From Eubacterium sp. (GTDB lineage Bacteria > Bacillota > Clostridia > Lachnospirales > Lachnospiraceae), in NCBI GenBank assembly GCA_017480495.1, contig JAFVAQ010000037.1:1-64000 (forward strand): a stretch of 64,000 bases of DNA. The letters are read 5' to 3'. A program made the translations under genes and the position numbers. Each line of letters starts with the position of its first letter. Position 1 is the stretch's first letter. Shown piece by piece: positions 1 through 64,000 of the stretch. The notes under the pieces were generated by a model. The model did not search any database. It saw only the letters and a program-made list of their open reading frames with translations, and was not told where the DNA came from.

Positions 1-195
1 AAGGTCGTAACATTTGCCGTATCTCTTGGACATGATGAAAGCCTGATTTTCCCACAACCGAGTTACGATGAGCGAATCAACCTATATCCGGAGAAATTCA
101 GAAAAGGCTTTATCCGCTTTAGTGTCGGACTCGAGGACCCGGATGATATCATAGCAGATTTGGATCAGGCGTTGAAATCGGTGGGGTTATGTTAG
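1..195 (+). CDS. Cys/Met metabolism PLP-dependent enzyme, C-terminal fragment
   Basis: Last 64 codons of a gene that starts before the window; the frame is open from base 1 to a TAG at 193-195. The tail SVGLEDPDDIIADLDQAL is the usual end of cystathionine gamma-synthase/lyase and O-acetylhomoserine sulfhydrylase family enzymes (fold type I PLP enzymes). The PLP lysine lies outside the window, so the exact reaction cannot be read. The nitrilase-family gene follows 24 bp downstream and may be co-transcribed. The window holds a second, complete member of the family at 50141. Confidence 0.85.
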   Translation, partial: KVVTFAVSLGHDESLIFPQPSYDERINLYPEKFRKGFIRFSVGLEDPDDIIADLDQALKSVGLC

Positions 196-219
196 AACTT
201 AATTTATGAGGTAAACGGG

Positions 220-1017
220 ATGAAGATTGCTCTTGCGCAGATGAAAATGGATACAGATATCGAAAAGAATTTCCAAAAGTCATTGCAGCTTATTTGTGAG
301 GCGGCGGAAAAGAAAGCGGATCTAATTTGCTTTCCGGAAATCCAGATCTCTCCATTCTTTCCCCAATTCCCAGACTGTGATGTGAGCGAATATGTCATGA
401 CGGAAGACAGCAGTTATGTGAAGGAAATAAGAAATGCTTGCCGGGAAAACCATATATTTGCTTCACCCAATTTTTATATTGAGGAAAAAGGGCATAGATA
501 CGATATGAGCTTTTTGATTGACGATCAGGGAGAAATCATAGGAAGACAGAAGATGGTTCATGTCGCTCAGTGTGAAATGTTTTATGAGCAGAGCTATTAC
601 ACTCCGTCTGAAGAAGGGTTTATGGTCTTTGATACGAGGTTGGGTAAAATAGGGATTGTTGTTTGCTTTGATCGTCATTACCCGGAGAGCATTCGCACTG
701 AGGCTTTGCGCGGTGCGGAGTTGATTATTGTCCCTACAGCAAACACAAAGTCGGAGCCATCTGAGCTTTTTAGGTGGGAGATTAAGGTTCAGGCATTCCA
801 AAACAGCGTAAACGTAGCAATGTGCAACAGAATTGGACGAGAAGGAAATATGGAGTTTTCCGGTGAATCTATTGTTGTAGGATTTGATGGAGAGACGATT
901 GCATTGGCGGGCAATCAGGAAGAACTGATATTGGCAGAGGTGAATCTTGGTGGAGCTGCTATAAAGCGTAACCAACGGCCATACATATCTCTTCGAAGAA
1001 CGGATCTGTATGAGTGA
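220..1017 (+). CDS. nitrilase/carbon-nitrogen hydrolase family amidase
   Basis: 265 aa cytoplasmic enzyme of the nitrilase superfamily, which hydrolyses amide or carbamoyl C-N bonds. The catalytic triad is visible: Glu40 in FPEIQ, Lys111 in GRQKMVH and Cys149 in VVCFDRHYPE. Length is normal for N-carbamoylputrescine amidase and omega-amidase type members. A GAGGT ribosome binding site at 208-212 sits 7 nt before the ATG. It follows a sulfur amino-acid PLP enzyme gene by 24 bp, which may hint at a role in amino-acid turnover (omega-amidases act in methionine salvage), but the substrate cannot be assigned from sequence alone. Confidence 0.85.
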   Translation: MKIALAQMKMDTDIEKNFQKSLQLICEAAEKKADLICFPEIQISPFFPQFPDCDVSEYVMTEDSSYVKEIRNACRENHIFASPNFYIEEKGHRYDMSFLIDDQGEIIGRQKMVHVAQCEMFYEQSYYTPSEEGFMVFDTRLGKIGIVVCFDRHYPESIRTEALRGAELIIVPTANTKSEPSELFRWEIKVQAFQNSVNVAMCNRIGREGNMEFSGESIVVGFDGETIALAGNQEELILAEVNLGGAAIKRNQRPYISLRRTDLYE

Positions 1018-1091
1018 AGCTTACTGTAGATGGCGAGAAGGAGCTCCGAGAGATAAATGCTGAGTATATAGCTGGAAGGGTTAAGGGATAG
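1014..1091 (+). CDS. possible 25-codon micro-ORF (GTG start)
   Basis: A short open frame begins with GTG overlapping the amidase stop and ends at a TAG 4 bases before the next gene. It would encode a charged peptide, VKLTVDGEKELREINAEYIA followed by GRVKG. The composition is protein-like and it fills the whole gap between two genes, so it may be the worn end of a lost gene. There is no good ribosome binding site and I do not recognise a family. Treat as tentative. Confidence 0.2.
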   Translation: MKLTVDGEKELREINAEYIAGRVKG

Positions 1092-1094
1092 CCT

Positions 1095-1286
1095 ATGATT
1101 CCTGATATTGAGAATTCAACTAAAGAGGAACGAGAAGAATATATAAGAAATCGTTTCAGATGTATAAGTGATTGTGACAATTGTGGGATTTGTACTATGT
1201 ACAGAAATCAGGATCCGATGCTTGTATATCAGGATTATATTAACGGAACAAGGGACTTTATGGATATTACTGCGGAATATCGGTAA
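1095..1286 (+). CDS. small cysteine-rich protein of unknown function
   Basis: 63 aa acidic, soluble protein with no signal or membrane segment. The middle carries a tight cysteine group, RCISDCDNCGIC, with four Cys at spacings x3, x2, x2, which could bind a metal or an iron-sulfur cluster. The preceding half is charged and helix-like (STKEEREEYIRNRF). An AAGGGA ribosome binding site lies 6 nt before the ATG. It sits directly upstream of a glutaredoxin-like gene, so a thiol or metal role is possible, but I do not recognise the family. Confidence 0.6.
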   Translation: MIPDIENSTKEEREEYIRNRFRCISDCDNCGICTMYRNQDPMLVYQDYINGTRDFMDITAEYR

Positions 1287-1333
1287 TTATCCATGTAACG
1301 AAGTGTGTTTTATTAGCTACAGGAGAGAAATTT

Positions 1334-1573
1334 ATGGAATTAAAGTTATATATGTTTGATACCTGCCCATATTGTCGGAAGGTAATAAATGAGATTGAAG
1401 CGAGTGGTCGTACAGATATAGAGTATCATAATATTCATAAGAATGAGGAAGACCGTCAGGAGCTTATCAGAGTGGGTGGCAAGCAGCAGGTGCCATGCCT
1501 ATTTATTGATGGTAAACCAATGTATGAAAGTGATGATATTGTAGGGTGGCTGAGGGCAAATCCACAAGTATAA
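1334..1573 (+). CDS. glutaredoxin-like thiol-disulfide oxidoreductase
   Basis: 79 aa, the size of a minimal glutaredoxin. The dithiol active site CPYC is at residues 11-14 right after the first beta strand, the cis-proline is Pro54 in QQVPC, and the C-terminal glutathione-site-like segment reads YESDDIVGWL. It reduces protein disulfides or mixed disulfides in the cytoplasm. AGGAGAG at 1321-1327 is a good ribosome binding site 6 nt before the ATG. Gram-positive anaerobes often lack glutathione, so the in vivo partner thiol is uncertain. It is close to a small Cys-rich protein gene (48 bp upstream). Confidence 0.85.
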   Translation: MELKLYMFDTCPYCRKVINEIEASGRTDIEYHNIHKNEEDRQELIRVGGKQQVPCLFIDGKPMYESDDIVGWLRANPQV

Positions 1574-1631
1574 ATTTACCTTCTGTATCCAAGAAATAAA
1601 TTCATTATTGATAAACTATCGAGGTAAAACA

Positions 1632-2108
1632 ATGTTCAGAAAAATGAGACGTTTTAAGCAACAGATATCTGATGAGGAATGCATACGTATTCTCAAAGAA
1701 GAGCCAAGAGGGGTTCTTTCTATGTTGGGAGACGATGGATATCCATATGGAATTCCTATCAGTCATTACTATTCTGAGGATGATGGGAAGATATATTTTC
1801 ATGGGGCTAAGGTCGGTCATAAGATAGATGCTATCAAAGCTAATGATAAAGTCAGCTTCTGCGTATATGATAAGGGCTATCGTAGAGAAGGAGAATGGGC
1901 ACTGAATATAAATAGCGTCATTGTATTTGGGAGAATTCATCTTGTAGATGATGAGGATAAGGCCAGGATGATCTGTACCAAACTGTGTCAGAAGTTTACT
2001 GATGATGAGGAATATCTGAAGAGAGAACTCGAGAATGCATTACCGCGAGTGCAGTGTTTGGAGTTGACGATAGAACATATGACAGGAAAGCTGGTAAATG
2101 AATCTTAA
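1632..2108 (+). CDS. pyridoxamine 5'-phosphate oxidase-like (NimA-type) flavin-binding protein
   Basis: 158 aa split beta-barrel protein of the PPOX-like family that includes NimA nitroimidazole reductases. Typical stretches are the start MFRKMRRFKQQ, the strand RGVLSMLGDDGYPYGIPISHYY and the barrel segment IYFHGAKVGHKIDAI, with KVSFCVYD following. Members bind FMN, F420 or heme and the individual function is rarely known. I place the start at 1632 because GAGGT (1621-1625) is 7 nt upstream; an in-frame TTG 24 bases earlier has no such site. Monocistronic by appearance. Confidence 0.8.
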   Translation: MFRKMRRFKQQISDEECIRILKEEPRGVLSMLGDDGYPYGIPISHYYSEDDGKIYFHGAKVGHKIDAIKANDKVSFCVYDKGYRREGEWALNINSVIVFGRIHLVDDEDKARMICTKLCQKFTDDEEYLKRELENALPRVQCLELTIEHMTGKLVNES

Positions 2109-2114
2109 ATATAA

Positions 2115-2132
2115 GACCAGTGGGGACTGTCC
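2115..2132 (+). repeat. GGGGACTGTCC dispersed repeat, short copy 1
   Basis: The core GACCAGTGGGGACTGTCC just after a stop codon matches copies at 3408, 4510, 13471 and 14265. Only the GC-rich core is present here; the AT-rich tail seen in the long copies is missing. The centre GGGGAC-T-GTCC is nearly palindromic and could form a small hairpin. Confidence 0.7.
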
Positions 2133-2135
2133 TTA

Positions 2136-2163
2136 TTGATTGGATATGCATATGTTGTAGAAT
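2136..2163 (+). promoter_or_regulatory. candidate sigma-A promoter for the DUF1349 gene
   Basis: TTGATT (2136-2141) and TAGAAT (2158-2163) are separated by 16 bp, directly after repeat copy 1 and 26 bp before the DUF1349 start codon. Identified by eye only. Confidence 0.45.
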
Positions 2164-2188
2164 CGCTTCGAATAATATAGGGGGAAAT

Positions 2189-2788
2189 ATGAATTTTGAC
2201 AGTTTCAAATGGATAAGAAAACCTGTTGAATTTAGGGTGGAATCAGACTGGATAGAAATAACTACAGAGCCTCATACGGATCTATGGCAAAGAACATATT
2301 ATCATTTTCAAAATGATAATGCACCGGTATTTCAGATGGAGACAGAGGATAAGTTCTTTTCATTTATTGTAAAGACGGATTTCTCAAAAAGTCATCATAG
2401 GTTCGATCAATGTGGAATTGTCCTATATCTGAACAGTGAGAATTGGTTGAAAGGATCTATAGAATATGAAAATGAAGCCTTTCAGCACCTGGGTTCGGTG
2501 GTAACTAATCATGGTTACTCGGATTGGGCAACGACAGAAATCTCTGCAGATATAAAGTCCATGTGGTATCGCCTTAGTCGTAGAGAAGATGATTATTGCA
2601 TTGAATGTTCGAAAGATGGCATAACCTTCAGCCAGATGAGAGTATGTCATTTGTGGGAGGGCGCTGGGAAGATCAGCTTCGGAATCTATGCTTGCAGCCC
2701 CGAAGAATCAAGCTTTAAAGCAGTTTTTACAGATATGAATATTACCGAATGTGCCTGGAAGCCGCATGACGGTCAGCAACCAGATTAA
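2189..2788 (+). CDS. DUF1349 family protein (concanavalin-like beta-sandwich)
   Basis: 199 aa soluble protein. It matches DUF1349: an opening with RKPVEFRVESDWIEITTEPHTDLWQ, then alternating strands including FVKTDFSKSHHRFDQCGIVLYL-like segments and the end GKISFGIYACSPEESSFKAVF. Such proteins resemble laminarin/concanavalin-like beta-sandwiches and have no proven general function. The ATG at 2189 has GGGGG just upstream (2180-2184). It stands alone between a repeat copy and a histidine phosphatase gene. Confidence 0.75.
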   Translation: MNFDSFKWIRKPVEFRVESDWIEITTEPHTDLWQRTYYHFQNDNAPVFQMETEDKFFSFIVKTDFSKSHHRFDQCGIVLYLNSENWLKGSIEYENEAFQHLGSVVTNHGYSDWATTEISADIKSMWYRLSRREDDYCIECSKDGITFSQMRVCHLWEGAGKISFGIYACSPEESSFKAVFTDMNITECAWKPHDGQQPD

Positions 2789-2847
2789 CTAGATGCATAG
2801 ACGGCTAGGGTTTTAATTATATAATAAAAAGAATAGAAGGTTGTAGT

Positions 2848-3408
2848 TTGATATATATAATAAGGCATGGGAAAACAGAACTGAACAAATCAAATGTCCT
2901 TCAAGGAAGAAGTGACTATCCTCTTAATGATGAAGGAATAAAGCAGGTAGAAGAAGCGGCATATAATCTAAAGAATGTGACATTTGACTATGTATTTTCC
3001 AGTCCACTGATAAGAGCAGTGAGAACAGCGGAAATAGTTGTTTCACAGTCTTCTATACAGATAGATGAAAGGCTAATTGAGATGGATTACGGTCCATACG
3101 AAGGTGTGAATCTAATGAATCCACCTGCTGAAATCCAGAAGTTCTTCAGCGACTTCGTTCATAATGAGGCGCCAGAGGGGATGGAACAGCTGTCATCTGT
3201 CGTAGATAGAGCTGGGAAGTTTATTGAGGATATCCTAAAACTGTCTGGGAATATACTCATTTCAACACATGCAATAGCTATGAAGGGATTGCTTGAATAT
3301 CTGACACCAGACTCTAATGGTAGCTATTGGTCAAAGTATATAGGGAATTGTGATATATACGTAGCTGATAATAAAGACGGACAGATATCTGTGCCAAGAA
3401 AAATGTAG
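2848..3408 (+). CDS. histidine phosphatase superfamily protein
   Basis: 186 aa cytoplasmic phosphatase or mutase-like enzyme (phosphoglycerate mutase fold). The phosphorylated histidine is in the N-terminal RHGKTELN motif (RHG at residues 6-8); the second arginine motif is SSPLIRAVRTAE, the acid residue is in LIEMDYGPYEG and the second histidine is in ISTHAIAM. Translation seems to start at a TTG, since GAAGG lies 7 nt upstream and the RHG motif is at the usual distance from that start. Likely a small-metabolite phosphatase; the substrate is unknown. Confidence 0.8.
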   Translation: MIYIIRHGKTELNKSNVLQGRSDYPLNDEGIKQVEEAAYNLKNVTFDYVFSSPLIRAVRTAEIVVSQSSIQIDERLIEMDYGPYEGVNLMNPPAEIQKFFSDFVHNEAPEGMEQLSSVVDRAGKFIEDILKLSGNILISTHAIAMKGLLEYLTPDSNGSYWSKYIGNCDIYVADNKDGQISVPRKM

Positions 3409-3426
3409 ACCTGTGGGGACTGTCCC
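3408..3426 (+). repeat. GGGGACTGTCC dispersed repeat, short copy 2
   Basis: GACCTGTGGGGACTGTCCC begins on the last base of the histidine phosphatase stop codon. Only the core is conserved. Its position immediately after a gene matches copies 1, 3 and 4, as expected for REP-like intergenic elements. Confidence 0.7.
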
Positions 3427-3525
3427 TACTGGCCCAGTTTGTTTAGCAGCGCACGCTTAGAATATTAAAGGAAAACTCGGACCATTCCGGGGAGATATAA
3501 GAAAGGATAAGGAGAGATTATAGAA

Positions 3526-3828
3526 ATGGTAAAGCATATAATTTTATGGCAATTAAAAGATGAACTTTCAGGCGAAGAAAAAGCAAAGGTTAGAGCTGAC
3601 ATAAAGGTAGGTCTTGAAGGCCTGGCAGGTAAGATTCCTGGTCTTATAGATATTCATGTTCAGATAGAAATGCTTGATTCGTCCAATGCTGATTTGATGT
3701 TAGATTCTACATTTGAAGATGCTGATTCACTAAAGGGCTATGCAGTACATCCTGAACATGTCGCTGTAGCAGATGGAGTTGTAAGACCTAATACAAAGAG
3801 CAGAGTATGTATTGATTATGAAGTATAG
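3526..3828 (+). CDS. Dabb family protein (stress-responsive alpha/beta barrel)
   Basis: 100 aa, exactly one Dabb domain. It starts with VKHIILWQLKDE, in which the family's conserved histidine follows the first Lys, and contains the helix-strand segment STFEDADSLKGYAVHPEHVAVAD. Dabb proteins are dimeric ferredoxin-like barrels, found in stress responses and in some ring-forming cyclases; the function here is unknown. Its 3' end overlaps the start of the shortened sfsA reading frame by 11 bp. Confidence 0.85.
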   Translation: MVKHIILWQLKDELSGEEKAKVRADIKVGLEGLAGKIPGLIDIHVQIEMLDSSNADLMLDSTFEDADSLKGYAVHPEHVAVADGVVRPNTKSRVCIDYEV

Positions 3829-4063
3829 TAATATAACCCAAGCAGTGTTCATAAGGAGACCTAATCGTTTTATCGCTGAGGTTGAGGTGAATGGTGTAAA
3901 GGAAATATTTGTAATACAAATGGATGGTGTATCAGAGGTGAGACCTAACATAGATACTCATCCGGAGTTTGCAGTGGCTATGAATGATGCTCAAAAAGCC
4001 GGAGTAGAGATATTATTTTTAAAATGTCATGTAGAACCGGATAGTTTAGAAATCACTTGCTGA
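3818..4063 (+). pseudogene. sfsA: sfsA with a large in-frame internal deletion
   Basis: The 81-codon frame joins two separated parts of SfsA (sugar fermentation stimulation protein, normally about 230 aa). Residues 1-28 (MKYSNITQAVFIRRPNRFIA, then EVEVNGV) are the SfsA start with its OB-like fold. From about residue 30 the sequence is the SfsA C-terminus (IFVIQMDGVSEVRPNIDTHP onward, then AQKAGVEILFLKCHVEPDS). The middle of about 150 residues, which holds the nuclease-like core, is missing. The join is in frame with no stop. It begins inside the Dabb gene end. Probably non-functional, though a short translated product cannot be excluded. Confidence 0.75.
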
Positions 4064-4080
4064 AGAAAATGGGGGATTAT

Positions 4081-4509
4081 ATGAAAGAATGGACACCTGA
4101 AGAACAATTAAATAATGAGCTGCCTGGTTTAAATGCTGGTAGCATAGTTATAGAAGCGATTGATGATATATTTTCTGTATGCAAGGTTGAAGACTATTCC
4201 GGTATAGATATAGATCAGAACTTTGTATTCACTGGAAGGACTGACACAGAGAAATCTTTAGTATGCCCTACAGATATAGTTCCAGATAATACTATCAGTC
4301 GTGAGGATGGCTGGAAGGGTTTCCGTATATGTGGAGAACTTGATTTTTCTCTTATCGGGATCCTGGCACGTATTACTAAGATACTTGCCTCGAGTGGTAT
4401 AGGGATATTCGTAGTATCTACGTATAATACTGATTACATTTTTGTTAAAGAAGAAAACTATATTAAAGCAATGAATGCACTGAGAGATTCAGGGTATTCT
4501 GTAAAATAG
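4081..4509 (+). CDS. ACT domain-containing protein
   Basis: 142 aa cytoplasmic protein made of paired ACT-like domains. The C-terminal half shows the CASTOR/ACT_7 pattern: FRICGELDFSLIGILARITK then ILASSGIGIFVVSTYNTDYI and FVKEENYIKAMNALRDSGY. Such small proteins probably sense amino acids; no ligand can be named. I choose the ATG at 4081 with GGGGG (4071-4075) upstream, rather than an in-frame TTG at 4057 that overlaps the previous frame. A long repeat copy starts right after its stop codon. Confidence 0.8.
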   Translation: MKEWTPEEQLNNELPGLNAGSIVIEAIDDIFSVCKVEDYSGIDIDQNFVFTGRTDTEKSLVCPTDIVPDNTISREDGWKGFRICGELDFSLIGILARITKILASSGIGIFVVSTYNTDYIFVKEENYIKAMNALRDSGYSVK

Positions 4510-4556
4510 GGCCAGTGGGGACTGTCCCCGTGACAACTTTTGTGAACTTTGTGAAG
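4510..4556 (+). repeat. GGGGACTGTCCCC dispersed repeat, long copy 3
   Basis: Runs from GGCCAGTGGGGACTGTCCCC through the tail TGACAACTTTTGTGAA. The tail is identical to copy 4 at 13471 for TGACAACTTTTGTGAA. The core GGGGAC-T-GTCCCC is a perfect hairpin-forming palindrome around one base. Confidence 0.75.
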
Positions 4557-4560
4557 TAAT

Positions 4561-4624
4561 ATATCTGACCTTATTGAAAATTCTCGTTTTGGGTATTGGA
4601 AAAAGGTCAGATATAAAATATAAT
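4561..4624 (+). promoter_or_regulatory. promoter with two-site inverted repeat upstream of the permease-pdxK operon
   Basis: TTGGAA (4596-4601) and TATAAT (4619-4624) are 17 bp apart. ATATCTGACCTT (4561-4572) is repeated inverted as AAGGTCAGATAT (4603-4614). One arm lies upstream of the -35 and the other in the spacer, 42 bp apart (about four helical turns). This reads as a two-site operator for a DNA-binding regulator rather than an RNA stem, because the left arm would lie upstream of the transcript start. Confidence 0.6.
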
Positions 4625-4629
4625 GCCGA

Positions 4630-4670
4630 CTTATAAAGAGCATATGCCTATTTTGGTTTTTATAAGGAGG
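4630..4670 (+). promoter_or_regulatory. leader hairpin adjoining the ribosome binding site
   Basis: The predicted transcript would begin near 4630 with CTTATAAA (4630-4637), which is complementary to TTTATAAG (4659-4666). The last G of this arm is the first base of the GGAGGG ribosome binding region for the permease start at 4679. Forming the stem would put the ribosome binding site against a helix. No known riboswitch motif (including the TPP consensus) is visible. Confidence 0.4.
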
Positions 4671-4678
4671 GCAAAAAA

Positions 4679-5908
4679 ATGTCTCGAATAGCACTAATCT
4701 GGTTCGGCGCAGCTATATCAATCGCCGAGATTCTTACAGGTGCATGCCTGGAAAGCCTAGGTCTTGTACGTGGTCTTGTAGTAATTGTCTTAGGTCATCT
4801 CATTGGTTTCCTGCTTCTGGTTCTTGCTGGAATTATTGGAGTTAAGAATAAAGAAGGCTCTATGAGGTCGTCGGCCCTATCCTTCGGAAAGTATGGAAGC
4901 TATTTCTTTGCAATTTTGAATATCATACAGCTTATAGGATGGCAGGGTATAATGATCTTCGATGCATCACTTTCTGCTCAGGGTATTCTAAGCCTTGGTC
5001 ATACATGGTGGTGTCTTATCATAGGTATTTTGACAATAACGTGGATTTTATTAGGGCTTAAGCATAGAGACAAGTTAAATGTCCTTGTTATGGTTTTATT
5101 ACTTATTCTAACCATTATTTTATCTTTTATTATTTTCTCCGGATTAAAGGGTGGGGAAACAGTTGGACAGAGTGCAAGTGAGAGACTCTCCATTGGACAA
5201 GGTTTAGAGCTGTCAATAGCGATGCCACTTTCCTGGATACCAATGATTGCTGACTATACATATAGAGCTGATAAGCCTGTTAAGACAACATTTGCAGCTT
5301 GTGCAACCTATACCGTTGCCAGTATTTGGATGTATATAATAGGTCTTGGAGCTGCAGTTATAACTCATGAAACAAGAATAGATCAGATAATGCTCAAGGC
5401 AGGCTTTGGTGTAGCAGGACTATTCATCATTGTTTTCTCCTGCGTTACAACAAACTTTATTGATGCATTTTCCTGCAATCAGTCAACCTTTGCTTTGTTC
5501 CCGGAGAATAAAGTCCCACAGGAACTAGAGGGAAAATCAAGTCTGATTCATAAAATAAAGGCTAACCTTCCTGGAATAATTGATACTATAATAGGTACAA
5601 TTGGTGCTATACTTTTACCGATGGAGAATATAACAGAATTCCTTTATTTTATTGGTTCAGTTTTTGCACCGATGATTTCAGTTCAGATTGCAGATCAATT
5701 TATAGTTGGACATAAAAAAACTGATACAAGAGTCGATGGAGTAGCAAGCGTTGCATGGATTCTTGGTTTTGTAATATATAGAGTCCTGATGAATTATGAT
5801 TTTGTTGTTGGTTATACTATACCAAATATGCTTATCACTGTATTTATAACAGTCATTTTAAGAAAGAGTACATTGAAGGCTCATACGCTTATTAAGAAAC
5901 CAGCATAA
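4679..5908 (+). CDS. NCS1-type permease, CytX/CodB-like
   Basis: 409 aa integral membrane protein with about 12 hydrophobic segments, of the purine/cytosine permease (NCS1) family. The opening IWFGAAISIAEILTGACLE and the segment SFGKYGSYFFAILNIIQLIG are closest to the CytX branch, thought to import hydroxymethylpyrimidine. No TPP riboswitch precedes it, and the next gene 25 bp downstream is a pyridoxamine kinase, so the substrate may instead be a vitamin B6 vitamer. That is inference from neighbourhood. GGAGGG lies just before the ATG. It has its own promoter (4596-4624). Confidence 0.75.
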   Translation: MSRIALIWFGAAISIAEILTGACLESLGLVRGLVVIVLGHLIGFLLLVLAGIIGVKNKEGSMRSSALSFGKYGSYFFAILNIIQLIGWQGIMIFDASLSAQGILSLGHTWWCLIIGILTITWILLGLKHRDKLNVLVMVLLLILTIILSFIIFSGLKGGETVGQSASERLSIGQGLELSIAMPLSWIPMIADYTYRADKPVKTTFAACATYTVASIWMYIIGLGAAVITHETRIDQIMLKAGFGVAGLFIIVFSCVTTNFIDAFSCNQSTFALFPENKVPQELEGKSSLIHKIKANLPGIIDTIIGTIGAILLPMENITEFLYFIGSVFAPMISVQIADQFIVGHKKTDTRVDGVASVAWILGFVIYRVLMNYDFVVGYTIPNMLITVFITVILRKSTLKAHTLIKKPA

Positions 5909-5933
5909 ACTTTAATTATGGAGATATAATAAA

Positions 5934-6764
5934 ATGAAGCAGAAGAAGATGGCACTTATAAATGACCTTACAGGCTTTGGACGATGTTCGATATCTGTAA
6001 TGGCACCTATAATCTCAGCTATGAAGATACAGGCAGTTAGTATACCGACAGCTATTTTGTCTACACATACTCAATTTCCTGAATTTTTCTTTGATGACTA
6101 TACACCTAAAATGCATGATTATATCCAGACTTATAAGAATCTGAATATGGAATTCGATGGTATAGCTACAGGCTTCCTTGGGTCAAAGGAACAGGTGGAT
6201 ATAGTGATAGATTTTATCAAGTATTTCAGAAATGATAAGAGCGTTATTCTTATCGATCCTGTTATGGGTGATAATGGAATATTATATAAGACCTATACTC
6301 GTGAAATGTGTGATAAAATGAAGGAGTTGGTAGAATATGCAAATATTATTACTCCTAATCTGACAGAGCTATGTACGATTCTGGGTGTTGACTTCGGGAA
6401 TGGTAAGTTCAGCATAGATGAGCTTCATGATATGTGTCAGGAGCTTTCAGAAAAGGGCCCGGAACATATAGTTGTAACAGGTATTCCTTTCCACAAAAAG
6501 CAGATAATGAATTACATTTATTCTAAGGGTGAGGACCCGCAGATCGTTATGGTCGACAGGATAGGTGAAGATAGAAGCGGAACAGGTGATGTTATAAGCT
6601 CTGTAATTGCAGGAATGTATATGAATGGTCATACATTTTATGACTCTGTCAGAAAGGCGGCTGAGTTTGCATCTAAATGTATAAAATATTGCGAAGAAAA
6701 CCAGGTCCCTACTCATTGGGGACTCTGCTTTGAAATGTATATGAAAGATCTTATGGAGGTATAG
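5934..6764 (+). CDS. pyridoxamine kinase (PdxY/PdxK-like)
   Basis: 276 aa ribokinase-fold kinase that phosphorylates B6 vitamers with ATP in the salvage route to PLP. Seen: the substrate-side opening NDLTGFGRCS, the central DPVMGDNG, TPNLTELCTILG, and the anion-hole/catalytic GTGD with Asp219. Length is normal. It lies 25 bp after the permease gene and 2 bp before the radical SAM gene, so the three are probably one transcript. HMP kinase (ThiD) is the alternative, but the opening sequence fits the pyridoxal/pyridoxamine kinase branch better. Confidence 0.8.
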   Translation: MKQKKMALINDLTGFGRCSISVMAPIISAMKIQAVSIPTAILSTHTQFPEFFFDDYTPKMHDYIQTYKNLNMEFDGIATGFLGSKEQVDIVIDFIKYFRNDKSVILIDPVMGDNGILYKTYTREMCDKMKELVEYANIITPNLTELCTILGVDFGNGKFSIDELHDMCQELSEKGPEHIVVTGIPFHKKQIMNYIYSKGEDPQIVMVDRIGEDRSGTGDVISSVIAGMYMNGHTFYDSVRKAAEFASKCIKYCEENQVPTHWGLCFEMYMKDLMEV

Positions 6765-6766
6765 AA

Positions 6767-7426
6767 ATGATTCTATATACTGTGACGGGTAAAGTCGGAA
6801 ATGAGGGATATCTGGATATCTCAAAGAGCGGAGATCTAACGGGAAAAAATTTATATGTAAATATGACAAATAAATGCCCATGTAATTGCGTCTTTTGTCT
6901 TCGACATACTAAGGAAATGCAGGAGGGAAGTAACCTGTGGTTTAAAGAGGGAGATCCTAGTCTAGAGTCTGTCCTAGAGCTTTTTTCACAGTATGATCTT
7001 AGCGGTATAAATGAACTCGTTTTCTGCGGCTTTGGAGAACCCTTAGAGCGTCTAGAGGATGTTTGCACGGTTATAGATACCCTAAAGCAGACCTATCCAG
7101 ATCTAAAAGTAAGAGTTAATACAATAGGACTTGCTAATCTAATCTACGGCCAAGACGTGACTCCAGAGCTTGAGGGAAGAGTAAATACAGTTTCTATTTC
7201 GCTAAATGCTCCTAATGCGGAAGAATTCTACCAACTTACACGCTCAAGATTTGGAATAGAGTCTTATGAGGCATTAAAGGAATTTGCTGTTCTAGCGAAA
7301 AAATATGTGCCAAATGTTGTTATGACAGTTGTTGAAAAGGTTATGCCAGAAGAAAAGATAGCAATTTGTGAGAAGATATGTGATGATCTAGGTGTTACAC
7401 TAAGAATAAGACCTTTTGAGAGTTAA
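6767..7426 (+). CDS. TatD-linked radical SAM protein
   Basis: 219 aa radical SAM enzyme. The [4Fe-4S] ligands are Cys37, Cys41 and Cys44 in NKCPCNCVFC. The start MILYTVTGKVGNEGYLDI and the glycine-rich ELVFCGFGEPLERLEDV fit the small family named for its usual linkage to TatD nucleases; no tatD gene is present here. The reaction is unknown. GGAGG at 6755-6759 overlaps the end of the pyridoxamine kinase gene, so the two are translationally close. A decayed copy of its first 15 codons lies 3.6 kb downstream at 10347. Confidence 0.85.
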   Translation: MILYTVTGKVGNEGYLDISKSGDLTGKNLYVNMTNKCPCNCVFCLRHTKEMQEGSNLWFKEGDPSLESVLELFSQYDLSGINELVFCGFGEPLERLEDVCTVIDTLKQTYPDLKVRVNTIGLANLIYGQDVTPELEGRVNTVSISLNAPNAEEFYQLTRSRFGIESYEALKEFAVLAKKYVPNVVMTVVEKVMPEEKIAICEKICDDLGVTLRIRPFES

Positions 7427-7532
7427 TATATAACCTTTTAAAAGATATCTCGAGAGATAGTAAAACTTGAGGAGGGAGATGCTATCACTCCGGTATATTT
7501 TGCTTTTGTGTAGTATTAAATGGAGTTTTATT

Positions 7533-10328
7533 ATGGTATTAGATTGGAATAAATATGAGGTGTTAGCTAGACAGGCAGTTGGTGAGGGTGTTGTTCTGCT
7601 TAAAAACGAGGCAAATGTTCTACCAATTAAGAGGGAGACGAAACTCTCTATCTTCGGACGTATGCAGAATAGATATTATAAGAGTGGAACAGGTTCTGGT
7701 GGAATGGTAAATGTACCAAAGGTCTGGAGTATTGTGGAAGGTCTTCAGGCTGAGAATATCCTTCTTAATGAAGAGCTTCTCAAGGTATATGCGGAGTTTG
7801 AAGAAACTCATCCGTTTGATCCAGGAGTTGGATTTGGAAATGAACCTTGGTCTCAGGTGGAGATGGAAATAACTGAGGAGCTGGCTTCAAAAGCCAGTAA
7901 AGAGTCGGACGTTGCCCTTGTTATCATTGGCCGTACTGCCGGTGAGGAACAGGACTATATCAATGATAGAGGAGCATTTAAGCTGTCTATATATGAAGCG
8001 GATATGCTGAAAAAGGTTAGAAACGCTTTTGACAGGGTCGTTCTTGTTATGAATGTAAGCGCCATTCTTGACATGAAGGAGATAGAGGAGATAGCGCCAG
8101 ATGCCATTTTATATGCTTGGCAGGGTGGCGAGGTTGGAGCACTGGGGTGCGTGGATGTTCTGCTGGGCAAGGTTTGCCCAAGTGGGCGCCTGACAGATAC
8201 AATTGTTAGGAATATCGAGGATGCTTCAGCTTATGGTAATTTCGGTGATACTGTAAGAAACTTCTATAAAGAAGATATATATGTGGGCTACCGCTATTAT
8301 GAAACCTTTAATAAGGATGCGGTTATGTACCCCTTTGGTTTTGGATTATCCTACACAAGCTTTGATGTGACTCCTGGAAATGTTAGCTTAGAGGATTTAG
8401 ATTCCCTCAGCATTGCTGCGGAAGTTAAGAATACTGGAAAAGTATCTGGCAAAGAGGTGGTTCAGTTCTATGTATCTAAGCCGCAGGGCCTCCTGGGAAA
8501 ACCAGCCCTTAGCCTTGTGGGATTTCTTAAGAGCGATATTCTTAGTCCTGGCGAGGAATGCACCTTGTCTCTGGATATTAATCCATACACTATTTCATCC
8601 TATGACGATACTGGTGTGACAGGCTTTGAGGCCAGCTATGTGCTGGAAGAGGGCGAATATATATTCTATGTTGGACAAAATGTCAGGGATATAAAGGAAG
8701 CAGGAAGATTTATTCAGGATGAAACTATAGTTATCGAACAGCTCAGTCATCAGATGGTTCCAAATGCTGGCTTTGATAGGATTAAACCTGTTAGAAATGA
8801 TGATTCAGATACATTTAGTATCAGGTATGAAGAGGTTAAGGCATTTCCACTGTCTGATCTGGATGATGCAGTATATGATAAGCCTGAAGTAAAGGATTAC
8901 ACTGGCGACAAGGGCTTTAAGCTGAAGGACGTAAGAGACGGAAATGTGTCTATGGATGACTTCCTCGCACAGCTTTCTGATGAGGACCTGTCCGTGATAA
9001 TACGCGGAGAGGGGATGGGAAGTCCTAAGGTTACGCCGGGTACTGCGGCGGCCTTTGGCGGTCTTAGTAATAGTCTTAAGAACTTTGGAATTCCTGCGGG
9101 CTGCTGCTCGGATGGACCTAGTGGTATGAGGCTTGATTCGGGCTTTAGGGCATTTAGCTTACCTAGTGGCACACTTCTGGCATGCACTTGGAATGAGGAG
9201 CTGAACACCAGTCTCTACAGTATGCTTGGAATGGAAATGAATAAGAATGACGTTGATTTCCTGCTTGGGCCGGGTATGAATATTCACCGTTTTCCTCTTA
9301 ACGGAAGAAACTTCGAATATTTCAGCGAAGATCCACTGGTAACCGGTAAGATGGCTGCGGCTCAGATAAGAGGTCTTAAGAAGAGTGGTGTTTCAGGAAC
9401 ACTTAAACATTTCTGCGGAAATAATCAGGAGACCTGCAGACATACTGAAGAAAATGTTATATCCGAAAGGGCTCTAAGGGAAATATACCTAAAGGGCTTT
9501 GAGATAGCAGTAAAGGAATCAGGTGCGGATTCCGTGATGACTACATATGGTCCTGTAAATGGAATCTGGACTAACTCCCGCCACGATCTGAATACCAATA
9601 TCCTTAGAAAAGAGTGGGGCTTCAGGGGCATTGTTATGACTGACTGGTGGTCCAATATAGGCGATGTGGGTGGAGTAGTAGACAAGACTTCATTTTCAAG
9701 ACTTGTTCTGGCACAAAATGATTTCTATGCGGTTTGTCCTGATGCGTCTGTGAATTCTATTGGCGATGATACTCTTGAGGCACTGGGTAAGGGTGTGATC
9801 ACCAGAGGCCAGCTGGCTAGAATGGCTGGAAATATCTGTCAGGTCCTTATGAATACTAACGCAATGAAGAGACTGTGTGGTGAGGATTATAAGGTTGAAG
9901 TAATCGGATTCAAGGATGAACTCGAGAGCGAAGACCTGTCTGATGTTGAATATTTTGAGATAGAGGATGGCACAGTGTTAGACCTTTCTCAGGTCGATAC
10001 TTCGAAGGGAGCGGTATATTTCCTTGGCTTCGATGTAAAGAAAAGGGGCTGCTATTTTATGGATATGGTTGGAAGCTCTGATCTATCGGAACTGTCACAG
10101 ATGCCTGTAGGAGTATTCTTCCAGGGCGTGCCTTGTGGAAGCTTCACCTTCCATGGCGGAGGTGAGGAACTCAGTATCCGAAGAAAGATATTATTCCATT
10201 CAAAGTATGGAGTGATGAGACTTAAGTTTATGAATGGTGGTCTAAAACTAAAGGAGTTAAGGTTTACCTTCGAAAGAACCCCAAAGGAGGACGAACCTTG
10301 GGAGAACTTTCAGGAATATATCTGCTAA
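7533..10328 (+). CDS. GH3 beta-glucosidase with inverted domain order
   Basis: 931 aa glycoside hydrolase family 3 enzyme, which releases glucose or xylose from beta-linked oligosaccharides. The order is reversed: the C-type domain comes first (LARQAVGEGVVLLKNEANVL), then a fibronectin III-like domain after FGFGLSYTSF, then the catalytic barrel (GCCSDGPSGMRL, GPGMNIHRFPLNGRNFEYF, KHFCGNNQET). The nucleophile is Asp704 in VMTDWW. This arrangement is known from rumen Butyrivibrio BglA. I choose the ATG at 7533 (TGGAG 7 nt upstream). An in-frame ATG at 7479 with a stronger AGGAGG would add a hydrophobic leader. A small inverted repeat, TATCTC-GA-GAGATA, lies at 7446-7459. Probably cytoplasmic if started at 7533. 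Confidence 0.9.
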   Translation: MVLDWNKYEVLARQAVGEGVVLLKNEANVLPIKRETKLSIFGRMQNRYYKSGTGSGGMVNVPKVWSIVEGLQAENILLNEELLKVYAEFEETHPFDPGVGFGNEPWSQVEMEITEELASKASKESDVALVIIGRTAGEEQDYINDRGAFKLSIYEADMLKKVRNAFDRVVLVMNVSAILDMKEIEEIAPDAILYAWQGGEVGALGCVDVLLGKVCPSGRLTDTIVRNIEDASAYGNFGDTVRNFYKEDIYVGYRYYETFNKDAVMYPFGFGLSYTSFDVTPGNVSLEDLDSLSIAAEVKNTGKVSGKEVVQFYVSKPQGLLGKPALSLVGFLKSDILSPGEECTLSLDINPYTISSYDDTGVTGFEASYVLEEGEYIFYVGQNVRDIKEAGRFIQDETIVIEQLSHQMVPNAGFDRIKPVRNDDSDTFSIRYEEVKAFPLSDLDDAVYDKPEVKDYTGDKGFKLKDVRDGNVSMDDFLAQLSDEDLSVIIRGEGMGSPKVTPGTAAAFGGLSNSLKNFGIPAGCCSDGPSGMRLDSGFRAFSLPSGTLLACTWNEELNTSLYSMLGMEMNKNDVDFLLGPGMNIHRFPLNGRNFEYFSEDPLVTGKMAAAQIRGLKKSGVSGTLKHFCGNNQETCRHTEENVISERALREIYLKGFEIAVKESGADSVMTTYGPVNGIWTNSRHDLNTNILRKEWGFRGIVMTDWWSNIGDVGGVVDKTSFSRLVLAQNDFYAVCPDASVNSIGDDTLEALGKGVITRGQLARMAGNICQVLMNTNAMKRLCGEDYKVEVIGFKDELESEDLSDVEYFEIEDGTVLDLSQVDTSKGAVYFLGFDVKKRGCYFMDMVGSSDLSELSQMPVGVFFQGVPCGSFTFHGGGEELSIRRKILFHSKYGVMRLKFMNGGLKLKELRFTFERTPKEDEPWENFQEYIC

Positions 10329-10346
10329 AACAAATGGAGGCATAAA

Positions 10347-10427
10347 ATGATTCTATACACGGTAACAGGAAAGGTTGGAAATGAAGGATATACATTATTT
10401 GCGAATAAAGGATTCCTTTACCTGTAG
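10347..10427 (+). pseudogene. remnant of a second TatD-linked radical SAM gene
   Basis: Codons 1-15 encode MILYTVTGKVGNEGY, identical to the start of the gene at 6767, and even the preceding GGAGG region is alike. The DNA differs at many third positions, all synonymous, so the two copies diverged while both were under selection. After codon 15 the match ends and the frame stops at 10425. The 3' end of the LysR gene on the other strand (stop at 10395) abuts the break, as if a deletion or rearrangement joined them. Confidence 0.75.
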
Positions 10428-11276
10428 GAGAAATTTCTCAGCTATAGGTGTAAAGGTTTGATATTTGTTCCATATAAGATAAAGTTTTGTTTCCTGTTTT
10501 GGGGAGAGCGGTCTAAAGATTAGATCACTTTCCTCGGAACAATTAATAAGATGTTCAAAGGTAAGGAGGAGTCCCAGTCCTTCCTTTGCAAACATAGAAG
10601 CATTATACGAGAGTCTGAATGAGCCTTCTAAGTGAAGAGAGGGAAATGTATCCCCTGCCCATTCTGGTATTTCTATATTCCAGCTTTGTTCAGAGCAGTA
10701 GAGTGGCTGTCCTACTAGGTCAGTAGCTTTAATGCTCTTTTTCTTTGCCAGTGGATGATTCTTTAGCATCACAACTCCCCAACGGTCCGAGGCTGGAAAT
10801 GTAATGTACTCATATTTATCAGTATTAGGAGTTTCGCAAAGTACCGCAAAGTCCAGAAGCCCCTTATCTAGCTTCTCTGTGACCTGCTCAGTATCACCAC
10901 TTGTTATATGATAGGTGAAAGAAGGATAGCGGTCCTTTAGCTTTTTTATCTCTCTGGCAAGAAGTCTTATCTGGTAGGATTCCGCCAGTCCAAAATAAAT
11001 ATCACCACCTGTAATATCATCTAGAGATATAAATTCCTGTTCGATTTTATCAGCCATTGCAATCAGATCCTCTGCACGGTCTCTCAGAAGCATGCCCTCG
11101 TCAGTAAGGGATATACTGAAGCTATGACGGATAAAAAGTTTCTTGCCTAGCTCGTCCTCCAGAGATTTTAGTGTTTTTGATAATGTGGGCTGAGTGACAT
11201 GAAGCATGTCAGCTGCCTTTGTCATGTTTTCTTCTCTTGCTACTGCGAGAAAGTAGCGAAGGTTTTTTATTTCCAT
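10395..11276 (-). CDS. LysR family transcriptional regulator
   Basis: 293 aa. N-terminal winged helix at residues 1-60 (MEIKNLRYFLAVAREENMTK then AADMLHVTQPTLSKTLKSLE), followed by a periplasmic-binding-fold effector domain. The start at 11276 is supported by an AGGGGGAT site upstream; a longer frame exists but lacks one and begins before the normal LysR start. It is divergent from the small helical protein and alpha/beta hydrolase genes. A 21-bp palindrome at 11308-11328 in the shared region looks like its binding site. Confidence 0.9.
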   Translation of the reverse strand: MEIKNLRYFLAVAREENMTKAADMLHVTQPTLSKTLKSLEDELGKKLFIRHSFSISLTDEGMLLRDRAEDLIAMADKIEQEFISLDDITGGDIYFGLAESYQIRLLAREIKKLKDRYPSFTYHITSGDTEQVTEKLDKGLLDFAVLCETPNTDKYEYITFPASDRWGVVMLKNHPLAKKKSIKATDLVGQPLYCSEQSWNIEIPEWAGDTFPSLHLEGSFRLSYNASMFAKEGLGLLLTFEHLINCSEESDLIFRPLSPKQETKLYLIWNKYQTFTPIAEKFLLQVKESFIRK

Positions 11277-11307
11277 GGAATATCCCCCTAGCTGGATTAT
11301 ATTTACT

Positions 11308-11328
11308 GATATTCCCATATGGAATATC
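11308..11328. promoter_or_regulatory. LysR-type operator palindrome
   Basis: GATATTCC (11308-11315), spacer CATAT, GGAATATC (11321-11328). The inner ATTCC-CATAT-GGAAT fits the T-N11-A rule for LysR boxes. It lies 32 bp from the LysR start codon and about 88 bp from the divergent start at 11416, as expected for an autoregulated divergent pair. A third GATATTC half-site follows at 11331-11337. Confidence 0.6.
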
Positions 11329-11415
11329 ATGATATTCATTTTATTCATTAGCGAAGTTCATGTCAATACCATATAATCCTAATATAAGCAGAAAATGATT
11401 TTTGGAGATTGTGTT

Positions 11416-11637
11416 ATGGAACTTAAAGAAATGATAAGTGACATTTCCAAACTAGGGTGCGAAAGCTCGCAGGGAGAACTGGCGGAAAGGCTTTATGAAG
11501 AGGGGCAGATGCAGGAGCTGATAAAATGTCTCAAGAAGTGCAGGTGCAGTCTGGTGGATGAAATGCATGAAAGTCAGAGAAAAGTAGACAGAATCGATCT
11601 GATAATCAGACTAGCTGAGAAAGAAGCAATGAAATAA
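11416..11637 (+). CDS. small helical protein of unknown function
   Basis: 73 aa, soluble, predicted almost entirely helical with three short amphipathic helices and a lysine/arginine-rich C-terminal helix (QRKVDRIDLIIRLAEKEAMK). Three cysteines (CESSQ, KCLKKCRC region) are present. GGAG 8 nt before the ATG at 11416 favours this start over one 7 codons earlier. It lies 21 bp before the alpha/beta hydrolase gene and opposite the LysR gene, so it is probably co-expressed with the hydrolase. Family not recognised. Confidence 0.6.
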   Translation: MELKEMISDISKLGCESSQGELAERLYEEGQMQELIKCLKKCRCSLVDEMHESQRKVDRIDLIIRLAEKEAMK

Positions 11638-11658
11638 TTATTTTAGGAGGTACGAAAA

Positions 11659-12663
11659 ATGATACATAAGGAAGAACTAAAGCTGGTAAAGGAATGGGAT
11701 AAGACATTCCCAAAGAGTGAAAAGGTTGAGCATAGCAAGGTAACATTTGTAAATAGATATGGTATAACACTTGCGGCAGATATGTATGTGCCAAAAAATG
11801 CAGAGGGAAAGCTCCCGGCAATTGCTGTATCGGGTCCCTTTGGAGCAGTTAAGGAGCAGTGCAGTGGACTATATGCACAGACTATGGCTGAGAGAGGCTT
11901 CCTTACAATAGCCTTTGATCCTTCTTTTACAGGTGAGTCGGGCGGAAATGTAAGATATATGGCATCTCCTGATATAAATACAGAGGACTTTATGGCTGCG
12001 GTTGACTTTCTATCGCTAAATGACAGGGTTGATCCTGACAGAATAGGAATCCTGGGAATCTGTGGCTGGGGCGGAATGGCTATAAATACAGCGGCGCTGG
12101 ATACAAGAATCAAGGCTACTGTTGCTTCAACTATGTACGATATGACAAGAGTAAATGCTAAGGGATATTTTGACTCAGAGGACAGCGAGGAAGCCAGATA
12201 TAAGATGAAGTCTGCGCAGTGTGCACAGAGACTGGAAGACCTGAAGGCGGGAGAATATAAGCTGGGAGGTGGAGTTGTGGATCCGCTTCCAGATGATGCA
12301 CCTTTCTTCGTAAAGGACTATTATGATTATTACAAGACAGATAGAGGATATCATGAGAGAAGTCTTAATTCCAATGGTGGTTGGAATGTAATTGGTTGTG
12401 AGTCATTTGTGAATCAGCCTATACTCCAGTATTCTAATGAGATAAGGAGTGCTGTTCTTCTGATTCATGGCGAGAAGGCTCATTCTTGCTACTTTTCAAA
12501 AGACGCATATGCTGATATGATAAAAGATAGTAAGTATGCAGGTAATAAGGAATTAATGATTATTCCTGATGCTGTACACACAGATCTATATGATGGCGGA
12601 GAGAATAAGGTGATTCCTTTTGATAAGCTTGAAGAGTTTTACAATAATTATTTAAATAATTAA
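11659..12663 (+). CDS. alpha/beta hydrolase, dienelactone hydrolase/YcjY-like
   Basis: 334 aa cytoplasmic alpha/beta hydrolase. The nucleophile elbow reads GICGWGG, which places Cys135 where serine is usual, as in dienelactone hydrolase and some YcjY-like enzymes. The oxyanion segment is VSGPFGAVKEQ and the C-terminal histidine is in PDAVHTDLYDGG. AGGAGG precedes the ATG. Probably controlled by the divergent LysR protein through 11308-11328 together with the small protein upstream. The substrate is unknown. Confidence 0.8.
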   Translation: MIHKEELKLVKEWDKTFPKSEKVEHSKVTFVNRYGITLAADMYVPKNAEGKLPAIAVSGPFGAVKEQCSGLYAQTMAERGFLTIAFDPSFTGESGGNVRYMASPDINTEDFMAAVDFLSLNDRVDPDRIGILGICGWGGMAINTAALDTRIKATVASTMYDMTRVNAKGYFDSEDSEEARYKMKSAQCAQRLEDLKAGEYKLGGGVVDPLPDDAPFFVKDYYDYYKTDRGYHERSLNSNGGWNVIGCESFVNQPILQYSNEIRSAVLLIHGEKAHSCYFSKDAYADMIKDSKYAGNKELMIIPDAVHTDLYDGGENKVIPFDKLEEFYNNYLNN

Positions 12664-12673
12664 GGAAAACCAG

Positions 12674-13525
12674 ATGGTAAAAATAATAAGTAAAACATTT
12701 GATGAGGAAAGGGCGCTATACGGCAGCAAGGATATTTACTTAGAAAAATGCACCTTCGACGGTCCAGCCGACGGAGAGAGTGCTATGAAGGAAAGCTCAA
12801 ATATTGAAGTTGTTGATTCATACTTCAATCTTAGGTATCCCTTCTGGCATGATACGAAGGTTCGGATAAAGGACAGTGAGATGACGGAACTCTGTAGGGC
12901 GGCACTTTGGTATTCGACGGATATAGAGGTTGAGAACACTAAGTTTCACGGAATCAAAGCTCTCAGAGAGTGCTCTGATGTTATAATCAGGGATTCAGAT
13001 ATAGTGTCCCCCGAGTTTGGCTGGTCGGTACATAACATAACCATGACTGGATCCAGGGCTGAAAGCGAATATTTCATGATGAGGTCAGATAACCTTCGCT
13101 TCGAAAATGTTGAGATGAAGGGAAAATACTCCTTTCAATATATCGAGGATTCCGAATTTGTTAAATGCAGGTTCGACACCAAGGATGCCTTCTGGCATGC
13201 AAAGAATGTGGTGGTAAAGGATAGTGTAGTTAAGGGCGAGTACCTGGCGTGGTACTGCGAGAATGTGACCTTCGAGAATTGCCTGATTATTGGAACTCAG
13301 CCTCTATGCTATTGCAAAAACCTAAAACTAATTGATTGCAGGATGCAGGATGCCGATCTTGCCTTTGAAAAATCAGATGTCGATGCCACTATCCTTGGCG
13401 ACGTCATAAGCATTAAGAATCCAAAGTCCGGCACCATCCGCGTAAATTCCGTTCAGGAAATCATAAATGATGCCAGTGGGGACGGTTCCTCTGACAACTT
13501 TTGTGAAGTTATTGTGAACAATTAA
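12674..13525 (+). CDS. DUF3737 family protein (right-handed beta-helix-like)
   Basis: 283 aa. The whole protein is made of short repeating strands of the pentapeptide/beta-helix kind (EKCTFDGPADGESAMKESSN, then ALWYSTDIEVENTKFHGIKA and similar), diagnostic of DUF3737. No signal peptide. The function is unknown, although beta-helices usually bind carbohydrate or act as scaffolds. Its last 18 or so codons (from about DASGDGSSDNF) are not beta-helix sequence but translate a copy of the dispersed GGGGACGGTTCC repeat, so the natural end has been replaced. It follows the hydrolase gene by 10 bp. Confidence 0.85.
   Translation: MVKIISKTFDEERALYGSKDIYLEKCTFDGPADGESAMKESSNIEVVDSYFNLRYPFWHDTKVRIKDSEMTELCRAALWYSTDIEVENTKFHGIKALRECSDVIIRDSDIVSPEFGWSVHNITMTGSRAESEYFMMRSDNLRFENVEMKGKYSFQYIEDSEFVKCRFDTKDAFWHAKNVVVKDSVVKGEYLAWYCENVTFENCLIIGTQPLCYCKNLKLIDCRMQDADLAFEKSDVDATILGDVISIKNPKSGTIRVNSVQEIINDASGDGSSDNFCEVIVNN
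13471..13519 (+). repeat. GGGGACGGTTCC dispersed repeat, long copy 4, inside a gene
   Basis: TGCCAGTGGGGACGGTTCC plus tail CTGACAACTTTTGTGAAGTT. It matches copy 3 (4510) over about 35 bases and copy 5 (14265) more loosely. It lies entirely within the 3' end of the DUF3737 frame and is translated. Confidence 0.75.
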
Positions 13526-13531
13526 TAATAA

Positions 13532-13574
13532 GCGCAGCAAAAACTAGATTTAGTTATTTGTTGCGCTTTTATAA
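13532..13574 (+). terminator. rho-independent terminator
   Basis: GCGCAGCAAA pairs with TTTGTTGCGC, one mismatch, followed by TTTTATAATT. It closes the hydrolase-DUF3737 transcript. Confidence 0.75.
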
Positions 13575-13599
13575 TTCCTCCGATGTTTTTATCATATTA

Positions 13600-13608
13600 T
13601 GTTATAAT
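13600..13608 (+). promoter_or_regulatory. extended -10 promoter
   Basis: TGT-TATAAT (13600-13608), 52 bp before the TIGR01440 gene start and just after the terminator. No clear -35 is visible. Confidence 0.45.
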
Positions 13609-13660
13609 GTCAATGATCATTCGTGTGATTTGAAGGAACTAATGTGAAAGGATAAATAAA

Positions 13661-14227
13661 ATGGACGAAATGATAAAACAGGAAACAGAAGCATTAATTG
13701 ATGAAATCCTTGTGAAATCGAAAATCAAGGCAGGTGAAATCTTCGTGGTTGGCTGCTCGTCTAGTGAAATAATAGGAAACCTGATGGGGACCTCCAAGGA
13801 TGGAGAAACTGACTTTGCAGTTGAGACGGTGTATGGTGTGATATCCAGGAAACTGAAGGAGAAAAATATACATTTTGCTGTTCAGTGCTGTGAGCATCTA
13901 AATCGTGCTATTGTATGTGATAGAAGCGTCGCTGAAAAGTTCGGATTTGAAGAGGTAAATGTCATACCAATGCCACACGCGGGTGGTGCATTTGCGGTTA
14001 AACATTATAAGAGCCTTTCAGATCCTGTCGTAGTTGAGAGCATAAACCAGAAGGCATCAGCTGGAATCGATATTGGCGGTGTCATGATTGGAATGCATAT
14101 TCACCCAGTCGTTGTCCCAATAAGACTCGAAAACAATCGAATCGGTAAAGCCTCTGTCCTTGCAGCTAGACGCCGTCCAAAGTATGTTGGCGGCGAAAGA
14201 GCAGTATATGACGCTGAATTAGAGTAA
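13661..14227 (+). CDS. TIGR01440 / UPF0340 family protein (YwlG-like)
   Basis: 188 aa cytoplasmic protein. Recognised by the family stretches EIFVVGCSSSEIIGNLMGT, FAVQCCEHLNRAIVCDR, MPHAGGAFAV and IGGVMIGMHIHPVVVPIR. It is conserved in Firmicutes with no proven function. Full length, with its own extended -10 promoter. A repeat copy lies between its stop and the next gene. Confidence 0.85.
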   Translation: MDEMIKQETEALIDEILVKSKIKAGEIFVVGCSSSEIIGNLMGTSKDGETDFAVETVYGVISRKLKEKNIHFAVQCCEHLNRAIVCDRSVAEKFGFEEVNVIPMPHAGGAFAVKHYKSLSDPVVVESINQKASAGIDIGGVMIGMHIHPVVVPIRLENNRIGKASVLAARRRPKYVGGERAVYDAELE

Positions 14228-14264
14228 ATGCTCACAAGAGTTTAGTTAACATAATATTTCGTGA

Positions 14265-14312
14265 TACCAGAGGGGACGGTTCCTATGAAAATTTTTATGA
14301 CATTATGTGAAA
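14265..14312 (+). repeat. GGGGACGGTTCC dispersed repeat, long copy 5
   Basis: TACCAGAGGGGACGGTTCC then TATGAAAATTTTTATGACAT and TATGTGAAAG. It is more diverged in the tail than copies 3 and 4 but has the same layout (core, TGA-NAA-N-TTTT, TGTGAA). Its end lies 11 bases before the start codon at 14323. Confidence 0.65.
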
Positions 14313-14322
14313 GGATGAAATT

Positions 14323-14940
14323 ATGGAAGCAAGTGGAGTTATGAGTATTGTTGCTGTAGTATCAGCATTAGTTGGAGTTGTAGCGCTTATAGTTGGAGTT
14401 CTATTGATAGTTACGGCAGTGCGTAAAAAAAAGGATGGCAAGATAAGTGTAGCAAAAGTGGTTATAGGTATTTTTAGTATGTTATTTGCTATTTGCCTGT
14501 TCTTTGTGGCTATGATCTTTGGTATTCTGAAGCTAACTGTTGGTGATGAAATGTCTTCCGAAGAGGTTACGACCTTCAATAGTAATATTGAAAAGGCTCT
14601 TGAATCAAATGACCCAGATGAGCTGTCAGACCTTTTTGCTAAAAAGAGTATCAAGGGGGATCCTCTAACAAAGCACGATGCGGAGCAAATGTTCGAAAGC
14701 CTTGGAAGTGATGTTACAGATGTGAAAATCAGAACAAATTCTTTCCATGTTACGAATGGAGACTCTTTCGCAGGCGTTGTTATAAAACCGGAGGAAAAAT
14801 CTGACGGATATTACCTAATTGAAGTTGAGTATACCTATAAATATTGGAACGAAGACTGTGTTGGAATCCAGTATATTAAGGTTAAAAGAGACGGTAAAAT
14901 GGTTTATGAAGCTGGTACCTTCCCTTACGAAGGAGACTAA
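14323..14940 (+). CDS. membrane protein with extracytoplasmic C-terminal domain (DUF5104-like)
   Basis: 205 aa. Two membrane helices, about residues 5-32 and 46-70, are separated by a short basic loop (RKKKDGK). A soluble domain of about 130 residues follows, opening with a helix NIEKALESNDPDELSDLFAKK and continuing in strands with VIKPEEKSDGYYLIEVEYTY. That layout resembles DUF5104, found on Firmicute surface proteins, but the match is by eye. Function unknown. It is followed after 45 bp by the WYL regulator gene. Confidence 0.6.
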   Translation: MEASGVMSIVAVVSALVGVVALIVGVLLIVTAVRKKKDGKISVAKVVIGIFSMLFAICLFFVAMIFGILKLTVGDEMSSEEVTTFNSNIEKALESNDPDELSDLFAKKSIKGDPLTKHDAEQMFESLGSDVTDVKIRTNSFHVTNGDSFAGVVIKPEEKSDGYYLIEVEYTYKYWNEDCVGIQYIKVKRDGKMVYEAGTFPYEGD

Positions 14941-14985
14941 ATCTAACAGTAAAATATAACAAAGTACAATATTGAGGTAGTTACT

Positions 14986-15966
14986 ATGAGGGGTAGAAAT
15001 CAAAAATTAAAACTATTATATCTAGCAAAAATAATGCAGGAGCAGACCGATGATACACACGGTCTCTCTATGTCTCAGATTATTGCCGAACTTGCCAAGT
15101 ACGACATAGAGGCTCAGCGAAAAAGTATATATGATGACCTGGCGGCGCTGGATGATTTCGGAATAGAAATCGTTAAGGAACAAGAAGGCTTCAGAACTTT
15201 TTATCGTTGTGGAAGTAGAGACTTCGAGATAGCTGAGCTAAAAATCTTGGTGGATGCTATTCAGTCCTCGAAGTTCATAACGGAGAAGAAGACTAAGGAA
15301 CTTATTTCGAAGCTTGAGAAAAATGTATCTACCTACGATAGCAAGCTGCTGAATCGTGAAGTCAAGGTGGTTGGCCGTGTCAAAAGCATGAATGAGAGCA
15401 TCTACTATACAATCGATTCAATTCATACAGCAATGGGGGATAACAAAGCTATCAAGTTTAAGTATTTCAGCTGGAATGTAAAAGGCGAAGAGGAATTCCG
15501 CCGTGGAGGTGCCTACTATGAGGTTAGTCCTTGGGCGCTCCACTTCGATGATGAGAGATATTATCTGATAGCTTATGATCATGAGAGAAAAGAGATTCGT
15601 CACTACCGGGTAGATAAAATGCGAGATGTTTCAGTGGTTGACATAAAACGTCAAGGTAAGACTGTCTTCGATAAACAGGATAGGGCTAAGTACAACGAAC
15701 AATACTTCCGTATGTATGGCGGCGAAGTAGAAACTGTAACGCTCAAGTGTGAAAATGCTATGTCAAATGTAATCATAGATCAGTTTGGAAGAGATGTTAA
15801 ATTTATGAAAGCCGATGATGATCATTTTATTGTACGAGTAAGCGTTGCGGTAAGTAGCCAGTTCCTCTCTTGGATTATTGCACTTGAAGGCAAAGTGAAG
15901 ATAATCAGTCCTGATAATGTAAAAGACGCAATGAAGAGTCTCATTTCACTAAGCTTCACCGAGTAG
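14986..15966 (+). CDS. WYL domain-containing transcriptional regulator
   Basis: 326 aa. N-terminal winged helix (residues 1-65, including LSMSQIIAELAKYDIEAQRK) recognises DNA. A WYL domain in the middle (GAYYEVSPWALHFDDERYYL then IAYDHERKEIRHYRVDKM) is thought to bind nucleotides or nucleic acid. A WCX-like end follows (VTLKCENAMSNVIIDQFG). Such proteins regulate DNA repair and defence genes in many bacteria, but no defence genes are nearby. Target unknown. Confidence 0.85.
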   Translation: MRGRNQKLKLLYLAKIMQEQTDDTHGLSMSQIIAELAKYDIEAQRKSIYDDLAALDDFGIEIVKEQEGFRTFYRCGSRDFEIAELKILVDAIQSSKFITEKKTKELISKLEKNVSTYDSKLLNREVKVVGRVKSMNESIYYTIDSIHTAMGDNKAIKFKYFSWNVKGEEEFRRGGAYYEVSPWALHFDDERYYLIAYDHERKEIRHYRVDKMRDVSVVDIKRQGKTVFDKQDRAKYNEQYFRMYGGEVETVTLKCENAMSNVIIDQFGRDVKFMKADDDHFIVRVSVAVSSQFLSWIIALEGKVKIISPDNVKDAMKSLISLSFTE

Positions 15967-16081
15967 AAGAATGGATTCAAATTTTTTTGCTTTGTTGCTC
16001 TTTTGTTGCACATGAAGTTATATACTCCAACTTGTAGTAATAAAGAAGTAAAAAAATAATAAAGAAAAGAGACGAAGAAAA

Positions 16082-17125
16082 ATGAAAAAGAAAAGCGCAG
16101 TTGTTTTATCGATGGTTTTAGGTTTGTCACTTATTACAGGTTGTGGTGCTAAGGAAGAGACCACAACTCAGGCAGAGGTTACTACAGAGGCAGTTACCGA
16201 AGCAGAGGTAGAAGAAGAGGAAGTTACAGAAGCAACAGAGGTTGATGCTTCAAGCTCAGATGCCGAGTGGGCATATGGTGAGTATACTTACACAGGTGAC
16301 GATATGATCGAGAGTGCAATCACATTCTTTATCTGTGATGAGCTTGCAAAGGGTTATGAAGCCGCAAATGTAGGACTTCCAGTTGTTATCGAAGTAAGCC
16401 GCGATGAGTCTGATCCAGACGATATCAAGGTTTGGGGTGAGTTCGAATATTTCACATATAATCTTGTAGGCGACACACTTGAGACACAGGCAGGTGGTTC
16501 TTATCCAGGATGCATGCACATCAAAAAAACTGACGCTGGTATAGGATATACAGTTGATCACTTTGATCCAGTTGCTGACGGAAGTGATTTCGATGCATCT
16601 GCAAAGGAAATCTTCGGTGATAAGTACGATGCTTTCATGGAGGTTTACAGCAACGACGATCTTAAGAATGAGAAGAGAAAAGACTTTATAGAAGAGTATG
16701 TATTCTCACATAGTGTTCCTGCAACAAAGTATCAGGACTATGGATGGGATCCAGTAGAGCTAAATGTATCTGCAGGCGATCCTGCCGATGATGATGTAGT
16801 ATATATGGGTGGTCTATATGCATCTGACGAAGTATGTGATGTAAATATCGCACTGTTCAAGTCAGCTGGTCATCCGGTAGCAGTTATTACTGAAGGCGAG
16901 AACATCTACTATGGTGAGTTCGAAGAAGAAGAGTCGACCCTCAAGGATGGTTCCTATGTAACAATGATTACAGTTGAAGGAAAGACATACGGATATCGTT
17001 TTGATCAGGATGACAATGGCGAGTTCGGCTCAACAGGAGTTATCGTAGATCAGGATGGAAATGAGCATTTTGCTAAGTGGCTCGATGAAAGCGTAGCCAT
17101 GGAAATGAAGGCAGAGACAGAATAA
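16082..17125 (+). CDS. acidic lipoprotein of unknown function
   Basis: 347 aa. Basic N-terminus, hydrophobic core and lipobox LITGC with lipidated Cys21, so it is exported and anchored to the outer face of the membrane. A Thr/Glu-rich linker (residues 24-57) leads to a strongly acidic soluble region with no recognisable domain. Its translation is rich in Asp and Tyr. AAAGAAAAGAGACG upstream is a weak ribosome binding site. It is followed by a terminator shared with convergent galT. Confidence 0.7.
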   Translation: MKKKSAVVLSMVLGLSLITGCGAKEETTTQAEVTTEAVTEAEVEEEEVTEATEVDASSSDAEWAYGEYTYTGDDMIESAITFFICDELAKGYEAANVGLPVVIEVSRDESDPDDIKVWGEFEYFTYNLVGDTLETQAGGSYPGCMHIKKTDAGIGYTVDHFDPVADGSDFDASAKEIFGDKYDAFMEVYSNDDLKNEKRKDFIEEYVFSHSVPATKYQDYGWDPVELNVSAGDPADDDVVYMGGLYASDEVCDVNIALFKSAGHPVAVITEGENIYYGEFEEEESTLKDGSYVTMITVEGKTYGYRFDQDDNGEFGSTGVIVDQDGNEHFAKWLDESVAMEMKAETE

Positions 17126-17164
17126 TCCTATTTCTGTTTGGAGAGAGGTATATTATATATACAA

Positions 17165-17200
17165 AAATAAGTCAATGAACAATGGTTCATTGGCTTATTT
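17165..17200. terminator. bidirectional terminator
   Basis: AAATAAGTCAATGAAC (17165-17180), loop AATG, GTTCATTGGCTTATTT (17185-17200): 16-bp arms with one G-T pair. A/T flanks on both sides fit termination of both convergent transcripts (lipoprotein and galT). Confidence 0.8.
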
Positions 17201-17253
17201 ACGTTTAGAAATATGTTATGATTCGGTAACTAATAAAATATTTAAATCATAAA

Positions 17254-18879
17254 TTACTTGATAGACGCAATGAATTTTCTAAATGCCCCTCGGCCTTCAT
17301 CAGTTCTCTTGAAGACTCCAGCATCCTCAAGAACCCCAGAGAATACGAAACCTATCTCATCCTGAATAAATTTATGTAAACCTTCCGTTGAAGCACCGCC
17401 CTCCATCTCATTAGAAAGAGCCTTAATATGATCGCCTGCATCATCCGTCCATTTATCAACTCTATACCCATATTTAGGAAGAAAGCTTGCTGCCCACTCC
17501 GCATGGCTTTGCAGAGCCTCGTCCTCATATAAATCTTTTCCTTCTTTGATAGCTTCTTCAAGAAGTGCCATTTCCTTTTTAAGTCTGGCAGGTAGAACAG
17601 CAAGTCCCATAACCTCGATCAGTCCAATATTTTCCTTCTTGATGTGATGGTACTCAGCATGTGGATGATAAACGCCCAGTGGATGTTCGTCCGTCGTGAT
17701 ATTGTTTCTCAGAACAAGGTCCAGCTCGTACACGTCCTGCTCTGCATCCAGCTGATTATTAGCATCTCCGGCCTTCCTCATTCTCGCGATAGGAGTGATA
17801 GTATTATGAGGTACTCCATCAGTCTCAGCGAAGATAAATGCCCCCTCATCGGTATAACCTCTCCAACTGGTAAGTATCTTATCCGCCAGCTCTACGATTC
17901 TATCAATATCCTTACCCTGAAGACGAATCGTCGACATAGGCCATTTGATTATTCCACTGTAAATATCCTCAAAACCGGAAACTGTGAAGCTTTCCTCGAA
18001 AGGCGCTCTGACCATTGGGAATTCATATCCGCCGCCCTGGAAGTGGTCGTGGGACAGAATAGAACCACCAACAATCGGCAGGTCAGCATTTGAACCCGCT
18101 GTATAATGCGGAAACAACTCCACAAAGCTCAGCAGCTTCTTCATAGTCGAGCGATTGATCGCCATTGGAATATGTTTCTCATTGAATATGATGCAGTGCT
18201 CGTTGTAATAAACATAAGGGCTGTACTGCAGATAGTACTGGTCACCATCCAGTGTAATGGGGATTATTCTGTGATTCTGCCTGGCAGGATGAGAGAAATG
18301 TCCCGCATAGCCTTCATTCTCTCTGCATAGAAGACAGGCTGGATAACCTGACTTCTTTGCTTTACCGGCTGCAGCGATATCACGCGGATCCTTCTCAGGT
18401 TTGGATAGATTGATAGTTATATCGATATCTCCAAATTCAGTAGAGGTGGTCCATTTCTCGTCCTTTGCGATACGGTCTGTACGGATATAGTTTGTTGCTT
18501 TACTGAAGTTGTAATAGAAGTCAGTTGCTTTCTTAGCCCCATCTTTACCACTTTCATAAAGCTCCTTAAACTTATTTCTTACCACCGATGGCGGAGGTGT
18601 AAGAAGTCCCATTATTGCTGTATCATAGAGGTCCCTGTAAGTGATAGTATCCTTTTCAAGGAGCCCATTTTGGATGGCATATTCAGTCATATCCTCAAGA
18701 ATTGAATGTAGCTCCCGGGGATCTGAGTCATCCATTTCATCAGTTGGTAGTGAATATTCCTCCACCTTAAAAAACTCTATTAATTTATTTATTGTATAGA
18801 CCTTGTCATCTTCAGAGACAAGGCCGCTTGTGATTCCATAACTTACTAATTCATTTATGAGCTGGTTTATATTCGACAT
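17254..18879 (-). CDS. galT: UDP-glucose--hexose-1-phosphate uridylyltransferase (type 2 GalT)
   Basis: 541 aa enzyme of the Leloir pathway that exchanges galactose-1-phosphate for glucose-1-phosphate on UDP. It belongs to the long Firmicute GalT type: the catalytic histidine region reads GGSILSHDHFQGGGYEFP, and other blocks are GYPACLLCRENEGYAGHFSH and HCIIFNEKHIPM. I choose the start at 18879 with GAGAGGA upstream; a 13-codon longer frame has no site. It lies 70 bp after galK on the same strand, so galK-galT is one operon. Confidence 0.9.
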   Translation of the reverse strand: MSNINQLINELVSYGITSGLVSEDDKVYTINKLIEFFKVEEYSLPTDEMDDSDPRELHSILEDMTEYAIQNGLLEKDTITYRDLYDTAIMGLLTPPPSVVRNKFKELYESGKDGAKKATDFYYNFSKATNYIRTDRIAKDEKWTTSTEFGDIDITINLSKPEKDPRDIAAAGKAKKSGYPACLLCRENEGYAGHFSHPARQNHRIIPITLDGDQYYLQYSPYVYYNEHCIIFNEKHIPMAINRSTMKKLLSFVELFPHYTAGSNADLPIVGGSILSHDHFQGGGYEFPMVRAPFEESFTVSGFEDIYSGIIKWPMSTIRLQGKDIDRIVELADKILTSWRGYTDEGAFIFAETDGVPHNTITPIARMRKAGDANNQLDAEQDVYELDLVLRNNITTDEHPLGVYHPHAEYHHIKKENIGLIEVMGLAVLPARLKKEMALLEEAIKEGKDLYEDEALQSHAEWAASFLPKYGYRVDKWTDDAGDHIKALSNEMEGGASTEGLHKFIQDEIGFVFSGVLEDAGVFKRTDEGRGAFRKFIASIK

Positions 18880-18949
18880 ATGTTTATCCTCTCGTATTTT
18901 AAAATATAGTAATCCCATATCCTTCTAAGCTATTAATCAACTGCAAATA

Positions 18950-20236
18950 TCATACAACCTGAATTCCGCCATACTTCCTTATCTTCAGCACATTGCAGGC
19001 ACCGTCTCCGAATACTTTATCAAGAGCGGCCTTATATTCGGCAACCTTATCGTTCTTGACAAAGGCCTGTATAGTTCCGGCAAAACCACCTCCGTGAACT
19101 CGTGACACGCCTCCGTCGGCGCCAAGAACCTTCTCGCTTACACAAAGAGCAATCGATACATTCTGATGCTGTACATCGTGACTTGTATAAACATTCTGAA
19201 GGAACTTAAAGGACGAGTCCCCAGAAGCCTTAACATTTGCAAGGAAAGAAGAGAAGTCTTTAGACCTTAGCGCGGCCACTTCCTTTTCCACACGTTTATT
19301 TTCCTCGTAGAAATGCACTGCTCTCAGAACGCCCCTGTCCCCCAGCTTTTCCCGAAGCTCAGGGATATGTGCCACAACCTCATCCTCGGAAACCTCTATC
19401 AGTACATCCTTACCAAAGAATGCTGCAACAGATTTCATTTCAGCAGGTACAGCAGCGTAGTCAGGAGTAAGATCAGCGTGACTTCCCTTTGTATCTGTTA
19501 TGCATAGAGAATAACCGACCTCATCCAGGTCCACAACAATTGGCTCTATTATAGGGTTCTTAGGGTCTTTAAAATCTATATGACACAGGCTTCCAACGGA
19601 GCATGCCATCTGATCCATCAGGCCACAAGGCTTACCAAAGTAGGCACTCTCGGCATACTGACCGATGATCGCAATTTCTACAGCGTCCACCTTCATTTCG
19701 TTATAAAGTCCGGAAATGATATTTCCGATAATTGTCTCAAAGGCTGCCGAAGAAGAGAGCCCTGAGCCTCCCAGAACATCGCTGGTGATGTAAGCATTAA
19801 AGCCGCCAATCGTGTAGCCTCTATCCTTGAAGCTTGCAAGAACGCCCTTGATCAGAGCAAGAGTAGTTCCCTCCTCGTCGTCTCTCTTAGCTATATCACC
19901 AAGTGAAATAGTAATCATATCATAGCCTTCGGATTTGACATTTACTGTGTCGGAACTATTTTTAGAAACAATAGCTATCGCATCATCATTTATAGAAGCG
20001 GCGAGTACCTGTCCATGCTGATGATCAGTATGATTTCCGCCTACCTCGGTTCGACCGGGAGCACTGTAAATCTCTACATCTGCGGAGTCCTCGCCATAGA
20101 TTTCACTATACTTAGCGATAGCATCAATGTATCTGGATCTTTGATAGTTCATCTTCAAATTGTCAAGATATATATCAGAGAGTCGCTGATCCAGCCTACC
20201 ATCTCTGATATAATTAATAAGTTCATTAGTTTTCAT
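18950..20236 (-). CDS. galK: galactokinase
   Basis: 428 aa GHMP kinase that phosphorylates galactose with ATP. The galactokinase signature is present as APGRTEVGGNHTDHQHGQ, the ATP-binding loop is GGSGLSSSAAFE and the C-terminal motif is VHGGGFAGTIQAF. It is the first gene of the galK-galT operon, transcribed away from the unknown gene at 20412. A minus-strand TATAAT-like box is present in the 175-bp upstream gap (reverse complement of 20302-20307). No operator was identified. Confidence 0.9.
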   Translation of the reverse strand: MKTNELINYIRDGRLDQRLSDIYLDNLKMNYQRSRYIDAIAKYSEIYGEDSADVEIYSAPGRTEVGGNHTDHQHGQVLAASINDDAIAIVSKNSSDTVNVKSEGYDMITISLGDIAKRDDEEGTTLALIKGVLASFKDRGYTIGGFNAYITSDVLGGSGLSSSAAFETIIGNIISGLYNEMKVDAVEIAIIGQYAESAYFGKPCGLMDQMACSVGSLCHIDFKDPKNPIIEPIVVDLDEVGYSLCITDTKGSHADLTPDYAAVPAEMKSVAAFFGKDVLIEVSEDEVVAHIPELREKLGDRGVLRAVHFYEENKRVEKEVAALRSKDFSSFLANVKASGDSSFKFLQNVYTSHDVQHQNVSIALCVSEKVLGADGGVSRVHGGGFAGTIQAFVKNDKVAEYKAALDKVFGDGACNVLKIRKYGGIQVV

Positions 20237-20411
20237 TAAGTTTGTATCCCCTTCTCACCTAGTATTTCCCCTTATAAAAGTACCCCAAGGAGATATTTGT
20301 ATTATAACATTTTGTGCTCCATTTGTTACATAAAATATGATATTATGAAGGATGTTATCTGCGGTTTTTTCTTTTTAGTATGAATAGAGTTACAAAGTAG
20401 CAGGAGTCAAA

Positions 20412-20828
20412 ATGATTTTATATGCATTTAAAAGATTAATAAATAAGTTCACCTACAAGAAGGAAGTGAAGACCTTCGGTGATATCATAAGGTTTGGCTA
20501 CCTCACGGAGGATAAGCTTCCTGAGGAGCTGAGGAAGATAAATGAGGCACCAGATGGTACGGGCCCCGTACTTACAGTTCATAATCTCGATACAGATGAG
20601 AAGCAGGAAATGCAGTACAAGCTGAATCACGTATATGAGATAGAAAGTCCGAAGCTTTACTTTGCTATATGTGTAAATGCCAAAGGACATAGATATATTC
20701 TAGTCGACAGGGACGTAAAGACTGCGGAAATAGAAGCGATGTCCTTTGACTGGGACAACATATCCATTAAGGGGCTTGAAATAAATGACAAGAAGGTCAC
20801 GGTAGTAATCGAGCTTGTGACCCAATAA
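20412..20828 (+). CDS. protein of unknown function
   Basis: 138 aa soluble protein, mixed alpha/beta. N-terminal basic helix (AFKRLINKFTYKKEV), then strands such as PVLTVHNLDTDEKQEMQYKL and LYFAICVNAKGHRYILVDRD. No signal, membrane helix or recognised motif. GCAGGAG is upstream of the ATG. It lies 69 bp before the lipase-like gene, with an AT-rich gap; the two could be co-transcribed. Confidence 0.5.
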   Translation: MILYAFKRLINKFTYKKEVKTFGDIIRFGYLTEDKLPEELRKINEAPDGTGPVLTVHNLDTDEKQEMQYKLNHVYEIESPKLYFAICVNAKGHRYILVDRDVKTAEIEAMSFDWDNISIKGLEINDKKVTVVIELVTQ

Positions 20829-20897
20829 CTTAATTCAAAAAAAGTATAAATAAAGAAAAAAAATACTTAAAATATTAGCATAGATAGAAGGTTAAAA

Positions 20898-22109
20898 ATG
20901 ACAGACAGAAGAGTAGAAAAACCAATAACAAAAGCAAGACTGAATCTCCTGAATCTCGGAAGTATACTTCTGATCATCTTCATGCTTTCAGTTTTTGTCT
21001 TAGCAATTGGACTGATTGTCTTGCTTATTAAGGACGGAATAAAGGATGTCTTTAGGAATTATTGGTCCTGGTTGATAGCTATAATTATTATAGAAAATAT
21101 TATATTCTGGCTAGGCATTATACTAGTTTACATAACTTCAACGCAACTGGGATTAAAAATGCGAATTATTGGAATCGTTTGTGGAATGATGCCAATAGCC
21201 AACCTGATTGTCCTAGTGCTTATTATAACGATAGCAACTAATGAATATCAGTTCGAGAAGGCAAAGCTCAGGCTTGATCTAAGTAGAGTAAATGAGCAGA
21301 TCTGCAAGACTAAGTATCCGTTGCTTATGGTTCACGGTGTATTCTTTAGAGATTATAAATATTTTAATTATTGGGGAAGAGTACCAGAAGAGCTTATCAA
21401 AAATGGTGCTACCATTTATTACGGAAATCATCAGTCAGCGGCCTCAGTAGAGAATAGTTCAAAGGAGCTTGCTGCTAGAATCAGAGAGATAGTTGAAACT
21501 ACAGGCTGCGGCAAGCTGAATATAATAGCTCATTCCAAGGGCGGTCTGGATGTTAAGACAGCAGTAGCGATGCAGGGAGTTTCTGAATATGTTGCTTCGA
21601 TAACAACAATAAATACTCCTCATCTCGGATGTGAATTTGCAGAGTATTTACTTTCAAAAGCTCCAGAGGGACTTCAGGAAAAAGTGGCAGCAGCATATAA
21701 TGCGGCGCTTCGCAAGATGGGAGATAAGAATCCTGACTTTATAGCTGCAGTTACTGATCTAACAGCAGTTCGCTGTAAGCAGATATGGGGAGCTCTTTCA
21801 ACCTTTGATTACGCCGCACATGGTGTATATACACAGAGTGTAGGCTCTTGTATGAAGCATGCTACTAGTGGGGCATTTCCACTAAACATGAGTTATCTCT
21901 TCGTTGGTAGATTCGATGGACCAAACGATGGCCTTGTAGGAGAACCATCCTTCCGTTGGGGTATGAACTATACCTATATAGAAAATAAGAAGAATAGAGG
22001 TATATCCCACGGAGACATGATCGATCTAAATCGAGAAAATATACCCGGCTTTGATGTTCGTGAATTTTATGTAAACCTCGTAAGCGGTCTCAAGGCCAGA
22101 GGTTTATAA
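20898..22109 (+). CDS. membrane-anchored lipase/esterase-like alpha/beta hydrolase
   Basis: 403 aa. About three N-terminal membrane helices (residues 17-45, 55-78, 86-112) precede a lipase domain. The oxyanion start is YPLLMVHGVFFRDYKYFNYW and the nucleophile elbow is IAHSKGGLD with Ser213; TINTPHLGCEFAEYLL and FVGRFDGPNDGLVGE (carrying the likely acid) follow, with a histidine in ISHGDMID. This fits triacylglycerol lipase-like enzymes. The active site side of the membrane is not certain. A strong terminator follows. Confidence 0.8.
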   Translation: MTDRRVEKPITKARLNLLNLGSILLIIFMLSVFVLAIGLIVLLIKDGIKDVFRNYWSWLIAIIIIENIIFWLGIILVYITSTQLGLKMRIIGIVCGMMPIANLIVLVLIITIATNEYQFEKAKLRLDLSRVNEQICKTKYPLLMVHGVFFRDYKYFNYWGRVPEELIKNGATIYYGNHQSAASVENSSKELAARIREIVETTGCGKLNIIAHSKGGLDVKTAVAMQGVSEYVASITTINTPHLGCEFAEYLLSKAPEGLQEKVAAAYNAALRKMGDKNPDFIAAVTDLTAVRCKQIWGALSTFDYAAHGVYTQSVGSCMKHATSGAFPLNMSYLFVGRFDGPNDGLVGEPSFRWGMNYTYIENKKNRGISHGDMIDLNRENIPGFDVREFYVNLVSGLKARGL

Positions 22110-22116
22110 TTTACAA

Positions 22117-22167
22117 AAGAGCCCGCAGCTTAGGGAGTATTTAACTTCTTAAGATCTGCGGGCTTTT
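22117..22167 (+). terminator. rho-independent terminator
   Basis: AAGAGCCCGCAG pairs with CTGCGGGCTTTT across a 20-odd base loop. It lies between the lipase-like gene and the convergent DUF4153-type gene. Confidence 0.8.
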
Positions 22168-22181
22168 AGATTATGTCGTAC

Positions 22182-23849
22182 TTATTTATTTTCAGCTAAC
22201 ATTCTGGCTGTATATCTTGACACATTAAAATGTCTGAGCTGTGTATCATTATAATATTTTGCATTTCTTTTAAAGTACTGATCTCTGTACTTCTTTGGAC
22301 ATAGCTCCTTCATAGCTGGAGCTGCATCTGTAGACAGATTGTTAACCAGATAGTAGTAGTCAATTAAGTCTTCTTCTTTTCTTGATGTAAAATCATTATC
22401 TTTTTCGTCATCAACCACAGCGCTGACCTCGCTATTAGCAAGTGCAGACAGGTTGTATCTGGCGATAATATTATCTGTATGTGAGAAGCTTAGTGCCATA
22501 TAGAAGATGCTGACAATCACAACTCCATATCTAAATAGCGGGAAGCTTGACTTATAAATCGAAACAATTATACCCACCAGCAGGAAGCTCAGTACTGCGA
22601 GCGTCCAGAGAACCAGTATTCTGTCAAAGGACAGATTGTAACTATCTATATACATCAGCATTCTGAGGCCACTGGATGCAATCATTATATAAGTGCAGAG
22701 CGATATCAGCGTCATCAGCCCCTTCAGTATTACATGCTCTCTGTAATAATCCTTCACAAATATTACGATAATTACATTTATGATACAAACAGTAAGCAAC
22801 TGGAAGAAGCCTTCCCTTGCGTATTCAGCATAGGTGTAGCCGTCCGGCAGCTCCATGCCTCCCCAGAAAAGGAAGATGATCTGAATCAACGAGAAAGCCA
22901 TATAGATAACTCCGATTATGGATAGAACCGTGATTGCAACCACGGGCTCGAAGTTATTGTGGCTGGTAACCTCTTCCTTGATCCTTTTCTTGGAGAAGAA
23001 TCTCATTATGCAGAAGGAGGCGAAGTAGCTGAAGATAAATGTCATAACCACGCCAAATATTGTGACGCCGTCCACCTTGATAGAAAGGTAATCTGTAACC
23101 AGTGTTTTAAATACAACATCGGCATTTACCAGGAGAGCGAGGATGATTGCAACTACTGGAACTGCGATAACAAGTCCCAGAATAACTGATCCCAGAATAC
23201 CATTTCTACCAGAGGATCCCCCTGCATTAGTTTGGCCATGTTCCTTCATGGCACGTTTATCTTTTATATAATCATCGAGACATCCAAGAGAACCAAAGGA
23301 GGATTCAAGGATGGCGATGGTGGTTTTCGGAAGATTCCATTTTGAATCGTCGTAAACATTATGAAGCAAGAATACAAATGTAAGCAGTAGTATGCCGATA
23401 CAGTTAAAGAATATGAAAAATGAATTTCCGGTCAGCATATTGGAGATGGAGAGTCCCAGAATGACAGCTCCGTAGAAATAACTGGATTTCTTTATCTTTA
23501 CTCCATAGAAGTTCAGCATATAACAGATATATACCAGTGTACCAGCCGCAAATAGGGGCATAGTCACACCTGAAGGATTGTTATATAAACAAAATGTAAA
23601 GAACAGTGCATATGCCAATGTGAGTCGGAATAGCTTACTTCCTATACGGGCTCTTTCTTTAGTCTGCTCAGGAGTTTCTCTTGCTACCATGCCCCAGTAG
23701 CCCATCTGGGCATTTCCAGGTCCTGGCATATATCCCTGCTGGACAGCATTTCCGGGAGGAGTCGTAAACCCTGACATTGTCTGGGAATTCTGACCTGACA
23801 TATTCGGTCTGTAGACACTACCGTTAGTTACATTATTCGTTTCATTCAT
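22182..23849 (-). CDS. DUF4153/DUF4173-type polytopic membrane protein
   Basis: 555 aa. A Gly/Asn/Gln-rich cytoplasmic N-terminus (residues 1-60) leads to about 12 hydrophobic segments. The end HTDNIIARYNLSALANSE, then EDLIDYYYLVNNLSTDAAPA, is the typical DUF4153/DUF4173 pattern (ARYN, Y-L, LS-DA-PA). Function unknown; such proteins are often next to sensor genes. It starts at 23849 with GGAGG upstream on the minus strand and is divergent from surE. Confidence 0.75.
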   Translation of the reverse strand: MNETNNVTNGSVYRPNMSGQNSQTMSGFTTPPGNAVQQGYMPGPGNAQMGYWGMVARETPEQTKERARIGSKLFRLTLAYALFFTFCLYNNPSGVTMPLFAAGTLVYICYMLNFYGVKIKKSSYFYGAVILGLSISNMLTGNSFFIFFNCIGILLLTFVFLLHNVYDDSKWNLPKTTIAILESSFGSLGCLDDYIKDKRAMKEHGQTNAGGSSGRNGILGSVILGLVIAVPVVAIILALLVNADVVFKTLVTDYLSIKVDGVTIFGVVMTFIFSYFASFCIMRFFSKKRIKEEVTSHNNFEPVVAITVLSIIGVIYMAFSLIQIIFLFWGGMELPDGYTYAEYAREGFFQLLTVCIINVIIVIFVKDYYREHVILKGLMTLISLCTYIMIASSGLRMLMYIDSYNLSFDRILVLWTLAVLSFLLVGIIVSIYKSSFPLFRYGVVIVSIFYMALSFSHTDNIIARYNLSALANSEVSAVVDDEKDNDFTSRKEEDLIDYYYLVNNLSTDAAPAMKELCPKKYRDQYFKRNAKYYNDTQLRHFNVSRYTARMLAENK

Positions 23850-23956
23850 TTTAAGATACCTCCATATTTGGATACCTGTATATTACGATTTGATTATGGT
23901 TCAATTCGACATCAACTATGTTGCAAATTGCCATCTAAAAAACATCAAGAATATAT

Positions 23957-23964
23957 GGTATAAT
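23957..23964 (+). promoter_or_regulatory. extended -10 promoter for surE
   Basis: TGG-TATAAT, i.e. a TGn extended -10, 48 bp before the surE start, in the divergent gap with the DUF4153-type gene. Confidence 0.5.
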
Positions 23965-24011
23965 TCAACATAGTAATAAAGGAAATGCATATAAAGGAAA
24001 ATGGGAGAACT

Positions 24012-24782
24012 ATGATGAAGCATCCAAAGGATTCATCAGATGAATTTGAGAATACTGAAAGTATCCGCAAAATACTTATAACAAATGATGATGGAATTGA
24101 GGCCAGGGGACTTAGGCGACTAGTCGAGGTCGTACAGGACTTAGGTGAGATATGGATAGTAGCACCTGATGGCGAGAGAAGTACATCATCACATGCTATA
24201 ACTCTTCATAGTTCCATAGATATATATCCCTATGATTATGGAATAGAGGGTGTAAATGCTTTTACCTGTAGTGGTACACCTGGGGACTGTGTAAGAGTTG
24301 GAAGCTTAAGTGTTATGCCATATAAGCCTGATGTTGTGCTGTCAGGTGTAAATAATGGTTATAATACAGCTACAGATATTCAGTATTCCGGTACATGTGG
24401 AGCTGCCTTCGAGGCGGCTTTCCAGGGTTTTATAGGAATTGCTCTATCTGAGGGACAGGGCGGAGTACACGAGGTGACGGATAAATATCTGAGAGAGATA
24501 GTTATAGAACTTATTGATAAGAAGCTGGAATTCGGTCAGATATGGAATGTTAATTTTCCGAACTGCAATCTCACAGATTTTCAGGAGATACTTCGGGATA
24601 GGAAGATATCAAGAAGTATGTTCTTCGTAGACAGGTATCAGCAGACCGCTTGTCTGGATAATGGCGGTGCGAGATATATGATAGATGGTCGTTATCAGGA
24701 GAAGGCGGAGGAAGGCACTGATATACAGGCGCTTATAGATAACAGCATATCTATTTCAATAGTTAATAATGTTGGCATTTAG
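24012..24782 (+). CDS. surE: 5'/3'-nucleotidase SurE
   Basis: 256 aa. SurE dephosphorylates nucleoside monophosphates and needs divalent metal. The metal-binding start ITNDDGIEARGL, the VAPDGERSTSSHAIT block, GTPGDCV and VLSGVNNGYNTATDIQYSGT (with the conserved Asn) are all present. GGGAG at 24003-24007 supports ATG 24012 or the adjacent ATG 24015; an upstream in-frame ATG at 23985 has no good site. There is a longer than usual N-terminal stretch (about 20 aa) before the motif. Confidence 0.9.
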   Translation: MMKHPKDSSDEFENTESIRKILITNDDGIEARGLRRLVEVVQDLGEIWIVAPDGERSTSSHAITLHSSIDIYPYDYGIEGVNAFTCSGTPGDCVRVGSLSVMPYKPDVVLSGVNNGYNTATDIQYSGTCGAAFEAAFQGFIGIALSEGQGGVHEVTDKYLREIVIELIDKKLEFGQIWNVNFPNCNLTDFQEILRDRKISRSMFFVDRYQQTACLDNGGARYMIDGRYQEKAEEGTDIQALIDNSISISIVNNVGI

Positions 24783-24834
24783 CTTCAAAATGGATTATAT
24801 TTATATCAAGACTATATAAAGGAATAATCAGAAT

Positions 24835-25329
24835 ATGTTAAATATTGTTTTGTTAGAACCAGAAATGCCTGCAAATACTGGTAATATTGGGCGAACCTGC
24901 GTAATAACAGGTTCGTCTCTTCATTTAATAGAACCTTTGGGATTCAGAATAAATGAGAAACAGCTGAAGCGTGCAGGACTGGATTATTGGCCAAGGCTGG
25001 ATGTGCATTTATATGCAAATGTAGAAGAGTTCTACGATAGTATAGGTCCTGACGCGAGAGTTTTCTACGCGACTACAAAGGGGAAGAACAGACACTCGGA
25101 TGTGGAGTTCAGAGATGGCGACTACATAATGTTCGGAAAGGAGAGTGCTGGTATACCTGAAGAGATACTCGTAGAGCATCCGGATACATGCATACGTATA
25201 CCAATGCTACCAGAGGAACGGTCCCTCAATCTTGCTAATTCAGTGGCGATAGTTACATATGAGGCGCTAAGACAGATGGATTATCCAGGACTTGAGACAG
25301 AGGGGAATTTGCACAGACTGGAATGGTAG
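24835..25329 (+). CDS. trmL: tRNA (cytidine(34)-2'-O)-methyltransferase
   Basis: 164 aa SPOUT-fold methyltransferase that modifies the wobble base of leucine tRNAs using S-adenosylmethionine. Motifs: EMPANTGNIGRTC at the start, FGKESAGIPEE and the knot RSLNLANSVAIVTYEALRQ. Length is normal. It follows surE by 52 bp and precedes a two-component system by 55 bp. Confidence 0.92.
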   Translation: MLNIVLLEPEMPANTGNIGRTCVITGSSLHLIEPLGFRINEKQLKRAGLDYWPRLDVHLYANVEEFYDSIGPDARVFYATTKGKNRHSDVEFRDGDYIMFGKESAGIPEEILVEHPDTCIRIPMLPEERSLNLANSVAIVTYEALRQMDYPGLETEGNLHRLEW

Positions 25330-25384
25330 GCTTGGATAAGAAAGAAAGTATAAGATGTTAAAGAAATAAGAAACAGGAGAATAT

Positions 25385-26074
25385 ATGAGAATACTACTTG
25401 TAGAAGATGAAGAATCTCTTGCTGAACTTGTGGCACAGAGACTGAAGAAAGAAAGATATACAGTTGATGTTAGAAATGATGGCGAGTCGGGACTCTATGA
25501 CGCGCTTACAGGAATCTATGACCTGATACTGCTGGATATCATGCTACCTAAGAAGGATGGTATCGAAATACTGAGGGAGATAAGAGCTGAAGGGATTACC
25601 TCAAAAGTTATTATGTTAACTGCTAAAGGAGAGCTCGAGGATAAACTTAAGGGCTTCAGTGAGGGAGCTAATGACTATGTTCCGAAGCCTTTCCATATAG
25701 ATGAGCTCGTGGCGCGTATCAATGCACAGCTCCGGGTTGAAACAGTTGTAAAGGAAGAGCTGCAGTTTGGAAATATTGTTCTCGATTATAGTACTCCAGC
25801 GGTAGTAAATAAGGATACGGAGGAAAGCATCAAGATTAATAATAAAGAATTTCAGCTACTGGAGTATTTCATGATGAATCCGAATCAGGTGCTCTCTAAG
25901 GAAATGATATTTGACCGTGTATGGGGAATGGATAACGACACACTATCGAATAATCTTGAGGCATATTTATCCTTTGTCAGAAAGAAACTCAAAATTGTGG
26001 ATGCAGATATAACTATAAAGTCACTAAGAAATATGGGTTATAAGATGGAGATGGTAAATGAAGGAACTAAATAA
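25385..26074 (+). CDS. OmpR-family response regulator
   Basis: 229 aa. Receiver domain residues 1-118 with phosphoacceptor Asp51 (LILLDIMLPKKDG), acid pair EDE near residue 8, and Lys in YVPKPF. The winged-helix DNA-binding domain is residues 130-225 (NNKEFQLLEYFMMNPNQVLS). It overlaps the histidine kinase gene by 17 bp, so the pair is one operon. The target genes are not evident; no transporter is adjacent. Confidence 0.92.
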   Translation: MRILLVEDEESLAELVAQRLKKERYTVDVRNDGESGLYDALTGIYDLILLDIMLPKKDGIEILREIRAEGITSKVIMLTAKGELEDKLKGFSEGANDYVPKPFHIDELVARINAQLRVETVVKEELQFGNIVLDYSTPAVVNKDTEESIKINNKEFQLLEYFMMNPNQVLSKEMIFDRVWGMDNDTLSNNLEAYLSFVRKKLKIVDADITIKSLRNMGYKMEMVNEGTK

Positions 26075-27353
26075 GAAGGTTTTCATGATACTCTTCGGGA
26101 TGCTTACAGTTATTCTTATAGTAAGCCTTGTTATAGTGAATATTATTGGTTACAGAAGAGAATATGAGAGTATATCTCGTAATCTAAGAGTAATGGATGA
26201 CCGTGGTATGTTCGGTGGAGCGGCACCTCCTGATAGCGAAGGAGATATGAATTTCCAGAATGGTAACCAGGAGCCTAAGAAAGGTGAGTTTTCTGAAGAA
26301 GCCTCAGAAGAAGCTTCGAAAGAATCAGATGAGGCTCCGGATATAGAGAACATGATGTTCATGGATCATGAGGTATATACTGCTGAACTCACAAATGGAG
26401 CGGTCACCAGAATCATAAGTCACGGAAATGAAGAGTCAGACTTCAATGCTGAAACAGCGGCAAATGAGATACTCACGGAATATAGTAATAATACTATCAG
26501 AATAAAGAACCTCTATAGAGACGGTTATTCCTTTAATTATAGATGGGACAAGATAGTAATTATAAATCAAAGTAGTATAGCTTCGAAGCTTAGAAAGCTC
26601 CTTATTGAAACTATAATTATATTCATAGTACTTGAGGCTATTATTGCTGTAGTTGCAAAGCTCGTTACTAGCTGGATAACTAAGCCTGCTAGAGAAGCCT
26701 TTGATAAACAGAGAGAATTTATAGCGGATGCATCTCATGAGTTGAAGACGCCTCTTGCCGTAATTATGGCTTCGTCAGATGAGATAACTGAGGATGAATC
26801 TAATAAGAAATATATAGAAAATATCAGATACGAATCTGACAGAATGAATAAGCTTATCTCAGGACTCTTAGATCTATCAAAGCTTGAGGAAGGTGTATCA
26901 CAGGCGGAATATAAGGACGAGAATCTCTCTAAGATAGTAGAAAAGACAAGTCTAGTATTTGAAGGTGTAGCCTATGAATCTGGCGTGGCTATAGAATCAG
27001 AAGTTGAGGATGGTATAACCTTTAAATGTAGTAAGGAAGAAATGGAGAAGTTGACCTCGACACTTATAGATAACGCTATTAAGCATAGCTATAAGGACAC
27101 GACTGTAACGGTAAGGCTTTATAGAAGTAAAAGCTCTATAGTCCTTAAGGTTATCAATAAGGGCGACCCAATAGCAGAGGGAGATGAAGAGAAGATATTC
27201 GAGAGATTCTACCGCGCCGATAAGTCCCGCACAAGAAGTGAGAATAGATACGGCCTTGGTCTTGCTATAGCTAAGAAAATTGTTACCAATCATGGCGGCA
27301 CTATAAGCGCCTCTTCAAAGGACGATACTACAGAATTTAAGGTTATTATATAA
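26058..27353 (+). CDS. sensor histidine kinase
   Basis: 431 aa. Membrane helix 1 near residues 9-29, an extracytoplasmic loop with an acidic Ser/Glu-rich stretch (EEASEEASKESDEAPDIE), membrane helix 2 near residues 180-200, then HisKA with His227 in ASHELKTPLA and an HATPase domain (LIDNAIKHS, GLGLAIAKKIV). It pairs with the response regulator just upstream (17-bp overlap). Stimulus unknown. Confidence 0.9.
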   Translation: MKELNKKVFMILFGMLTVILIVSLVIVNIIGYRREYESISRNLRVMDDRGMFGGAAPPDSEGDMNFQNGNQEPKKGEFSEEASEEASKESDEAPDIENMMFMDHEVYTAELTNGAVTRIISHGNEESDFNAETAANEILTEYSNNTIRIKNLYRDGYSFNYRWDKIVIINQSSIASKLRKLLIETIIIFIVLEAIIAVVAKLVTSWITKPAREAFDKQREFIADASHELKTPLAVIMASSDEITEDESNKKYIENIRYESDRMNKLISGLLDLSKLEEGVSQAEYKDENLSKIVEKTSLVFEGVAYESGVAIESEVEDGITFKCSKEEMEKLTSTLIDNAIKHSYKDTTVTVRLYRSKSSIVLKVINKGDPIAEGDEEKIFERFYRADKSRTRSENRYGLGLAIAKKIVTNHGGTISASSKDDTTEFKVII

Positions 27354-27376
27354 AAATAAAAAAATTAAAAAAACAT

Positions 27377-27404
27377 TTGACTTGCCAATTAAATTGTGTA
27401 TAAT
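27377..27404 (+). promoter_or_regulatory. sigma-A promoter of the peroxidase-thioredoxin operon
   Basis: TTGACT (27377-27382), 16-bp spacer, TATAAT (27399-27404), 59 bp before the glutathione peroxidase start. Confidence 0.75.
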
Positions 27405-27423
27405 TAAATTGTACACAACTTAA
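27386..27423. promoter_or_regulatory. OhrR-like operator region
   Basis: CAATT-A-AATTG (27386-27396) and TATAATT-AAATTGTA (27399-27413) resemble the TACAATTnAATTGTA box of OhrR. An outer inverted repeat, TTAAATTGTGTA (27389-27400) with TACACAACTTAA (27412-27423), has one mismatch. All overlap the -10, a repressor position. An OhrR-type gene is in the same operon (28024). Confidence 0.65.
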
Positions 27424-27462
27424 TTGTTTAATTTTGATTCAGTTTTTTAGGAGGTATGTCAA

Positions 27463-28017
27463 ATGAATTTTTATGATATTAGTGTAACAGCACCAGATGG
27501 TAGCGAAGTAGCAATGAAGGATTTTGAGGGAAAGGTTGTCCTCGTAGTAAATACGGCACTTGGTTGTGGATTTGCTCCACATTACAAGGATCTTGAGAAG
27601 ATGTATGAAGACTTCCATGATAAGGGACTTGAGATAGTAGATGTTCCTTGTAACCAGTTCGCTGGACAGTCTCCAGAGTCAGACGAGGAAACACATCAGA
27701 CTTGTATGCTGAAGTATAATACTCAGTTCTCTCAGATGAAGAAGTCAGATGTAAATGGTGAGACAGCTATCGACCTCTTCAAGTTCTTGAAGGCTGAGAA
27801 AGGCTTTGAAGGCTTTGGTTCTGGACCTAAGGCACTGGCTATGTCAGCGCTTCTGAAGAAGATAGATAAGGATTACAAGAATAATTCTGAGATTAAGTGG
27901 AACTTTACTAAGTTCATAATTAACCGTAAGGGTGAAGTTGTAGCCAGATTCGAGCCAACAGCGGATATGAAGAAGGTTGCAAAATTCGTTGAAGAACAAA
28001 TAAATGCGGAAGGATAA
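27463..28017 (+). CDS. glutathione peroxidase family protein (thioredoxin-dependent type)
   Basis: 184 aa thioredoxin-fold peroxidase. The peroxidatic residue is Cys35 in VNTALGCGFAPHY, where mammalian enzymes have selenocysteine; the usual Gln and Trp partners appear in VPCNQFAGQSP and IKWNFTKFIIN. Bacterial Cys-type members use thioredoxin rather than glutathione, and thioredoxin and its reductase follow in the same operon. It reduces organic or hydrogen peroxides in the cytoplasm. AGGAGG precedes the ATG. Expression is probably repressed by the OhrR protein encoded next. Confidence 0.9.
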   Translation: MNFYDISVTAPDGSEVAMKDFEGKVVLVVNTALGCGFAPHYKDLEKMYEDFHDKGLEIVDVPCNQFAGQSPESDEETHQTCMLKYNTQFSQMKKSDVNGETAIDLFKFLKAEKGFEGFGSGPKALAMSALLKKIDKDYKNNSEIKWNFTKFIINRKGEVVARFEPTADMKKVAKFVEEQINAEG

Positions 28018-28023
28018 ACTTAA

Positions 28024-28473
28024 ATGAGTAAGTACGACTGTTTAAAACTGGAAAATCAATTATGTTTTCCACTCTATGCATGTTCCAAAGCAATTACAAA
28101 GCACTATAAGCCATTTCTGGACGAACTGGATCTGACCTACACTCAGTACATCACAATGATGGTACTGTGGGAGAAGAAAAAGGCAAATGTGTCTGACCTA
28201 GGTAAATGTCTATATCTGGATTCCGGTACTCTGACACCAGTTATTAAGAAGCTGGAAACTAAGGGTTATATAACCAAGAATAGATCCAAGGATGACGAGA
28301 GAAGTGTAATAGTAGAGATAACAGCTGAAGGAGATAAGCTTAGAGATAAGGCAGTTAAGATTCCTTCTATGATGGGCGGATGTGTTAACATTTCCGAGAA
28401 AGAAGCAGCAGAACTATATACGACCTTATATAAGATATTAGGTCACTTTGATGAATTAGATGGAGGTAAGTAA
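28024..28473 (+). CDS. ohrR: OhrR-type MarR family organic peroxide sensor
   Basis: 149 aa winged-helix repressor. The start KLENQLCFPLYACSK and the block LYLDSGTLTPVIKKLE are close to Bacillus OhrR. The reactive cysteine is Cys14 (C15 in B. subtilis), and a tyrosine pair lies in LTYTQY. Oxidation of this cysteine normally releases DNA. It is 6 bp after the peroxidase and 2 bp before trxA, and OhrR-like boxes lie over the operon promoter, so it likely represses its own operon. Unusual is the target: glutathione peroxidase and thioredoxin rather than Ohr. Confidence 0.85.
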   Translation: MSKYDCLKLENQLCFPLYACSKAITKHYKPFLDELDLTYTQYITMMVLWEKKKANVSDLGKCLYLDSGTLTPVIKKLETKGYITKNRSKDDERSVIVEITAEGDKLRDKAVKIPSMMGGCVNISEKEAAELYTTLYKILGHFDELDGGK

Positions 28474-28475
28474 AA

Positions 28476-28787
28476 ATGGCAGTAGTTGAAATTAAAGAAA
28501 ATGAATTTGATGAAGTAGTACTTAAGAGCGATAAGCCTGTATTTGTTGATTTCTATGCAACATGGTGTGGACCTTGTAAGATGATGTCACCTATCCTCGA
28601 GCAGCTTTCTGAGGAGAAGCAGGATGTTGTATTTGCGAAGATCGATGTAGATGATGCAGAGAGACTAGCTATTCTTTATGGAATATCAAGTATTCCTTGC
28701 ATGATCCTTTTCAAGAATGGAGAGGAAGCTGACAGAGTTGTTGGTGCCGTTCCAAAGCAGAAGTTAGAGCAGGTAGTATCTGCTTAA
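28476..28787 (+). CDS. trxA: thioredoxin
   Basis: 103 aa, one thioredoxin domain with active site WCGPC (Cys31, Cys34). The cis-proline is Pro74 in SSIPC; the residue after it is Cys75, where Thr is usual, giving an extra thiol next to the active site. It likely donates electrons to the peroxidase encoded upstream and is reduced by the reductase downstream. Start 2 bp after ohrR. Confidence 0.92.
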   Translation: MAVVEIKENEFDEVVLKSDKPVFVDFYATWCGPCKMMSPILEQLSEEKQDVVFAKIDVDDAERLAILYGISSIPCMILFKNGEEADRVVGAVPKQKLEQVVSA

Positions 28788-28793
28788 TGTATA

Positions 28794-28846
28794 GACATTC
28801 TGAGAAGTCAATGTCATTCTGAGGAACGAAGTTACGAAGAATCTTA
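28794..28846 (+). repeat. CATTCTGAG intergenic repeat
   Basis: GACATTCTGAGAA (28794-28806) and the fuller TGTCATTCTGAGGAACGAAG, then TTACGAAGAATCTT (28812-28845). The pattern TCATTCTGAG...CGAAG...CGAAGAATC is a short motif scattered between genes in many unrelated bacterial genomes. It sits between trxA and trxB without a terminator. Confidence 0.55.
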
Positions 28847-28860
28847 TGGGAGAGTAGTAT

Positions 28861-29766
28861 ATGATAGATGTAATTATAGTAGGGGCTGGTCCGGCTGGAC
28901 TATCTGCAGCCATCTATGTTGAGAGATCAGGAAAGCATGCAGTATGCTTCGAGAAGCTCACAGTGGGTGGACAGATAGTAAATACTCCGGATATAGCAAA
29001 CTATCCCGGAATTAAGAATATAAGTGGATTTGAATTCTCCATGGGACTCTATGAACAGGCAACAGAGCTTGGTGCAGAAGTAATATATGATAGAGTTAGT
29101 GGAATAGAAAAAAAGGATAATACCTTTAAGGTTACTACAGATTCGGGTAAGGAATACGAGGCAAAGGCTGTTATCTTGGCGACGGGAGCCAAGAATAGAC
29201 ACCTTGGACTAGATAAAGAAGAAGAACTGACAGGTCGCGGTGTATCCTACTGTGCAACCTGTGACGGAGCATTCTTTAAGGGCAAGGATGTAGCAGTAAA
29301 TGGTGGTGGTAACACAGCTCTTGAAGATGCTCTATTCCTTACTAACTATTGTAACAAGGTTTACATAATTCATAGAAGAGATGAGTTCCGTGGCGAACCA
29401 CAGAATCTAGAAGCGGTTAAGAAGAAGGAGAATATCGAGTTCGTTCTTAACTCAACGATATCAGAGCTAAAGGGGGACAAAGCCCTCGAAGCAGTTGTGG
29501 TAAGGAATAAGGAAACTCAGGAAGAAAAGGAAATACCTGTATCAGGACTATTTATCGCGATAGGACAGGAGCCAGATAATGGTGACTTCAGTCCTGTAGC
29601 AGATCTCGATAAGGGTGGATATATAGTTGCTGATGAGAAATGCCTCACAAAAACTCCTGGAATCTTTGTAGCAGGCGATTGTAGAACAAAGGATGTTAGA
29701 CAGCTAACCACTGCAGCGTCCGATGGTGCAGTTGCAGCTCTCGCAGTCTGCTCGTATATATCATAA
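28861..29766 (+). CDS. trxB: thioredoxin-disulfide reductase
   Basis: 301 aa flavoprotein. FAD-binding start VGAGPAGLSAAIY, redox disulfide CATC (Cys131, Cys134), NADPH-binding GGGNTALEDALFL and the C-terminal GIFVAGDCRTKDVRQLTTAA are all present. It reduces the TrxA encoded just upstream with NADPH, completing an electron chain to the peroxidase. It is the last gene of the operon, with a terminator 63 bp after the stop. Confidence 0.93.
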   Translation: MIDVIIVGAGPAGLSAAIYVERSGKHAVCFEKLTVGGQIVNTPDIANYPGIKNISGFEFSMGLYEQATELGAEVIYDRVSGIEKKDNTFKVTTDSGKEYEAKAVILATGAKNRHLGLDKEEELTGRGVSYCATCDGAFFKGKDVAVNGGGNTALEDALFLTNYCNKVYIIHRRDEFRGEPQNLEAVKKKENIEFVLNSTISELKGDKALEAVVVRNKETQEEKEIPVSGLFIAIGQEPDNGDFSPVADLDKGGYIVADEKCLTKTPGIFVAGDCRTKDVRQLTTAASDGAVAALAVCSYIS

Positions 29767-29829
29767 TATGATATAGTGATAGTTCATATGTAATACTTTG
29801 GATTATTATCCTTAGATTATCAATTAATT

Positions 29830-29863
29830 GGCAAGGTGCATTTTTTTGCACTTTGCCTTTTTT
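29830..29863 (+). terminator. rho-independent terminator
   Basis: GGCAAGGTGCA and TGCACTTTGCC, with one G-T pair, form a strong stem around a T-rich loop and are followed by TTTTTTAT. It ends the peroxidase-thioredoxin operon. The remaining 130 bases before 29996 are AT-rich with no clear signal. Confidence 0.85.
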
Positions 29864-29995
29864 ATTTGATTTTTAATTCTTAAAAAACTTATTTGATTTT
29901 TTAATTTTCATTTAAGGTTCCGACCTTATCATGGGATCAACAAAAACAAAGAAACCCTATTTTCAACTAAGAATCTAAAAAGTGAGGAAAGAAAA

Positions 29996-30772
29996 ATGAG
30001 CAAGTACATAGAAGTTTTTAAGAGGACAGAAATTAAATATCTACTAGATAGCGACCAGTACAGGAAGCTCTTTTCTTTCCTTGAAGGATTCGCTAGAGTA
30101 GACGATTACGGATTAACCCGAATTAATAATATATATTTTGATACTCCAAATTTTCAGATGATACGTACATCTCTGGATAAGCCTTTATATAAAGAGAAGC
30201 TAAGACTTAGAACTTACGGACCTACTTGTGATAGCACGAATTCCTTTATAGAAATCAAGAAAAAGTATGATGGAATAGTTTATAAGAGGCGAATATCCGG
30301 GAAATATAAGGTGGCATATGATTATTTGGTTAATAATATGAAGCCACTCGATGATTCACAGATATCTAAGGAGATAGCAGGAGTACTTGATATGTATGAC
30401 AGCCTACGTCCTGCAATGCGAATCAGCTATGACAGAGTGGCAATGGCAGGGATAAAGGATCCGGAGTTCCGAGTTACATTTGATACAAATATTACTTGGA
30501 ATAAAGATGTACTAGATCTGAGAGAAGATGCGGGAGGTGTTCCGATCCTCGAAGAAGGACAGTACATGATGGAAATAAAGGTGGCAAATGCTATGCCACT
30601 GGAGCTTACTAGAAAGCTTAGTGAACTTCGGATCTTCCCTACATCTTTTTCAAAGTATGGAAGAGGATATCAGCAGATGATGAAAATTAGGATGACTAAA
30701 GAAACGGCCAGGGTAGTGAGTAGAGAATTAATTGAGATAAAAAATAATAAGGAGGTAAGAGCATATGCTTAG
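29996..30772 (+). CDS. VTC-domain polyphosphate polymerase family protein
   Basis: 258 aa cytoplasmic protein of the VTC/CYTH-like superfamily (triphosphate tunnel fold). Seen: FKRTEIKYLLDSDQYRKLFS at the start, INNIYFDTPNFQMIRTSLDK, EKLRLRTYG, FIEIKKKYDGIVYKRRI and the late EIK in YMMEIKVA. These basic strands line the tunnel that binds ATP or polyphosphate. In bacteria it usually travels with DUF4956 and CotH or carbohydrate-binding proteins, as here. Its stop overlaps the next start by 8 bp, so the two are coupled. Confidence 0.85.
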   Translation: MSKYIEVFKRTEIKYLLDSDQYRKLFSFLEGFARVDDYGLTRINNIYFDTPNFQMIRTSLDKPLYKEKLRLRTYGPTCDSTNSFIEIKKKYDGIVYKRRISGKYKVAYDYLVNNMKPLDDSQISKEIAGVLDMYDSLRPAMRISYDRVAMAGIKDPEFRVTFDTNITWNKDVLDLREDAGGVPILEEGQYMMEIKVANAMPLELTRKLSELRIFPTSFSKYGRGYQQMMKIRMTKETARVVSRELIEIKNNKEVRAYA

Positions 30773-31445
30773 CAACATTTTTACATCGATTATAACAAAT
30801 GGAACTTTTACGGGGGCGCAGCTGGGAATAGCGACAGTTACTTCACTTATCTGTGGGCTGATAATAGCTGGCACCTACTTAGTGAAAAATAGATGTTCGA
30901 GGAGCTTTGCAGTTACTCTTGTTCTCCTTCCTGCGATAGTTGAACTTGTGATAATTCTTGTGAATGGCAACATAGGTGCAGGAGTTGCTGTGGCGGGAGC
31001 ATTTAGCTTAGTAAGGTTTAGATCTGCACCTGGTAAGGGACAGGAAATCACGAGCATATTCTTAGCGATGGCCGTTGGACTTGCAACTGGAATGGGGTAT
31101 GTAGGAGTAGCTGTTCTTTTCTCAGTGGTTGTATCACTTATCAATCTTCTCCTGAATGTCCTTAAGTTTGGTGAGGCAGGAGATAATTTCAGGACACTGA
31201 AGATAACGGTTCCTGAGAATCTGGATTATGAAGGAAAGTTCGAGGATATTTTCAGAAAGTATCTATCTTCCTATACATTTGATGAGGTAAAGACCAGTAA
31301 CATGGGGAGCCTCTACAAGATAACACTAAGTGTAGTAATGAAGCCAAATGTTTCTAATAAGGAATTTCTTGATGAGCTAAGAACCAGAAATGGCAATCTG
31401 GATATAAGCCTTGGAAGACGAATAGATAGTATGGACACATTATAG
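30765..31445 (+). CDS. DUF4956 family membrane protein
   Basis: 226 aa. Three to four membrane helices in the first half (residues about 20-42, 48-68, 69-92, 98-130, with VAGAFSLVRFRSAPGKGQEI, the family hallmark, between them). The soluble C-terminal half follows from about residue 140. It is coupled to the VTC gene (8-bp overlap) and lies 12 bp before the carbohydrate-binding lipoprotein. Function unknown; it may couple the polymerase to the membrane. Confidence 0.85.
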   Translation: MLSNIFTSIITNGTFTGAQLGIATVTSLICGLIIAGTYLVKNRCSRSFAVTLVLLPAIVELVIILVNGNIGAGVAVAGAFSLVRFRSAPGKGQEITSIFLAMAVGLATGMGYVGVAVLFSVVVSLINLLLNVLKFGEAGDNFRTLKITVPENLDYEGKFEDIFRKYLSSYTFDEVKTSNMGSLYKITLSVVMKPNVSNKEFLDELRTRNGNLDISLGRRIDSMDTL

Positions 31446-31457
31446 GAGGGAAAAGTT

Positions 31458-32882
31458 ATGAGAAATAAGAGCATGAGAAGAAGAGTAAGTGCAATCATCG
31501 TTTCAATTATGATGGCGGTATCGCTAGCAGCCTGTGGTGTAAGTGCATCGACAAGCGATTCTGAAAATGTTGATGTTTTGGAAGAAGTGACAACACGTGC
31601 AGAAGCTGAAGAGGATGTAGAGCTTGCGAGTGATGGTATTTCGACGGATGGAAATGTTACAGTGACAGCCAATGTGTCGGCAGACGGAATGATAGATACA
31701 ACGGATATGTTCACAGATAGGGATTTGGAGCAGTCAGCAGATCTGACAGAGTCCGAGACTCTTACTCTTAGCGATGGCGAAGATATAACGATAGATTCTG
31801 AAGGAGTTTACATAATCTCTGGAGAAGCTAAGGATGTTACTATAAATGTAGAAGCAGGAGAAGAGGATAAGGTACAGATAGTTCTAGGTGGTGCGAGCAT
31901 TTCCAACGAGGATGCTCCTTGTATATATGTTAAGACTGCAGATAAGGTATTCGTTACAACGACGGATTCAGAGAATTCCTTGGAAGTAACTGGAACCTTT
32001 GTAGCAGACGGTGATACAAATCTAGATGCAGTTATTTTCTCTAAGGAGGATCTGGTTATTAATGGACTAGGAACTCTAAGCGTTAGTTCCAGTGATAATG
32101 GCATTACTAGTAAGGATACTCTGAAGATTACAGGAAGCACACTGGATATTAGTTGCAGTGGTAGTGCTCTTGAAGCCCACGAGGCTATAGAGATGGCTGA
32201 AGGAACAGTTAATATATCTCAGTGTAATGATGGTATGCATGCCGAAGACAGCGACGACGATTCAGTTGGATATATATATATTTGCGGTGGAACAGTAAAT
32301 ATTACTGCAACAGACGATGCTATACATGCAACAACTATTGTACAGATAGATGATGGAAGCTTCAAGCTTGAGGGTGGTGAATGTATCGAAGGAACGTACC
32401 TGCAGATAAATGGCGGAGATATAGATATCACAGCCTCTGATGATGGCGTGAATGCAGCTAGTAAGTCGAGTAGCTATACCCCAACCTTCGAGATGAATGA
32501 TGGTAGTCTCACGATTCAGATGGGAGCCGGCGACACAGATGGGATAGATGCGAATGGAAATATAATTATAAATGGCGGAACGATAGATATAACTGCTCAG
32601 TCTCCATTTGATTATGATGGAACAGCAGAGCTAAACGGTGGAACAATTATAGTCAATGGTGAAGAAACAGATTCCATCACCAATCAATTTATGGGAGGCG
32701 AGATGGGCGGCATGCCTCAAGGTGGTGAGATGGGTGACATGCCACAGGACGGCAGCATGCCGCAGGATGGAGAGATGAGAACCCCTCCGACAGATGGTGC
32801 CTTCCCGGGTGGTGGGAAGGGAGGAACTCCTCCAGAAGGTGGACGAGGTCCTAGACAGAATACCACTGAGACCGAAGAGTAA
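31458..32882 (+). CDS. carbohydrate-binding (Cthe_2159-like) beta-helix lipoprotein
   Basis: 474 aa. Signal peptide with lipobox SLAAC, Cys26. Residues 95-390 are short repeating parallel strands (SVSSSDNGITSKDTLKITGS, INGGDIDITASDDGVNAASK and others) typical of the Cthe_2159 carbohydrate-binding family, which has a parallel beta-helix and binds acidic polysaccharide. A Gly/Met/Pro tail with near-repeats (GGEMGGMPQ, GGEMGDMPQ, DGSMPQ) ends the protein. Acidic throughout. It is the third gene of the VTC-DUF4956 operon and is exposed at the cell surface. Confidence 0.85.
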   Translation: MRNKSMRRRVSAIIVSIMMAVSLAACGVSASTSDSENVDVLEEVTTRAEAEEDVELASDGISTDGNVTVTANVSADGMIDTTDMFTDRDLEQSADLTESETLTLSDGEDITIDSEGVYIISGEAKDVTINVEAGEEDKVQIVLGGASISNEDAPCIYVKTADKVFVTTTDSENSLEVTGTFVADGDTNLDAVIFSKEDLVINGLGTLSVSSSDNGITSKDTLKITGSTLDISCSGSALEAHEAIEMAEGTVNISQCNDGMHAEDSDDDSVGYIYICGGTVNITATDDAIHATTIVQIDDGSFKLEGGECIEGTYLQINGGDIDITASDDGVNAASKSSSYTPTFEMNDGSLTIQMGAGDTDGIDANGNIIINGGTIDITAQSPFDYDGTAELNGGTIIVNGEETDSITNQFMGGEMGGMPQGGEMGDMPQDGSMPQDGEMRTPPTDGAFPGGGKGGTPPEGGRGPRQNTTETEE

Positions 32883-32976
32883 GCATTTATAGTGAATGCG
32901 GAGAATAAGCATTTATGCTTGATAATACTTCCCATATATTTTAAAATGTTCCTGCTTTAGCTATTTGGAGGAATTT

Positions 32977-33570
32977 ATGGCAATCGGTTTTACATACATA
33001 CAGCTTATGCTTGTAATAACAATTATTTGGATCCTTGTCCGAGTAGTTGCAGGACTTGTAAAGAAAAAAGTTGATTGGAAATACGAATTAAAATTACTCA
33101 CTGTATATCTCAGTATTGCACTGGTCACTAGACTAGTATACTTTCCAGAAGTTATAACACCTATGGATGACAAGGTTTACTTCTACACTGGTAAGTATGT
33201 CGTAAATAGACTTAATCTGAGACCATTTATTTACCTTAAGCATAGATATCAGGGCTGGTTTATCAATATGTATGGTAACATTATAATGTTTATTCCGGTT
33301 GGTATGGTTTGGCCTTATTGCTTTAAGAAGTTAAATAATGTATTCAAGGTAGTTCTGGCAGGTTTTGGATATTCGCTGTCTATAGAACTTTCTCAGCTAT
33401 TTGTCTTTGCCAGAGGAACAGATATAGATGACCTCATACTGAATACATTTGGAGCTCTTATAGGAGCACTTCTATATTTCTACTTAACCCCTTTACTAAG
33501 AAAGATAGTTAAGAAATGTTTGGAAGTAGAAGATGAGAAAACAGATGAAAAGCTAGAAGAGCAAGAATGA
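32977..33570 (+). CDS. VanZ family membrane protein
   Basis: 197 aa with five or so membrane helices. The VanZ core is visible in LKHRYQGWFINMYGNIIMFI then PVGMVWPYCFKK and GFGYSLSIELSQLFVFARGT with DIDDLILNTFGALIGALLYF. VanZ proteins lower teicoplanin binding in some strains, but most act in unknown envelope roles. GGAGGA (32967-32972) points to the ATG at 32977 and not to a TTG 4 codons earlier. Charged Glu-rich C-terminus. Confidence 0.85.
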   Translation: MAIGFTYIQLMLVITIIWILVRVVAGLVKKKVDWKYELKLLTVYLSIALVTRLVYFPEVITPMDDKVYFYTGKYVVNRLNLRPFIYLKHRYQGWFINMYGNIIMFIPVGMVWPYCFKKLNNVFKVVLAGFGYSLSIELSQLFVFARGTDIDDLILNTFGALIGALLYFYLTPLLRKIVKKCLEVEDEKTDEKLEEQE

Positions 33571-33618
33571 GTAAATGAGAATCGTCCCTATATACTCATT
33601 TAAGAAAAGGAAGATAAA

Positions 33619-34209
33619 ATGGGAAAAGAAAGTTGGAAACCAGGTAATATGTTATATCCAGTACCTGCAGTTATGATAAGCTGTCAGAAGCCTGGAGAGA
33701 AGGCGAATATTATAACTGTAGCATGGGCAGGAACAATATGTTCAGATCCGGCTATGCTGTCAATATCAGTTAGAAAGAGTAGATATTCACATGACATCAT
33801 CAAGGAAACAGGCGAGTTTGTAGTGAATCTCGTGACAACAGAGCTGACGAAGGCTTGCGACTGGTGTGGAGTTAAGTCCGGAAGAGATGTAGATAAGTTT
33901 AAAGAAATGAAGCTTACAGAACACATTTCTGAATTCTTAGATACTCCGGCTATAGAAGAGAGCCCAGTGAATATATATTGTAAGGTTAAGAAGATAGAAG
34001 AGCTTGGCTCACATGATATGTTTATTGCAGAGGTTGTGGGAGTTACAGTAGATGACAGATATATGGACAGTAAGGGCCGATTCGATCTACATGCGGCAGG
34101 ACTGATAACCTATTCCCATGGAGAGTACTATTCCCTAGGCAAGAAGCTCGGTAAATTTGGGTATTCAGTCAAGAAAAAGAATAGTAAGAAACATAAAAAG
34201 AAGAAATAA
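33619..34209 (+). CDS. flavin reductase family protein
   Basis: 196 aa FMN-binding split-barrel protein of the flavin reductase/flavoredoxin type. Blocks: NMLYPVPAVMISCQKPGEKA, NIITVAWAGTICSDPAMLSI, FVVNLVT and LGSHDMFIAEVVGVTVDDRY. The C-terminus is a very basic tail (KKKNSKKHKKKK), possibly for nucleic acid or membrane contact. Likely transfers electrons in anaerobic metabolism; partner unknown. Confidence 0.85.
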   Translation: MGKESWKPGNMLYPVPAVMISCQKPGEKANIITVAWAGTICSDPAMLSISVRKSRYSHDIIKETGEFVVNLVTTELTKACDWCGVKSGRDVDKFKEMKLTEHISEFLDTPAIEESPVNIYCKVKKIEELGSHDMFIAEVVGVTVDDRYMDSKGRFDLHAAGLITYSHGEYYSLGKKLGKFGYSVKKKNSKKHKKKK

Positions 34210-34266
34210 GAATAAAAAAGCAAAAAAGAACAAAAAGAATAATTATTATTTCTAAGTACCTTTCAA

Positions 34267-34302
34267 AACGTCTATGAGTAAAAAGCTCATAGGCGTTTTT
34301 TT
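34267..34302 (+). terminator. rho-independent terminator
   Basis: AACGTCTATGAG (34267-34278), loop TAAAAAG region, CTCATAGGCGTT with one G-T pair, then TTTTT. It ends the flavin reductase transcript. Confidence 0.85.
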
Positions 34303-34376
34303 GCGACAGAATAATTACCATTCACAACAAATAGTCAGACAATTTGTTGAATATATATGATACTCAGTTCAGTTGA

Positions 34377-34420
34377 TAATTATGAAATTATGATTATGAG
34401 ATTATGAAATTATGAGTATG
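34377..34420 (+). repeat. AT-rich ATTATGA tandem-like repeat
   Basis: Six or so imperfect copies of a 7-8 base word (AATTATGA, AATTATGA, TTATGA, GATTATGA, AATTATGA) in a row, in the 388-bp gap between 34210 and 34597. The rest of this gap holds the terminator before it and the promoter at 34501 after it. I see no other structure there. Confidence 0.5.
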
Positions 34421-34500
34421 TGCATTGGTTTAAATACTGTTCCTGAATAATGGCTTTTATGCAAAAAGACATATGAGACATAACAAAATGTAAAATATAC

Positions 34501-34529
34501 TTGACACAATGTAATCTAAGTGCTATTAT
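34501..34529 (+). promoter_or_regulatory. sigma-A promoter
   Basis: TTGACA (34501-34506), 17-bp spacer, TATTAT (34524-34529), 69 bp upstream of the membrane protein at 34598. It probably drives that gene, the HTH gene and the first ABC exporter. Confidence 0.8.
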
Positions 34530-34597
34530 CTCTATCAGAACAAGAAAACGTGCTTAATTAAAGCCGATATTTATAAAAAAGTTTTGGAGGTAATACA

Positions 34598-35134
34598 ATG
34601 TATAACGCAGGATTAATCGTGGGTATAATTACATGTTTTGCATGTGTGTTAATTTTCGTAGCTGTTATTATTAAAATGGCTCATACAGATGGAGCAAAAC
34701 CCAAGTATGATGAGAGACAGCAGGTTGCAAGAGGAAAGGGTTACACCTATGCATTTTATACTGCTGCAGTATTTGCAATAATTCCTTGTTTTATACCAGA
34801 AGGAATTAAAGTCATTTTAGGAGATATGCTTTACTTCATTCCTCTATTAGCCGGAATGCTGGTTCATATAACCTACTGTATATTCAATGATGCATATATG
34901 GAAATGAACCTTGATCCAAAGAGGTTTGTATGTATCTTTACTTGCATAGGAATTGCAAATCTTTTAATAGCATTTGCAAATTGCAAGGATGGTTTTATAG
35001 AAGATGGTTCCCTTAAGACGGGAGTTATCAATCTCAGCATGGGAATCTTATTCATGATCATTATGTTAGAAGTATTTATCAAGTCCAGACTTGATGCAAA
35101 GGAGGTCGAGGAAGATGAAGAATCTGAAGCTTAA
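34598..35134 (+). CDS. polytopic membrane protein paired with an HTH regulator
   Basis: 178 aa, five membrane helices (near residues 4-26, 52-68, 74-98, 108-125, 144-160). A conserved-looking cytoplasmic loop after helix 1 reads PKYDERQQVARGKGYTYAFY. Acidic C-terminus. The next gene overlaps it by 20 bp and encodes a small HTH regulator; this pairing is common in Firmicutes, where the membrane protein is thought to accompany the regulator, but no function is proven. Preceded by a strong promoter. Confidence 0.7.
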   Translation: MYNAGLIVGIITCFACVLIFVAVIIKMAHTDGAKPKYDERQQVARGKGYTYAFYTAAVFAIIPCFIPEGIKVILGDMLYFIPLLAGMLVHITYCIFNDAYMEMNLDPKRFVCIFTCIGIANLLIAFANCKDGFIEDGSLKTGVINLSMGILFMIIMLEVFIKSRLDAKEVEEDEESEA

Positions 35135-35309
35135 GGCCGCCCGAGCCGGTATGGATATGTCTCAGGCAGAGCTCGCTGCTGCAGTTGGAGTGTCGAGACA
35201 GACAATTAACTCAATAGAAAAGGGTGATTATAACCCTACTATAAAGCTATGTTTAGCTATATGCAAAACTTTAAATAAGACATTAGACGAAATATTCTGG
35301 GAAGAGTAA
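35115..35309 (+). CDS. small Cro/CI-type HTH transcriptional regulator
   Basis: 64 aa, a single HTH_3 domain and nothing else: LKAARAGMDMSQAELAAAVG then VSRQTINSIEKGDYNPTIKL. It resembles the YgzD-like regulators next to membrane proteins and ABC-2 exporters. The ATG at 35115 has GGAGGTCGAGGAAG just upstream, lying in the previous gene, and the frames overlap by 20 bp. It may control the exporter genes that start 15 bp later. Confidence 0.85.
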   Translation: MKNLKLKAARAGMDMSQAELAAAVGVSRQTINSIEKGDYNPTIKLCLAICKTLNKTLDEIFWEE

Positions 35310-35324
35310 AAGGAGGAAGGTTAA

Positions 35325-36356
35325 ATGTCATTAGTTGTAAAAAATCTTTGCAAGAAATATGGAGAGAAGGTTGTAGTTGATGATATCAGCTTCGAGATGC
35401 CAAAGCCTGGTGTATATGCACTGCTGGGTACAAATGGAGCCGGTAAGACTACATCCATCAGAATGATCCTTGGAATGCTTGATAAGGATGGTGGAGAGGT
35501 TACATGGAATGGTAAGCCACTGAACTTCGACACATGCAACATTGGTTATCTGGCCGAAGAGAGAGGTCTATACCCTAAGTATACTTTGGTTGATCAGATC
35601 AGATACTTCGGAGAGCTTAGAGGCGTTGATAGAAAAACAGTAGATGAGAGAATCAAATACTGGGCTGAGCGACTCAAGGTTGAAGAGTATATCTATCCTG
35701 AGAAGGCTGCGGAACTTATCGAGAAGCAGCAGAACGAAGGAAGAGTAAGATATGATGAGGATGGAAATGTAATCGAAGAAGCTGAGACTAAGAAACCACA
35801 GCGTGGCAGAAAGAAGAAGGCTAAGCTTCAGAGTCCTGATCAGTTGTCAAAGGGTAATCAGCAGAAGATACAGTTCCTGATTGCAATGATCTCTGAGCCA
35901 GAGCTTCTAGTGCTTGATGAACCTTTCTCAGGACTTGACCCAGTTAATACTGACATCCTGAAGGAGGTTGTTCGTGAACAGATAGCTGCTGGAAAGTACA
36001 TCATTATGTCCAGTCACCAGATGGAAGTCGTAGAAGAGTTTTGTACAGACATAACTATTCTTCATATATCTAAGGCTGTTGTATCAGGTAATCTGAATGA
36101 GATTAAGAAGGAAAGAGGACGAGTTAACCTTAGCCTTAAGGTTGAGCAGGATATATCTTCTTATATCAAGGATGCTGGAGTACAGCTGATATCTGAAAAG
36201 GAATATGAATATACACTTAAGGTTACAGGCGATGAGCAGGCAAACAAGCTGCTCAGAAGTCTTATATCTGCAGGTATCCCAATTGTTAAGTTTGACCTAA
36301 GTGAAATGTCACTTCATGAGATATTTGTAAATGCGGTTGGAGAAACAGTTGAATAA
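35325..36356 (+). CDS. ABC-2 exporter ATP-binding protein (NatA-like)
   Basis: 343 aa ATPase. Walker A is GTNGAGKTT, the signature is LSKGNQQKIQ and Walker B is LLVLDEPFSG, with the His switch in SSHQME. Between helical subdomain and signature there is a 40-residue charged insert (about residues 128-168, with KKPQRGRKKKAK) not found in standard NatA-like proteins. It acts with the two permeases downstream (24 and 14 bp gaps). Likely exports Na+, a drug or a peptide; the substrate is not readable. Confidence 0.88.
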   Translation: MSLVVKNLCKKYGEKVVVDDISFEMPKPGVYALLGTNGAGKTTSIRMILGMLDKDGGEVTWNGKPLNFDTCNIGYLAEERGLYPKYTLVDQIRYFGELRGVDRKTVDERIKYWAERLKVEEYIYPEKAAELIEKQQNEGRVRYDEDGNVIEEAETKKPQRGRKKKAKLQSPDQLSKGNQQKIQFLIAMISEPELLVLDEPFSGLDPVNTDILKEVVREQIAAGKYIIMSSHQMEVVEEFCTDITILHISKAVVSGNLNEIKKERGRVNLSLKVEQDISSYIKDAGVQLISEKEYEYTLKVTGDEQANKLLRSLISAGIPIVKFDLSEMSLHEIFVNAVGETVE

Positions 36357-36380
36357 TATTCTTGAGATGGAGATATAGAA

Positions 36381-37760
36381 ATGGATAAAAGAGAAAATAT
36401 ATACAGCATGAAGGGATTCAAGAAGGTCTTCGGATTTACTGTCAGACAGACCTTCAAGAATAAAGGTTATCTGATCTCGTTCATTATCTTCGTGCTTGTT
36501 ATGACATTTATGGGTCCTATTCAGTATATGGGACAAAGAGCAGGACAGGGGGCTGCAGAGTCTGGCCTGGAATATTCACCTACCAAGATTGAGGTAGATA
36601 ATGTATATATCTATAATCAGACGCCAGTTAGCCTGGACGAGAAAGCGGTTGAAGACTTATACAAAACAGAAGACGAACTAAAGAAAGAAAATATAAATAA
36701 GGATAAACTCACGATTTACAACCTTGCTCAGGTTGGAGAGATAAGTGAGGAGGAGCTCCTGGATGGTTTAAAGGAAAAAGATGTAGCTGTTGTTATCAGT
36801 CTTGATCAGGAAGGCTATCACATAAAGAGTGTAATGGCCGATGAATCAAAGGTGGAGCTTGATGATGCAGATAAAATCGCAGAAGTCATTAATAATGATT
36901 TCGATGAGAAGAGACTAAGCGATAGTGATGTCAGTGATGACGATATCAAGATGATCTTCTCCGGGGTTAATAAGGGCGGAGTTTTATCAGAGAGCGACGT
37001 AAAGAGTGAGGAGCAGAAGACAGTTGGCAGACAGAACTATATGTTCTATATGCTGGGCTACTCAATCATAATCTTTATCGTAGTATCAATGTCCTCCTCC
37101 TATATCATTACTTCAGTAACAGAGGAGAAGCAGTCAAAGCTTGTTGAGAATCTTCTGGTAAGCGTAAGACCTATGGCACTTCTTATGGGTAAGGTTCTGG
37201 GAATGATGAGCTATGTTGTACTGGTTCTTGTATGCGGAGCTATTGGTTCCAACATATCTAATTATGTGATGAAAAATGTATTTGATATAACTAATGAGGA
37301 GTTTGGCGGTCAGGGCTTCAACTTCTCAATATTTAAAGATTTTGGTATATCTGGTGGAATAATCCTTCTTGTATCAATAGTGCTTGCATTTATAGCATTT
37401 GGTACTATTAGTGGTCTGTTCGGAAGTACCTGTAACAAGACAGAAGATATACAGAATGCAACAGGAAATGTTATGACGGTATCAATGGTTTGTTATTTTG
37501 CAGCTATAGCATCTGGAGTAATTGATAATAATATAGTAAGTCTCGTAGGAGCTATAGTTCCACCATTATCCTTCTTTACTGCACCAGTTGCATATTTAAC
37601 TGGACGTATCAGCCTGCCACTTCTTTTGCTGGCATTTGTACTTCAGATAGCACTGATCGTCTTCCTAGTTATGCTATCCGCTAAGAGCTACAGAAATCTG
37701 ATTCTTAGCGATTCAACGACACCGAAGTTAAAGACTATATTTAAGTCAGCTAAAATGTAA
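36381..37760 (+). CDS. ABC-2 type permease (NatB-like) subunit 1
   Basis: 459 aa. One N-terminal membrane helix (about residues 28-48), a large extracytoplasmic region (about 50-220) rich in Asp/Glu, then five or six helices in the C-terminal half. The cytoplasmic EEKQSKLVENLLVSVRPMAL LMGK-type loop is the ABC-2/NatB hallmark that contacts the ATPase. It is preceded by the ATPase gene and followed 14 bp later by a second permease, giving a heterodimeric exporter. Confidence 0.85.
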   Translation: MDKRENIYSMKGFKKVFGFTVRQTFKNKGYLISFIIFVLVMTFMGPIQYMGQRAGQGAAESGLEYSPTKIEVDNVYIYNQTPVSLDEKAVEDLYKTEDELKKENINKDKLTIYNLAQVGEISEEELLDGLKEKDVAVVISLDQEGYHIKSVMADESKVELDDADKIAEVINNDFDEKRLSDSDVSDDDIKMIFSGVNKGGVLSESDVKSEEQKTVGRQNYMFYMLGYSIIIFIVVSMSSSYIITSVTEEKQSKLVENLLVSVRPMALLMGKVLGMMSYVVLVLVCGAIGSNISNYVMKNVFDITNEEFGGQGFNFSIFKDFGISGGIILLVSIVLAFIAFGTISGLFGSTCNKTEDIQNATGNVMTVSMVCYFAAIASGVIDNNIVSLVGAIVPPLSFFTAPVAYLTGRISLPLLLLAFVLQIALIVFLVMLSAKSYRNLILSDSTTPKLKTIFKSAKM

Positions 37761-37774
37761 GGAGGTTTAGAGAA

Positions 37775-39136
37775 ATGTTTAAGAATTTTGATAAAGTATT
37801 TAAATTTACATTTAAAAATCAGACCTCTACCAGTGGATATAAAAATGGAACAATTATTACAGCACTTTTGCTATTTATTATTCCGGTTGCTATATTCATG
37901 ATAGCTGGAGCAGCATCAAAGTCTGACTCGGATGAGCTTAAGGAATGCGGCGCTGACAGAATATATGTTGTTGACGAAGAGGCCCCTGATGCAAATTTTG
38001 ATACATTAAATATGCTCGGAATAGAGGGCTATACAGATATTAAGTATTCAAACGAAGAGTCAGTAGAGGAGGCTCTTGAGAAGATACATGATAGAGGCGA
38101 GGAGACAAGTCTTATTCTCCAGATTAAAAAGGAACATGGCGAATTATCTAGTCGTATAGTTCTTCCTGATTCTTCCAAAATTACTAAGGAAGATGCTGAA
38201 AACTACGAAGACTTCATAGATGAGACTGGAAATGTATTCGCAGTCCTTGCTTCAGGAGTATCAGTAAGTGACATGAGCCAGGTTATGATGCAGTCAGAAT
38301 ATTCTGTATATGATAGAACAGGATATAAGGACGGAACAGATATCTATGCAGATCAGGCGAAGGTAGATGAGCAGAAGAATGCCGACATCCTTCCTGGCTT
38401 CAATATTGCACTTACATATATAGCAACATTCATTATTTATATGGTTATTATCCTTTATGGAAATAGCATCCTTCAGAATATCGTTTTGGAGAAGAGTAAT
38501 AAGCTGATGGATACAATGCTTATATCTGTTGCACCAGAGTCCATGATCTTCGGTAAGATGCTTGCTATCCTTACCGCAGGGATAATGCAGCTACTTATCT
38601 GGCTTGCAGCTATAGCTGGTGGTGTAGCAACTGGACTTAAACTATATGACACCTTCTTTGGAGATATCGGCGGCTCTGTTATTACATTTATAAAGAGTTT
38701 CTCAGAACTGGGTCTCTTTAAACCGCTGAATGTAGTTATCGGAATACTTGCTCTAATCGCTGGTATAGTTCTATATGCATCAATGTCTGCAGTAGCTGGT
38801 GCTATTTCAAGTAATAGAGAAGAGGCGGCCAGCAATCAGGGACTATTTATAATGATCCTTGTTATATGCTTCTACATAGTTCTCTTCAAGGGAATATCGG
38901 GCGGCGATGTAGCTACATGGATTTATCTACTTCCATTTACATCAGCAATGGTTCTGCCTTCTGGTATCTGCTCAGGTGTAATATCAATGGGTCTTGGACT
39001 TGCGGGTCTTGCGATAATGATAGTTTGCTGCGTGATCCTTTTAGTACTTGCTGGAAAGCTATACAAGATGATGTCCCTCTACAAGGGCAATACTGTTAAT
39101 ATCAGTAAGGCTATTAAAATGCTTATGAATAAGTAG
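37775..39136 (+). CDS. ABC-2 type permease (NatB-like) subunit 2
   Basis: 453 aa with the same plan as its neighbour: helix near residues 25-45, extracytoplasmic domain to about residue 215, then six helices. The coupling segment LEKSNKLMDTMLISVAPESM is present. AAGGAGG lies 13 nt before the ATG, overlapping the end of subunit 1. The pair is probably an ancient duplication. It ends the operon. Confidence 0.85.
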   Translation: MFKNFDKVFKFTFKNQTSTSGYKNGTIITALLLFIIPVAIFMIAGAASKSDSDELKECGADRIYVVDEEAPDANFDTLNMLGIEGYTDIKYSNEESVEEALEKIHDRGEETSLILQIKKEHGELSSRIVLPDSSKITKEDAENYEDFIDETGNVFAVLASGVSVSDMSQVMMQSEYSVYDRTGYKDGTDIYADQAKVDEQKNADILPGFNIALTYIATFIIYMVIILYGNSILQNIVLEKSNKLMDTMLISVAPESMIFGKMLAILTAGIMQLLIWLAAIAGGVATGLKLYDTFFGDIGGSVITFIKSFSELGLFKPLNVVIGILALIAGIVLYASMSAVAGAISSNREEAASNQGLFIMILVICFYIVLFKGISGGDVATWIYLLPFTSAMVLPSGICSGVISMGLGLAGLAIMIVCCVILLVLAGKLYKMMSLYKGNTVNISKAIKMLMNK

Positions 39137-39168
39137 TTAGAAAAGCTTCTGGAGACGGAAGTTCACAG

Positions 39169-39198
39169 TTGATAAGAACTAATTAAAAGTGATAAAAT
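39169..39198 (+). promoter_or_regulatory. candidate promoter of the HD-GYP gene
   Basis: TTGATA (39169-39174), 18-bp spacer, TAAAAT (39193-39198), 31 bp before the start codon at 39229. By eye only. Confidence 0.45.
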
Positions 39199-39228
39199 GA
39201 TTCTATCTTAGTTAAAGAGGCATGTGAA

Positions 39229-40968
39229 ATGTTATATACATACTATTTTACCTGTTTGCTTGCTTCGATCATTTTATCACTTTTATACGTTTATAAATGG
39301 CATAAGCATTTTGAGGTAAATATTACTTTGATATTCGTACTTATTCCTATAGCCAATCTTGGTTATGTTATTGAAAGTACGTCTAAAGATGTTGATCAGT
39401 TTATAGCAGGTACCATGATTACATATATTGGTGGCTGCTTTCTTCCTTTATTTATAAATCTCTGTGTGCTTCGATTATGTAAGATTCATGTGAAGAGATG
39501 GATGAGACTGATAGTGACAACTATTAGTTTTGTAACATATCTATTTGTTCTGACAATCGGAAGACTCCCTTATTTTTATAAGTCTATTGAAGGCAAAATG
39601 GTTGGCCATGAAATGGTTTACCAAAAGGAGTATGGAATATGGCATACCTTGCTATTTGTTGTGATAGGTTGCTATTTTGTTGTAGGACTTACTGGTATAA
39701 TATATGCTTTCGTTAAGAAGTCCGAAGTTTCCAGAATAGTTCTTATACTTCTGATTTTGCCAGAGGCTCTATCTCTGTTTGGCTTCTGGGGGGCTAGACT
39801 TATTTCTAGAAAAATAGAAATTCTTCCAATTCTTTATGTGGTTGCTCAGTTTGTTTATTTGCTGATCATCCGTAGGATAACATTTTATAATATCAACGAA
39901 ACTGTTATTGATTCGATGGTTCAGACCGGGGAGACAGGACTTATATCCTTTGATCTAGGATATAGATATCTCGGAAGTAATGAAACTGCAAAGGAAATAA
40001 TCCCTGGACTAAGGAATCTTCACGTGGATCAGAACCTTATCGAGTGTGAATTCCTGAATCATAATGTACTTCACTGGATTAAGCATTTTAAGGATGAATC
40101 AGAGTCTAAGAATCTATATGTCATTAGGGATCCTGAAAATGAAGAAAATAATAGGGCTTACATTGTTGATGTGAATTATCTCTATCATGGCTCTAAGATA
40201 AAGGGCTATGATCTACTGCTTCGTGATGATACAAAGAATCAGAAATATATAGAGCTCCTTGATAAGTATAATAATGAGCTTGAGGAAGAGGTTGATCGTA
40301 AGACTAAAAGAATAGTTGAGATGCATGATAATCTCATTATGAGTATGGCTATGATGGTTGAAGGTCGTGATAACTCAACGGGTGGTCATGTAAAGCGTGT
40401 AAGCGACTGTACCAGGATGCTTATAGAGGAGATAAAGAAGGATAATAAGTTCGGTTTATCTGATGAATTCTTTAGAGACGTTATTAAGGCCGCTCCACTT
40501 CATGATATCGGTAAGATAACGATAGAGGACGCCATCCTTCGAAAAGAAGGTAGATACGAAGATGTAGAATATCAAATAATGAAGACTCATGCTGCAGAAG
40601 GTGCAAAGATTCTTCGTAAGATACTTAAGGATACAGACGACGAGTCTTATAAGAAAATAGCTGAAAATGTAGCACATTACCATCATGAGAGGGTAGATGG
40701 CAAGGGCTATCCTGATCATTTGAAGGGAGATGAAATACCTATTGAGGCTCGTATAGTTGCAGTAGCAGATGTATATGATGCTCTTGCATGTAGGAGAGTT
40801 TATAAGGGACGAATGTCCTTTGAAGAGGTTGACTCCATTATCATGGAGGGAATGGGAACACAGTTTGATAAAGACCTTGAAGAGTACTATGTGAAAGCCA
40901 GGGAGCATTTTGAGGAATATTATACTTCCTTGCAGGAGAATGATGCAGATTTCGACAAGGTTAAATAA
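39229..40968 (+). CDS. 7TM sensor with HD-GYP domain (cyclic di-GMP phosphodiesterase-like)
   Basis: 579 aa. Seven membrane helices in residues 1-225 (His_kinase_7TM-like), a PAS-like cytoplasmic part (about 230-350), a coiled-coil linker (KYNNELEEEVDRKTKRIVEM) and an HD-GYP domain. The metal site HD is His425-Asp426 in APLHDIGKI, and the GYP motif is Gly493-Tyr494-Pro495 in RVDGKGYP. HD-GYP enzymes hydrolyse cyclic di-GMP or cGAMP. It sits alone between two ABC exporter operons and has its own promoter. Confidence 0.9.
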   Translation: MLYTYYFTCLLASIILSLLYVYKWHKHFEVNITLIFVLIPIANLGYVIESTSKDVDQFIAGTMITYIGGCFLPLFINLCVLRLCKIHVKRWMRLIVTTISFVTYLFVLTIGRLPYFYKSIEGKMVGHEMVYQKEYGIWHTLLFVVIGCYFVVGLTGIIYAFVKKSEVSRIVLILLILPEALSLFGFWGARLISRKIEILPILYVVAQFVYLLIIRRITFYNINETVIDSMVQTGETGLISFDLGYRYLGSNETAKEIIPGLRNLHVDQNLIECEFLNHNVLHWIKHFKDESESKNLYVIRDPENEENNRAYIVDVNYLYHGSKIKGYDLLLRDDTKNQKYIELLDKYNNELEEEVDRKTKRIVEMHDNLIMSMAMMVEGRDNSTGGHVKRVSDCTRMLIEEIKKDNKFGLSDEFFRDVIKAAPLHDIGKITIEDAILRKEGRYEDVEYQIMKTHAAEGAKILRKILKDTDDESYKKIAENVAHYHHERVDGKGYPDHLKGDEIPIEARIVAVADVYDALACRRVYKGRMSFEEVDSIIMEGMGTQFDKDLEEYYVKAREHFEEYYTSLQENDADFDKVK

Positions 40969-41003
40969 TATGACTTTAGTCATATACAAGATATACCTTT
41001 TTT
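40968..41003 (+). terminator. weak terminator-like palindrome
   Basis: ATATGACT-TT-AGTCATAT (40968-40985) overlaps the HD-GYP stop codon; CCTTTTTT follows 10 bases later. The gap makes function uncertain. Confidence 0.35.
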
Positions 41004-41036
41004 CACTACAAAAATAAAATAGGAATCCATATAATA

Positions 41037-41077
41037 ATGCCATGATCAAGAGTAACAGATACTTTTGAACATGGCAT
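41037..41077 (+). promoter_or_regulatory. long hairpin in the leader of the second ABC exporter
   Basis: ATGCCATGATCAAGAGTA (41037-41054), loop ACAGA, TACTTTTGAACATGGCAT (41060-41077). Arms are 18 bp with one mismatch and one G-T pair. It ends 41 bases before the ATP-binding protein start at 41118 and has no T-run after it, so it is not a standard terminator. Either a regulator-binding site or an RNA structure. Confidence 0.55.
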
Positions 41078-41117
41078 TAGTTAATTAATAAAGCGATTTG
41101 GGAAATGGAGATAAGTG

Positions 41118-41870
41118 ATGGGAACAATTCTTAAAACAAATGATTTGACAAAGAAGTATTCAGGCAAGGTTGTTGTAGATAACCTAAATATAGAGATTGA
41201 AGAGGGAGAGATATTCGGACTCCTCGGACCAAACGGAGCTGGTAAGAGTACCACGATGAATATGATCTGTGGAATAGTAAGACCTACTCTTGGAAATGTT
41301 GAGTTCATGGAGAAGGACTTCAGAAAGAATCATAAGAGTTTGATAGGAGAGCTTGGATACATTCCACAGGAGCTTGCAATACATGGAAACCTTAAGGCTT
41401 GGGAGAATGTGGAACTCTTTACTTCGTTATACGGAATAAAGGGCGCTGAGCTAAAGAGTAGAATAGATGAGGCCCTCGAATATGTAGGACTTCTTGAAAA
41501 AAGAAATGATTATGCTAAGACATTTTCGGGTGGTATGAAAAGAAGACTTAATATAGCCTGCGCTATAGGACATCATCCAAAGCTTCTTATATTTGATGAG
41601 CCAACAGTTGGTATCGATCCGCAGTCAAGAAACTTCATCCTTGATAAGATTAAGGAATCTAACAAGAATGGCGCTACTGTAATTTATACCAGCCATTACA
41701 TGGAAGAGGTTGAAGCTATCTGTACCAGAATCGCAATAATGGATAATGGTAAGGTTATTGCTACTGGAACCAGTGAGGAACTAAAGAAAATGGTGGTTGA
41801 TGATACATCTAGTATCACCCTGGAAGAGGTATTCCTTACACTTACAGGAAAGAAGCTGCGTGATTATTAA
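41118..41870 (+). CDS. ABC-2 exporter ATP-binding protein
   Basis: 250 aa. Walker A GPNGAGKSTT, signature FSGGMKRRL, Walker B LLIFDEPTVG, His switch TSHYMEE. Normal length without insert, unlike the ATPase at 35325. GGAG lies 7 nt before the ATG at 41118 (a GTG 3 bases earlier is possible). It works with the two permeases that follow and the two-component system after them, a layout common for antibiotic or peptide efflux. Confidence 0.9.
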   Translation: MGTILKTNDLTKKYSGKVVVDNLNIEIEEGEIFGLLGPNGAGKSTTMNMICGIVRPTLGNVEFMEKDFRKNHKSLIGELGYIPQELAIHGNLKAWENVELFTSLYGIKGAELKSRIDEALEYVGLLEKRNDYAKTFSGGMKRRLNIACAIGHHPKLLIFDEPTVGIDPQSRNFILDKIKESNKNGATVIYTSHYMEEVEAICTRIAIMDNGKVIATGTSEELKKMVVDDTSSITLEEVFLTLTGKKLRDY

Positions 41871-41891
41871 GATGCTGAAGAGGGATATGAG

Positions 41892-42989
41892 ATGATTAGA
41901 TATTTGATTAAAAATAATGTAAAGCTGATGGCGAGAAGCAAGACAAATATATTGATTATAGTAATCGCTCCACTGATTCTGATCGCACTTCTCTCGAGTG
42001 CCTTTAAAGATATGATGGAAAGATACGAGGGCTCAGATATCGTGGCAGGATATAGAGTAGAGGGCGATGTGCCGGATGAATTAATAGAGGCCTTCGTGGA
42101 CGGAGCTAATGAGAACGGCTTCACGCTTAGAGAGTTCGCTACTGGGGATCCGGAAGATATACTTAAGGATAATGATATAGGCGGCTTTGTAATATTTGAA
42201 AAGGACTCCTATAAGCTGTATCAGAGCTCTGATTATAAGGAAGAGGGCAAGATACTGGAATATTTTGTAAATGCTTTCTATGAAAACACAGCTGAGACAG
42301 CGCTTAGTATGGCGTCTGGCGGCATGGCTGGTGGTGCTGAAGCTGACTCGATTGATCTTAGGGTAGAACATCCAGATTATATGAAGTCAATCGACTCAAC
42401 GGATTACTACGGAATAATTGAGATCGTCTACTTTGGATGGTGTGCGATTGTATGCGGAGCCGGTATCTTCATGAGTGAGAAGAAGTACCGTATCAGAAAG
42501 AAATATCAGGTTTCAAATCTGAATGAGTTTCAGTTATATCTGGCTAAATTTATTCCGATTGTTGTAGCTGTATTTCTAGGTATTGGATTAGCTGGGGTGC
42601 TTTCAGTAGTTCTTTTCGGAGTCCACTATGGAAATATTCTATATACTTTACTGATTATTTTATTCTCCGTAGCTGCAGCCTCGGCATTTGGCTTAATGGT
42701 ATATAACATTTTCGATAATATAGTTGTGACTATAATTGCTGTTTTTGCAGCTGTATGGTTTGCGGGATTCTTTGGAGGAAGCTTTGAAACCTATATGTAT
42801 TCTGTTCATCCTATGGAAGTGAAGCTTGCGTCTCCTATATATCATATAAACAGATCATTGGTAGAGCTTTCCTGCATGGGTCATAGTGATTATATAAGCA
42901 GTGCTTGTTTTTATAGCATAGCGATAATAGTAGTTTGTTCGATCGTAGCTGTAATAGCTGGAACACTTAGAAAGAGAGGCAAGGCATGA
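41892..42989 (+). CDS. ABC-2 type permease subunit 1
   Basis: 365 aa. One helix near residues 17-38, extracytoplasmic domain to about residue 170, then five or six helices. The coupling loop is FMSEKKYRIRKKYQVSNLNE. The final 4 bases overlap the next permease start (42986), so the pair is translationally coupled. It belongs with the ATPase 21 bp upstream. Confidence 0.85.
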   Translation: MIRYLIKNNVKLMARSKTNILIIVIAPLILIALLSSAFKDMMERYEGSDIVAGYRVEGDVPDELIEAFVDGANENGFTLREFATGDPEDILKDNDIGGFVIFEKDSYKLYQSSDYKEEGKILEYFVNAFYENTAETALSMASGGMAGGAEADSIDLRVEHPDYMKSIDSTDYYGIIEIVYFGWCAIVCGAGIFMSEKKYRIRKKYQVSNLNEFQLYLAKFIPIVVAVFLGIGLAGVLSVVLFGVHYGNILYTLLIILFSVAAASAFGLMVYNIFDNIVVTIIAVFAAVWFAGFFGGSFETYMYSVHPMEVKLASPIYHINRSLVELSCMGHSDYISSACFYSIAIIVVCSIVAVIAGTLRKRGKA

Positions 42990-44236
42990 TACATTTAGTT
43001 AAAACAAGTATGAAACTTTTACTTAGAACAAAGGCATTCTGGTTTTTCCTGATTCTTATGCCTATGTTATCTACACTAATACTTAAGGTTAAGTTCGACA
43101 GTTCTGCTGCATATCTAGATAATATGGAGGAGAAGATAACAGAACTTGAAAGCGATGATTCTAAGGTTGCTTACTATGGTGGTAAGGGCGAATATGTAGT
43201 GAAGGTTTATGACGCATCCCATAGTGAGATATCAGAATATGTTCTAAATAAGCTGGCTAAGAGTGGACTGATTCTTGTATGCAGAGCGGACATTTCTGAT
43301 ATAGAGCTTACAGACGATTACGTAGATAAGAGAATCAAGAAGGATGGATACGAGGACAAGATGGGCGTGGCTTTATTCCTTCAGCCAGATTTTGAAGAGA
43401 AAGCGTCTGCTGGTAAGGCAGAGGAGGCGGTTAATATATATGTTCTTTCTGATGATGAGAGAACAGAGGCTCTCGAAAATGAGCTTAAGTTCCAGCTGGC
43501 TAGAGTAAATAGCGCCTGTGGTAAGATGGGCACTCTTGAAATGGGTGATGATCTACTTCCAGAGAAGGAGCTTGTCTCAGTAGCCGGAGGAAATGGTAGA
43601 AATCTTACGATAAAGCAGACTAATCAGAAAACTCAGATGGGTTATGCATTTGCCTTTATGACACTCGGCTATGTATTCTGCGGAATCTTCGTAGCTCATT
43701 CAGCTATCAAGGAGCAGAAGAATGGTGTTTATACAAGAATAAGTCTAACAAAGGCTTCAACTCTTAAATATTTTGCTTCAAAGTTTGTGACTACATTTAT
43801 TATTTCACTTATGATTGCAATTGTTGTTTCACTTTGTTCGATAGTTCTGGATACAAATGACCTAGGAATGAGTAAGCTTACATATATCCTGATCATTTTT
43901 ATGCAGGGACTCATTTTCAGCTCAGTAAGTATGCTTATAGGAATACTCCTGGGAGATGTAATGAGCGCAAATGTTGCAGCCTTCTGTACATGGTGCTTCT
44001 CAGCACTTCTGAGTGGACTTTACTTCCCGCTCAATTATACTTCAACAGCTCTAAAGGTTATGTCCTTTATGATGCCTCAGAAATGGTTCTTAGAGGGGAC
44101 AGAAATGATATTTGTTGGAGACAATAAGGCCCTTCCTATGTTAATATGTATAACGGTAGCTTACATAGCTGTAAGTGTCAGCTTGGGAAGCTTAGGTCTA
44201 AAGATGAGAAGGACGGATTCATGGGGGAATTCCTAA
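42986..44236 (+). CDS. ABC-2 type permease subunit 2
   Basis: 416 aa. Helix near residues 17-33, a long charged extracytoplasmic region to about residue 205, then six helices. The coupling loop reads AIKEQKNGVYTRISLTKAST. It overlaps the previous gene by 4 bp and the histidine kinase gene by 16 bp, tying transporter and sensor into one transcript. Confidence 0.85.
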   Translation: MIHLVKTSMKLLLRTKAFWFFLILMPMLSTLILKVKFDSSAAYLDNMEEKITELESDDSKVAYYGGKGEYVVKVYDASHSEISEYVLNKLAKSGLILVCRADISDIELTDDYVDKRIKKDGYEDKMGVALFLQPDFEEKASAGKAEEAVNIYVLSDDERTEALENELKFQLARVNSACGKMGTLEMGDDLLPEKELVSVAGGNGRNLTIKQTNQKTQMGYAFAFMTLGYVFCGIFVAHSAIKEQKNGVYTRISLTKASTLKYFASKFVTTFIISLMIAIVVSLCSIVLDTNDLGMSKLTYILIIFMQGLIFSSVSMLIGILLGDVMSANVAAFCTWCFSALLSGLYFPLNYTSTALKVMSFMMPQKWFLEGTEMIFVGDNKALPMLICITVAYIAVSVSLGSLGLKMRRTDSWGNS

Positions 44237-45384
44237 AAGACAATTATTTTACACTGGTTCGCGTGATCCTGATGATTACATTTTCTGTATACGGGATTAT
44301 GTTTATGGGTGATAATCAAACAGGGACAGGAGTATCTGTACAGGTACTCCTGCTTGTTTCGTTTTATATAACGGCTATGGCGGTTAAGGAAATCGTTGGA
44401 AATAAGTGGCGCTTCTTCTTTTATTTTGTTGCGGCGGTGCTTCTTTGTGCACTTTATAGAGTAGGTGGAAGTGGATATATACTTCTTGTTTATTTCATGA
44501 TATATGAACTGCTGCTTCTGATAGAGGTGAAGGTTATATGGTTCCTTATTCCTTATCTTGCTGTTTTTATTAATACTCCAGTTGGGTTTATGACACAGTT
44601 TTTGGTTATTACGATTCTTTGTATGTGTTATATCCAATACAAGTTTATATTCCTTTATTATAAGAATCAGATGCTGGAAGAGACAAAGACTCAGCAGGGA
44701 CTGAAGAGGGATATCGAGAAGCGGGAGTATGCCACGAGAGTAGAACTTAAGAAGAATATCCTCGAGTCAGAGAATCGAGTTTTGGAGGAGAGGGCGCAGC
44801 TCTCACAGACCTTGCATGATAAGCTTGGCCACAATATTAATGGCTCCATTTATCAGCTCGAAGCGAGCAAGGTCGTTATGGATAAGGATCCAGAGAAAGC
44901 TCGCGGAATGATACAGGCGGTCATAGATCAGCTCCGTACCGGAATGGATGAAATAAGGGCTATCCTTAGGAAAGAGAGGCCGGACAAGAAACAAATGGCG
45001 CTCCTTCAACTATATGAACTGTGTGAGGACTGCAACAAGAAGGGTGTAGAAGCAGAGCTTACAAATGAAGGCGACCTTACCAAGATTACGGACGAAGTGT
45101 GGGAGGTTATTCTGGATAATGCTTTTGAAGCCGTAACAAACTCAATGAAATATTCTAAGTGTAAGAATATTAATATCGCGATAACAGTTCTTAATAAGAT
45201 GGTTAAGTGTATAATATCCGATAACGGTATCGGATGTGATAAGATAGAAGATGGCATGGGAATCTCCGGTATGCGTCAGAGAACCCGCGCCGCCGGTGGA
45301 ACTATAAGCTTTGAATCCAGGGATGAGTCAGGTATGAACACCTCAACCCCTGGCTTTACAGTAAACATGCTACTACCACTTTGA
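44221..45384 (+). CDS. sensor histidine kinase, NarX/DesK type
   Basis: 387 aa. Four or five membrane helices in residues 10-145, a coiled coil (about 150-190), HisKA_3 with His199 in LSQTLHDKLGHNING, and an HATPase domain (NAFEAVTNSMKYSKC, DNGIGCD, GMGISGMRQR). No extracytoplasmic domain of size, so it may sense the membrane. The ATG at 44221 has AAGGA upstream within the permease gene. Cognate regulator is at 45441. Confidence 0.9.
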   Translation: MGEFLKDNYFTLVRVILMITFSVYGIMFMGDNQTGTGVSVQVLLLVSFYITAMAVKEIVGNKWRFFFYFVAAVLLCALYRVGGSGYILLVYFMIYELLLLIEVKVIWFLIPYLAVFINTPVGFMTQFLVITILCMCYIQYKFIFLYYKNQMLEETKTQQGLKRDIEKREYATRVELKKNILESENRVLEERAQLSQTLHDKLGHNINGSIYQLEASKVVMDKDPEKARGMIQAVIDQLRTGMDEIRAILRKERPDKKQMALLQLYELCEDCNKKGVEAELTNEGDLTKITDEVWEVILDNAFEAVTNSMKYSKCKNINIAITVLNKMVKCIISDNGIGCDKIEDGMGISGMRQRTRAAGGTISFESRDESGMNTSTPGFTVNMLLPL

Positions 45385-45440
45385 AATAAGTAGATGGATT
45401 TGCACACCTTATTTGCACATTTCTAGTTCAGGAGAAGGAT

Positions 45441-46091
45441 ATGGAAAAGATTAAAGTTATAATTGCAGATGATAGCGATTTTGTTAGAGATGGTATGAAG
45501 ATCATCCTGGATGTCGATGATGATTTCGAAGTACTGGGCTGCGCCTCGAATGGCCGCGAGGCGATAGAAATCGCTGAGAAGGAGAGGCCGGATGTGTTTC
45601 TTATGGATATTCAAATGCCAGAAATGGATGGAATAGAAGCTACGAAATATATCGTGGAGCATGACCTGGGAAAGGTTCTGATACTAACAACCTTTGACGA
45701 TGATGATCTGGTTAAGCAGGCTCTGAGCAGTGGGGCTAAGGGTTACCTTATCAAAAATCATACACCAGACCATTTGAAACAAATGATTAAGTCGGTATAT
45801 AATGGTACGGGCGTTATGGAGGAGAGCATTCTCGAAACTCTGACATCTACTTCAGGGCAGAGTGGACAGACTCAGACTTCTGATGCTACGGCCTTTAATC
45901 CTGAAGGATATTCAGAAAGAGAACTTGATATAATCAAAGCTGTAGCTGAAGGACTGTCGAATAAGGAGATAGCTGCAAAGCTCTTCCTGACAGAGGGGAC
46001 GGTTAAGAACTATATTACAAACCTTCTATCGAAGGAAAATCTTTCTCACAGAACCGCCCTTGCGGTATATTATCTTACTGGAAAAAAATAA
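45441..46091 (+). CDS. NarL/FixJ-type response regulator
   Basis: 216 aa. Receiver domain with phosphoacceptor Asp56 in VFLMDIQMPEMDG and acid pair ADDSD; C-terminal LuxR-type HTH (YSERELDIIKAVAEGLSNKE then IAAKLFLTEGTVKNYITNLL). It pairs with the kinase 56 bp upstream and probably controls the exporter operon. The NhaC gene starts 18 bp later and may be part of the same transcript. Confidence 0.92.
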   Translation: MEKIKVIIADDSDFVRDGMKIILDVDDDFEVLGCASNGREAIEIAEKERPDVFLMDIQMPEMDGIEATKYIVEHDLGKVLILTTFDDDDLVKQALSSGAKGYLIKNHTPDHLKQMIKSVYNGTGVMEESILETLTSTSGQSGQTQTSDATAFNPEGYSERELDIIKAVAEGLSNKEIAAKLFLTEGTVKNYITNLLSKENLSHRTALAVYYLTGKK

Positions 46092-46109
46092 ATTATTAAG
46101 GAGTTTATT

Positions 46110-47765
46110 ATGAACAAGAGGATCATTGCTGGCGTTATACTTATGGTGCTTATCGGACTCATTGTCTATACACTGATGTTTCCGGTAGACATGGCAGCAC
46201 TAGATGGATATGAGAGCAAGTTTTATTCGACACCAATTGCTCTTATGCCACCAATTATTGCTATTCTTCTAGCGCTTATTACAAAAGAGGTTTATTCCTC
46301 CCTTTTTCTAGGAATAGTGAGTGGAGCACTTCTATACTCCAACTTCAACCTAGAACTTGCACTTAATACTATGTTCTTCAACGAAGATGGAGGAATGCTA
46401 TACAAGATAGCAGATACCTTTAATGCAGGAATCCTTGTATTCCTTGTAATGCTCGGAATCCTAGTTGCTTTGATGAATAGAGCAGGCGGTTCTGCAGCTT
46501 TCGGAGCTTGGGCTTCGAAACGTATCAAGACTCGTATTGGTGCTCAGGTAGCGACAGTAGTACTTGGAATGCTTATTTTCGTAGATGACTACTTCAACTG
46601 TCTTACAGTAGGTAGTGTTATGAGACCAGTTACAGACACTCATAAGGTGTCACGTGCAAAGCTTGCATATATAATTGATGCGACAGCAGCACCTGTTTGT
46701 ATCATTGCACCTATTAGTTCCTGGGCAGCAGCAGTAACATCTTCAGTTCCTGAGGACGCTGATATAAATGGTTTCCAGGCCTTTATCAAGACTATTCCTT
46801 ATAACTATTACGCGATTCTTACAATCATAATGATGTTCTTCGTTATCTTTAGACGTCTTGATTACGGAGCAATGAAGACTCATGAGTTAAATGCTTATAA
46901 GGGCGATCTTTTCACAACTGGTTCTGCCGGAAAGGGTATAGATCCACAGGATCCAGTAAGTGAGAAGGGCATAGTTCTGGACCTTATACTTCCAGTTGCT
47001 GTTCTTATCTTTGCTTGTATCATGGGAATGGTTTATACAGGTGGTTTCTTCGATGGAGTTGATTTCGTAACAGCCTTTGCAGATGCAGATGCTTCTGTGG
47101 GTCTTGTATTTGGTGGAATAATTGCAGTTATATTCACATTTTTCTATTACATGCTTCGTGATGTTATAAGCTTTGGCGAATTCATGGAATGTGTATCGGA
47201 AGGCTTCAAGTCGATGGTACCTCCAATCCTTATACTTACCTTTGCGTGGACCCTTTCAGGAATGACAAATCTCCTCGGAGCTAAGTTCTGGGTAGCTGCA
47301 AAGGTTGCAAAATCAGCAGCTAGTATGCAGTCTATGCTTCCAGCGGTTATATTCCTGGTTGCTCTTGGACTTGCCTTCAGTACAGGTACTTCATGGGGAA
47401 CCTTCGGAATCCTTATTCCTATAGTTATGGGCGTTTTCCCGAGCGGAGAAATGATGTATATATCTATCTCGGCTTGTCTGGCCGGAGCCGTTTGTGGGGA
47501 CCACTGTTCACCTATTTCGGATACTACTATCATGGCCTCAGCAGGAGCAGAGTGTAACCACATCAATCACGTATCGACGCAGCTGCCGTATGCACTGACG
47601 TGTGCGGGAGTCTCGTGTGTTACTTATATAGCCGCGGGCTTCATTAAAAATGCCCCTATTTGCCTTGCTGTAGGCGTAGTTCTTATGATAACAACACTTT
47701 TTGTTATAGAGAATATTGTTGGTAGAGAGCCAGAAGATACTGGTGCTGAAACAGCAAAAGAATAG
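46110..47765 (+). CDS. NhaC family Na+/H+ antiporter
   Basis: 551 aa with about 12 membrane helices. NhaC-type blocks: ALMPPIIAILLALITKEVYS, FVDDYFNCLTVGSVMRPVTD, AAPVCIIAPISSW, STGTSWGTFGILIPIVMGVF and GDHCSPISDTTIMASAGAEC. It may exchange Na+ for protons or, as in related members, organic acids or amino acids. AAGGAG lies before the ATG. It follows the response regulator by 18 bp. Confidence 0.9.
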   Translation: MNKRIIAGVILMVLIGLIVYTLMFPVDMAALDGYESKFYSTPIALMPPIIAILLALITKEVYSSLFLGIVSGALLYSNFNLELALNTMFFNEDGGMLYKIADTFNAGILVFLVMLGILVALMNRAGGSAAFGAWASKRIKTRIGAQVATVVLGMLIFVDDYFNCLTVGSVMRPVTDTHKVSRAKLAYIIDATAAPVCIIAPISSWAAAVTSSVPEDADINGFQAFIKTIPYNYYAILTIIMMFFVIFRRLDYGAMKTHELNAYKGDLFTTGSAGKGIDPQDPVSEKGIVLDLILPVAVLIFACIMGMVYTGGFFDGVDFVTAFADADASVGLVFGGIIAVIFTFFYYMLRDVISFGEFMECVSEGFKSMVPPILILTFAWTLSGMTNLLGAKFWVAAKVAKSAASMQSMLPAVIFLVALGLAFSTGTSWGTFGILIPIVMGVFPSGEMMYISISACLAGAVCGDHCSPISDTTIMASAGAECNHINHVSTQLPYALTCAGVSCVTYIAAGFIKNAPICLAVGVVLMITTLFVIENIVGREPEDTGAETAKE

Positions 47766-47786
47766 ATTTTATTTGAATAATTAGTG

Positions 47787-47795
47787 TGCTATAAT
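47787..47795 (+). promoter_or_regulatory. extended -10 promoter of the DUF4867 gene
   Basis: TGC-TATAAT, 37 bp before the start codon at 47833. No clear -35. Confidence 0.5.
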
Positions 47796-47832
47796 TGCGT
47801 GTGTTAAAAGTATTTTATAGGAGGTAAAAACA

Positions 47833-48453
47833 ATGACAATTTATTCTGTATTTGATCCTGAATTCAGAGAATACGGAAAGGTTCTCACGGGATACGATAC
47901 GAGCGAGCTAGTAGAAGCGATGAAGAAGGTGGAAATGCCATCTGAAGGCGTGGCTTATGAGCCATGGATCGATTCTCTTGAAGCTTGCAAGATCTTTGGA
48001 GAGCTGGGCGAGAATGCATTCGGGGGAATGCCAATCGAGCTAGGTATGTGCTGGGGATACAACAGATCCCTTAACTGCTTGGAGTATCACAGAAACAGTG
48101 AGATTAATATCGGCGCAACAGACTTCGTGCTTCTTCTTGCTAAGCAGGAGAAGATAATTGATGGAAAGCTTGATACAGCTGATGTAGTTGCTTTTGAGGC
48201 TCCTGCTGGTGCTGTGGTTGAAGTATATGCTACATCCCTTCATTATGCTCCATGTAGAGTAAACGAGGAAGGTTTCAGAGTAGCTGTAGTTCTTCCAAGA
48301 AACACAAATACTGATCTGGAGAAGGGGGCTGAAAAAGACCCTGAGGATAAGATGCTCTGGGCTAGAAATAAGTGGCTCATCGCTCATCCAGATGCTTCAG
48401 AAGCAGGACAAGGCGCTTACGTAGGTCTCGTTGGTGAGAACATAAGCATTTAA
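47833..48453 (+). CDS. DUF4867 family protein (cupin-like)
   Basis: 206 aa cytoplasmic protein. Recognised by SVFDPEFREYGKVLTGYD at the start and by the cupin-like stretch CLEYHRNSEINIGATDFVLL, with FEAPAGAVVEVYATSLHYAP and CRVNEEGFRVAVVLPRNTNT following. The His/Glu pairs in these segments suggest a metal site. DUF4867 genes often sit in sugar catabolism clusters in Lachnospiraceae. AGGAGG precedes the ATG. A LysR gene starts 24 bp later. Confidence 0.85.
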   Translation: MTIYSVFDPEFREYGKVLTGYDTSELVEAMKKVEMPSEGVAYEPWIDSLEACKIFGELGENAFGGMPIELGMCWGYNRSLNCLEYHRNSEINIGATDFVLLLAKQEKIIDGKLDTADVVAFEAPAGAVVEVYATSLHYAPCRVNEEGFRVAVVLPRNTNTDLEKGAEKDPEDKMLWARNKWLIAHPDASEAGQGAYVGLVGENISI

Positions 48454-48477
48454 TCTAGTAATAAATGAGGTAGTACC

Positions 48478-49401
48478 ATGACACTTCAACAGCTTAAATA
48501 TGTTATAGAAATAGCTGATTCAGGCTCAATGAATGAGGCGGCTAAAAAGCTTTTTATATCTCAGCCAAGTTTATCAGGTGCCGTAAAGGAACTGGAAACA
48601 GAACTGGGGTTTGATATATTTCTTAGATCTAACAGGGGTATTCTTATAACTCCAGATGGAGAAGAATTCCTGGGATACGCCAGACAGGTGTGTGACCAGT
48701 TTGATATTCTGTCTGATCACTATATAGATAAGAAGAATAGGCATAAGTTCAGTGTTTCTATGCAGCATTATTCCTTTGCTGTAAAGGCTTTCGTTGAAGT
48801 AGTAGAGCAGTACGGAATGGATAGCTTTGAGTTTGCAGTTCATGAAACGAAAACTATGGAGGTTATCGAAAATGTAAAGAACTTCAAGTCTGAAATCGGA
48901 GTTCTATACCTGAATGATTTTAACGAGAAGGTTCTGAATAAGTTATTCTCCGTTAATAATCTTGAATTTAAAGAGCTTTTTACGTGTGATACTTATGTAT
49001 ATATAAGTTCAAACCATCCTTTGGCAGATAAGAAGGTTATATCCATGAAGGAACTGCAAAAATATCCGGTTCTTTCGTTTGATCAGGGAATGAACAGTTC
49101 GCTTTTCCTGGCAGAGGAACAGTTTAGTACCTATGATTATTCTAGAATCATAAAGGCTAATGATAGAGCAACTATACTGAATCTGATGGTCGGACTTAAT
49201 GGATATACCCTTTGCTCCGGTATTATCAGTGAAGATCTGAACGGAGATGGATATGTTGCCATTCCTCTTAAGGAGAAAAATAAAATGAGGATTGGCTATA
49301 TCAAGCGCAAGGATACATCCTTAAGTGAGATTGGTAAACTATATATAGACGAGCTGTCGAAGTACGAAGCTTATGTCTTTGATAAGAAAAATGCAAAATA
49401 A
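48478..49401 (+). CDS. LysR family transcriptional regulator
   Basis: 307 aa. Winged helix in residues 1-60 (LQQLKYVIEIADSGSMNEAA then KKLFISQPSLSGAVKELE), followed by an effector-binding domain. Closest in style to the CysB/CysL-like branch that controls sulfur and amino-acid genes, by eye only. It is 24 bp downstream of DUF4867 and convergent with the Rrf2 gene, so it may act on either neighbourhood. Confidence 0.88.
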   Translation: MTLQQLKYVIEIADSGSMNEAAKKLFISQPSLSGAVKELETELGFDIFLRSNRGILITPDGEEFLGYARQVCDQFDILSDHYIDKKNRHKFSVSMQHYSFAVKAFVEVVEQYGMDSFEFAVHETKTMEVIENVKNFKSEIGVLYLNDFNEKVLNKLFSVNNLEFKELFTCDTYVYISSNHPLADKKVISMKELQKYPVLSFDQGMNSSLFLAEEQFSTYDYSRIIKANDRATILNLMVGLNGYTLCSGIISEDLNGDGYVAIPLKEKNKMRIGYIKRKDTSLSEIGKLYIDELSKYEAYVFDKKNAK

Positions 49402-49408
49402 AATGTGA

Positions 49409-49807
49409 TTAATTAATATAATCGCTTAGTTTCTTATTGTAGAAGAAGTCATGTGTGAGTTCGCTGTACTCTTTCCATAGAGGGAGCGTCTCACACTTTT
49501 TTCGTCTAGGACAGGCAGGCGCTCCTTTTACCAAGCAAGCCACGGGTGTGAGAGTGCCTTCCATAAGTTCTATTATTTCGCCTAGGTTATAATCCTCAGG
49601 CTTTCTGCATAGCTTATATCCGCCGCCTTTGCCGCTGGCGCCAACTATAAGCTTACCTGAAACCATTTCCTTTACTATGGCTTCTAAATATTTCTTCGAG
49701 ATATCCTGTCTCTCAGCTATATCCTTTAGGGGAATATAACTCCCTGTATCATTTTTAGCTAGATCGATCAACACTCTGATTGCATATCTTCCTTTTGTAG
49801 ATATCAT
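49409..49807 (-). CDS. Rrf2 family regulator, probably of cysteine synthesis
   Basis: 132 aa. Winged helix (MISTKGRYAIRVLIDLAKND, then ISKKYLEAIVKEM) of the Rrf2/CymR/IscR family. Cys91, Cys99 and Cys105 (CLVKGAPACPRRKKC, spacing x7, x5) resemble the IscR cluster ligands, although IscR has x5, x5. It is divergent from metY, which is followed by cysK, the usual CymR targets. AAGGAGG lies upstream on the minus strand. So it is a sulfur regulator that may also sense an Fe-S cluster. Confidence 0.85.
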   Translation of the reverse strand: MISTKGRYAIRVLIDLAKNDTGSYIPLKDIAERQDISKKYLEAIVKEMVSGKLIVGASGKGGGYKLCRKPEDYNLGEIIELMEGTLTPVACLVKGAPACPRRKKCETLPLWKEYSELTHDFFYNKKLSDYIN

Positions 49808-49879
49808 TTTGCCTTCCTCCTTATTTATCTCGTTCTGATTTATACCCCTTTAAGCAGGATAAAGAATCATTTTCACCCT

Positions 49880-49908
49880 ATTATATATAGGTTAAGTGGG
49901 TTATTCAA
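49880..49908 (-). promoter_or_regulatory. promoter of the Rrf2 gene
   Basis: On the minus strand TTGAAT (reverse complement of 49903-49908), 17-bp spacer, TATAAT (reverse complement of 49880-49885), 73 bp from the start codon at 49807. The palindrome CCTAT-TATAT-ATAGG (49877-49891) lies over its -10. Confidence 0.7.
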
Positions 49909-50044
49909 GAGTGAAGCCATTTATAGATTGCTAAAATAATCAAAAAGACCGCAAAAACACTGTAAAATAAAGGAAAAACAAGGTTATAGGAATTTCCTAT
50001 AATCAGCGCAAAGTATTTCCAATGGCTTATAACGTTAAAACCTA

Positions 50045-50078
50045 TTGACTGGGTAGGTGAATAGTGATATTATTCACC
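50045..50078 (+). promoter_or_regulatory. metY promoter with palindromic operator
   Basis: TTGACT (50045-50050), 17-bp spacer, TATTAT (50068-50073). GGTGAATA (50056-50063) and TATTCACC (50071-50078) form an inverted repeat with a 7-bp spacer that covers the -10, as expected for a repressor such as the divergent Rrf2 protein. TTCACCC also occurs at 49873-49879 near that gene's own promoter. The rest of the 333-bp gap (49808-50140) is AT-rich. Confidence 0.65.
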
Positions 50079-50140
50079 CATCGAACGAAAAAACATGTTT
50101 TTTAAAAATGAATTTTTCACCATCAAGGAGGATTAATATT

Positions 50141-51421
50141 ATGAGCAATTACAAATTTGAAACACTTCAGTTACACGTAGGTCAGGAACAACCAGATCCA
50201 GCAACAGATGCAAGAGCTGTTCCAATTTATCAGACAACATCATATGTATTCAGAAACAGCCAGCATGCAGCAGACAGATTTGGCCTTGCTGATCCAGGAA
50301 ATATTTATGGAAGACTTACAAATTCAACTCAGGGAGTATTCGAGGATAGAATAGCTGCTCTTGAAGGAGGAAGCGCTGGACTTGCAGTTGCATCTGGAGC
50401 AGCAGCTATATCATATACTATACAGGCTCTCGCAGCTAACGGTGGTCACATCGTAGCACAGAAGACAATCTACGGAGGAAGCTACAACCTGTTAGCACAT
50501 ACACTTCCACAGTACGGAATAAATACTTCATTTGTAGACATTCACAATCTGGAGGAAGTTAAGGCAGCTATAACAGCTGATACAAGAGCTATTTACCTTG
50601 AGACACTTGGAAATCCAAATAGTGATATTCCTGATATCGATGCTGTAGCAGAGATAGCACATTCAAATGGTATTCCAGTAGTTGTTGATAACACATTTGG
50701 TACTCCATACCTCATTCGTCCAATCGAGCACGGAGCTGATATAGTAGTACATTCTGCTACAAAGTTCATCGGAGGTCATGGAACAACTCTTGGCGGTGTT
50801 ATCGTTGAGTCAGGTAAGTTCAACTGGAAGGAGAGCGGAAAATACCCTAACATCGCAGCTCCAAACCCAAGCTATCACGGAGTATCTTTCTACGACGTTG
50901 TTGGCCCAGCTGCATTTGTTACATATATTCGTGCTATTCTCCTAAGAGATACAGGATCAACACTTTCACCATTTAATGCATTCCTTCTTCTTCAGGGTAC
51001 TGAGACACTTTCCCTTAGACTTGAGAGACATGCAGAGAATACTAAGAAGGTAGTTGAGTTCCTCAGCAATCATCCAAAGGTAGAAAAAGTAAATCATCCT
51101 TCACTTCCAGATCATCCAGATAATGAGCTGTACAAGAAGTACTTCCCTAATGGTGGAGCATCTATCTTCACATTTGACATCAAGGGCGGAAAGGAAGAGG
51201 CTTGGAGATTCATCGACAACCTCAAGATATTCTCACTTCTTGCAAATGTAGCTGATGTTAAGAGTCTTGTTATTCATCCAGCATCAACAACTCACTCACA
51301 GCTTTCAGAGGAAGAACTTCTGGATCAGGGCATCAAGCAGAGTACTATTCGTCTTTCAATCGGTACAGAGCATATTGATGATATTATCGCTGATCTTGAA
51401 AATGGATTTGCAGCAGTATAA
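50141..51421 (+). CDS. metY: O-acetylhomoserine sulfhydrylase/aminocarboxypropyltransferase
   Basis: 426 aa fold type I PLP enzyme that makes homocysteine from O-acetylhomoserine and sulfide. Motifs: the start FETLQLHVGQEQPDPATDAR, AVPIYQTTSYVF, IYGRLTNSTQGVFEDRIAAL and the PLP lysine Lys208 in HSATKFIGGHGTTLGG. Full length for the family. AAGGAGG (50125-50131) and the family's normal start favour the ATG at 50141 over an upstream frame. It is divergent from the Rrf2 gene and followed 79 bp later by cysK. Confidence 0.92.
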   Translation: MSNYKFETLQLHVGQEQPDPATDARAVPIYQTTSYVFRNSQHAADRFGLADPGNIYGRLTNSTQGVFEDRIAALEGGSAGLAVASGAAAISYTIQALAANGGHIVAQKTIYGGSYNLLAHTLPQYGINTSFVDIHNLEEVKAAITADTRAIYLETLGNPNSDIPDIDAVAEIAHSNGIPVVVDNTFGTPYLIRPIEHGADIVVHSATKFIGGHGTTLGGVIVESGKFNWKESGKYPNIAAPNPSYHGVSFYDVVGPAAFVTYIRAILLRDTGSTLSPFNAFLLLQGTETLSLRLERHAENTKKVVEFLSNHPKVEKVNHPSLPDHPDNELYKKYFPNGGASIFTFDIKGGKEEAWRFIDNLKIFSLLANVADVKSLVIHPASTTHSQLSEEELLDQGIKQSTIRLSIGTEHIDDIIADLENGFAAV

Positions 51422-51500
51422 GGATAGATATATAATATCTAAGGAATATAAAACATAAAAAAATATTTTAAATAATAATAGAAAGGCAGGTCATATAACT

Positions 51501-52436
51501 ATGGCGAATATATACAAAGGAACACTTGGATTAATAGGTAACACCCCACTTGTAGAAGTGGTAAATATTGAGAAGGAACTTGGACTTGAGGCTACAATCC
51601 TTGTCAAGTTGGAGTACTTTAATCCAGCTGGTAGTGTTAAGGACCGTATAGCTAAAGCAATGATTGAGGATGCTGAAGAGAAAGGAATACTTAAGGCAGA
51701 TTCAGTTATTATTGAGCCTACCTCAGGAAATACAGGTATAGGACTTGCCGCTATTGCCGCTGCAAAGGGATATCGTATCATCCTTACTATGCCTGAGACT
51801 ATGAGTGTTGAGAGAAGAAATATCCTCAAGGCTTATGGTGCTGAGCTTGTACTTACTGAAGGTGCTAAGGGTATGAAGGGCGCTATTGAGAAGGCTCAGG
51901 AGCTTTCAGAGGAGATTCCTAATAGCTTTATTCCTGGTCAGTTTGTTAACCCAGCCAATCCAGCCATCCATAAGGCAACTACAGGTCCTGAGATCTGGAA
52001 GGATACAGATGGAAATGTAGATATCTTCATCGCTGGTGTTGGTACAGGTGGAACTGTAACAGGTACAGGAGAATACCTTAAGGAGCAGAATCCAAATGTT
52101 AAGGTTGTTGCTCTTGAACCAGAGGATTCACCAGTTCTTTCTGAGGGTAGAAGTGGAGCTCACAAGATTCAGGGTATCGGTGCTGGATTCGTTCCAGATG
52201 TTCTGAATACAGATGTATTCGATGAAGTATTCAAGGCTTCAAATCAGGATGCCTTTGAAACAGCTAAGCTTCTTGCAGCAAAAGAGGGTATATCTGTTGG
52301 TATATCTTCAGGAGCAGCTCTTTTTGGTGCTATTACTCTGGCTAAGAAGCCTGAGAATAAGGGCAAGGTAATAGTTGCACTTCTTCCAGATAGTGGTGAT
52401 AGATATTATTCAACACCTCTCTTTACAGAAGGCTAA
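51501..52436 (+). CDS. cysK: cysteine synthase (O-acetylserine sulfhydrylase)
   Basis: 311 aa fold type II PLP enzyme that makes cysteine from O-acetylserine and sulfide. Lys47 in NPAGSVKDRIA binds PLP; the Asn loop is EPTSGNTGIG and the phosphate loop is GVGTGGTVTGTG. It follows metY and probably shares its transcript and control. The upstream gap is AT-rich. A strong terminator follows. Confidence 0.93.
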   Translation: MANIYKGTLGLIGNTPLVEVVNIEKELGLEATILVKLEYFNPAGSVKDRIAKAMIEDAEEKGILKADSVIIEPTSGNTGIGLAAIAAAKGYRIILTMPETMSVERRNILKAYGAELVLTEGAKGMKGAIEKAQELSEEIPNSFIPGQFVNPANPAIHKATTGPEIWKDTDGNVDIFIAGVGTGGTVTGTGEYLKEQNPNVKVVALEPEDSPVLSEGRSGAHKIQGIGAGFVPDVLNTDVFDEVFKASNQDAFETAKLLAAKEGISVGISSGAALFGAITLAKKPENKGKVIVALLPDSGDRYYSTPLFTEG

Positions 52437-52479
52437 TGTTATATAAACCGACTATTAATATAGTAAAATGAAAACGAAG

Positions 52480-52515
52480 TATACCACTCAGTTTTAGGCT
52501 GAGTGGTATATTTTT
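52480..52515 (+). terminator. rho-independent terminator
   Basis: TATACCACTCAG (52480-52491), loop TTTTAGG, CTGAGTGGTATA (52499-52510) perfectly paired, then TTTTT. It ends metY-cysK. Confidence 0.9.
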
Positions 52516-52602
52516 GTGTGTGGAAGAACAAAGAATTTAGGCATGAGTTCTTTCCTATAGTTAGTTATAACTTATTATTATAAAAGTTATTTAAAAATAT
52601 TC

Positions 52603-52631
52603 TTGAAATTTTAATGTTGCTATGGTATAAC
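52603..52631 (+). promoter_or_regulatory. promoter of feoA-feoB
   Basis: TTGAAA (52603-52608), 17-bp spacer, TATAAC (52626-52631). The leader downstream carries the AT-rich 20-bp repeats at 52641-52700. Confidence 0.7.
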
Positions 52632-52640
52632 TAATGCGGA

Positions 52641-52696
52641 TTAAATATATCTAATATAATATACATATATCTAATACAATATACATATATCTAATG
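52641..52696 (+). repeat. tandem 20-bp AT-rich repeats in the feo leader, possible metal-regulator sites
   Basis: Two exact-length units (52647-52666 and 52667-52686: ATATCTAATAYAATATACAT) and a partial third (52687-52696). The first unit overlaps TTAAATATATCTAA (52641-52654), one base from a perfect palindrome with TTA/TAA ends, the shape of DtxR or Fur-like sites. It lies just downstream of the promoter, a good repressor position. Confidence 0.5.
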
Positions 52697-52721
52697 ACAA
52701 ACATTTCAAAGGGGTAAAAAC

Positions 52722-52940
52722 ATGAATTTAAATGACGCAGAGTTAGGCAAGGAATACATCATAGCTGATGTAAATACTGATGGTGACGAGGAAATGGAAG
52801 GCTTTCTTTTTTCATTAGGTTGCTACAGTGGTGAGAAGATAACAGTCGTTGACAAGAAGAAGAATCTTGTTGTTTCTATCAAGGATGCTAGGTACAACAT
52901 AGATCCTGAGCTGGCAGCGGCTATTCTTATTAATTCATAA
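52722..52940 (+). CDS. feoA: FeoA family protein
   Basis: 72 aa SH3-like protein that helps FeoB import ferrous iron. Start LNDAELGKEYIIADVNTDGD, then GFLFSLGCYSGEKITVVDKK, and YNIDPELAAAILI near the end, as in FeoA. It differs from the FeoA part of the fused gene at 56203. A GGGGTAAAAAC ribosome site is upstream. 36 bp before feoB. Confidence 0.9.
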   Translation: MNLNDAELGKEYIIADVNTDGDEEMEGFLFSLGCYSGEKITVVDKKKNLVVSIKDARYNIDPELAAAILINS

Positions 52941-52976
52941 TTAATTTTTATAATACACTATCAAGGAGGAATGATT

Positions 52977-54968
52977 ATGAGAATCGCGTTAACGGGTAAT
53001 CCTAATAGTGGTAAGACCACTATGTATAACGCTCTTACTGGCCGTAAGGAAAAAATAGGTAACTGGGCCGGTGTTACTGTAGACAAGAAAGAGAGCCCTA
53101 TCAAGAAAGCTTATGTTGAAGGAAGCGAGGAGCTTATTGCAGTCGATCTGCCAGGAGCTTATTCTATGTCACCTTTTACATCTGAGGAGAGTATCACTAG
53201 TAGCTACGTAAAGCATGAGAATCCTGATGCTATCATTAATATCGTAGATGCTACAAACCTCAGTCGAAGCCTTTTCTTTACAACTCAGCTTCTGGAGCTT
53301 GGCGTTCCTGTTGTTGTTGCTCTTAATAAGAGTGATATAAATGATAAGAAGGGCAATAAGATAGATATCGAGAAGTTATCTGAGAAGCTTGGATGTCCTG
53401 TAGTAAGAACAGTATCAACTTCAGACGAAGGACTTAAGGACGCTGTTAAAGCTGCTGCAGCTCTTAATGGTAAAGGACAGAAGGCTCCTTATACAGAGGG
53501 AGATATCGATCTTACAAATAAGGAAGAGGTTGAAAAGGCAGATAGAGCGCGTTTCGACTATGTAAATTCAATTGTTAAAGAGGTTGAGGTTCGTAAGACC
53601 TTAACAAAGGATAAAAATATTGGAGATAAGATAGATAAGATTGTAACAAATCCTATTATTGGTCTTCTCATATTTGCTGGTATTATGTGGGTTGTTTTCT
53701 ATGTATCACAGACAACGGTTGGTACATGGCTTGCAGATATACTTGTTGGTTGGATAGAGACCTTCCAGGGATGGGCAGGAGACAAACTGGCAGATGCAAA
53801 TCCACTTGTTTACGCACTTTTAGTTGATGGTATTATCGGTGGTGTTGGTGCCGTTGTTGGTTTCCTTCCACTTGTAATGGTAATGTACTTCCTTATCGCA
53901 CTCCTCGAGGATTGCGGTTATATGTCAAGAGCAACAGTTGTTCTTGATCCAATATTCAAGAGAGTAGGTCTTTCAGGTAAGTCTGTTATTCCTATGATCA
54001 TCGGAACAGGTTGTGGTATTCCAGCTATTATGGCATGCCGTACAATCCGTAACCAGAGAGAAAAGAGAGCAACAGCTATGCTGGCAACATTTATGCCATG
54101 TGGAGCTAAGCTTCCAGTAATAGCGCTTTTTGCAGGTGCATTCTTCCCAGAATCTAAGTGGGTTAGCTTTGTAGCATATATGGGCGGTATCGCACTTGTA
54201 CTGCTCGGAGCTCTTCTCATCAAGGCAATTACAGCAGCTAAGTTCAGAAAGTCATTCTTTATTATTGAGCTTCCTGAATATAAGGTTCCAAGTCTTAAAT
54301 TTGCATTCTTCTCAATGCTTGAGAGAGGTAAGGCTTATATTATTAAGGCAGGTACAATTATTCTTGTATGTAATACAGTAGTTCAGATTATGCAGAGCTT
54401 TAACTGGCACTTCCAGGCAGTTGAAGAAGGAGCAGAGGATACATCCATCCTTGCTTCTATAGCAGGTCCATTCGGATATCTTCTTGTTCCAATCGTTGGT
54501 ATAGCAGCTTGGCAGCTTGCAGCAGCAGCTATCACAGGTTTCATTGCAAAGGAAAATGTAGTTGGTACTATCGCAACAGTTTATGCTATTACAAACCTTG
54601 TTGATCCTAATGAGCTGGAGCTTGTTGGAAGCGGAAATGCAGTAGCAGTTGCAATGGGTATTACAAAGGTAGCAGCACTTGCTTATCTGATGTTTAACCT
54701 CTATTCACCACCTTGCTTCGCGGCCCTCGGTGCTATGAACTCTGAGATGCAGAGTAAGAAATGGTTGTGGGGAGCTATTGGACTTCAGTTAGGAACAGGA
54801 TACACTGTTGGATTCCTTATCTATCAGATAGGAACACTTATTACAACAGGTGCATTTGGAGCAGGCTTCGTAGGCGGACTTATATTCGAGGTTGTATTCG
54901 CAGCAATCCTCTTTGGTATCATCCGTCACAACAATAAGGCTGTAGCTGTTGATTATAAGTTAGCTTAG
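52977..54968 (+). CDS. feoB: ferrous iron transporter FeoB
   Basis: 663 aa. N-terminal GTPase: G1 GNPNSGKTT (residues 7-15), G3 DLPGAYSMSP, G4 NKSD. Then a membrane core with two Gate segments (VGFLPLVMVMYFLIALLEDC GYM-type and MLERGKAYIIKAGTIILVCN). It imports Fe2+ under anaerobic conditions. AAGGAGGA (52963-52970) supports ATG 52977; an ATG at 52971 is too close to the site. Normal to slightly short for FeoB. Confidence 0.92.
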   Translation: MRIALTGNPNSGKTTMYNALTGRKEKIGNWAGVTVDKKESPIKKAYVEGSEELIAVDLPGAYSMSPFTSEESITSSYVKHENPDAIINIVDATNLSRSLFFTTQLLELGVPVVVALNKSDINDKKGNKIDIEKLSEKLGCPVVRTVSTSDEGLKDAVKAAAALNGKGQKAPYTEGDIDLTNKEEVEKADRARFDYVNSIVKEVEVRKTLTKDKNIGDKIDKIVTNPIIGLLIFAGIMWVVFYVSQTTVGTWLADILVGWIETFQGWAGDKLADANPLVYALLVDGIIGGVGAVVGFLPLVMVMYFLIALLEDCGYMSRATVVLDPIFKRVGLSGKSVIPMIIGTGCGIPAIMACRTIRNQREKRATAMLATFMPCGAKLPVIALFAGAFFPESKWVSFVAYMGGIALVLLGALLIKAITAAKFRKSFFIIELPEYKVPSLKFAFFSMLERGKAYIIKAGTIILVCNTVVQIMQSFNWHFQAVEEGAEDTSILASIAGPFGYLLVPIVGIAAWQLAAAAITGFIAKENVVGTIATVYAITNLVDPNELELVGSGNAVAVAMGITKVAALAYLMFNLYSPPCFAALGAMNSEMQSKKWLWGAIGLQLGTGYTVGFLIYQIGTLITTGAFGAGFVGGLIFEVVFAAILFGIIRHNNKAVAVDYKLA

Positions 54969-55038
54969 TTAAGATAAGTTACAATTAATATGTATATACT
55001 CCTGCTTGGCGGGATATATAATAAACTCCTTTGATGCA

Positions 55039-55076
55039 GAATCGCCACACTTAATCCGTGTGGCGATTCTTTTATT
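55039..55076 (+). terminator. rho-independent terminator
   Basis: GAATCGCCACAC (55039-55050), loop TTAATCC, GTGTGGCGATTC (55058-55069), then TTTTATT. It ends feoA-feoB and separates it from the convergent AEC gene. Confidence 0.9.
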
Positions 55077-55082
55077 ATAATC

Positions 55083-56006
55083 TTATAACATAGTTGTAAA
55101 TATACTCATTAACACGGTTATCGTTGCCATCGAAGCAATAGTTGAAACAGTAATGGCGCTAGATAGTAGCTCTGTATCCTCGCCCATTTTTTCAGACTGA
55201 ATGAGTGGCAGGTTACCTATTGGCATCTCTGCCATGAGGCATATGCCAAGAATTGTTATATCATCACAGTGCGCGGCTCTAAGTATAAAGAAGAGCGCTA
55301 CAGGTACCAGTATCATTCGGATCAGAATGTAAGCCCAAATCCTTATATTCTTTAGTCCCTTAGTAATATCTGATCTTGCGATAGATACACCGAGGAGTGC
55401 CATTGATAGGAAGACTGTGGCATTTCCGATGTAGCTTATACTGCTTGAAATAATAAGTGGTGGCTTCAGGTCAAACCAGAAAACTACGAGTGCAAGCAGT
55501 GCCATGATGGTTCCCGGACTAAAGACCTTCTTAAGATTCATTTTCTCTTTGCCGCGTCCGAGAATCGTTATTCCGTGTGTATAGAAGAGCAGGCTGTACA
55601 TGACATTACATACGATTACATATAAAATGGCATTTTCTGGCAGGATTGCTCTAGCTACAGGAATTCCGATGAAACCGACATTTGTATAAACGGTCATTAG
55701 GTTGAAGAACCTTTGATTATCCCTTTCGACTCTTAGAATAATTGGAAGTATGAATCCTAGAATAACAAGGAATATATAGAATAGTGCGCCGATAATGAGC
55801 GCTTCTATTAGATCCTCATGCGTTGCAGATACATTTCCAGATAACATGGATGCAAGTATCAGTGCGGGGTTACAGATATCCATGATAATAACTGATATTT
55901 TTTGAGAGGTCGTGTTATCGATGACCTCTCTTTTATATAGATAGATTCCGATAGCAACCAGGATGGTTATAACTCCCATTTGCTCTAGTGTAACGATGGT
56001 ACTCAT
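55083..56006 (-). CDS. AEC family (auxin efflux carrier-like) transporter
   Basis: 307 aa with about ten membrane helices in two halves. AEC features: the opening LEQMGVITILVAIGIYLYKR, NPALILASML, the mid-loop TVYTNVGFIGIPVARAILPE, and the second-half repeats ending LCLMAEMPIGNLPLIQSEKM. It probably exports organic acids or amino acids. Minus strand, divergent from feoAB. Confidence 0.88.
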   Translation of the reverse strand: MSTIVTLEQMGVITILVAIGIYLYKREVIDNTTSQKISVIIMDICNPALILASMLSGNVSATHEDLIEALIIGALFYIFLVILGFILPIILRVERDNQRFFNLMTVYTNVGFIGIPVARAILPENAILYVIVCNVMYSLLFYTHGITILGRGKEKMNLKKVFSPGTIMALLALVVFWFDLKPPLIISSSISYIGNATVFLSMALLGVSIARSDITKGLKNIRIWAYILIRMILVPVALFFILRAAHCDDITILGICLMAEMPIGNLPLIQSEKMGEDTELLSSAITVSTIASMATITVLMSIFTTML

Positions 56007-56113
56007 TTATAATTCCTTTACGACCTTTTGTAAGCGTCAGTTTTTAGGTGACAATAGCTTAAATGTTTCAAGTGACTAATTGATTATATAATAATCGAGA
56101 TATATTGCAATAA

Positions 56114-56161
56114 AAATGTATAACATTTCTCGTTGCATTTTTACGTAGGTTAAAGTAACAT
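56114..56161 (+). promoter_or_regulatory. candidate promoter and operator of the fused feoAB gene
   Basis: TTGCAT (56133-56138), 17-bp spacer, TAACAT (56156-56161). AAATGT-ATA-ACATTT (56114-56128) is a perfect 15-bp inverted repeat just upstream of the -35, and AAGT-AACATA-ACTT (56153-56166) covers the -10. These could be metal-regulator sites, but they differ from those at feoA. Confidence 0.5.
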
Positions 56162-56202
56162 AACTTACTGTAAATAGGATTTACATCAGAGGAGTTAATT
56201 AA

Positions 56203-58590
56203 ATGACACTTAGAGAACTTGGAATAGGCGAGTCTTGTATTATCAAGGCCGTCGGTGGGGAAGGTGCGCTCAGACAGCACTTTCTTGATATGGGCGTTAT
56301 TCCTGGCGCAGAAATGACTCTTATAAAGTTTGCCCCTATGGGAGACCCTATGGAGCTTAGAGTTCATGGCTATGAGCTGACGCTCAGACTGGATGATGCT
56401 GAGAAGATTGAGATAGAGAAGACAGCTTCCGTTTCTGAACTTCGAGACGAAAATGATCTTGAAGCTGAGGATTCGAAGAGTGGTAAGGATAAAAGCGGTA
56501 GTAAAGATAGAGGTAAGTCCAAGGTTCATCACCCAGGACTTGGTGAGGGCGGTATCTATCATGATAAAACACATGAGAACCCGCTCCCAGAAGGCGAAGT
56601 GATAAGCTTTGCTTTGGCTGGAAATCAGAATAGTGGTAAGACTACACTTTTCAATCAACTGACAGGTTCTAATCAGCATGTCGGCAATTTCCCAGGCGTA
56701 ACAGTAGATAGAAAATGTGGTGGTATCAGAAATGTACCAAATACAGAGGTTGTTGATCTTCCGGGTATATATTCTCTATCCCCATATACAGATGAAGAGA
56801 TAGTTTCGAGACAATATATAATCGGCGAGAAGCCAAAGGGAATAATAAATATAGTAGATGCTACAAATATAGAGAGAAATCTATATCTTACTATGCAGCT
56901 TATGGAGCTGGATATCCCTATGGTGCTTGCTCTAAATATGATGGACGAGGTTCGCGGTAATGGCGGATCTATCAAGATAAATGATATGGAGGCGCTGCTC
57001 GGAATCCCGGTTATTCCTATATCAGCGGCTAAGAATGAAGGTGTAGATGAGCTTATAAGCCATGCTATGCATGTCGCTAAATATCAGGAGAGCCCTGGTA
57101 AGAAGGACTTCTGTGATGAAAAGGATCATGGCGGAGCAGTACATAGATGTCTCCACGGTATCATGCACCTGATAGAGGACCACGCAAAGAGGGCAGAGAT
57201 TCCCGTAAGATTTGCGGCTAATAAGGTTATAGAGGGAGATGCCCGAGTTATAGATGCTCTGGAGCTCTCACAGAATGAAAAGGAAATGATAGAACATATC
57301 ATTCTTCAGATGGAAGAGGAACGAGGTCTGGATAGATCTGCAGCCATAGCAGATATGAGATTCTCCTTTATTCAGAAGCTCGTCTCAGCTACTGTTGTAA
57401 AACCTGCTGAGAGTAAGGAAAGGGAGAGAAGTGAGAAGATAGATAGGATACTGACCGGAAGATTTACAGCGATTCCTGCATTTATCCTAATCATGGGGCT
57501 TACCTTCTTCCTGACATTTAATGTTATAGGAGCCTGGCTGCAGGGCCTGTTGGAGAAACTGATCGACTATGGGGCTGCTAGTCTCGATAAACTCCTGACC
57601 GCTTCAAATGTAAATGATGTCGTTCATTCGCTAATTATAGATGGAATAATAAATGGTGTAGGTAGTGTACTTAGCTTCCTTCCGATAATCATCATTTTAT
57701 TCCTGTTCCTTTCACTTTTGGAGGATTCAGGTTATCTCGCAAGAGTAGCCTTTGTTATGGATAAGCCTCTCAGAAAGCTAGGTCTATCTGGAAGAAGTAT
57801 AGTTCCTATGCTTATAGGCTTTGGTTGTTCGGTGCCGGGAGTTATGTCCAGTAGGACGCTTCCTTCTGAACGAGATAGAAAAATGACAATAATGCTTATT
57901 CCTTTTATGAGCTGTACCGCTAAGATTCCGATATATGGCTTCTTTACAGCGGCATTTTTCCCTGGTAAAGGTGCGCTTATAATGATCGGACTATATCTGA
58001 TAGGTATAGTTGTCGGAATCCTTACGGCAGCAGTTGCAAAGAATACAGTCTTTAAGGGCGAAGCTGTACCATTTGTTATGGAGCTTCCTAATTATAGGCT
58101 TCCTGGGGTTAAGAATGTAGCACAGCTGCTTTGGGAGAAGGCAAAGGATTTCCTGATAAAAGCCTTCACGGTTATTTTTATTGCGACTATCGTTATATGG
58201 TTCCTTCAGACCTTTAATACTCATCTGGGACTAGTTAGTGATCCGCAGGATAGTATACTTGCTAGAGTAGCGGAGTTCATATCTCCTGTATTTAAACCAC
58301 TAGGCTTCGGGGACTGGAGAATAACTACGGCGCTGATTACGGGCTTTATGGCGAAGGAGAGTGTGGTATCTACATTATCGATACTCTTTGGCAATACAGC
58401 GACACTTGTCGGAAGTATTACTCCGACAGCCGCTATGGCACTCCTTGTTTTCTGCCTGCTTTATACCCCTTGTGTAGCAGCGATTGCTTCAGTTAAGAGA
58501 GAGCTTGGAGCTAAATGGGCCCTTATGATGGTTGGACTTCAGTGCGCGGTTGCGTGGGTAGTTGCCTTCCTGATAAATGTTATTTTTTAA
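56203..58590 (+). CDS. feoB: fused FeoA-FeoB ferrous iron transporter
   Basis: 795 aa. Residues 1-75 are a FeoA domain (MTLRELGIGESCIIKAVGGE, HFLDMGVIPGAEMTLIKFAP), then a charged linker (about 76-130, KDKSGSKDRGKSK), then FeoB: G1 GNQNSGKTT, G3 DLPGIYSLSP, G4 NMMD, two Gate regions (VLSFLPIIIILFLFLSLLED and the later repeat). It gives FeoA and FeoB in one chain. This is a second ferrous-iron importer beside the separate feoA-feoB at 52722. AGAGGAG lies upstream of the ATG. Confidence 0.92.
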   Translation: MTLRELGIGESCIIKAVGGEGALRQHFLDMGVIPGAEMTLIKFAPMGDPMELRVHGYELTLRLDDAEKIEIEKTASVSELRDENDLEAEDSKSGKDKSGSKDRGKSKVHHPGLGEGGIYHDKTHENPLPEGEVISFALAGNQNSGKTTLFNQLTGSNQHVGNFPGVTVDRKCGGIRNVPNTEVVDLPGIYSLSPYTDEEIVSRQYIIGEKPKGIINIVDATNIERNLYLTMQLMELDIPMVLALNMMDEVRGNGGSIKINDMEALLGIPVIPISAAKNEGVDELISHAMHVAKYQESPGKKDFCDEKDHGGAVHRCLHGIMHLIEDHAKRAEIPVRFAANKVIEGDARVIDALELSQNEKEMIEHIILQMEEERGLDRSAAIADMRFSFIQKLVSATVVKPAESKERERSEKIDRILTGRFTAIPAFILIMGLTFFLTFNVIGAWLQGLLEKLIDYGAASLDKLLTASNVNDVVHSLIIDGIINGVGSVLSFLPIIIILFLFLSLLEDSGYLARVAFVMDKPLRKLGLSGRSIVPMLIGFGCSVPGVMSSRTLPSERDRKMTIMLIPFMSCTAKIPIYGFFTAAFFPGKGALIMIGLYLIGIVVGILTAAVAKNTVFKGEAVPFVMELPNYRLPGVKNVAQLLWEKAKDFLIKAFTVIFIATIVIWFLQTFNTHLGLVSDPQDSILARVAEFISPVFKPLGFGDWRITTALITGFMAKESVVSTLSILFGNTATLVGSITPTAAMALLVFCLLYTPCVAAIASVKRELGAKWALMMVGLQCAVAWVVAFLINVIF

Positions 58591-58633
58591 AAAAATATAA
58601 GTCTTAATGACTTCTTAATAAGTTAAATGATAT

Positions 58634-58671
58634 AAAGGTACTGTAAACAGCGCAGTTTGCAGTACCTTTTT
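58634..58671 (+). terminator. rho-independent terminator
   Basis: AAAGGTACTGTAAAC (58634-58648), loop AGCGCA, GTTTGCAGTACCTTT, with one G-T pair, then TT. It ends the feoAB transcript. Confidence 0.85.
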
Positions 58672-58703
58672 AAAAAAGATTTATGACTAATTAGAGGTGA
58701 ATG

Positions 58704-59519
58704 ATGAAGAAAAGCATTTTAACCGTAAAAGATGTACAGAAGACATTTGCAAGTAATGGACAGCAGGTTCACGTGCTTTCAAATGTAAATATGGAAATAT
58801 ATGATGGAGACTTTACCGTGATTATGGGTTCGTCTGGGTCTGGTAAATCAACCCTCCTGTATGCGCTTTCCGGAATGGATAAGGCGACTGCCGGACAGGT
58901 TCTCTTCACGAGTAAGAAGAGAGAGGGCGAAAATGACCAAGAGGTTGACATAACACAGACTAAAGAAAGACAGATGTCAAAGCTTAGAAGCGAAGATTTT
59001 GGTTTCGTCTTCCAGCAGATGCATCTCGTAAGCAATCTGACTCTCCTCGAAAATGTTGCAGTCACAGGTTATCTGGATAAGAGCAGAAGTGCTGCAGATA
59101 CAAAGAAAAAGGCGGAGGAGCTCCTGGATAGAATGAGTCTCACTGAGGTTAAGAATCATTTGCCTTCAAGAGTATCAGGTGGAGAGCAGCAGAGATGCGC
59201 TATTGCAAGAGCGGTTATAAATGATCCTACAGTTCTTTTTGCGGATGAGCCAACAGGTGCACTTAATAAGAAAAATACAACCGCGGTTCTAGATCTTCTT
59301 ACGGATATAAATAATGAAGGTCAAAGTATAGTAATGGTTACTCATGATATAAAGTCTGCTATCAGAGGTAATAGACTTCTATATCTCGAGGACGGAAACA
59401 TAGTAGGCGAGCTCGAGCTCACTAAATATGGTGAGAAGAATATTGCCGGAGAGCCACTTCAAAGCGATAAATCCCGCGAAGCTCAGGTAAATGCTTGGCT
59501 CGAATCTCTTGACTGGTAA
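58704..59519 (+). CDS. ABC transporter ATP-binding protein (MacB/LolD/BceA-like)
   Basis: 271 aa ATPase. Walker A MGSSGSGKSTLL, Q-loop VFQQMHL, signature VSGGEQQRCAIARA, Walker B VLFADEPTGALN, His switch VTHD. These mark the MacB/BceA branch that powers FtsX-type permeases. GAGGTGA (58694-58700) fits ATG 58704, with ATG 58701 as the alternative. Partner permease is at 59569; a two-component system follows the structured element. Confidence 0.9.
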   Translation: MKKSILTVKDVQKTFASNGQQVHVLSNVNMEIYDGDFTVIMGSSGSGKSTLLYALSGMDKATAGQVLFTSKKREGENDQEVDITQTKERQMSKLRSEDFGFVFQQMHLVSNLTLLENVAVTGYLDKSRSAADTKKKAEELLDRMSLTEVKNHLPSRVSGGEQQRCAIARAVINDPTVLFADEPTGALNKKNTTAVLDLLTDINNEGQSIVMVTHDIKSAIRGNRLLYLEDGNIVGELELTKYGEKNIAGEPLQSDKSREAQVNAWLESLDW

Positions 59520-59568
59520 CAATATTTTATCTGGAGCTACGCTAAGGATCTTATATAGGAGTATAGAG

Positions 59569-61977
59569 ATGGAAACATTCTCACTTGTTAAAGCAAGTAT
59601 AAGAAATAGAAAAGGCACCATGATTAGTTTCATGCTTCTCACTATGTTCATCGTAGTTAGTGTAATAACTATGATCGGAGTTAGAAAGAATTATGAGACG
59701 GCTATTGATGAGGCCTTTAAGATAGAAGATAAAGGCGTAATATTCGCTTATTTTGATAATAGTAAATATTCAGAGGAACTTAAAAAGAAGGTAGAGGCTG
59801 AAGATACAGTAGATCATGTAGAGGTTTATGATGCTCTGGTCGGAAGAAAAGCTACTGTAGGAAAAGAAGAGGAAAGTAATGGCTATTTTGTAACTAAAAT
59901 GCTAGATACACTGCCTATTATGAATAGCGACTGTTCTGACCTCATTATGCCGGGCACGAAGGAACATGCTTCTCTTGGTCTTAAGAAGGGGGAAATCTAT
60001 TTACCATACGGAATACATGGAACCCTGGGGGCTGAGGCAGGAGGGAAGATATCAATAGACTTCATGGATGAAACTAGGGAATTTACTGTTAAAGGTTTCG
60101 TACAGGACGCTTATATGGGTTCTTCCATTATGGGTTGGAAAACAGTATTTCTAAGTGAAGAGGATTTTGATGAAATATATGCTAACGTAAAGAAACAGTC
60201 AGATGAGCTTCAAGATAAAAATAATTCCTTTTATGGAACAATCACCTATGTATTCCCTACAGAGAAGGCGGATGAATCCTCAAATGTCTTTCTTAGGGAC
60301 TTGAATCTGGCTACTAAGTTTGATGATTTATCTATTTCCTCACTCTCAAAAGAGACCGCTGAACACTACACAGGAATATTTATAAATATAATCCTTGCGG
60401 TAATAACTGGATTTGCAGTACTTCTTCTGGCTATATTTATAATCGTAGCCGGCCATAATATCAGCACTGAAACGGAAATAGATTATGTAAACCTGGGTAT
60501 ACTTAAGAGCCAAGGCTTTACTAATAAGAAAATCCGTACTATCTATGTTATTCAGTACCTTTTTGTAGAACTGGTAGGAGTTATACTCGGAGTTATCGTC
60601 TCTATTCCTCTGGAAAGAGTTATGAGTTCAGTATTCTTCGAACTAACATCGATTATCCCAGCAAAGCAGGTGCCTGTACTTGAAGCGGTAATTTTCACAC
60701 TTGCTCTGTTTTTAGTAACAGTTATCTTTGTTTGGCTCTTCACCCGAAGAGTATCAAGAACAACACCGGTTAAAGCTATTACAAAGGGAAGAGATGATTT
60801 CTACTTCGATAGTAGGATAAATGCCCCAATATTTAAGAAGGGACAGGGCTTCTGGCTTGGACTTCGCCAGATAACCTCTGCTCCAAAGCGTTATATAAGT
60901 ATTGTAGTAGTAACTTCGCTACTTATCTTTACTATCATAACCGTTGAGCTCATGGGAGGTTTCATTCAGTCTAGAGAAGCTCTTGAATCCATGGGTGAGC
61001 CATTTTACGAGATTGAATATGCATTTAATGTGAATGAACCAAAGTATTCAACAGAGGATATTGAAGAAATCGTAGAGAAATATTCTAATATCAAGAGTAA
61101 ACAGTATTGGTCACACATTTATATGTCTATAGAGGGCGAAAATGTAAGCTGTATAGTTAAAGCCTTCCCAGACCAACTATCCACTGTCTATAAGGGTAGA
61201 GATATCAAGTATGATAATGAGATAGTTATCACGGAACAGATTAGCGATCTTCTGGATATAAATGTAGGAGATACAGTTTCCATCGGTCGTGATGAACTGT
61301 CTGAAGACTTTGTTGTAGTAGGCATTTTCCAGACTATGAATGATACAGGAAAATGTATCTCCATGTCTCTAGAAGGACTTGATAGACTGAAGAAGGACAA
61401 AACTAAGAAATACAAATACAATCAGCTGAGTATGCACGGCATAATCCTGGATGATCCAAGTGATGGTAAGAAGATTGAAGAGGAAGTTAAAGAAAAGTAT
61501 GGCGATGAAGTAGAAATCAAATTCAGTGACTTCGATAAAGATAAGGCCATGTTCGTAAATAACTTCTATACCGCAGCAGATGGTTCAAGAATCCTTATAT
61601 ATACACTGTCCTTTATCTTCGCGATAGTTACTGTCCTCATGGTATGTAACAAAGCATTTATTCAGGAACGTACAGATTTAGGCATATATAGAGCTATCGG
61701 ATTCTCTGTTGGAAGTATCCGTAGACAGTTTGCAACGAGATTCACAATACTGTGCCTCATCAGTTCAGTCTTCGGTATTATTATAGCTAGGCTCTTCTCC
61801 GAGAAGATGATGTCCTCAGTTTTCGCTATGTTTGGAATACCTCACGTAGTCCTAGACTTTGATTTCTGGTTCTTTATGAAGCCGATACTTGTATTCCTCG
61901 TTGTATACTTCATCTTCGGCTACATAGCGTCCCGTAAGGTGAAGAAGCTAAGTTCTAGAGAACTTATAACAGAATAA
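59569..61977 (+). CDS. FtsX-type ABC transporter permease
   Basis: 802 aa. A helix near residues 20-42, an extracytoplasmic domain (about 45-280), three helices (about 290-320, 350-375, 390-410), a cytoplasmic link ending in SRTTPVKAITKGRD, a further helix near 450-470, a second extracytoplasmic domain (about 475-670) and three final helices. This is the MacB/BceB-like layout with duplicated FtsX halves. AGGAG (59558-59562) supports the ATG at 59569. It may move lipids or antimicrobial peptides across the membrane. Confidence 0.85.
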   Translation: METFSLVKASIRNRKGTMISFMLLTMFIVVSVITMIGVRKNYETAIDEAFKIEDKGVIFAYFDNSKYSEELKKKVEAEDTVDHVEVYDALVGRKATVGKEEESNGYFVTKMLDTLPIMNSDCSDLIMPGTKEHASLGLKKGEIYLPYGIHGTLGAEAGGKISIDFMDETREFTVKGFVQDAYMGSSIMGWKTVFLSEEDFDEIYANVKKQSDELQDKNNSFYGTITYVFPTEKADESSNVFLRDLNLATKFDDLSISSLSKETAEHYTGIFINIILAVITGFAVLLLAIFIIVAGHNISTETEIDYVNLGILKSQGFTNKKIRTIYVIQYLFVELVGVILGVIVSIPLERVMSSVFFELTSIIPAKQVPVLEAVIFTLALFLVTVIFVWLFTRRVSRTTPVKAITKGRDDFYFDSRINAPIFKKGQGFWLGLRQITSAPKRYISIVVVTSLLIFTIITVELMGGFIQSREALESMGEPFYEIEYAFNVNEPKYSTEDIEEIVEKYSNIKSKQYWSHIYMSIEGENVSCIVKAFPDQLSTVYKGRDIKYDNEIVITEQISDLLDINVGDTVSIGRDELSEDFVVVGIFQTMNDTGKCISMSLEGLDRLKKDKTKKYKYNQLSMHGIILDDPSDGKKIEEEVKEKYGDEVEIKFSDFDKDKAMFVNNFYTAADGSRILIYTLSFIFAIVTVLMVCNKAFIQERTDLGIYRAIGFSVGSIRRQFATRFTILCLISSVFGIIIARLFSEKMMSSVFAMFGIPHVVLDFDFWFFMKPILVFLVVYFIFGYIASRKVKKLSSRELITE

Positions 61978-61991
61978 AAGAAAGTGTAAAC

Positions 61992-62183
61992 GCCGAGCAA
62001 ATATGATAAACACTTTTCGAGACCGTTGCGGGTCTCGGTGCTTAGTGAACACGAGCACAAAGTGCGAAGTGTGAACTTAGCAAGCTCATTAAAAGCGAAG
62101 CTTGTAATGAGCGGTCCGCTAGGGGTAGCCCGCACCGAGCGGAAGCGATGTCGAGAATAAGTCGTTTATCATATGAGCTCGGC
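61992..62183. other. highly structured 192-bp non-coding element with terminal inverted repeats
   Basis: Terminal arms GCCGAGC-AA-ATATGATAAAC (61992-62011) and GTTTATCATATGAGCTCGGC (62164-62183) pair over 20 bases with two mismatches. Inside are at least four hairpins: CGAGACC/GGTCTCG (62018-62037), a three-part stem 62040-62080 built from GCTTAGT, ACAC/GTGT and GCAC/GTGC, GCTCATTA/TAATGAGC (62084-62112) around AAGC-GAA-GCTT, and CCGCT/AGCGG (62116-62142). It is visibly richer in G+C than the flanks and has no long open frame. Either a structured RNA or a MITE-like repeat. Confidence 0.65.
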
Positions 62184-62199
62184 ATTAAGACTATCTATA

Positions 62200-62208
62200 T
62201 GTTATAAT
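62200..62208 (+). promoter_or_regulatory. extended -10 promoter of the response regulator
   Basis: TGT-TATAAT, 34 bp before the start codon at 62243, just downstream of the structured element. It suggests the two-component genes are transcribed separately from the ABC genes. Confidence 0.55.
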
Positions 62209-62242
62209 AGATATGATTTTTCGATATAGAAAGGTAAATCAT

Positions 62243-62917
62243 ATGAGGAAGATTCTCATTGTAGATGATGATGAGGCTCTCTCAGATATAACGAGGGAGA
62301 TGCTCGAGACATATGAATATAACGTAACACAGGCATTCAGTGTAGATTCGGCCTTTGAAATTCTTACGGATAATAAGTTTGATCTTATTATTCTGGATAT
62401 CAACCTTCCAGATGGTGACGGATACGAGGTATGTAAGGAGCTTCGAAAGGTTTCAAATGTCCCTGTGATCTTCGCCAGTGCAAGAACTAGTGTGGATGAT
62501 AGAGTATCCGGCTTCGAGATGGGCGGAGATGATTATCTGTCAAAGCCTTATTCCATGAAAGAGCTACTTGTAAGGGTGAATGCTCTGATCAGAAGAACGT
62601 ATGGCTCTGAGGAGGAAGAGACATTTTCCTTTGGGGATGTAAATGTGAATCTTACGTCTAGAAGTGTTCAGAAGGGTGGCAAAGAGGTGAACCTTTCTCT
62701 TAAGGAGTTCGACCTCCTGGCATATCTAATAAGAAATGCCAATACGGCTATTTCCAAAGATAAACTAATATCAGAAGTGTGGGGCGCATTCAGTGAAGTG
62801 GATGCCTCCACACTTACTGTGCATATAAGGTGGCTACGTGAGAAGCTGGAGGATGAACCTTCCAAGCCTCATTTTATTAAGACTGTTTTCAAGGTTGGTT
62901 ATATTCTAGAGGTATAG
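62243..62917 (+). CDS. OmpR-family response regulator
   Basis: 224 aa. Receiver domain with Asp52 in LIILDINLPDGDG, acid triad DDDE at residues 8-11, Lys in YLSKPY; winged helix C-terminal (NLSLKEFDLLAYLIRNANTA then AFSEVDASTLTVHIRWLREK). AAGGT 7 nt before the ATG at 62243 supports this start over one 10 codons upstream. The kinase gene starts 6 bp later. It probably regulates the ABC genes just upstream. Confidence 0.92.
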   Translation: MRKILIVDDDEALSDITREMLETYEYNVTQAFSVDSAFEILTDNKFDLIILDINLPDGDGYEVCKELRKVSNVPVIFASARTSVDDRVSGFEMGGDDYLSKPYSMKELLVRVNALIRRTYGSEEEETFSFGDVNVNLTSRSVQKGGKEVNLSLKEFDLLAYLIRNANTAISKDKLISEVWGAFSEVDASTLTVHIRWLREKLEDEPSKPHFIKTVFKVGYILEV

Positions 62918-62923
62918 GTTTTG

Positions 62924-64000
62924 ATGAATAAGAAACTATTAATAATACTTTTCATATATACTATAGCGGTTGTTATTGCAGGTCAGCTGGTTATTACACA
63001 TATCAGTAAGAGCTATGACCGGGAAGAGGCTGTAAGACAGGAAGCTGAGGAGAATCCTGTTAAACTGAATGAAGTGAAACAGCTGATAGCTGACGGTAAA
63101 AGTAACGAGGCTATAGAAAATCTTGATGAGATAATCGAATCTTATGACGACGCGGAGGATACGAAGTCTAGAGTCGTACTTCTAACTTGGATATTTGTTA
63201 TCATAAATATCCTTTCTGTTGTTATTATTCTCGTATATATAAATATTAGAATACTTAAACCTTTTGAGGATATGAAGGAATATGCTTCTAAGATATCGGC
63301 AGGCGACCTGGATTCTACGCTCAAGATGGATAGGGGCAACTATTTTGGTGCCTTTACATGGGCTTTCGATAATATGCGCCGGGAGATAGTTAAGTCAAGA
63401 AGAGCTGAGAAGGAGGCTATAGAGAATAACAAGACGGTTATTGCCACGCTTTCTCATGATATCAAAACTCCTATGGCATCGATAAGAGCTTATGCGGAAG
63501 CCTTTGAGGCGAATATGGATACAACCCCAGAAAAGAGACAGAAGTATCTATCTATAATGATGCAGAAATGTGATGAGGTCTCCAAGCTTACAAATGACTT
63601 ATTCCTTCATTCTATTTCGGAGATGGATAGACTTGAGGTTAGTAGTGACAAGCTAGATCTAGTTGAATTTCTTGAAAAGGATGTACGAGAGCTCTTTACT
63701 GAGGAGAGTGAATATAAGATAGTCCTTCCTGAAGGGGTAAAGGAAGGAATATATATAAATGCTGATAGAAGCAGACTTCTTCAGATAATAGAGAATATGA
63801 AGAGTAATGCAGAAAAATATGCCAAGACTCCTGTAGAGATTAAGCTGGAAGTGAATACAGTTAATGACTCTAATGTTAAAGAAACATCAGATATTAGTTC
63901 GGATGATAAGGATTATGATATCAGATTACATTTTAGGGACTTTGGACCAGGTATACCAGACGAGGAGATACCATTTATTACAGGCAAGTTCTATAGAGGC
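62924..64000 (+). CDS. sensor histidine kinase (cut by the window end)
   Basis: 359 codons are visible and the frame stays open to base 64000. Membrane helix 1 (residues 4-24), an extracytoplasmic loop of about 65 residues, membrane helix 2 (about 89-109), HAMP (ILKPFEDMKEYASKISAGDL), HisKA with the histidine in ATLSHDIKTPMASIRAYAEA, and the start of HATPase (NMKSNAEKYAK, then the G1-like DFGPGIPDEE). It pairs with the response regulator 6 bp upstream. The kinase is full length so far except its C-terminal end. Confidence 0.9.
   Translation, partial: MNKKLLIILFIYTIAVVIAGQLVITHISKSYDREEAVRQEAEENPVKLNEVKQLIADGKSNEAIENLDEIIESYDDAEDTKSRVVLLTWIFVIINILSVVIILVYINIRILKPFEDMKEYASKISAGDLDSTLKMDRGNYFGAFTWAFDNMRREIVKSRRAEKEAIENNKTVIATLSHDIKTPMASIRAYAEAFEANMDTTPEKRQKYLSIMMQKCDEVSKLTNDLFLHSISEMDRLEVSSDKLDLVEFLEKDVRELFTEESEYKIVLPEGVKEGIYINADRSRLLQIIENMKSNAEKYAKTPVEIKLEVNTVNDSNVKETSDISSDDKDYDIRLHFRDFGPGIPDEEIPFITGKFYRG

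Follow-up and report, generated by a model that had tools for sequence, protein, structure and literature searches.

Between a predicted ABC transporter operon and a two-component system in a 64,000-nucleotide stretch of Eubacterium sp. DNA (the whole stretch analysed, hereafter the window) lies a short inverted-repeat element, and the question was whether it is a mobile DNA repeat, a structured RNA or a sequence that works as folded DNA. The first-pass annotation had delimited the element as 61992–62183, with 20-base ends around several hairpins, and had considered both a MITE-like repeat and a multibranched non-coding RNA. Its basic description was accurate. The 20-base ends paired with exactly two mismatches, the AAGC-GAA-GCTT stem was found at 62093–62103, and the G+C content was 0.505 in the element versus 0.403 and 0.367 in the two 300-base flanks and 0.397 in the window. 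The element starts right after the stop codon (61975–61977) of a predicted permease gene (59491–61977, + strand) and lies before the ATG at 62243 of a predicted response-regulator gene (62243–62917, + strand; given from an earlier ATG, 62213, in the open reading frame list). It contained no plausible gene, since the sole listed reading frame across it encoded 71 amino acids on the minus strand, and no second copy was found in the window. The extended -10 promoter-like word TGTTATAAT (62200–62208, + strand) was located immediately outside the right arm and is probably the promoter of the two-component genes. TATAAT also came after the element in three relatives (G083, G012 and G075). In element-free relatives, it was present in the short gap of G069, G005 and G033 and absent from the gap of G021, G030 and G070.

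Architecture of the element

The folding of the element was far stronger than that of shuffled sequences (z = -8.7 for the + strand and -9.2 for the - strand), and 0 of 200 shuffles folded as well. The conserved core, at about 62019–62154, formed a three-way junction of the outer stem P1, the helix P2/P3 and the hairpin P5. The core layout was derived from an alignment of 103 non-redundant copies and was counted on alignment A1 (MAFFT, n = 69), which comprised the window and 68 of 70 reference copies; the 70 had been selected from these 103 with copies of more than 150 bases and seven atypical loci removed.

The ends that had been annotated as terminal inverted repeats constituted the outer stem P1, and the arm sequences mostly differed between copies. 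The left arm (61980–62018, + strand) pairs with 62155–62195 and contains the earlier left repeat (61992–62011). The right side (62150–62195, + strand) consists of GTC, GA and then the arm 62155–62195, which includes the earlier right repeat (62164–62183). The paired arms reached further outward than 61992 and 62183, and about 61980–62195 is therefore the better extent of the element. At the inner end of P1 (62019–62023, + strand), the tandem GA (62019–62020) and GAC (62021–62023) face GTC-GA at 62150–62154. GAC and GTC covaried (columns 15–19 with 160–164 of A1), and GA opposite GA was the commonest state (38/69). Among 120 unique copies, 116 had enough flank for the arms to be evaluated, and in 107 of these the pairing within the copy exceeded the 95th percentile of controls with swapped arms. 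The arms listed for the genus were mostly unrelated in sequence between copies, and some had recurring end motifs.

Inside P1, the helix P2 is formed by TGCGGG (62027–62032, + strand) and CCCGCA (62129–62134, + strand), with the consensus UNNGGG/CCCNNA and double-sided changes in four of six pairs. The conserved internal-loop UCU (62033–62035, + strand) faces CUAGGGGUAG at 62119–62128; TCT was present in 65/69 sequences of A1 and CTAGGGG in 50/69. The 5' strand of P3 (CGG-TGCT-T-AGT-GA-ACAC, 62036–62052, + strand) contributed 15 counted pairs, in which 99.4% of the cells were paired. It leads to the apical hairpin GCAC-AAA-GTGC (62053–62068, + strand), which has a triloop and is flanked by GA and GAA. 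The 3' strand of P3 returns in two parts, 62069–62082 (+ strand) and CCG at 62116–62118 (+ strand), the latter pairing with CGG at 62036–62038 with double-sided changes in two of three pairs. Between the two parts stands the optional side hairpin P4 (62083–62112, + strand) with the AAGC-GAA-GCTT tip, which was of variable length or absent in other copies of the alignments. Across the family, P3 was interrupted by mismatches and its apical hairpin varied. The P5 hairpin GC-GGAA-GC (62139–62146, + strand) carries a GNRA-type loop, which was found in 69/69 sequences of A1. When 180 copies were scanned for loops of the form G-N-N-A, a search that presupposes the first and last base, 169 were found, of which 167 were GNRA.

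The stems covaried strongly. In A1, 30 of 38 pairs had double-sided changes, 89.9% of the cells were paired, and the covariation score was 0.394 compared with 0.137 for shuffled alignments; 0 of 500 shuffles reached the observed score. A slid control gave at most 0.122, and this comparison is biased in favour of the structure because the structure was derived from the same sequences. The safer number is 393 double-sided cells versus 121 after shuffling, the former also being inflated by the kinship of the copies. For 38 matches at 24 loci, mostly from other genera, the score was 0.712 in an alignment fitted to the structure (A2).

Distribution and mobility of the family

Homologues of the element were found in other genomes. 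Its own genome (1.89 Mb, 66% complete) contained 10 matches to the covariance model R1, nine of them outside the window, and 45 of 61 genomes of the genus contained 1–35 each, with no match at the threshold used in the other 16. In the Lachnospiraceae the distribution was patchy, with matches in 38 of the 397 genomes sampled and in 36 of the 334 genera, own genome counted. With the broader model R2, matches were obtained in 24 of the 295 genomes sampled from the order, all 24 being Lachnospiraceae, and in 7 of the 398 sampled from the phylum. Stricter filters were used in these large-scale searches of family, order and phylum, and the counts are lower bounds. Outside the Lachnospiraceae, the family was found in three sampled genomes from two other families of the phylum; the phylum-level matches included G1080, with eight full-length matches. 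In G916 and G1055, the P3 hairpin was repeated in tandem, with a unit of 87 bases in L173. Such tandem P3-type hairpins, accompanied by a second hairpin, occupied 3994–4246 of L173, 4063–4323 of L175 and 4222–4396 of L174, all in a distantly related family of the same phylum, and may be an ancestral or parallel form.

A search of named genome contigs with the core pattern returned 104 stretches. The 80 listed were from Lachnospiraceae or "Eubacterium sp.", and according to the record titles many of these 80 came from ruminant samples. The same pattern had 0 matches in viral contigs, and the phage and plasmid searches yielded no relative. Rfam models on the window and on loci of other genera gave nothing above the gathering score; what matched was due to chance or to unrelated RNAs at other positions of the loci. 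In the open-access literature, with subscription papers, preprints and ISfinder outside the scope, no repeat, RNA motif or folded DNA site among the entries listed resembled the family, and a word search in the accessible text of a transcriptome and metagenome RNA catalogue (PMC8040213) returned nothing on Lachnospiraceae. The family apparently is an undescribed one of small dispersed palindromic repeats in gut and rumen bacteria, belonging to no named family.

The proposal of a MITE-like mobile repeat was largely right. The element is short and without a reading frame, its ends are inverted, and it is present in many dispersed copies. Arms and core moreover travel together in other genera: in G716 and G144, four copies each shared arms and core and had different outer flanks, and G185 and G344 contained related, less clean cases. 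Terminal repeats common to several copies were observed within G716 and G144, and in the genus of the window the arms were mostly unrelated. Two copies lay head to head, with the 5' ends facing, at no fewer than 10 loci (L015/L130, L028, L047, L059, L067, L076, L112, L114, L119, L233, L246, L155, L156 and L157). L164 was an exception, with two same-strand copies 300 bases apart.

The neighbour genes of 178 copies were housekeeping, two-component and transporter genes in the 25 largest clusters, among which there was no transposase or reverse transcriptase. The Y1 transposase family PF01797 did not track copy number (6/10 copy-rich versus 7/10 copy-poor genomes), and the co-occurrence with a RAYT-type enzyme that characterises REPIN/RAYT systems was not observed. 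The reverse transcriptase family PF00078, which would be expected to accompany an RNA-mediated element, did not track it either (4/10 versus 5/10).

Orientation and constraint at orthologous sites

In G083, G012 and G075, the two genes of the window were present in the same order and direction, and the element between them was reverse-complemented (1.3-kb locus search and alignment). The inverted stretch corresponds to 61979–62183. The inverted element of G083 was 96% identical to that of the window over 205 bases, and its core was identical at 136/136 positions; in G012 the locus was split within the element between two contigs. Six genomes (G069, G005, G021, G030, G033 and G070) had the same gene pair 41–93 bases apart with the element absent, and in G066 and G077 the gap was longer, also without the element. 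The simplest inference from these sequences is an insertion in an ancestor of the four element-bearing genomes, followed by a flip. By eye, the empty sites of this locus revealed at most a TA as a duplication, which was not convincing.

The same behaviour was observed across the genus. Among 180 unique copies, the pairs with both flanks homologous had the same orientation in 34 cases and the opposite orientation in 33. Sites with two copies were removed, which affected 10 of the 34 same-orientation pairs and 16 of the 33 inverted pairs (8 of these 16 were two copies of one locus); 24 same and 17 inverted pairs were kept, corresponding to 41 pairs in 20 single-element sites grouped by hand. Both orientations occurred at 10 of these 20 comparable sites, one of the 20 (L128/L043) having weak flank similarity, and 4 of the 11 pairs that were clearly the same element were inverted. 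Some orientations could be assembly errors, as most of the named contigs with copies are metagenome assemblies according to their titles. At the leader of an epimerase-like gene (L010/L202), the flanks were 93–98% identical and the cores 53%, that is, different elements occupied the same spot, which suggests that one element was replaced by another.

The core changed slowly in place. In 11 of the 41 pairs, chosen for a core similarity of 95% or more and hence with a core rate biased downward, 18 of 1238 core positions (1.5%) had changed, compared with 88 of 657 (13.4%) in the 30-bp arms and 1778 of 21138 (8.4%) in the flanks, which were taken 80–1200 bases away and were mostly coding; the arms of the same copies serve as an internal contrast. 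In the four inverted pairs, the changes amounted to 1.4%, 19.7% and 6.4% in core, arms and flanks, respectively. The pairing of P1 was followed at 12 site pairs, namely the 11 and one purH pair, with 97 changed pairs. Of the 34 double-sided changes, 22 were still paired and 12 broken, and about 12 double-sided changes would be expected by independence. The 63 single-sided changes left 15 paired and 48 broken. P1 is thus only partly maintained in place.

These results bear on the likeliest of the rivals, a plain selfish MITE-like repeat without a function in place, in which template switching would produce the pairing incidentally and the core would be conserved only because the mobile copies are young. 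The patchy copy number (0–35 per genome), the arms that accompany the core in other genera, the exchange of elements between close relatives at L010/L202 and the decay of P1 in place would all be accommodated by it. Against it stand the slow change of the core relative to arms and flanks at the 11 sites with homologous arms, although those pairs had been selected for similar cores, and the constancy of the short helices and the GNRA loop across genera. The selfish repeat was considered a rather unlikely explanation.

Folded DNA or folded RNA

SRP RNA of the genus served as the reference for the types of base pair in the element. The cells of A1 comprised 2162 Watson-Crick, 64 G-U and 41 A-C pairs (G-U share 2.9%), in a count that omits one fixed T-G and one non-canonical position, and P3 alone comprised 919, 1 and 4, respectively. 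For the SRP RNA of 30 genomes, RNAalifold gave 1768 Watson-Crick, 403 G-U and 6 A-C pairs (G-U share 18.6%). Tolerance of G-U far above A-C, typical of a structured non-coding RNA, was thus not seen in the element (64:41 versus 403:6), in a gap that depends on the method: the RNAalifold structure on A1 gave a G-U:A-C ratio of 133:34, and a symmetric pairing count gave 410:128 for SRP RNA versus 165:117 for P1, where G-U was above A-C (p = 0.005). The scarcity of G-U relative to SRP RNA holds, and its size depends on the method. The ratio was 41:24 in other genera (A2) and 35:7 in other genera and classes (A4), both in fitted alignments. Within A1, it was 2.0 for sense copies, 1.6 for antisense copies and 1.0 for the others.

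GNA triloops are a signature of DNA mini-hairpins. The remark in the first-pass annotation on the d(GCGAAGC) type of loop was a good lead, since GNA triloops were over-represented: the apical loop of P3 was a triloop in 104 of the 166 copies parsed out of 180, and 39 of these 104 were of the GNA type. In rRNA hairpins, triloops account for 6.1%, and the stability of GNRA loops is exceptional in both nucleic acids, DNA and RNA (section 8 of PMC8794818). The + strand folded better than the - strand in 164 of 174 copies with DNA energies and in 171 of 174 with RNA energies (174 of the 180 copies were compared), and its mean advantage was larger with RNA energies (10.8 versus 3.5 kcal/mol).

The orientation relative to genes was close to random. 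The 145 classified copies included 71 sense and 51 antisense copies between co-directional genes (p = 0.085, with copies that are not independent), 16 between divergent genes and 7 between convergent genes; 24 further copies at contig or locus edges were left unclassified. A smaller first copy set had given 46 sense and 24 antisense copies. The consistent sense orientation before a gene that marks a riboswitch or leader was not observed in these sets. An internal promoter was rejected, as TATAAT-like words showed only a broad, strand-symmetric rise 40–60 bases outside the left side, without a sharp peak.

Watson-Crick covariation, triloops and near-random orientation, together with one special strand, favour a folded single DNA strand. 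Accordingly, we consider it about an even chance that the family is a non-autonomous dispersed mobile repeat whose conserved functional form is the folded + strand of DNA, with arms and flips arising through template switching. In this model, the + strand would fold into the long outer stem P1, the bent helix P2/P3 with its small apical hairpin and the GNRA-capped P5, and the arms of P1 would be free in sequence. Polymerase template switching between the arms would keep them complementary and would occasionally invert everything between them, so that the orientation to neighbour genes would become near random. The core would be recognised by a putative trans-acting factor that acts on the folded DNA. 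Paired arms of free sequence and flipping cores without a site-specific recombinase would fit template switching. Switching between short inverted repeats is described as homogenising the arms and inverting the spacer in yeast (the excerpted text of PMC8604942) and is also treated in the excerpted text of PMC8794818; the spacers in the yeast work are of a few bases, and none given there is as long as that of the element.

Several observations weaken the folded-DNA reading. The GNRA loop is a classic RNA loop as well, and the advantage of the + strand was larger with RNA energies. G-U exceeded A-C in P1, the SRP contrast was method-dependent, and the ratio was 35:7 in A4. A single-stranded intermediate, a recombinase or a binding protein was not identified, and the Y1 transposase and reverse transcriptase genes did not track the copies. 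The maintenance of arms by template switching is weakened by the decay of P1 in place (48 single-sided and 12 double-sided broken pairs).

The same evidence was weighed for a structured non-coding RNA, either a cis leader or attenuator or an independent small RNA, present in multiple copies and acting as the + strand transcript. The multibranched shape that had been proposed was borne out by the three-way junction and its covariation, unmatched in 500 shuffles; the RNA part of the proposal was not, because G-U pairs were lacking and the orientation was near random. A complex conserved fold with a GNRA loop, the better folding of the + strand with RNA energies and the position of some copies just before a gene start, such as purH-like genes at three loci and always in sense, would suit a transcript. 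The scarcity of G-U relative to SRP RNA, the near-equal orientation to genes, the occurrence of inverted copies at orthologous sites that nevertheless retain their core, the TATAAT-like words without a sharp peak and the absence of an Rfam match argue against it, and this explanation is unlikely. A hairpin transcribed in either orientation (an RNase III site, mRNA stabiliser or operon insulator), of which both strands fold and only Watson-Crick pairs survive, is quite improbable: it would explain the G-U scarcity, fits the many copies between co-directional genes (71 + 51 of 145) and has precedents in Correia and ERIC elements (excerpts of PMC3049150), but only one strand has the GNRA loop and the advantage in folding, and 16/61 genomes of the genus had no match at the threshold used.

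Among known systems, the nearest concept in print is the class of "mobile/repeat sequence candidates" (MRSC) of PMC11109978, described in the excerpts used here as multi-copy covarying motifs of inconsistent orientation that possibly act as DNA. MRSC-65-2, the one member compared (249 others are in the class), is described as one long stem bearing a UYCCGG repeat, whereas the element is a three-way junction. The Correia element of Neisseria is similar in behaviour, being a small intergenic repeat with inverted ends, a conserved core and inversion in place (reported in the excerpted text of PMC10969869, which cites Elbeyioglu 2017). However, Correia ends are a conserved 26-bp sequence (excerpts of PMC3049150) and the ends of the element are free; its deep conservation is internal, in a three-way junction, and it belongs to a different phylum. 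ERIC, bcr1 and YPAL repeats are likewise 100–200 bp, intergenic and dispersed with stem-loop folds, but the excerpts of PMC2267715 report for them neither in-place inversion nor a shared multibranched core with unrelated arms. BOX and RUP of Streptococcus pneumoniae are modular, foldable intergenic repeats over-represented between convergent genes (excerpts of PMC3049150), a position held by 7 of 145 copies here. REP/REPIN palindromes, as far as the excerpted sources describe them, are tied to RAYT enzymes acting on single-stranded hairpins and resemble the family in its paired inverted copies, whereas the fold of the element is much larger and Y1_Tnp genes do not track it. Integron attC sites, in the excerpted sources, are recombination sites whose recognised form is one folded strand of DNA, with a strand preference. 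The conserved boxes of attC sites lie at the stem ends, unlike the internal conservation of the element.

Covarying bacterial motifs are normally filed as RNAs. A comparative test based on G-U versus A-C pairs, loop types and orientation at orthologous sites can help tell folded DNA from folded RNA, and the hundreds of matches in one genus form a large natural data set for it. The family also provides many independent cases of in-place inversion and arm pairing, as the template-switching model predicts. Should inversion also take place inside populations, phase variation would have a new source next to transporter, biosynthesis and two-component operons of common gut and rumen bacteria. More tentatively, and with rather less than even confidence, the family may represent a class of DNA element selected as a complex folded strand, a three-way junction with GNRA and GNA loops, and maintained through near-pure Watson-Crick covariation in a bacterial family and beyond it. 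Such an element would be read by a putative DNA-hairpin-processing system and would flip in place so frequently that its orientation becomes random, and it could serve as a sequence-independent switch beside operons, for instance the transporter and two-component pair of the window.

Other features were observed near the copies. In the window, a long reading frame at 56203–58590 directly precedes the transporter genes and appears from its sequence to encode a FeoA-FeoB type fusion. In L187 and L145 (G083 and G012), a short palindromic repeat that is absent from the window separates the element from the response regulator; it is of the kind that gives spurious "SERSEES" peptides, and similar sequence adjoins family copies in L153 and G185. 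In L153 (G413), nine same-strand family copies were clustered unusually within 10 kb (3466–13549), among genes that read as mnmE, mnmG, rsmG and argS.
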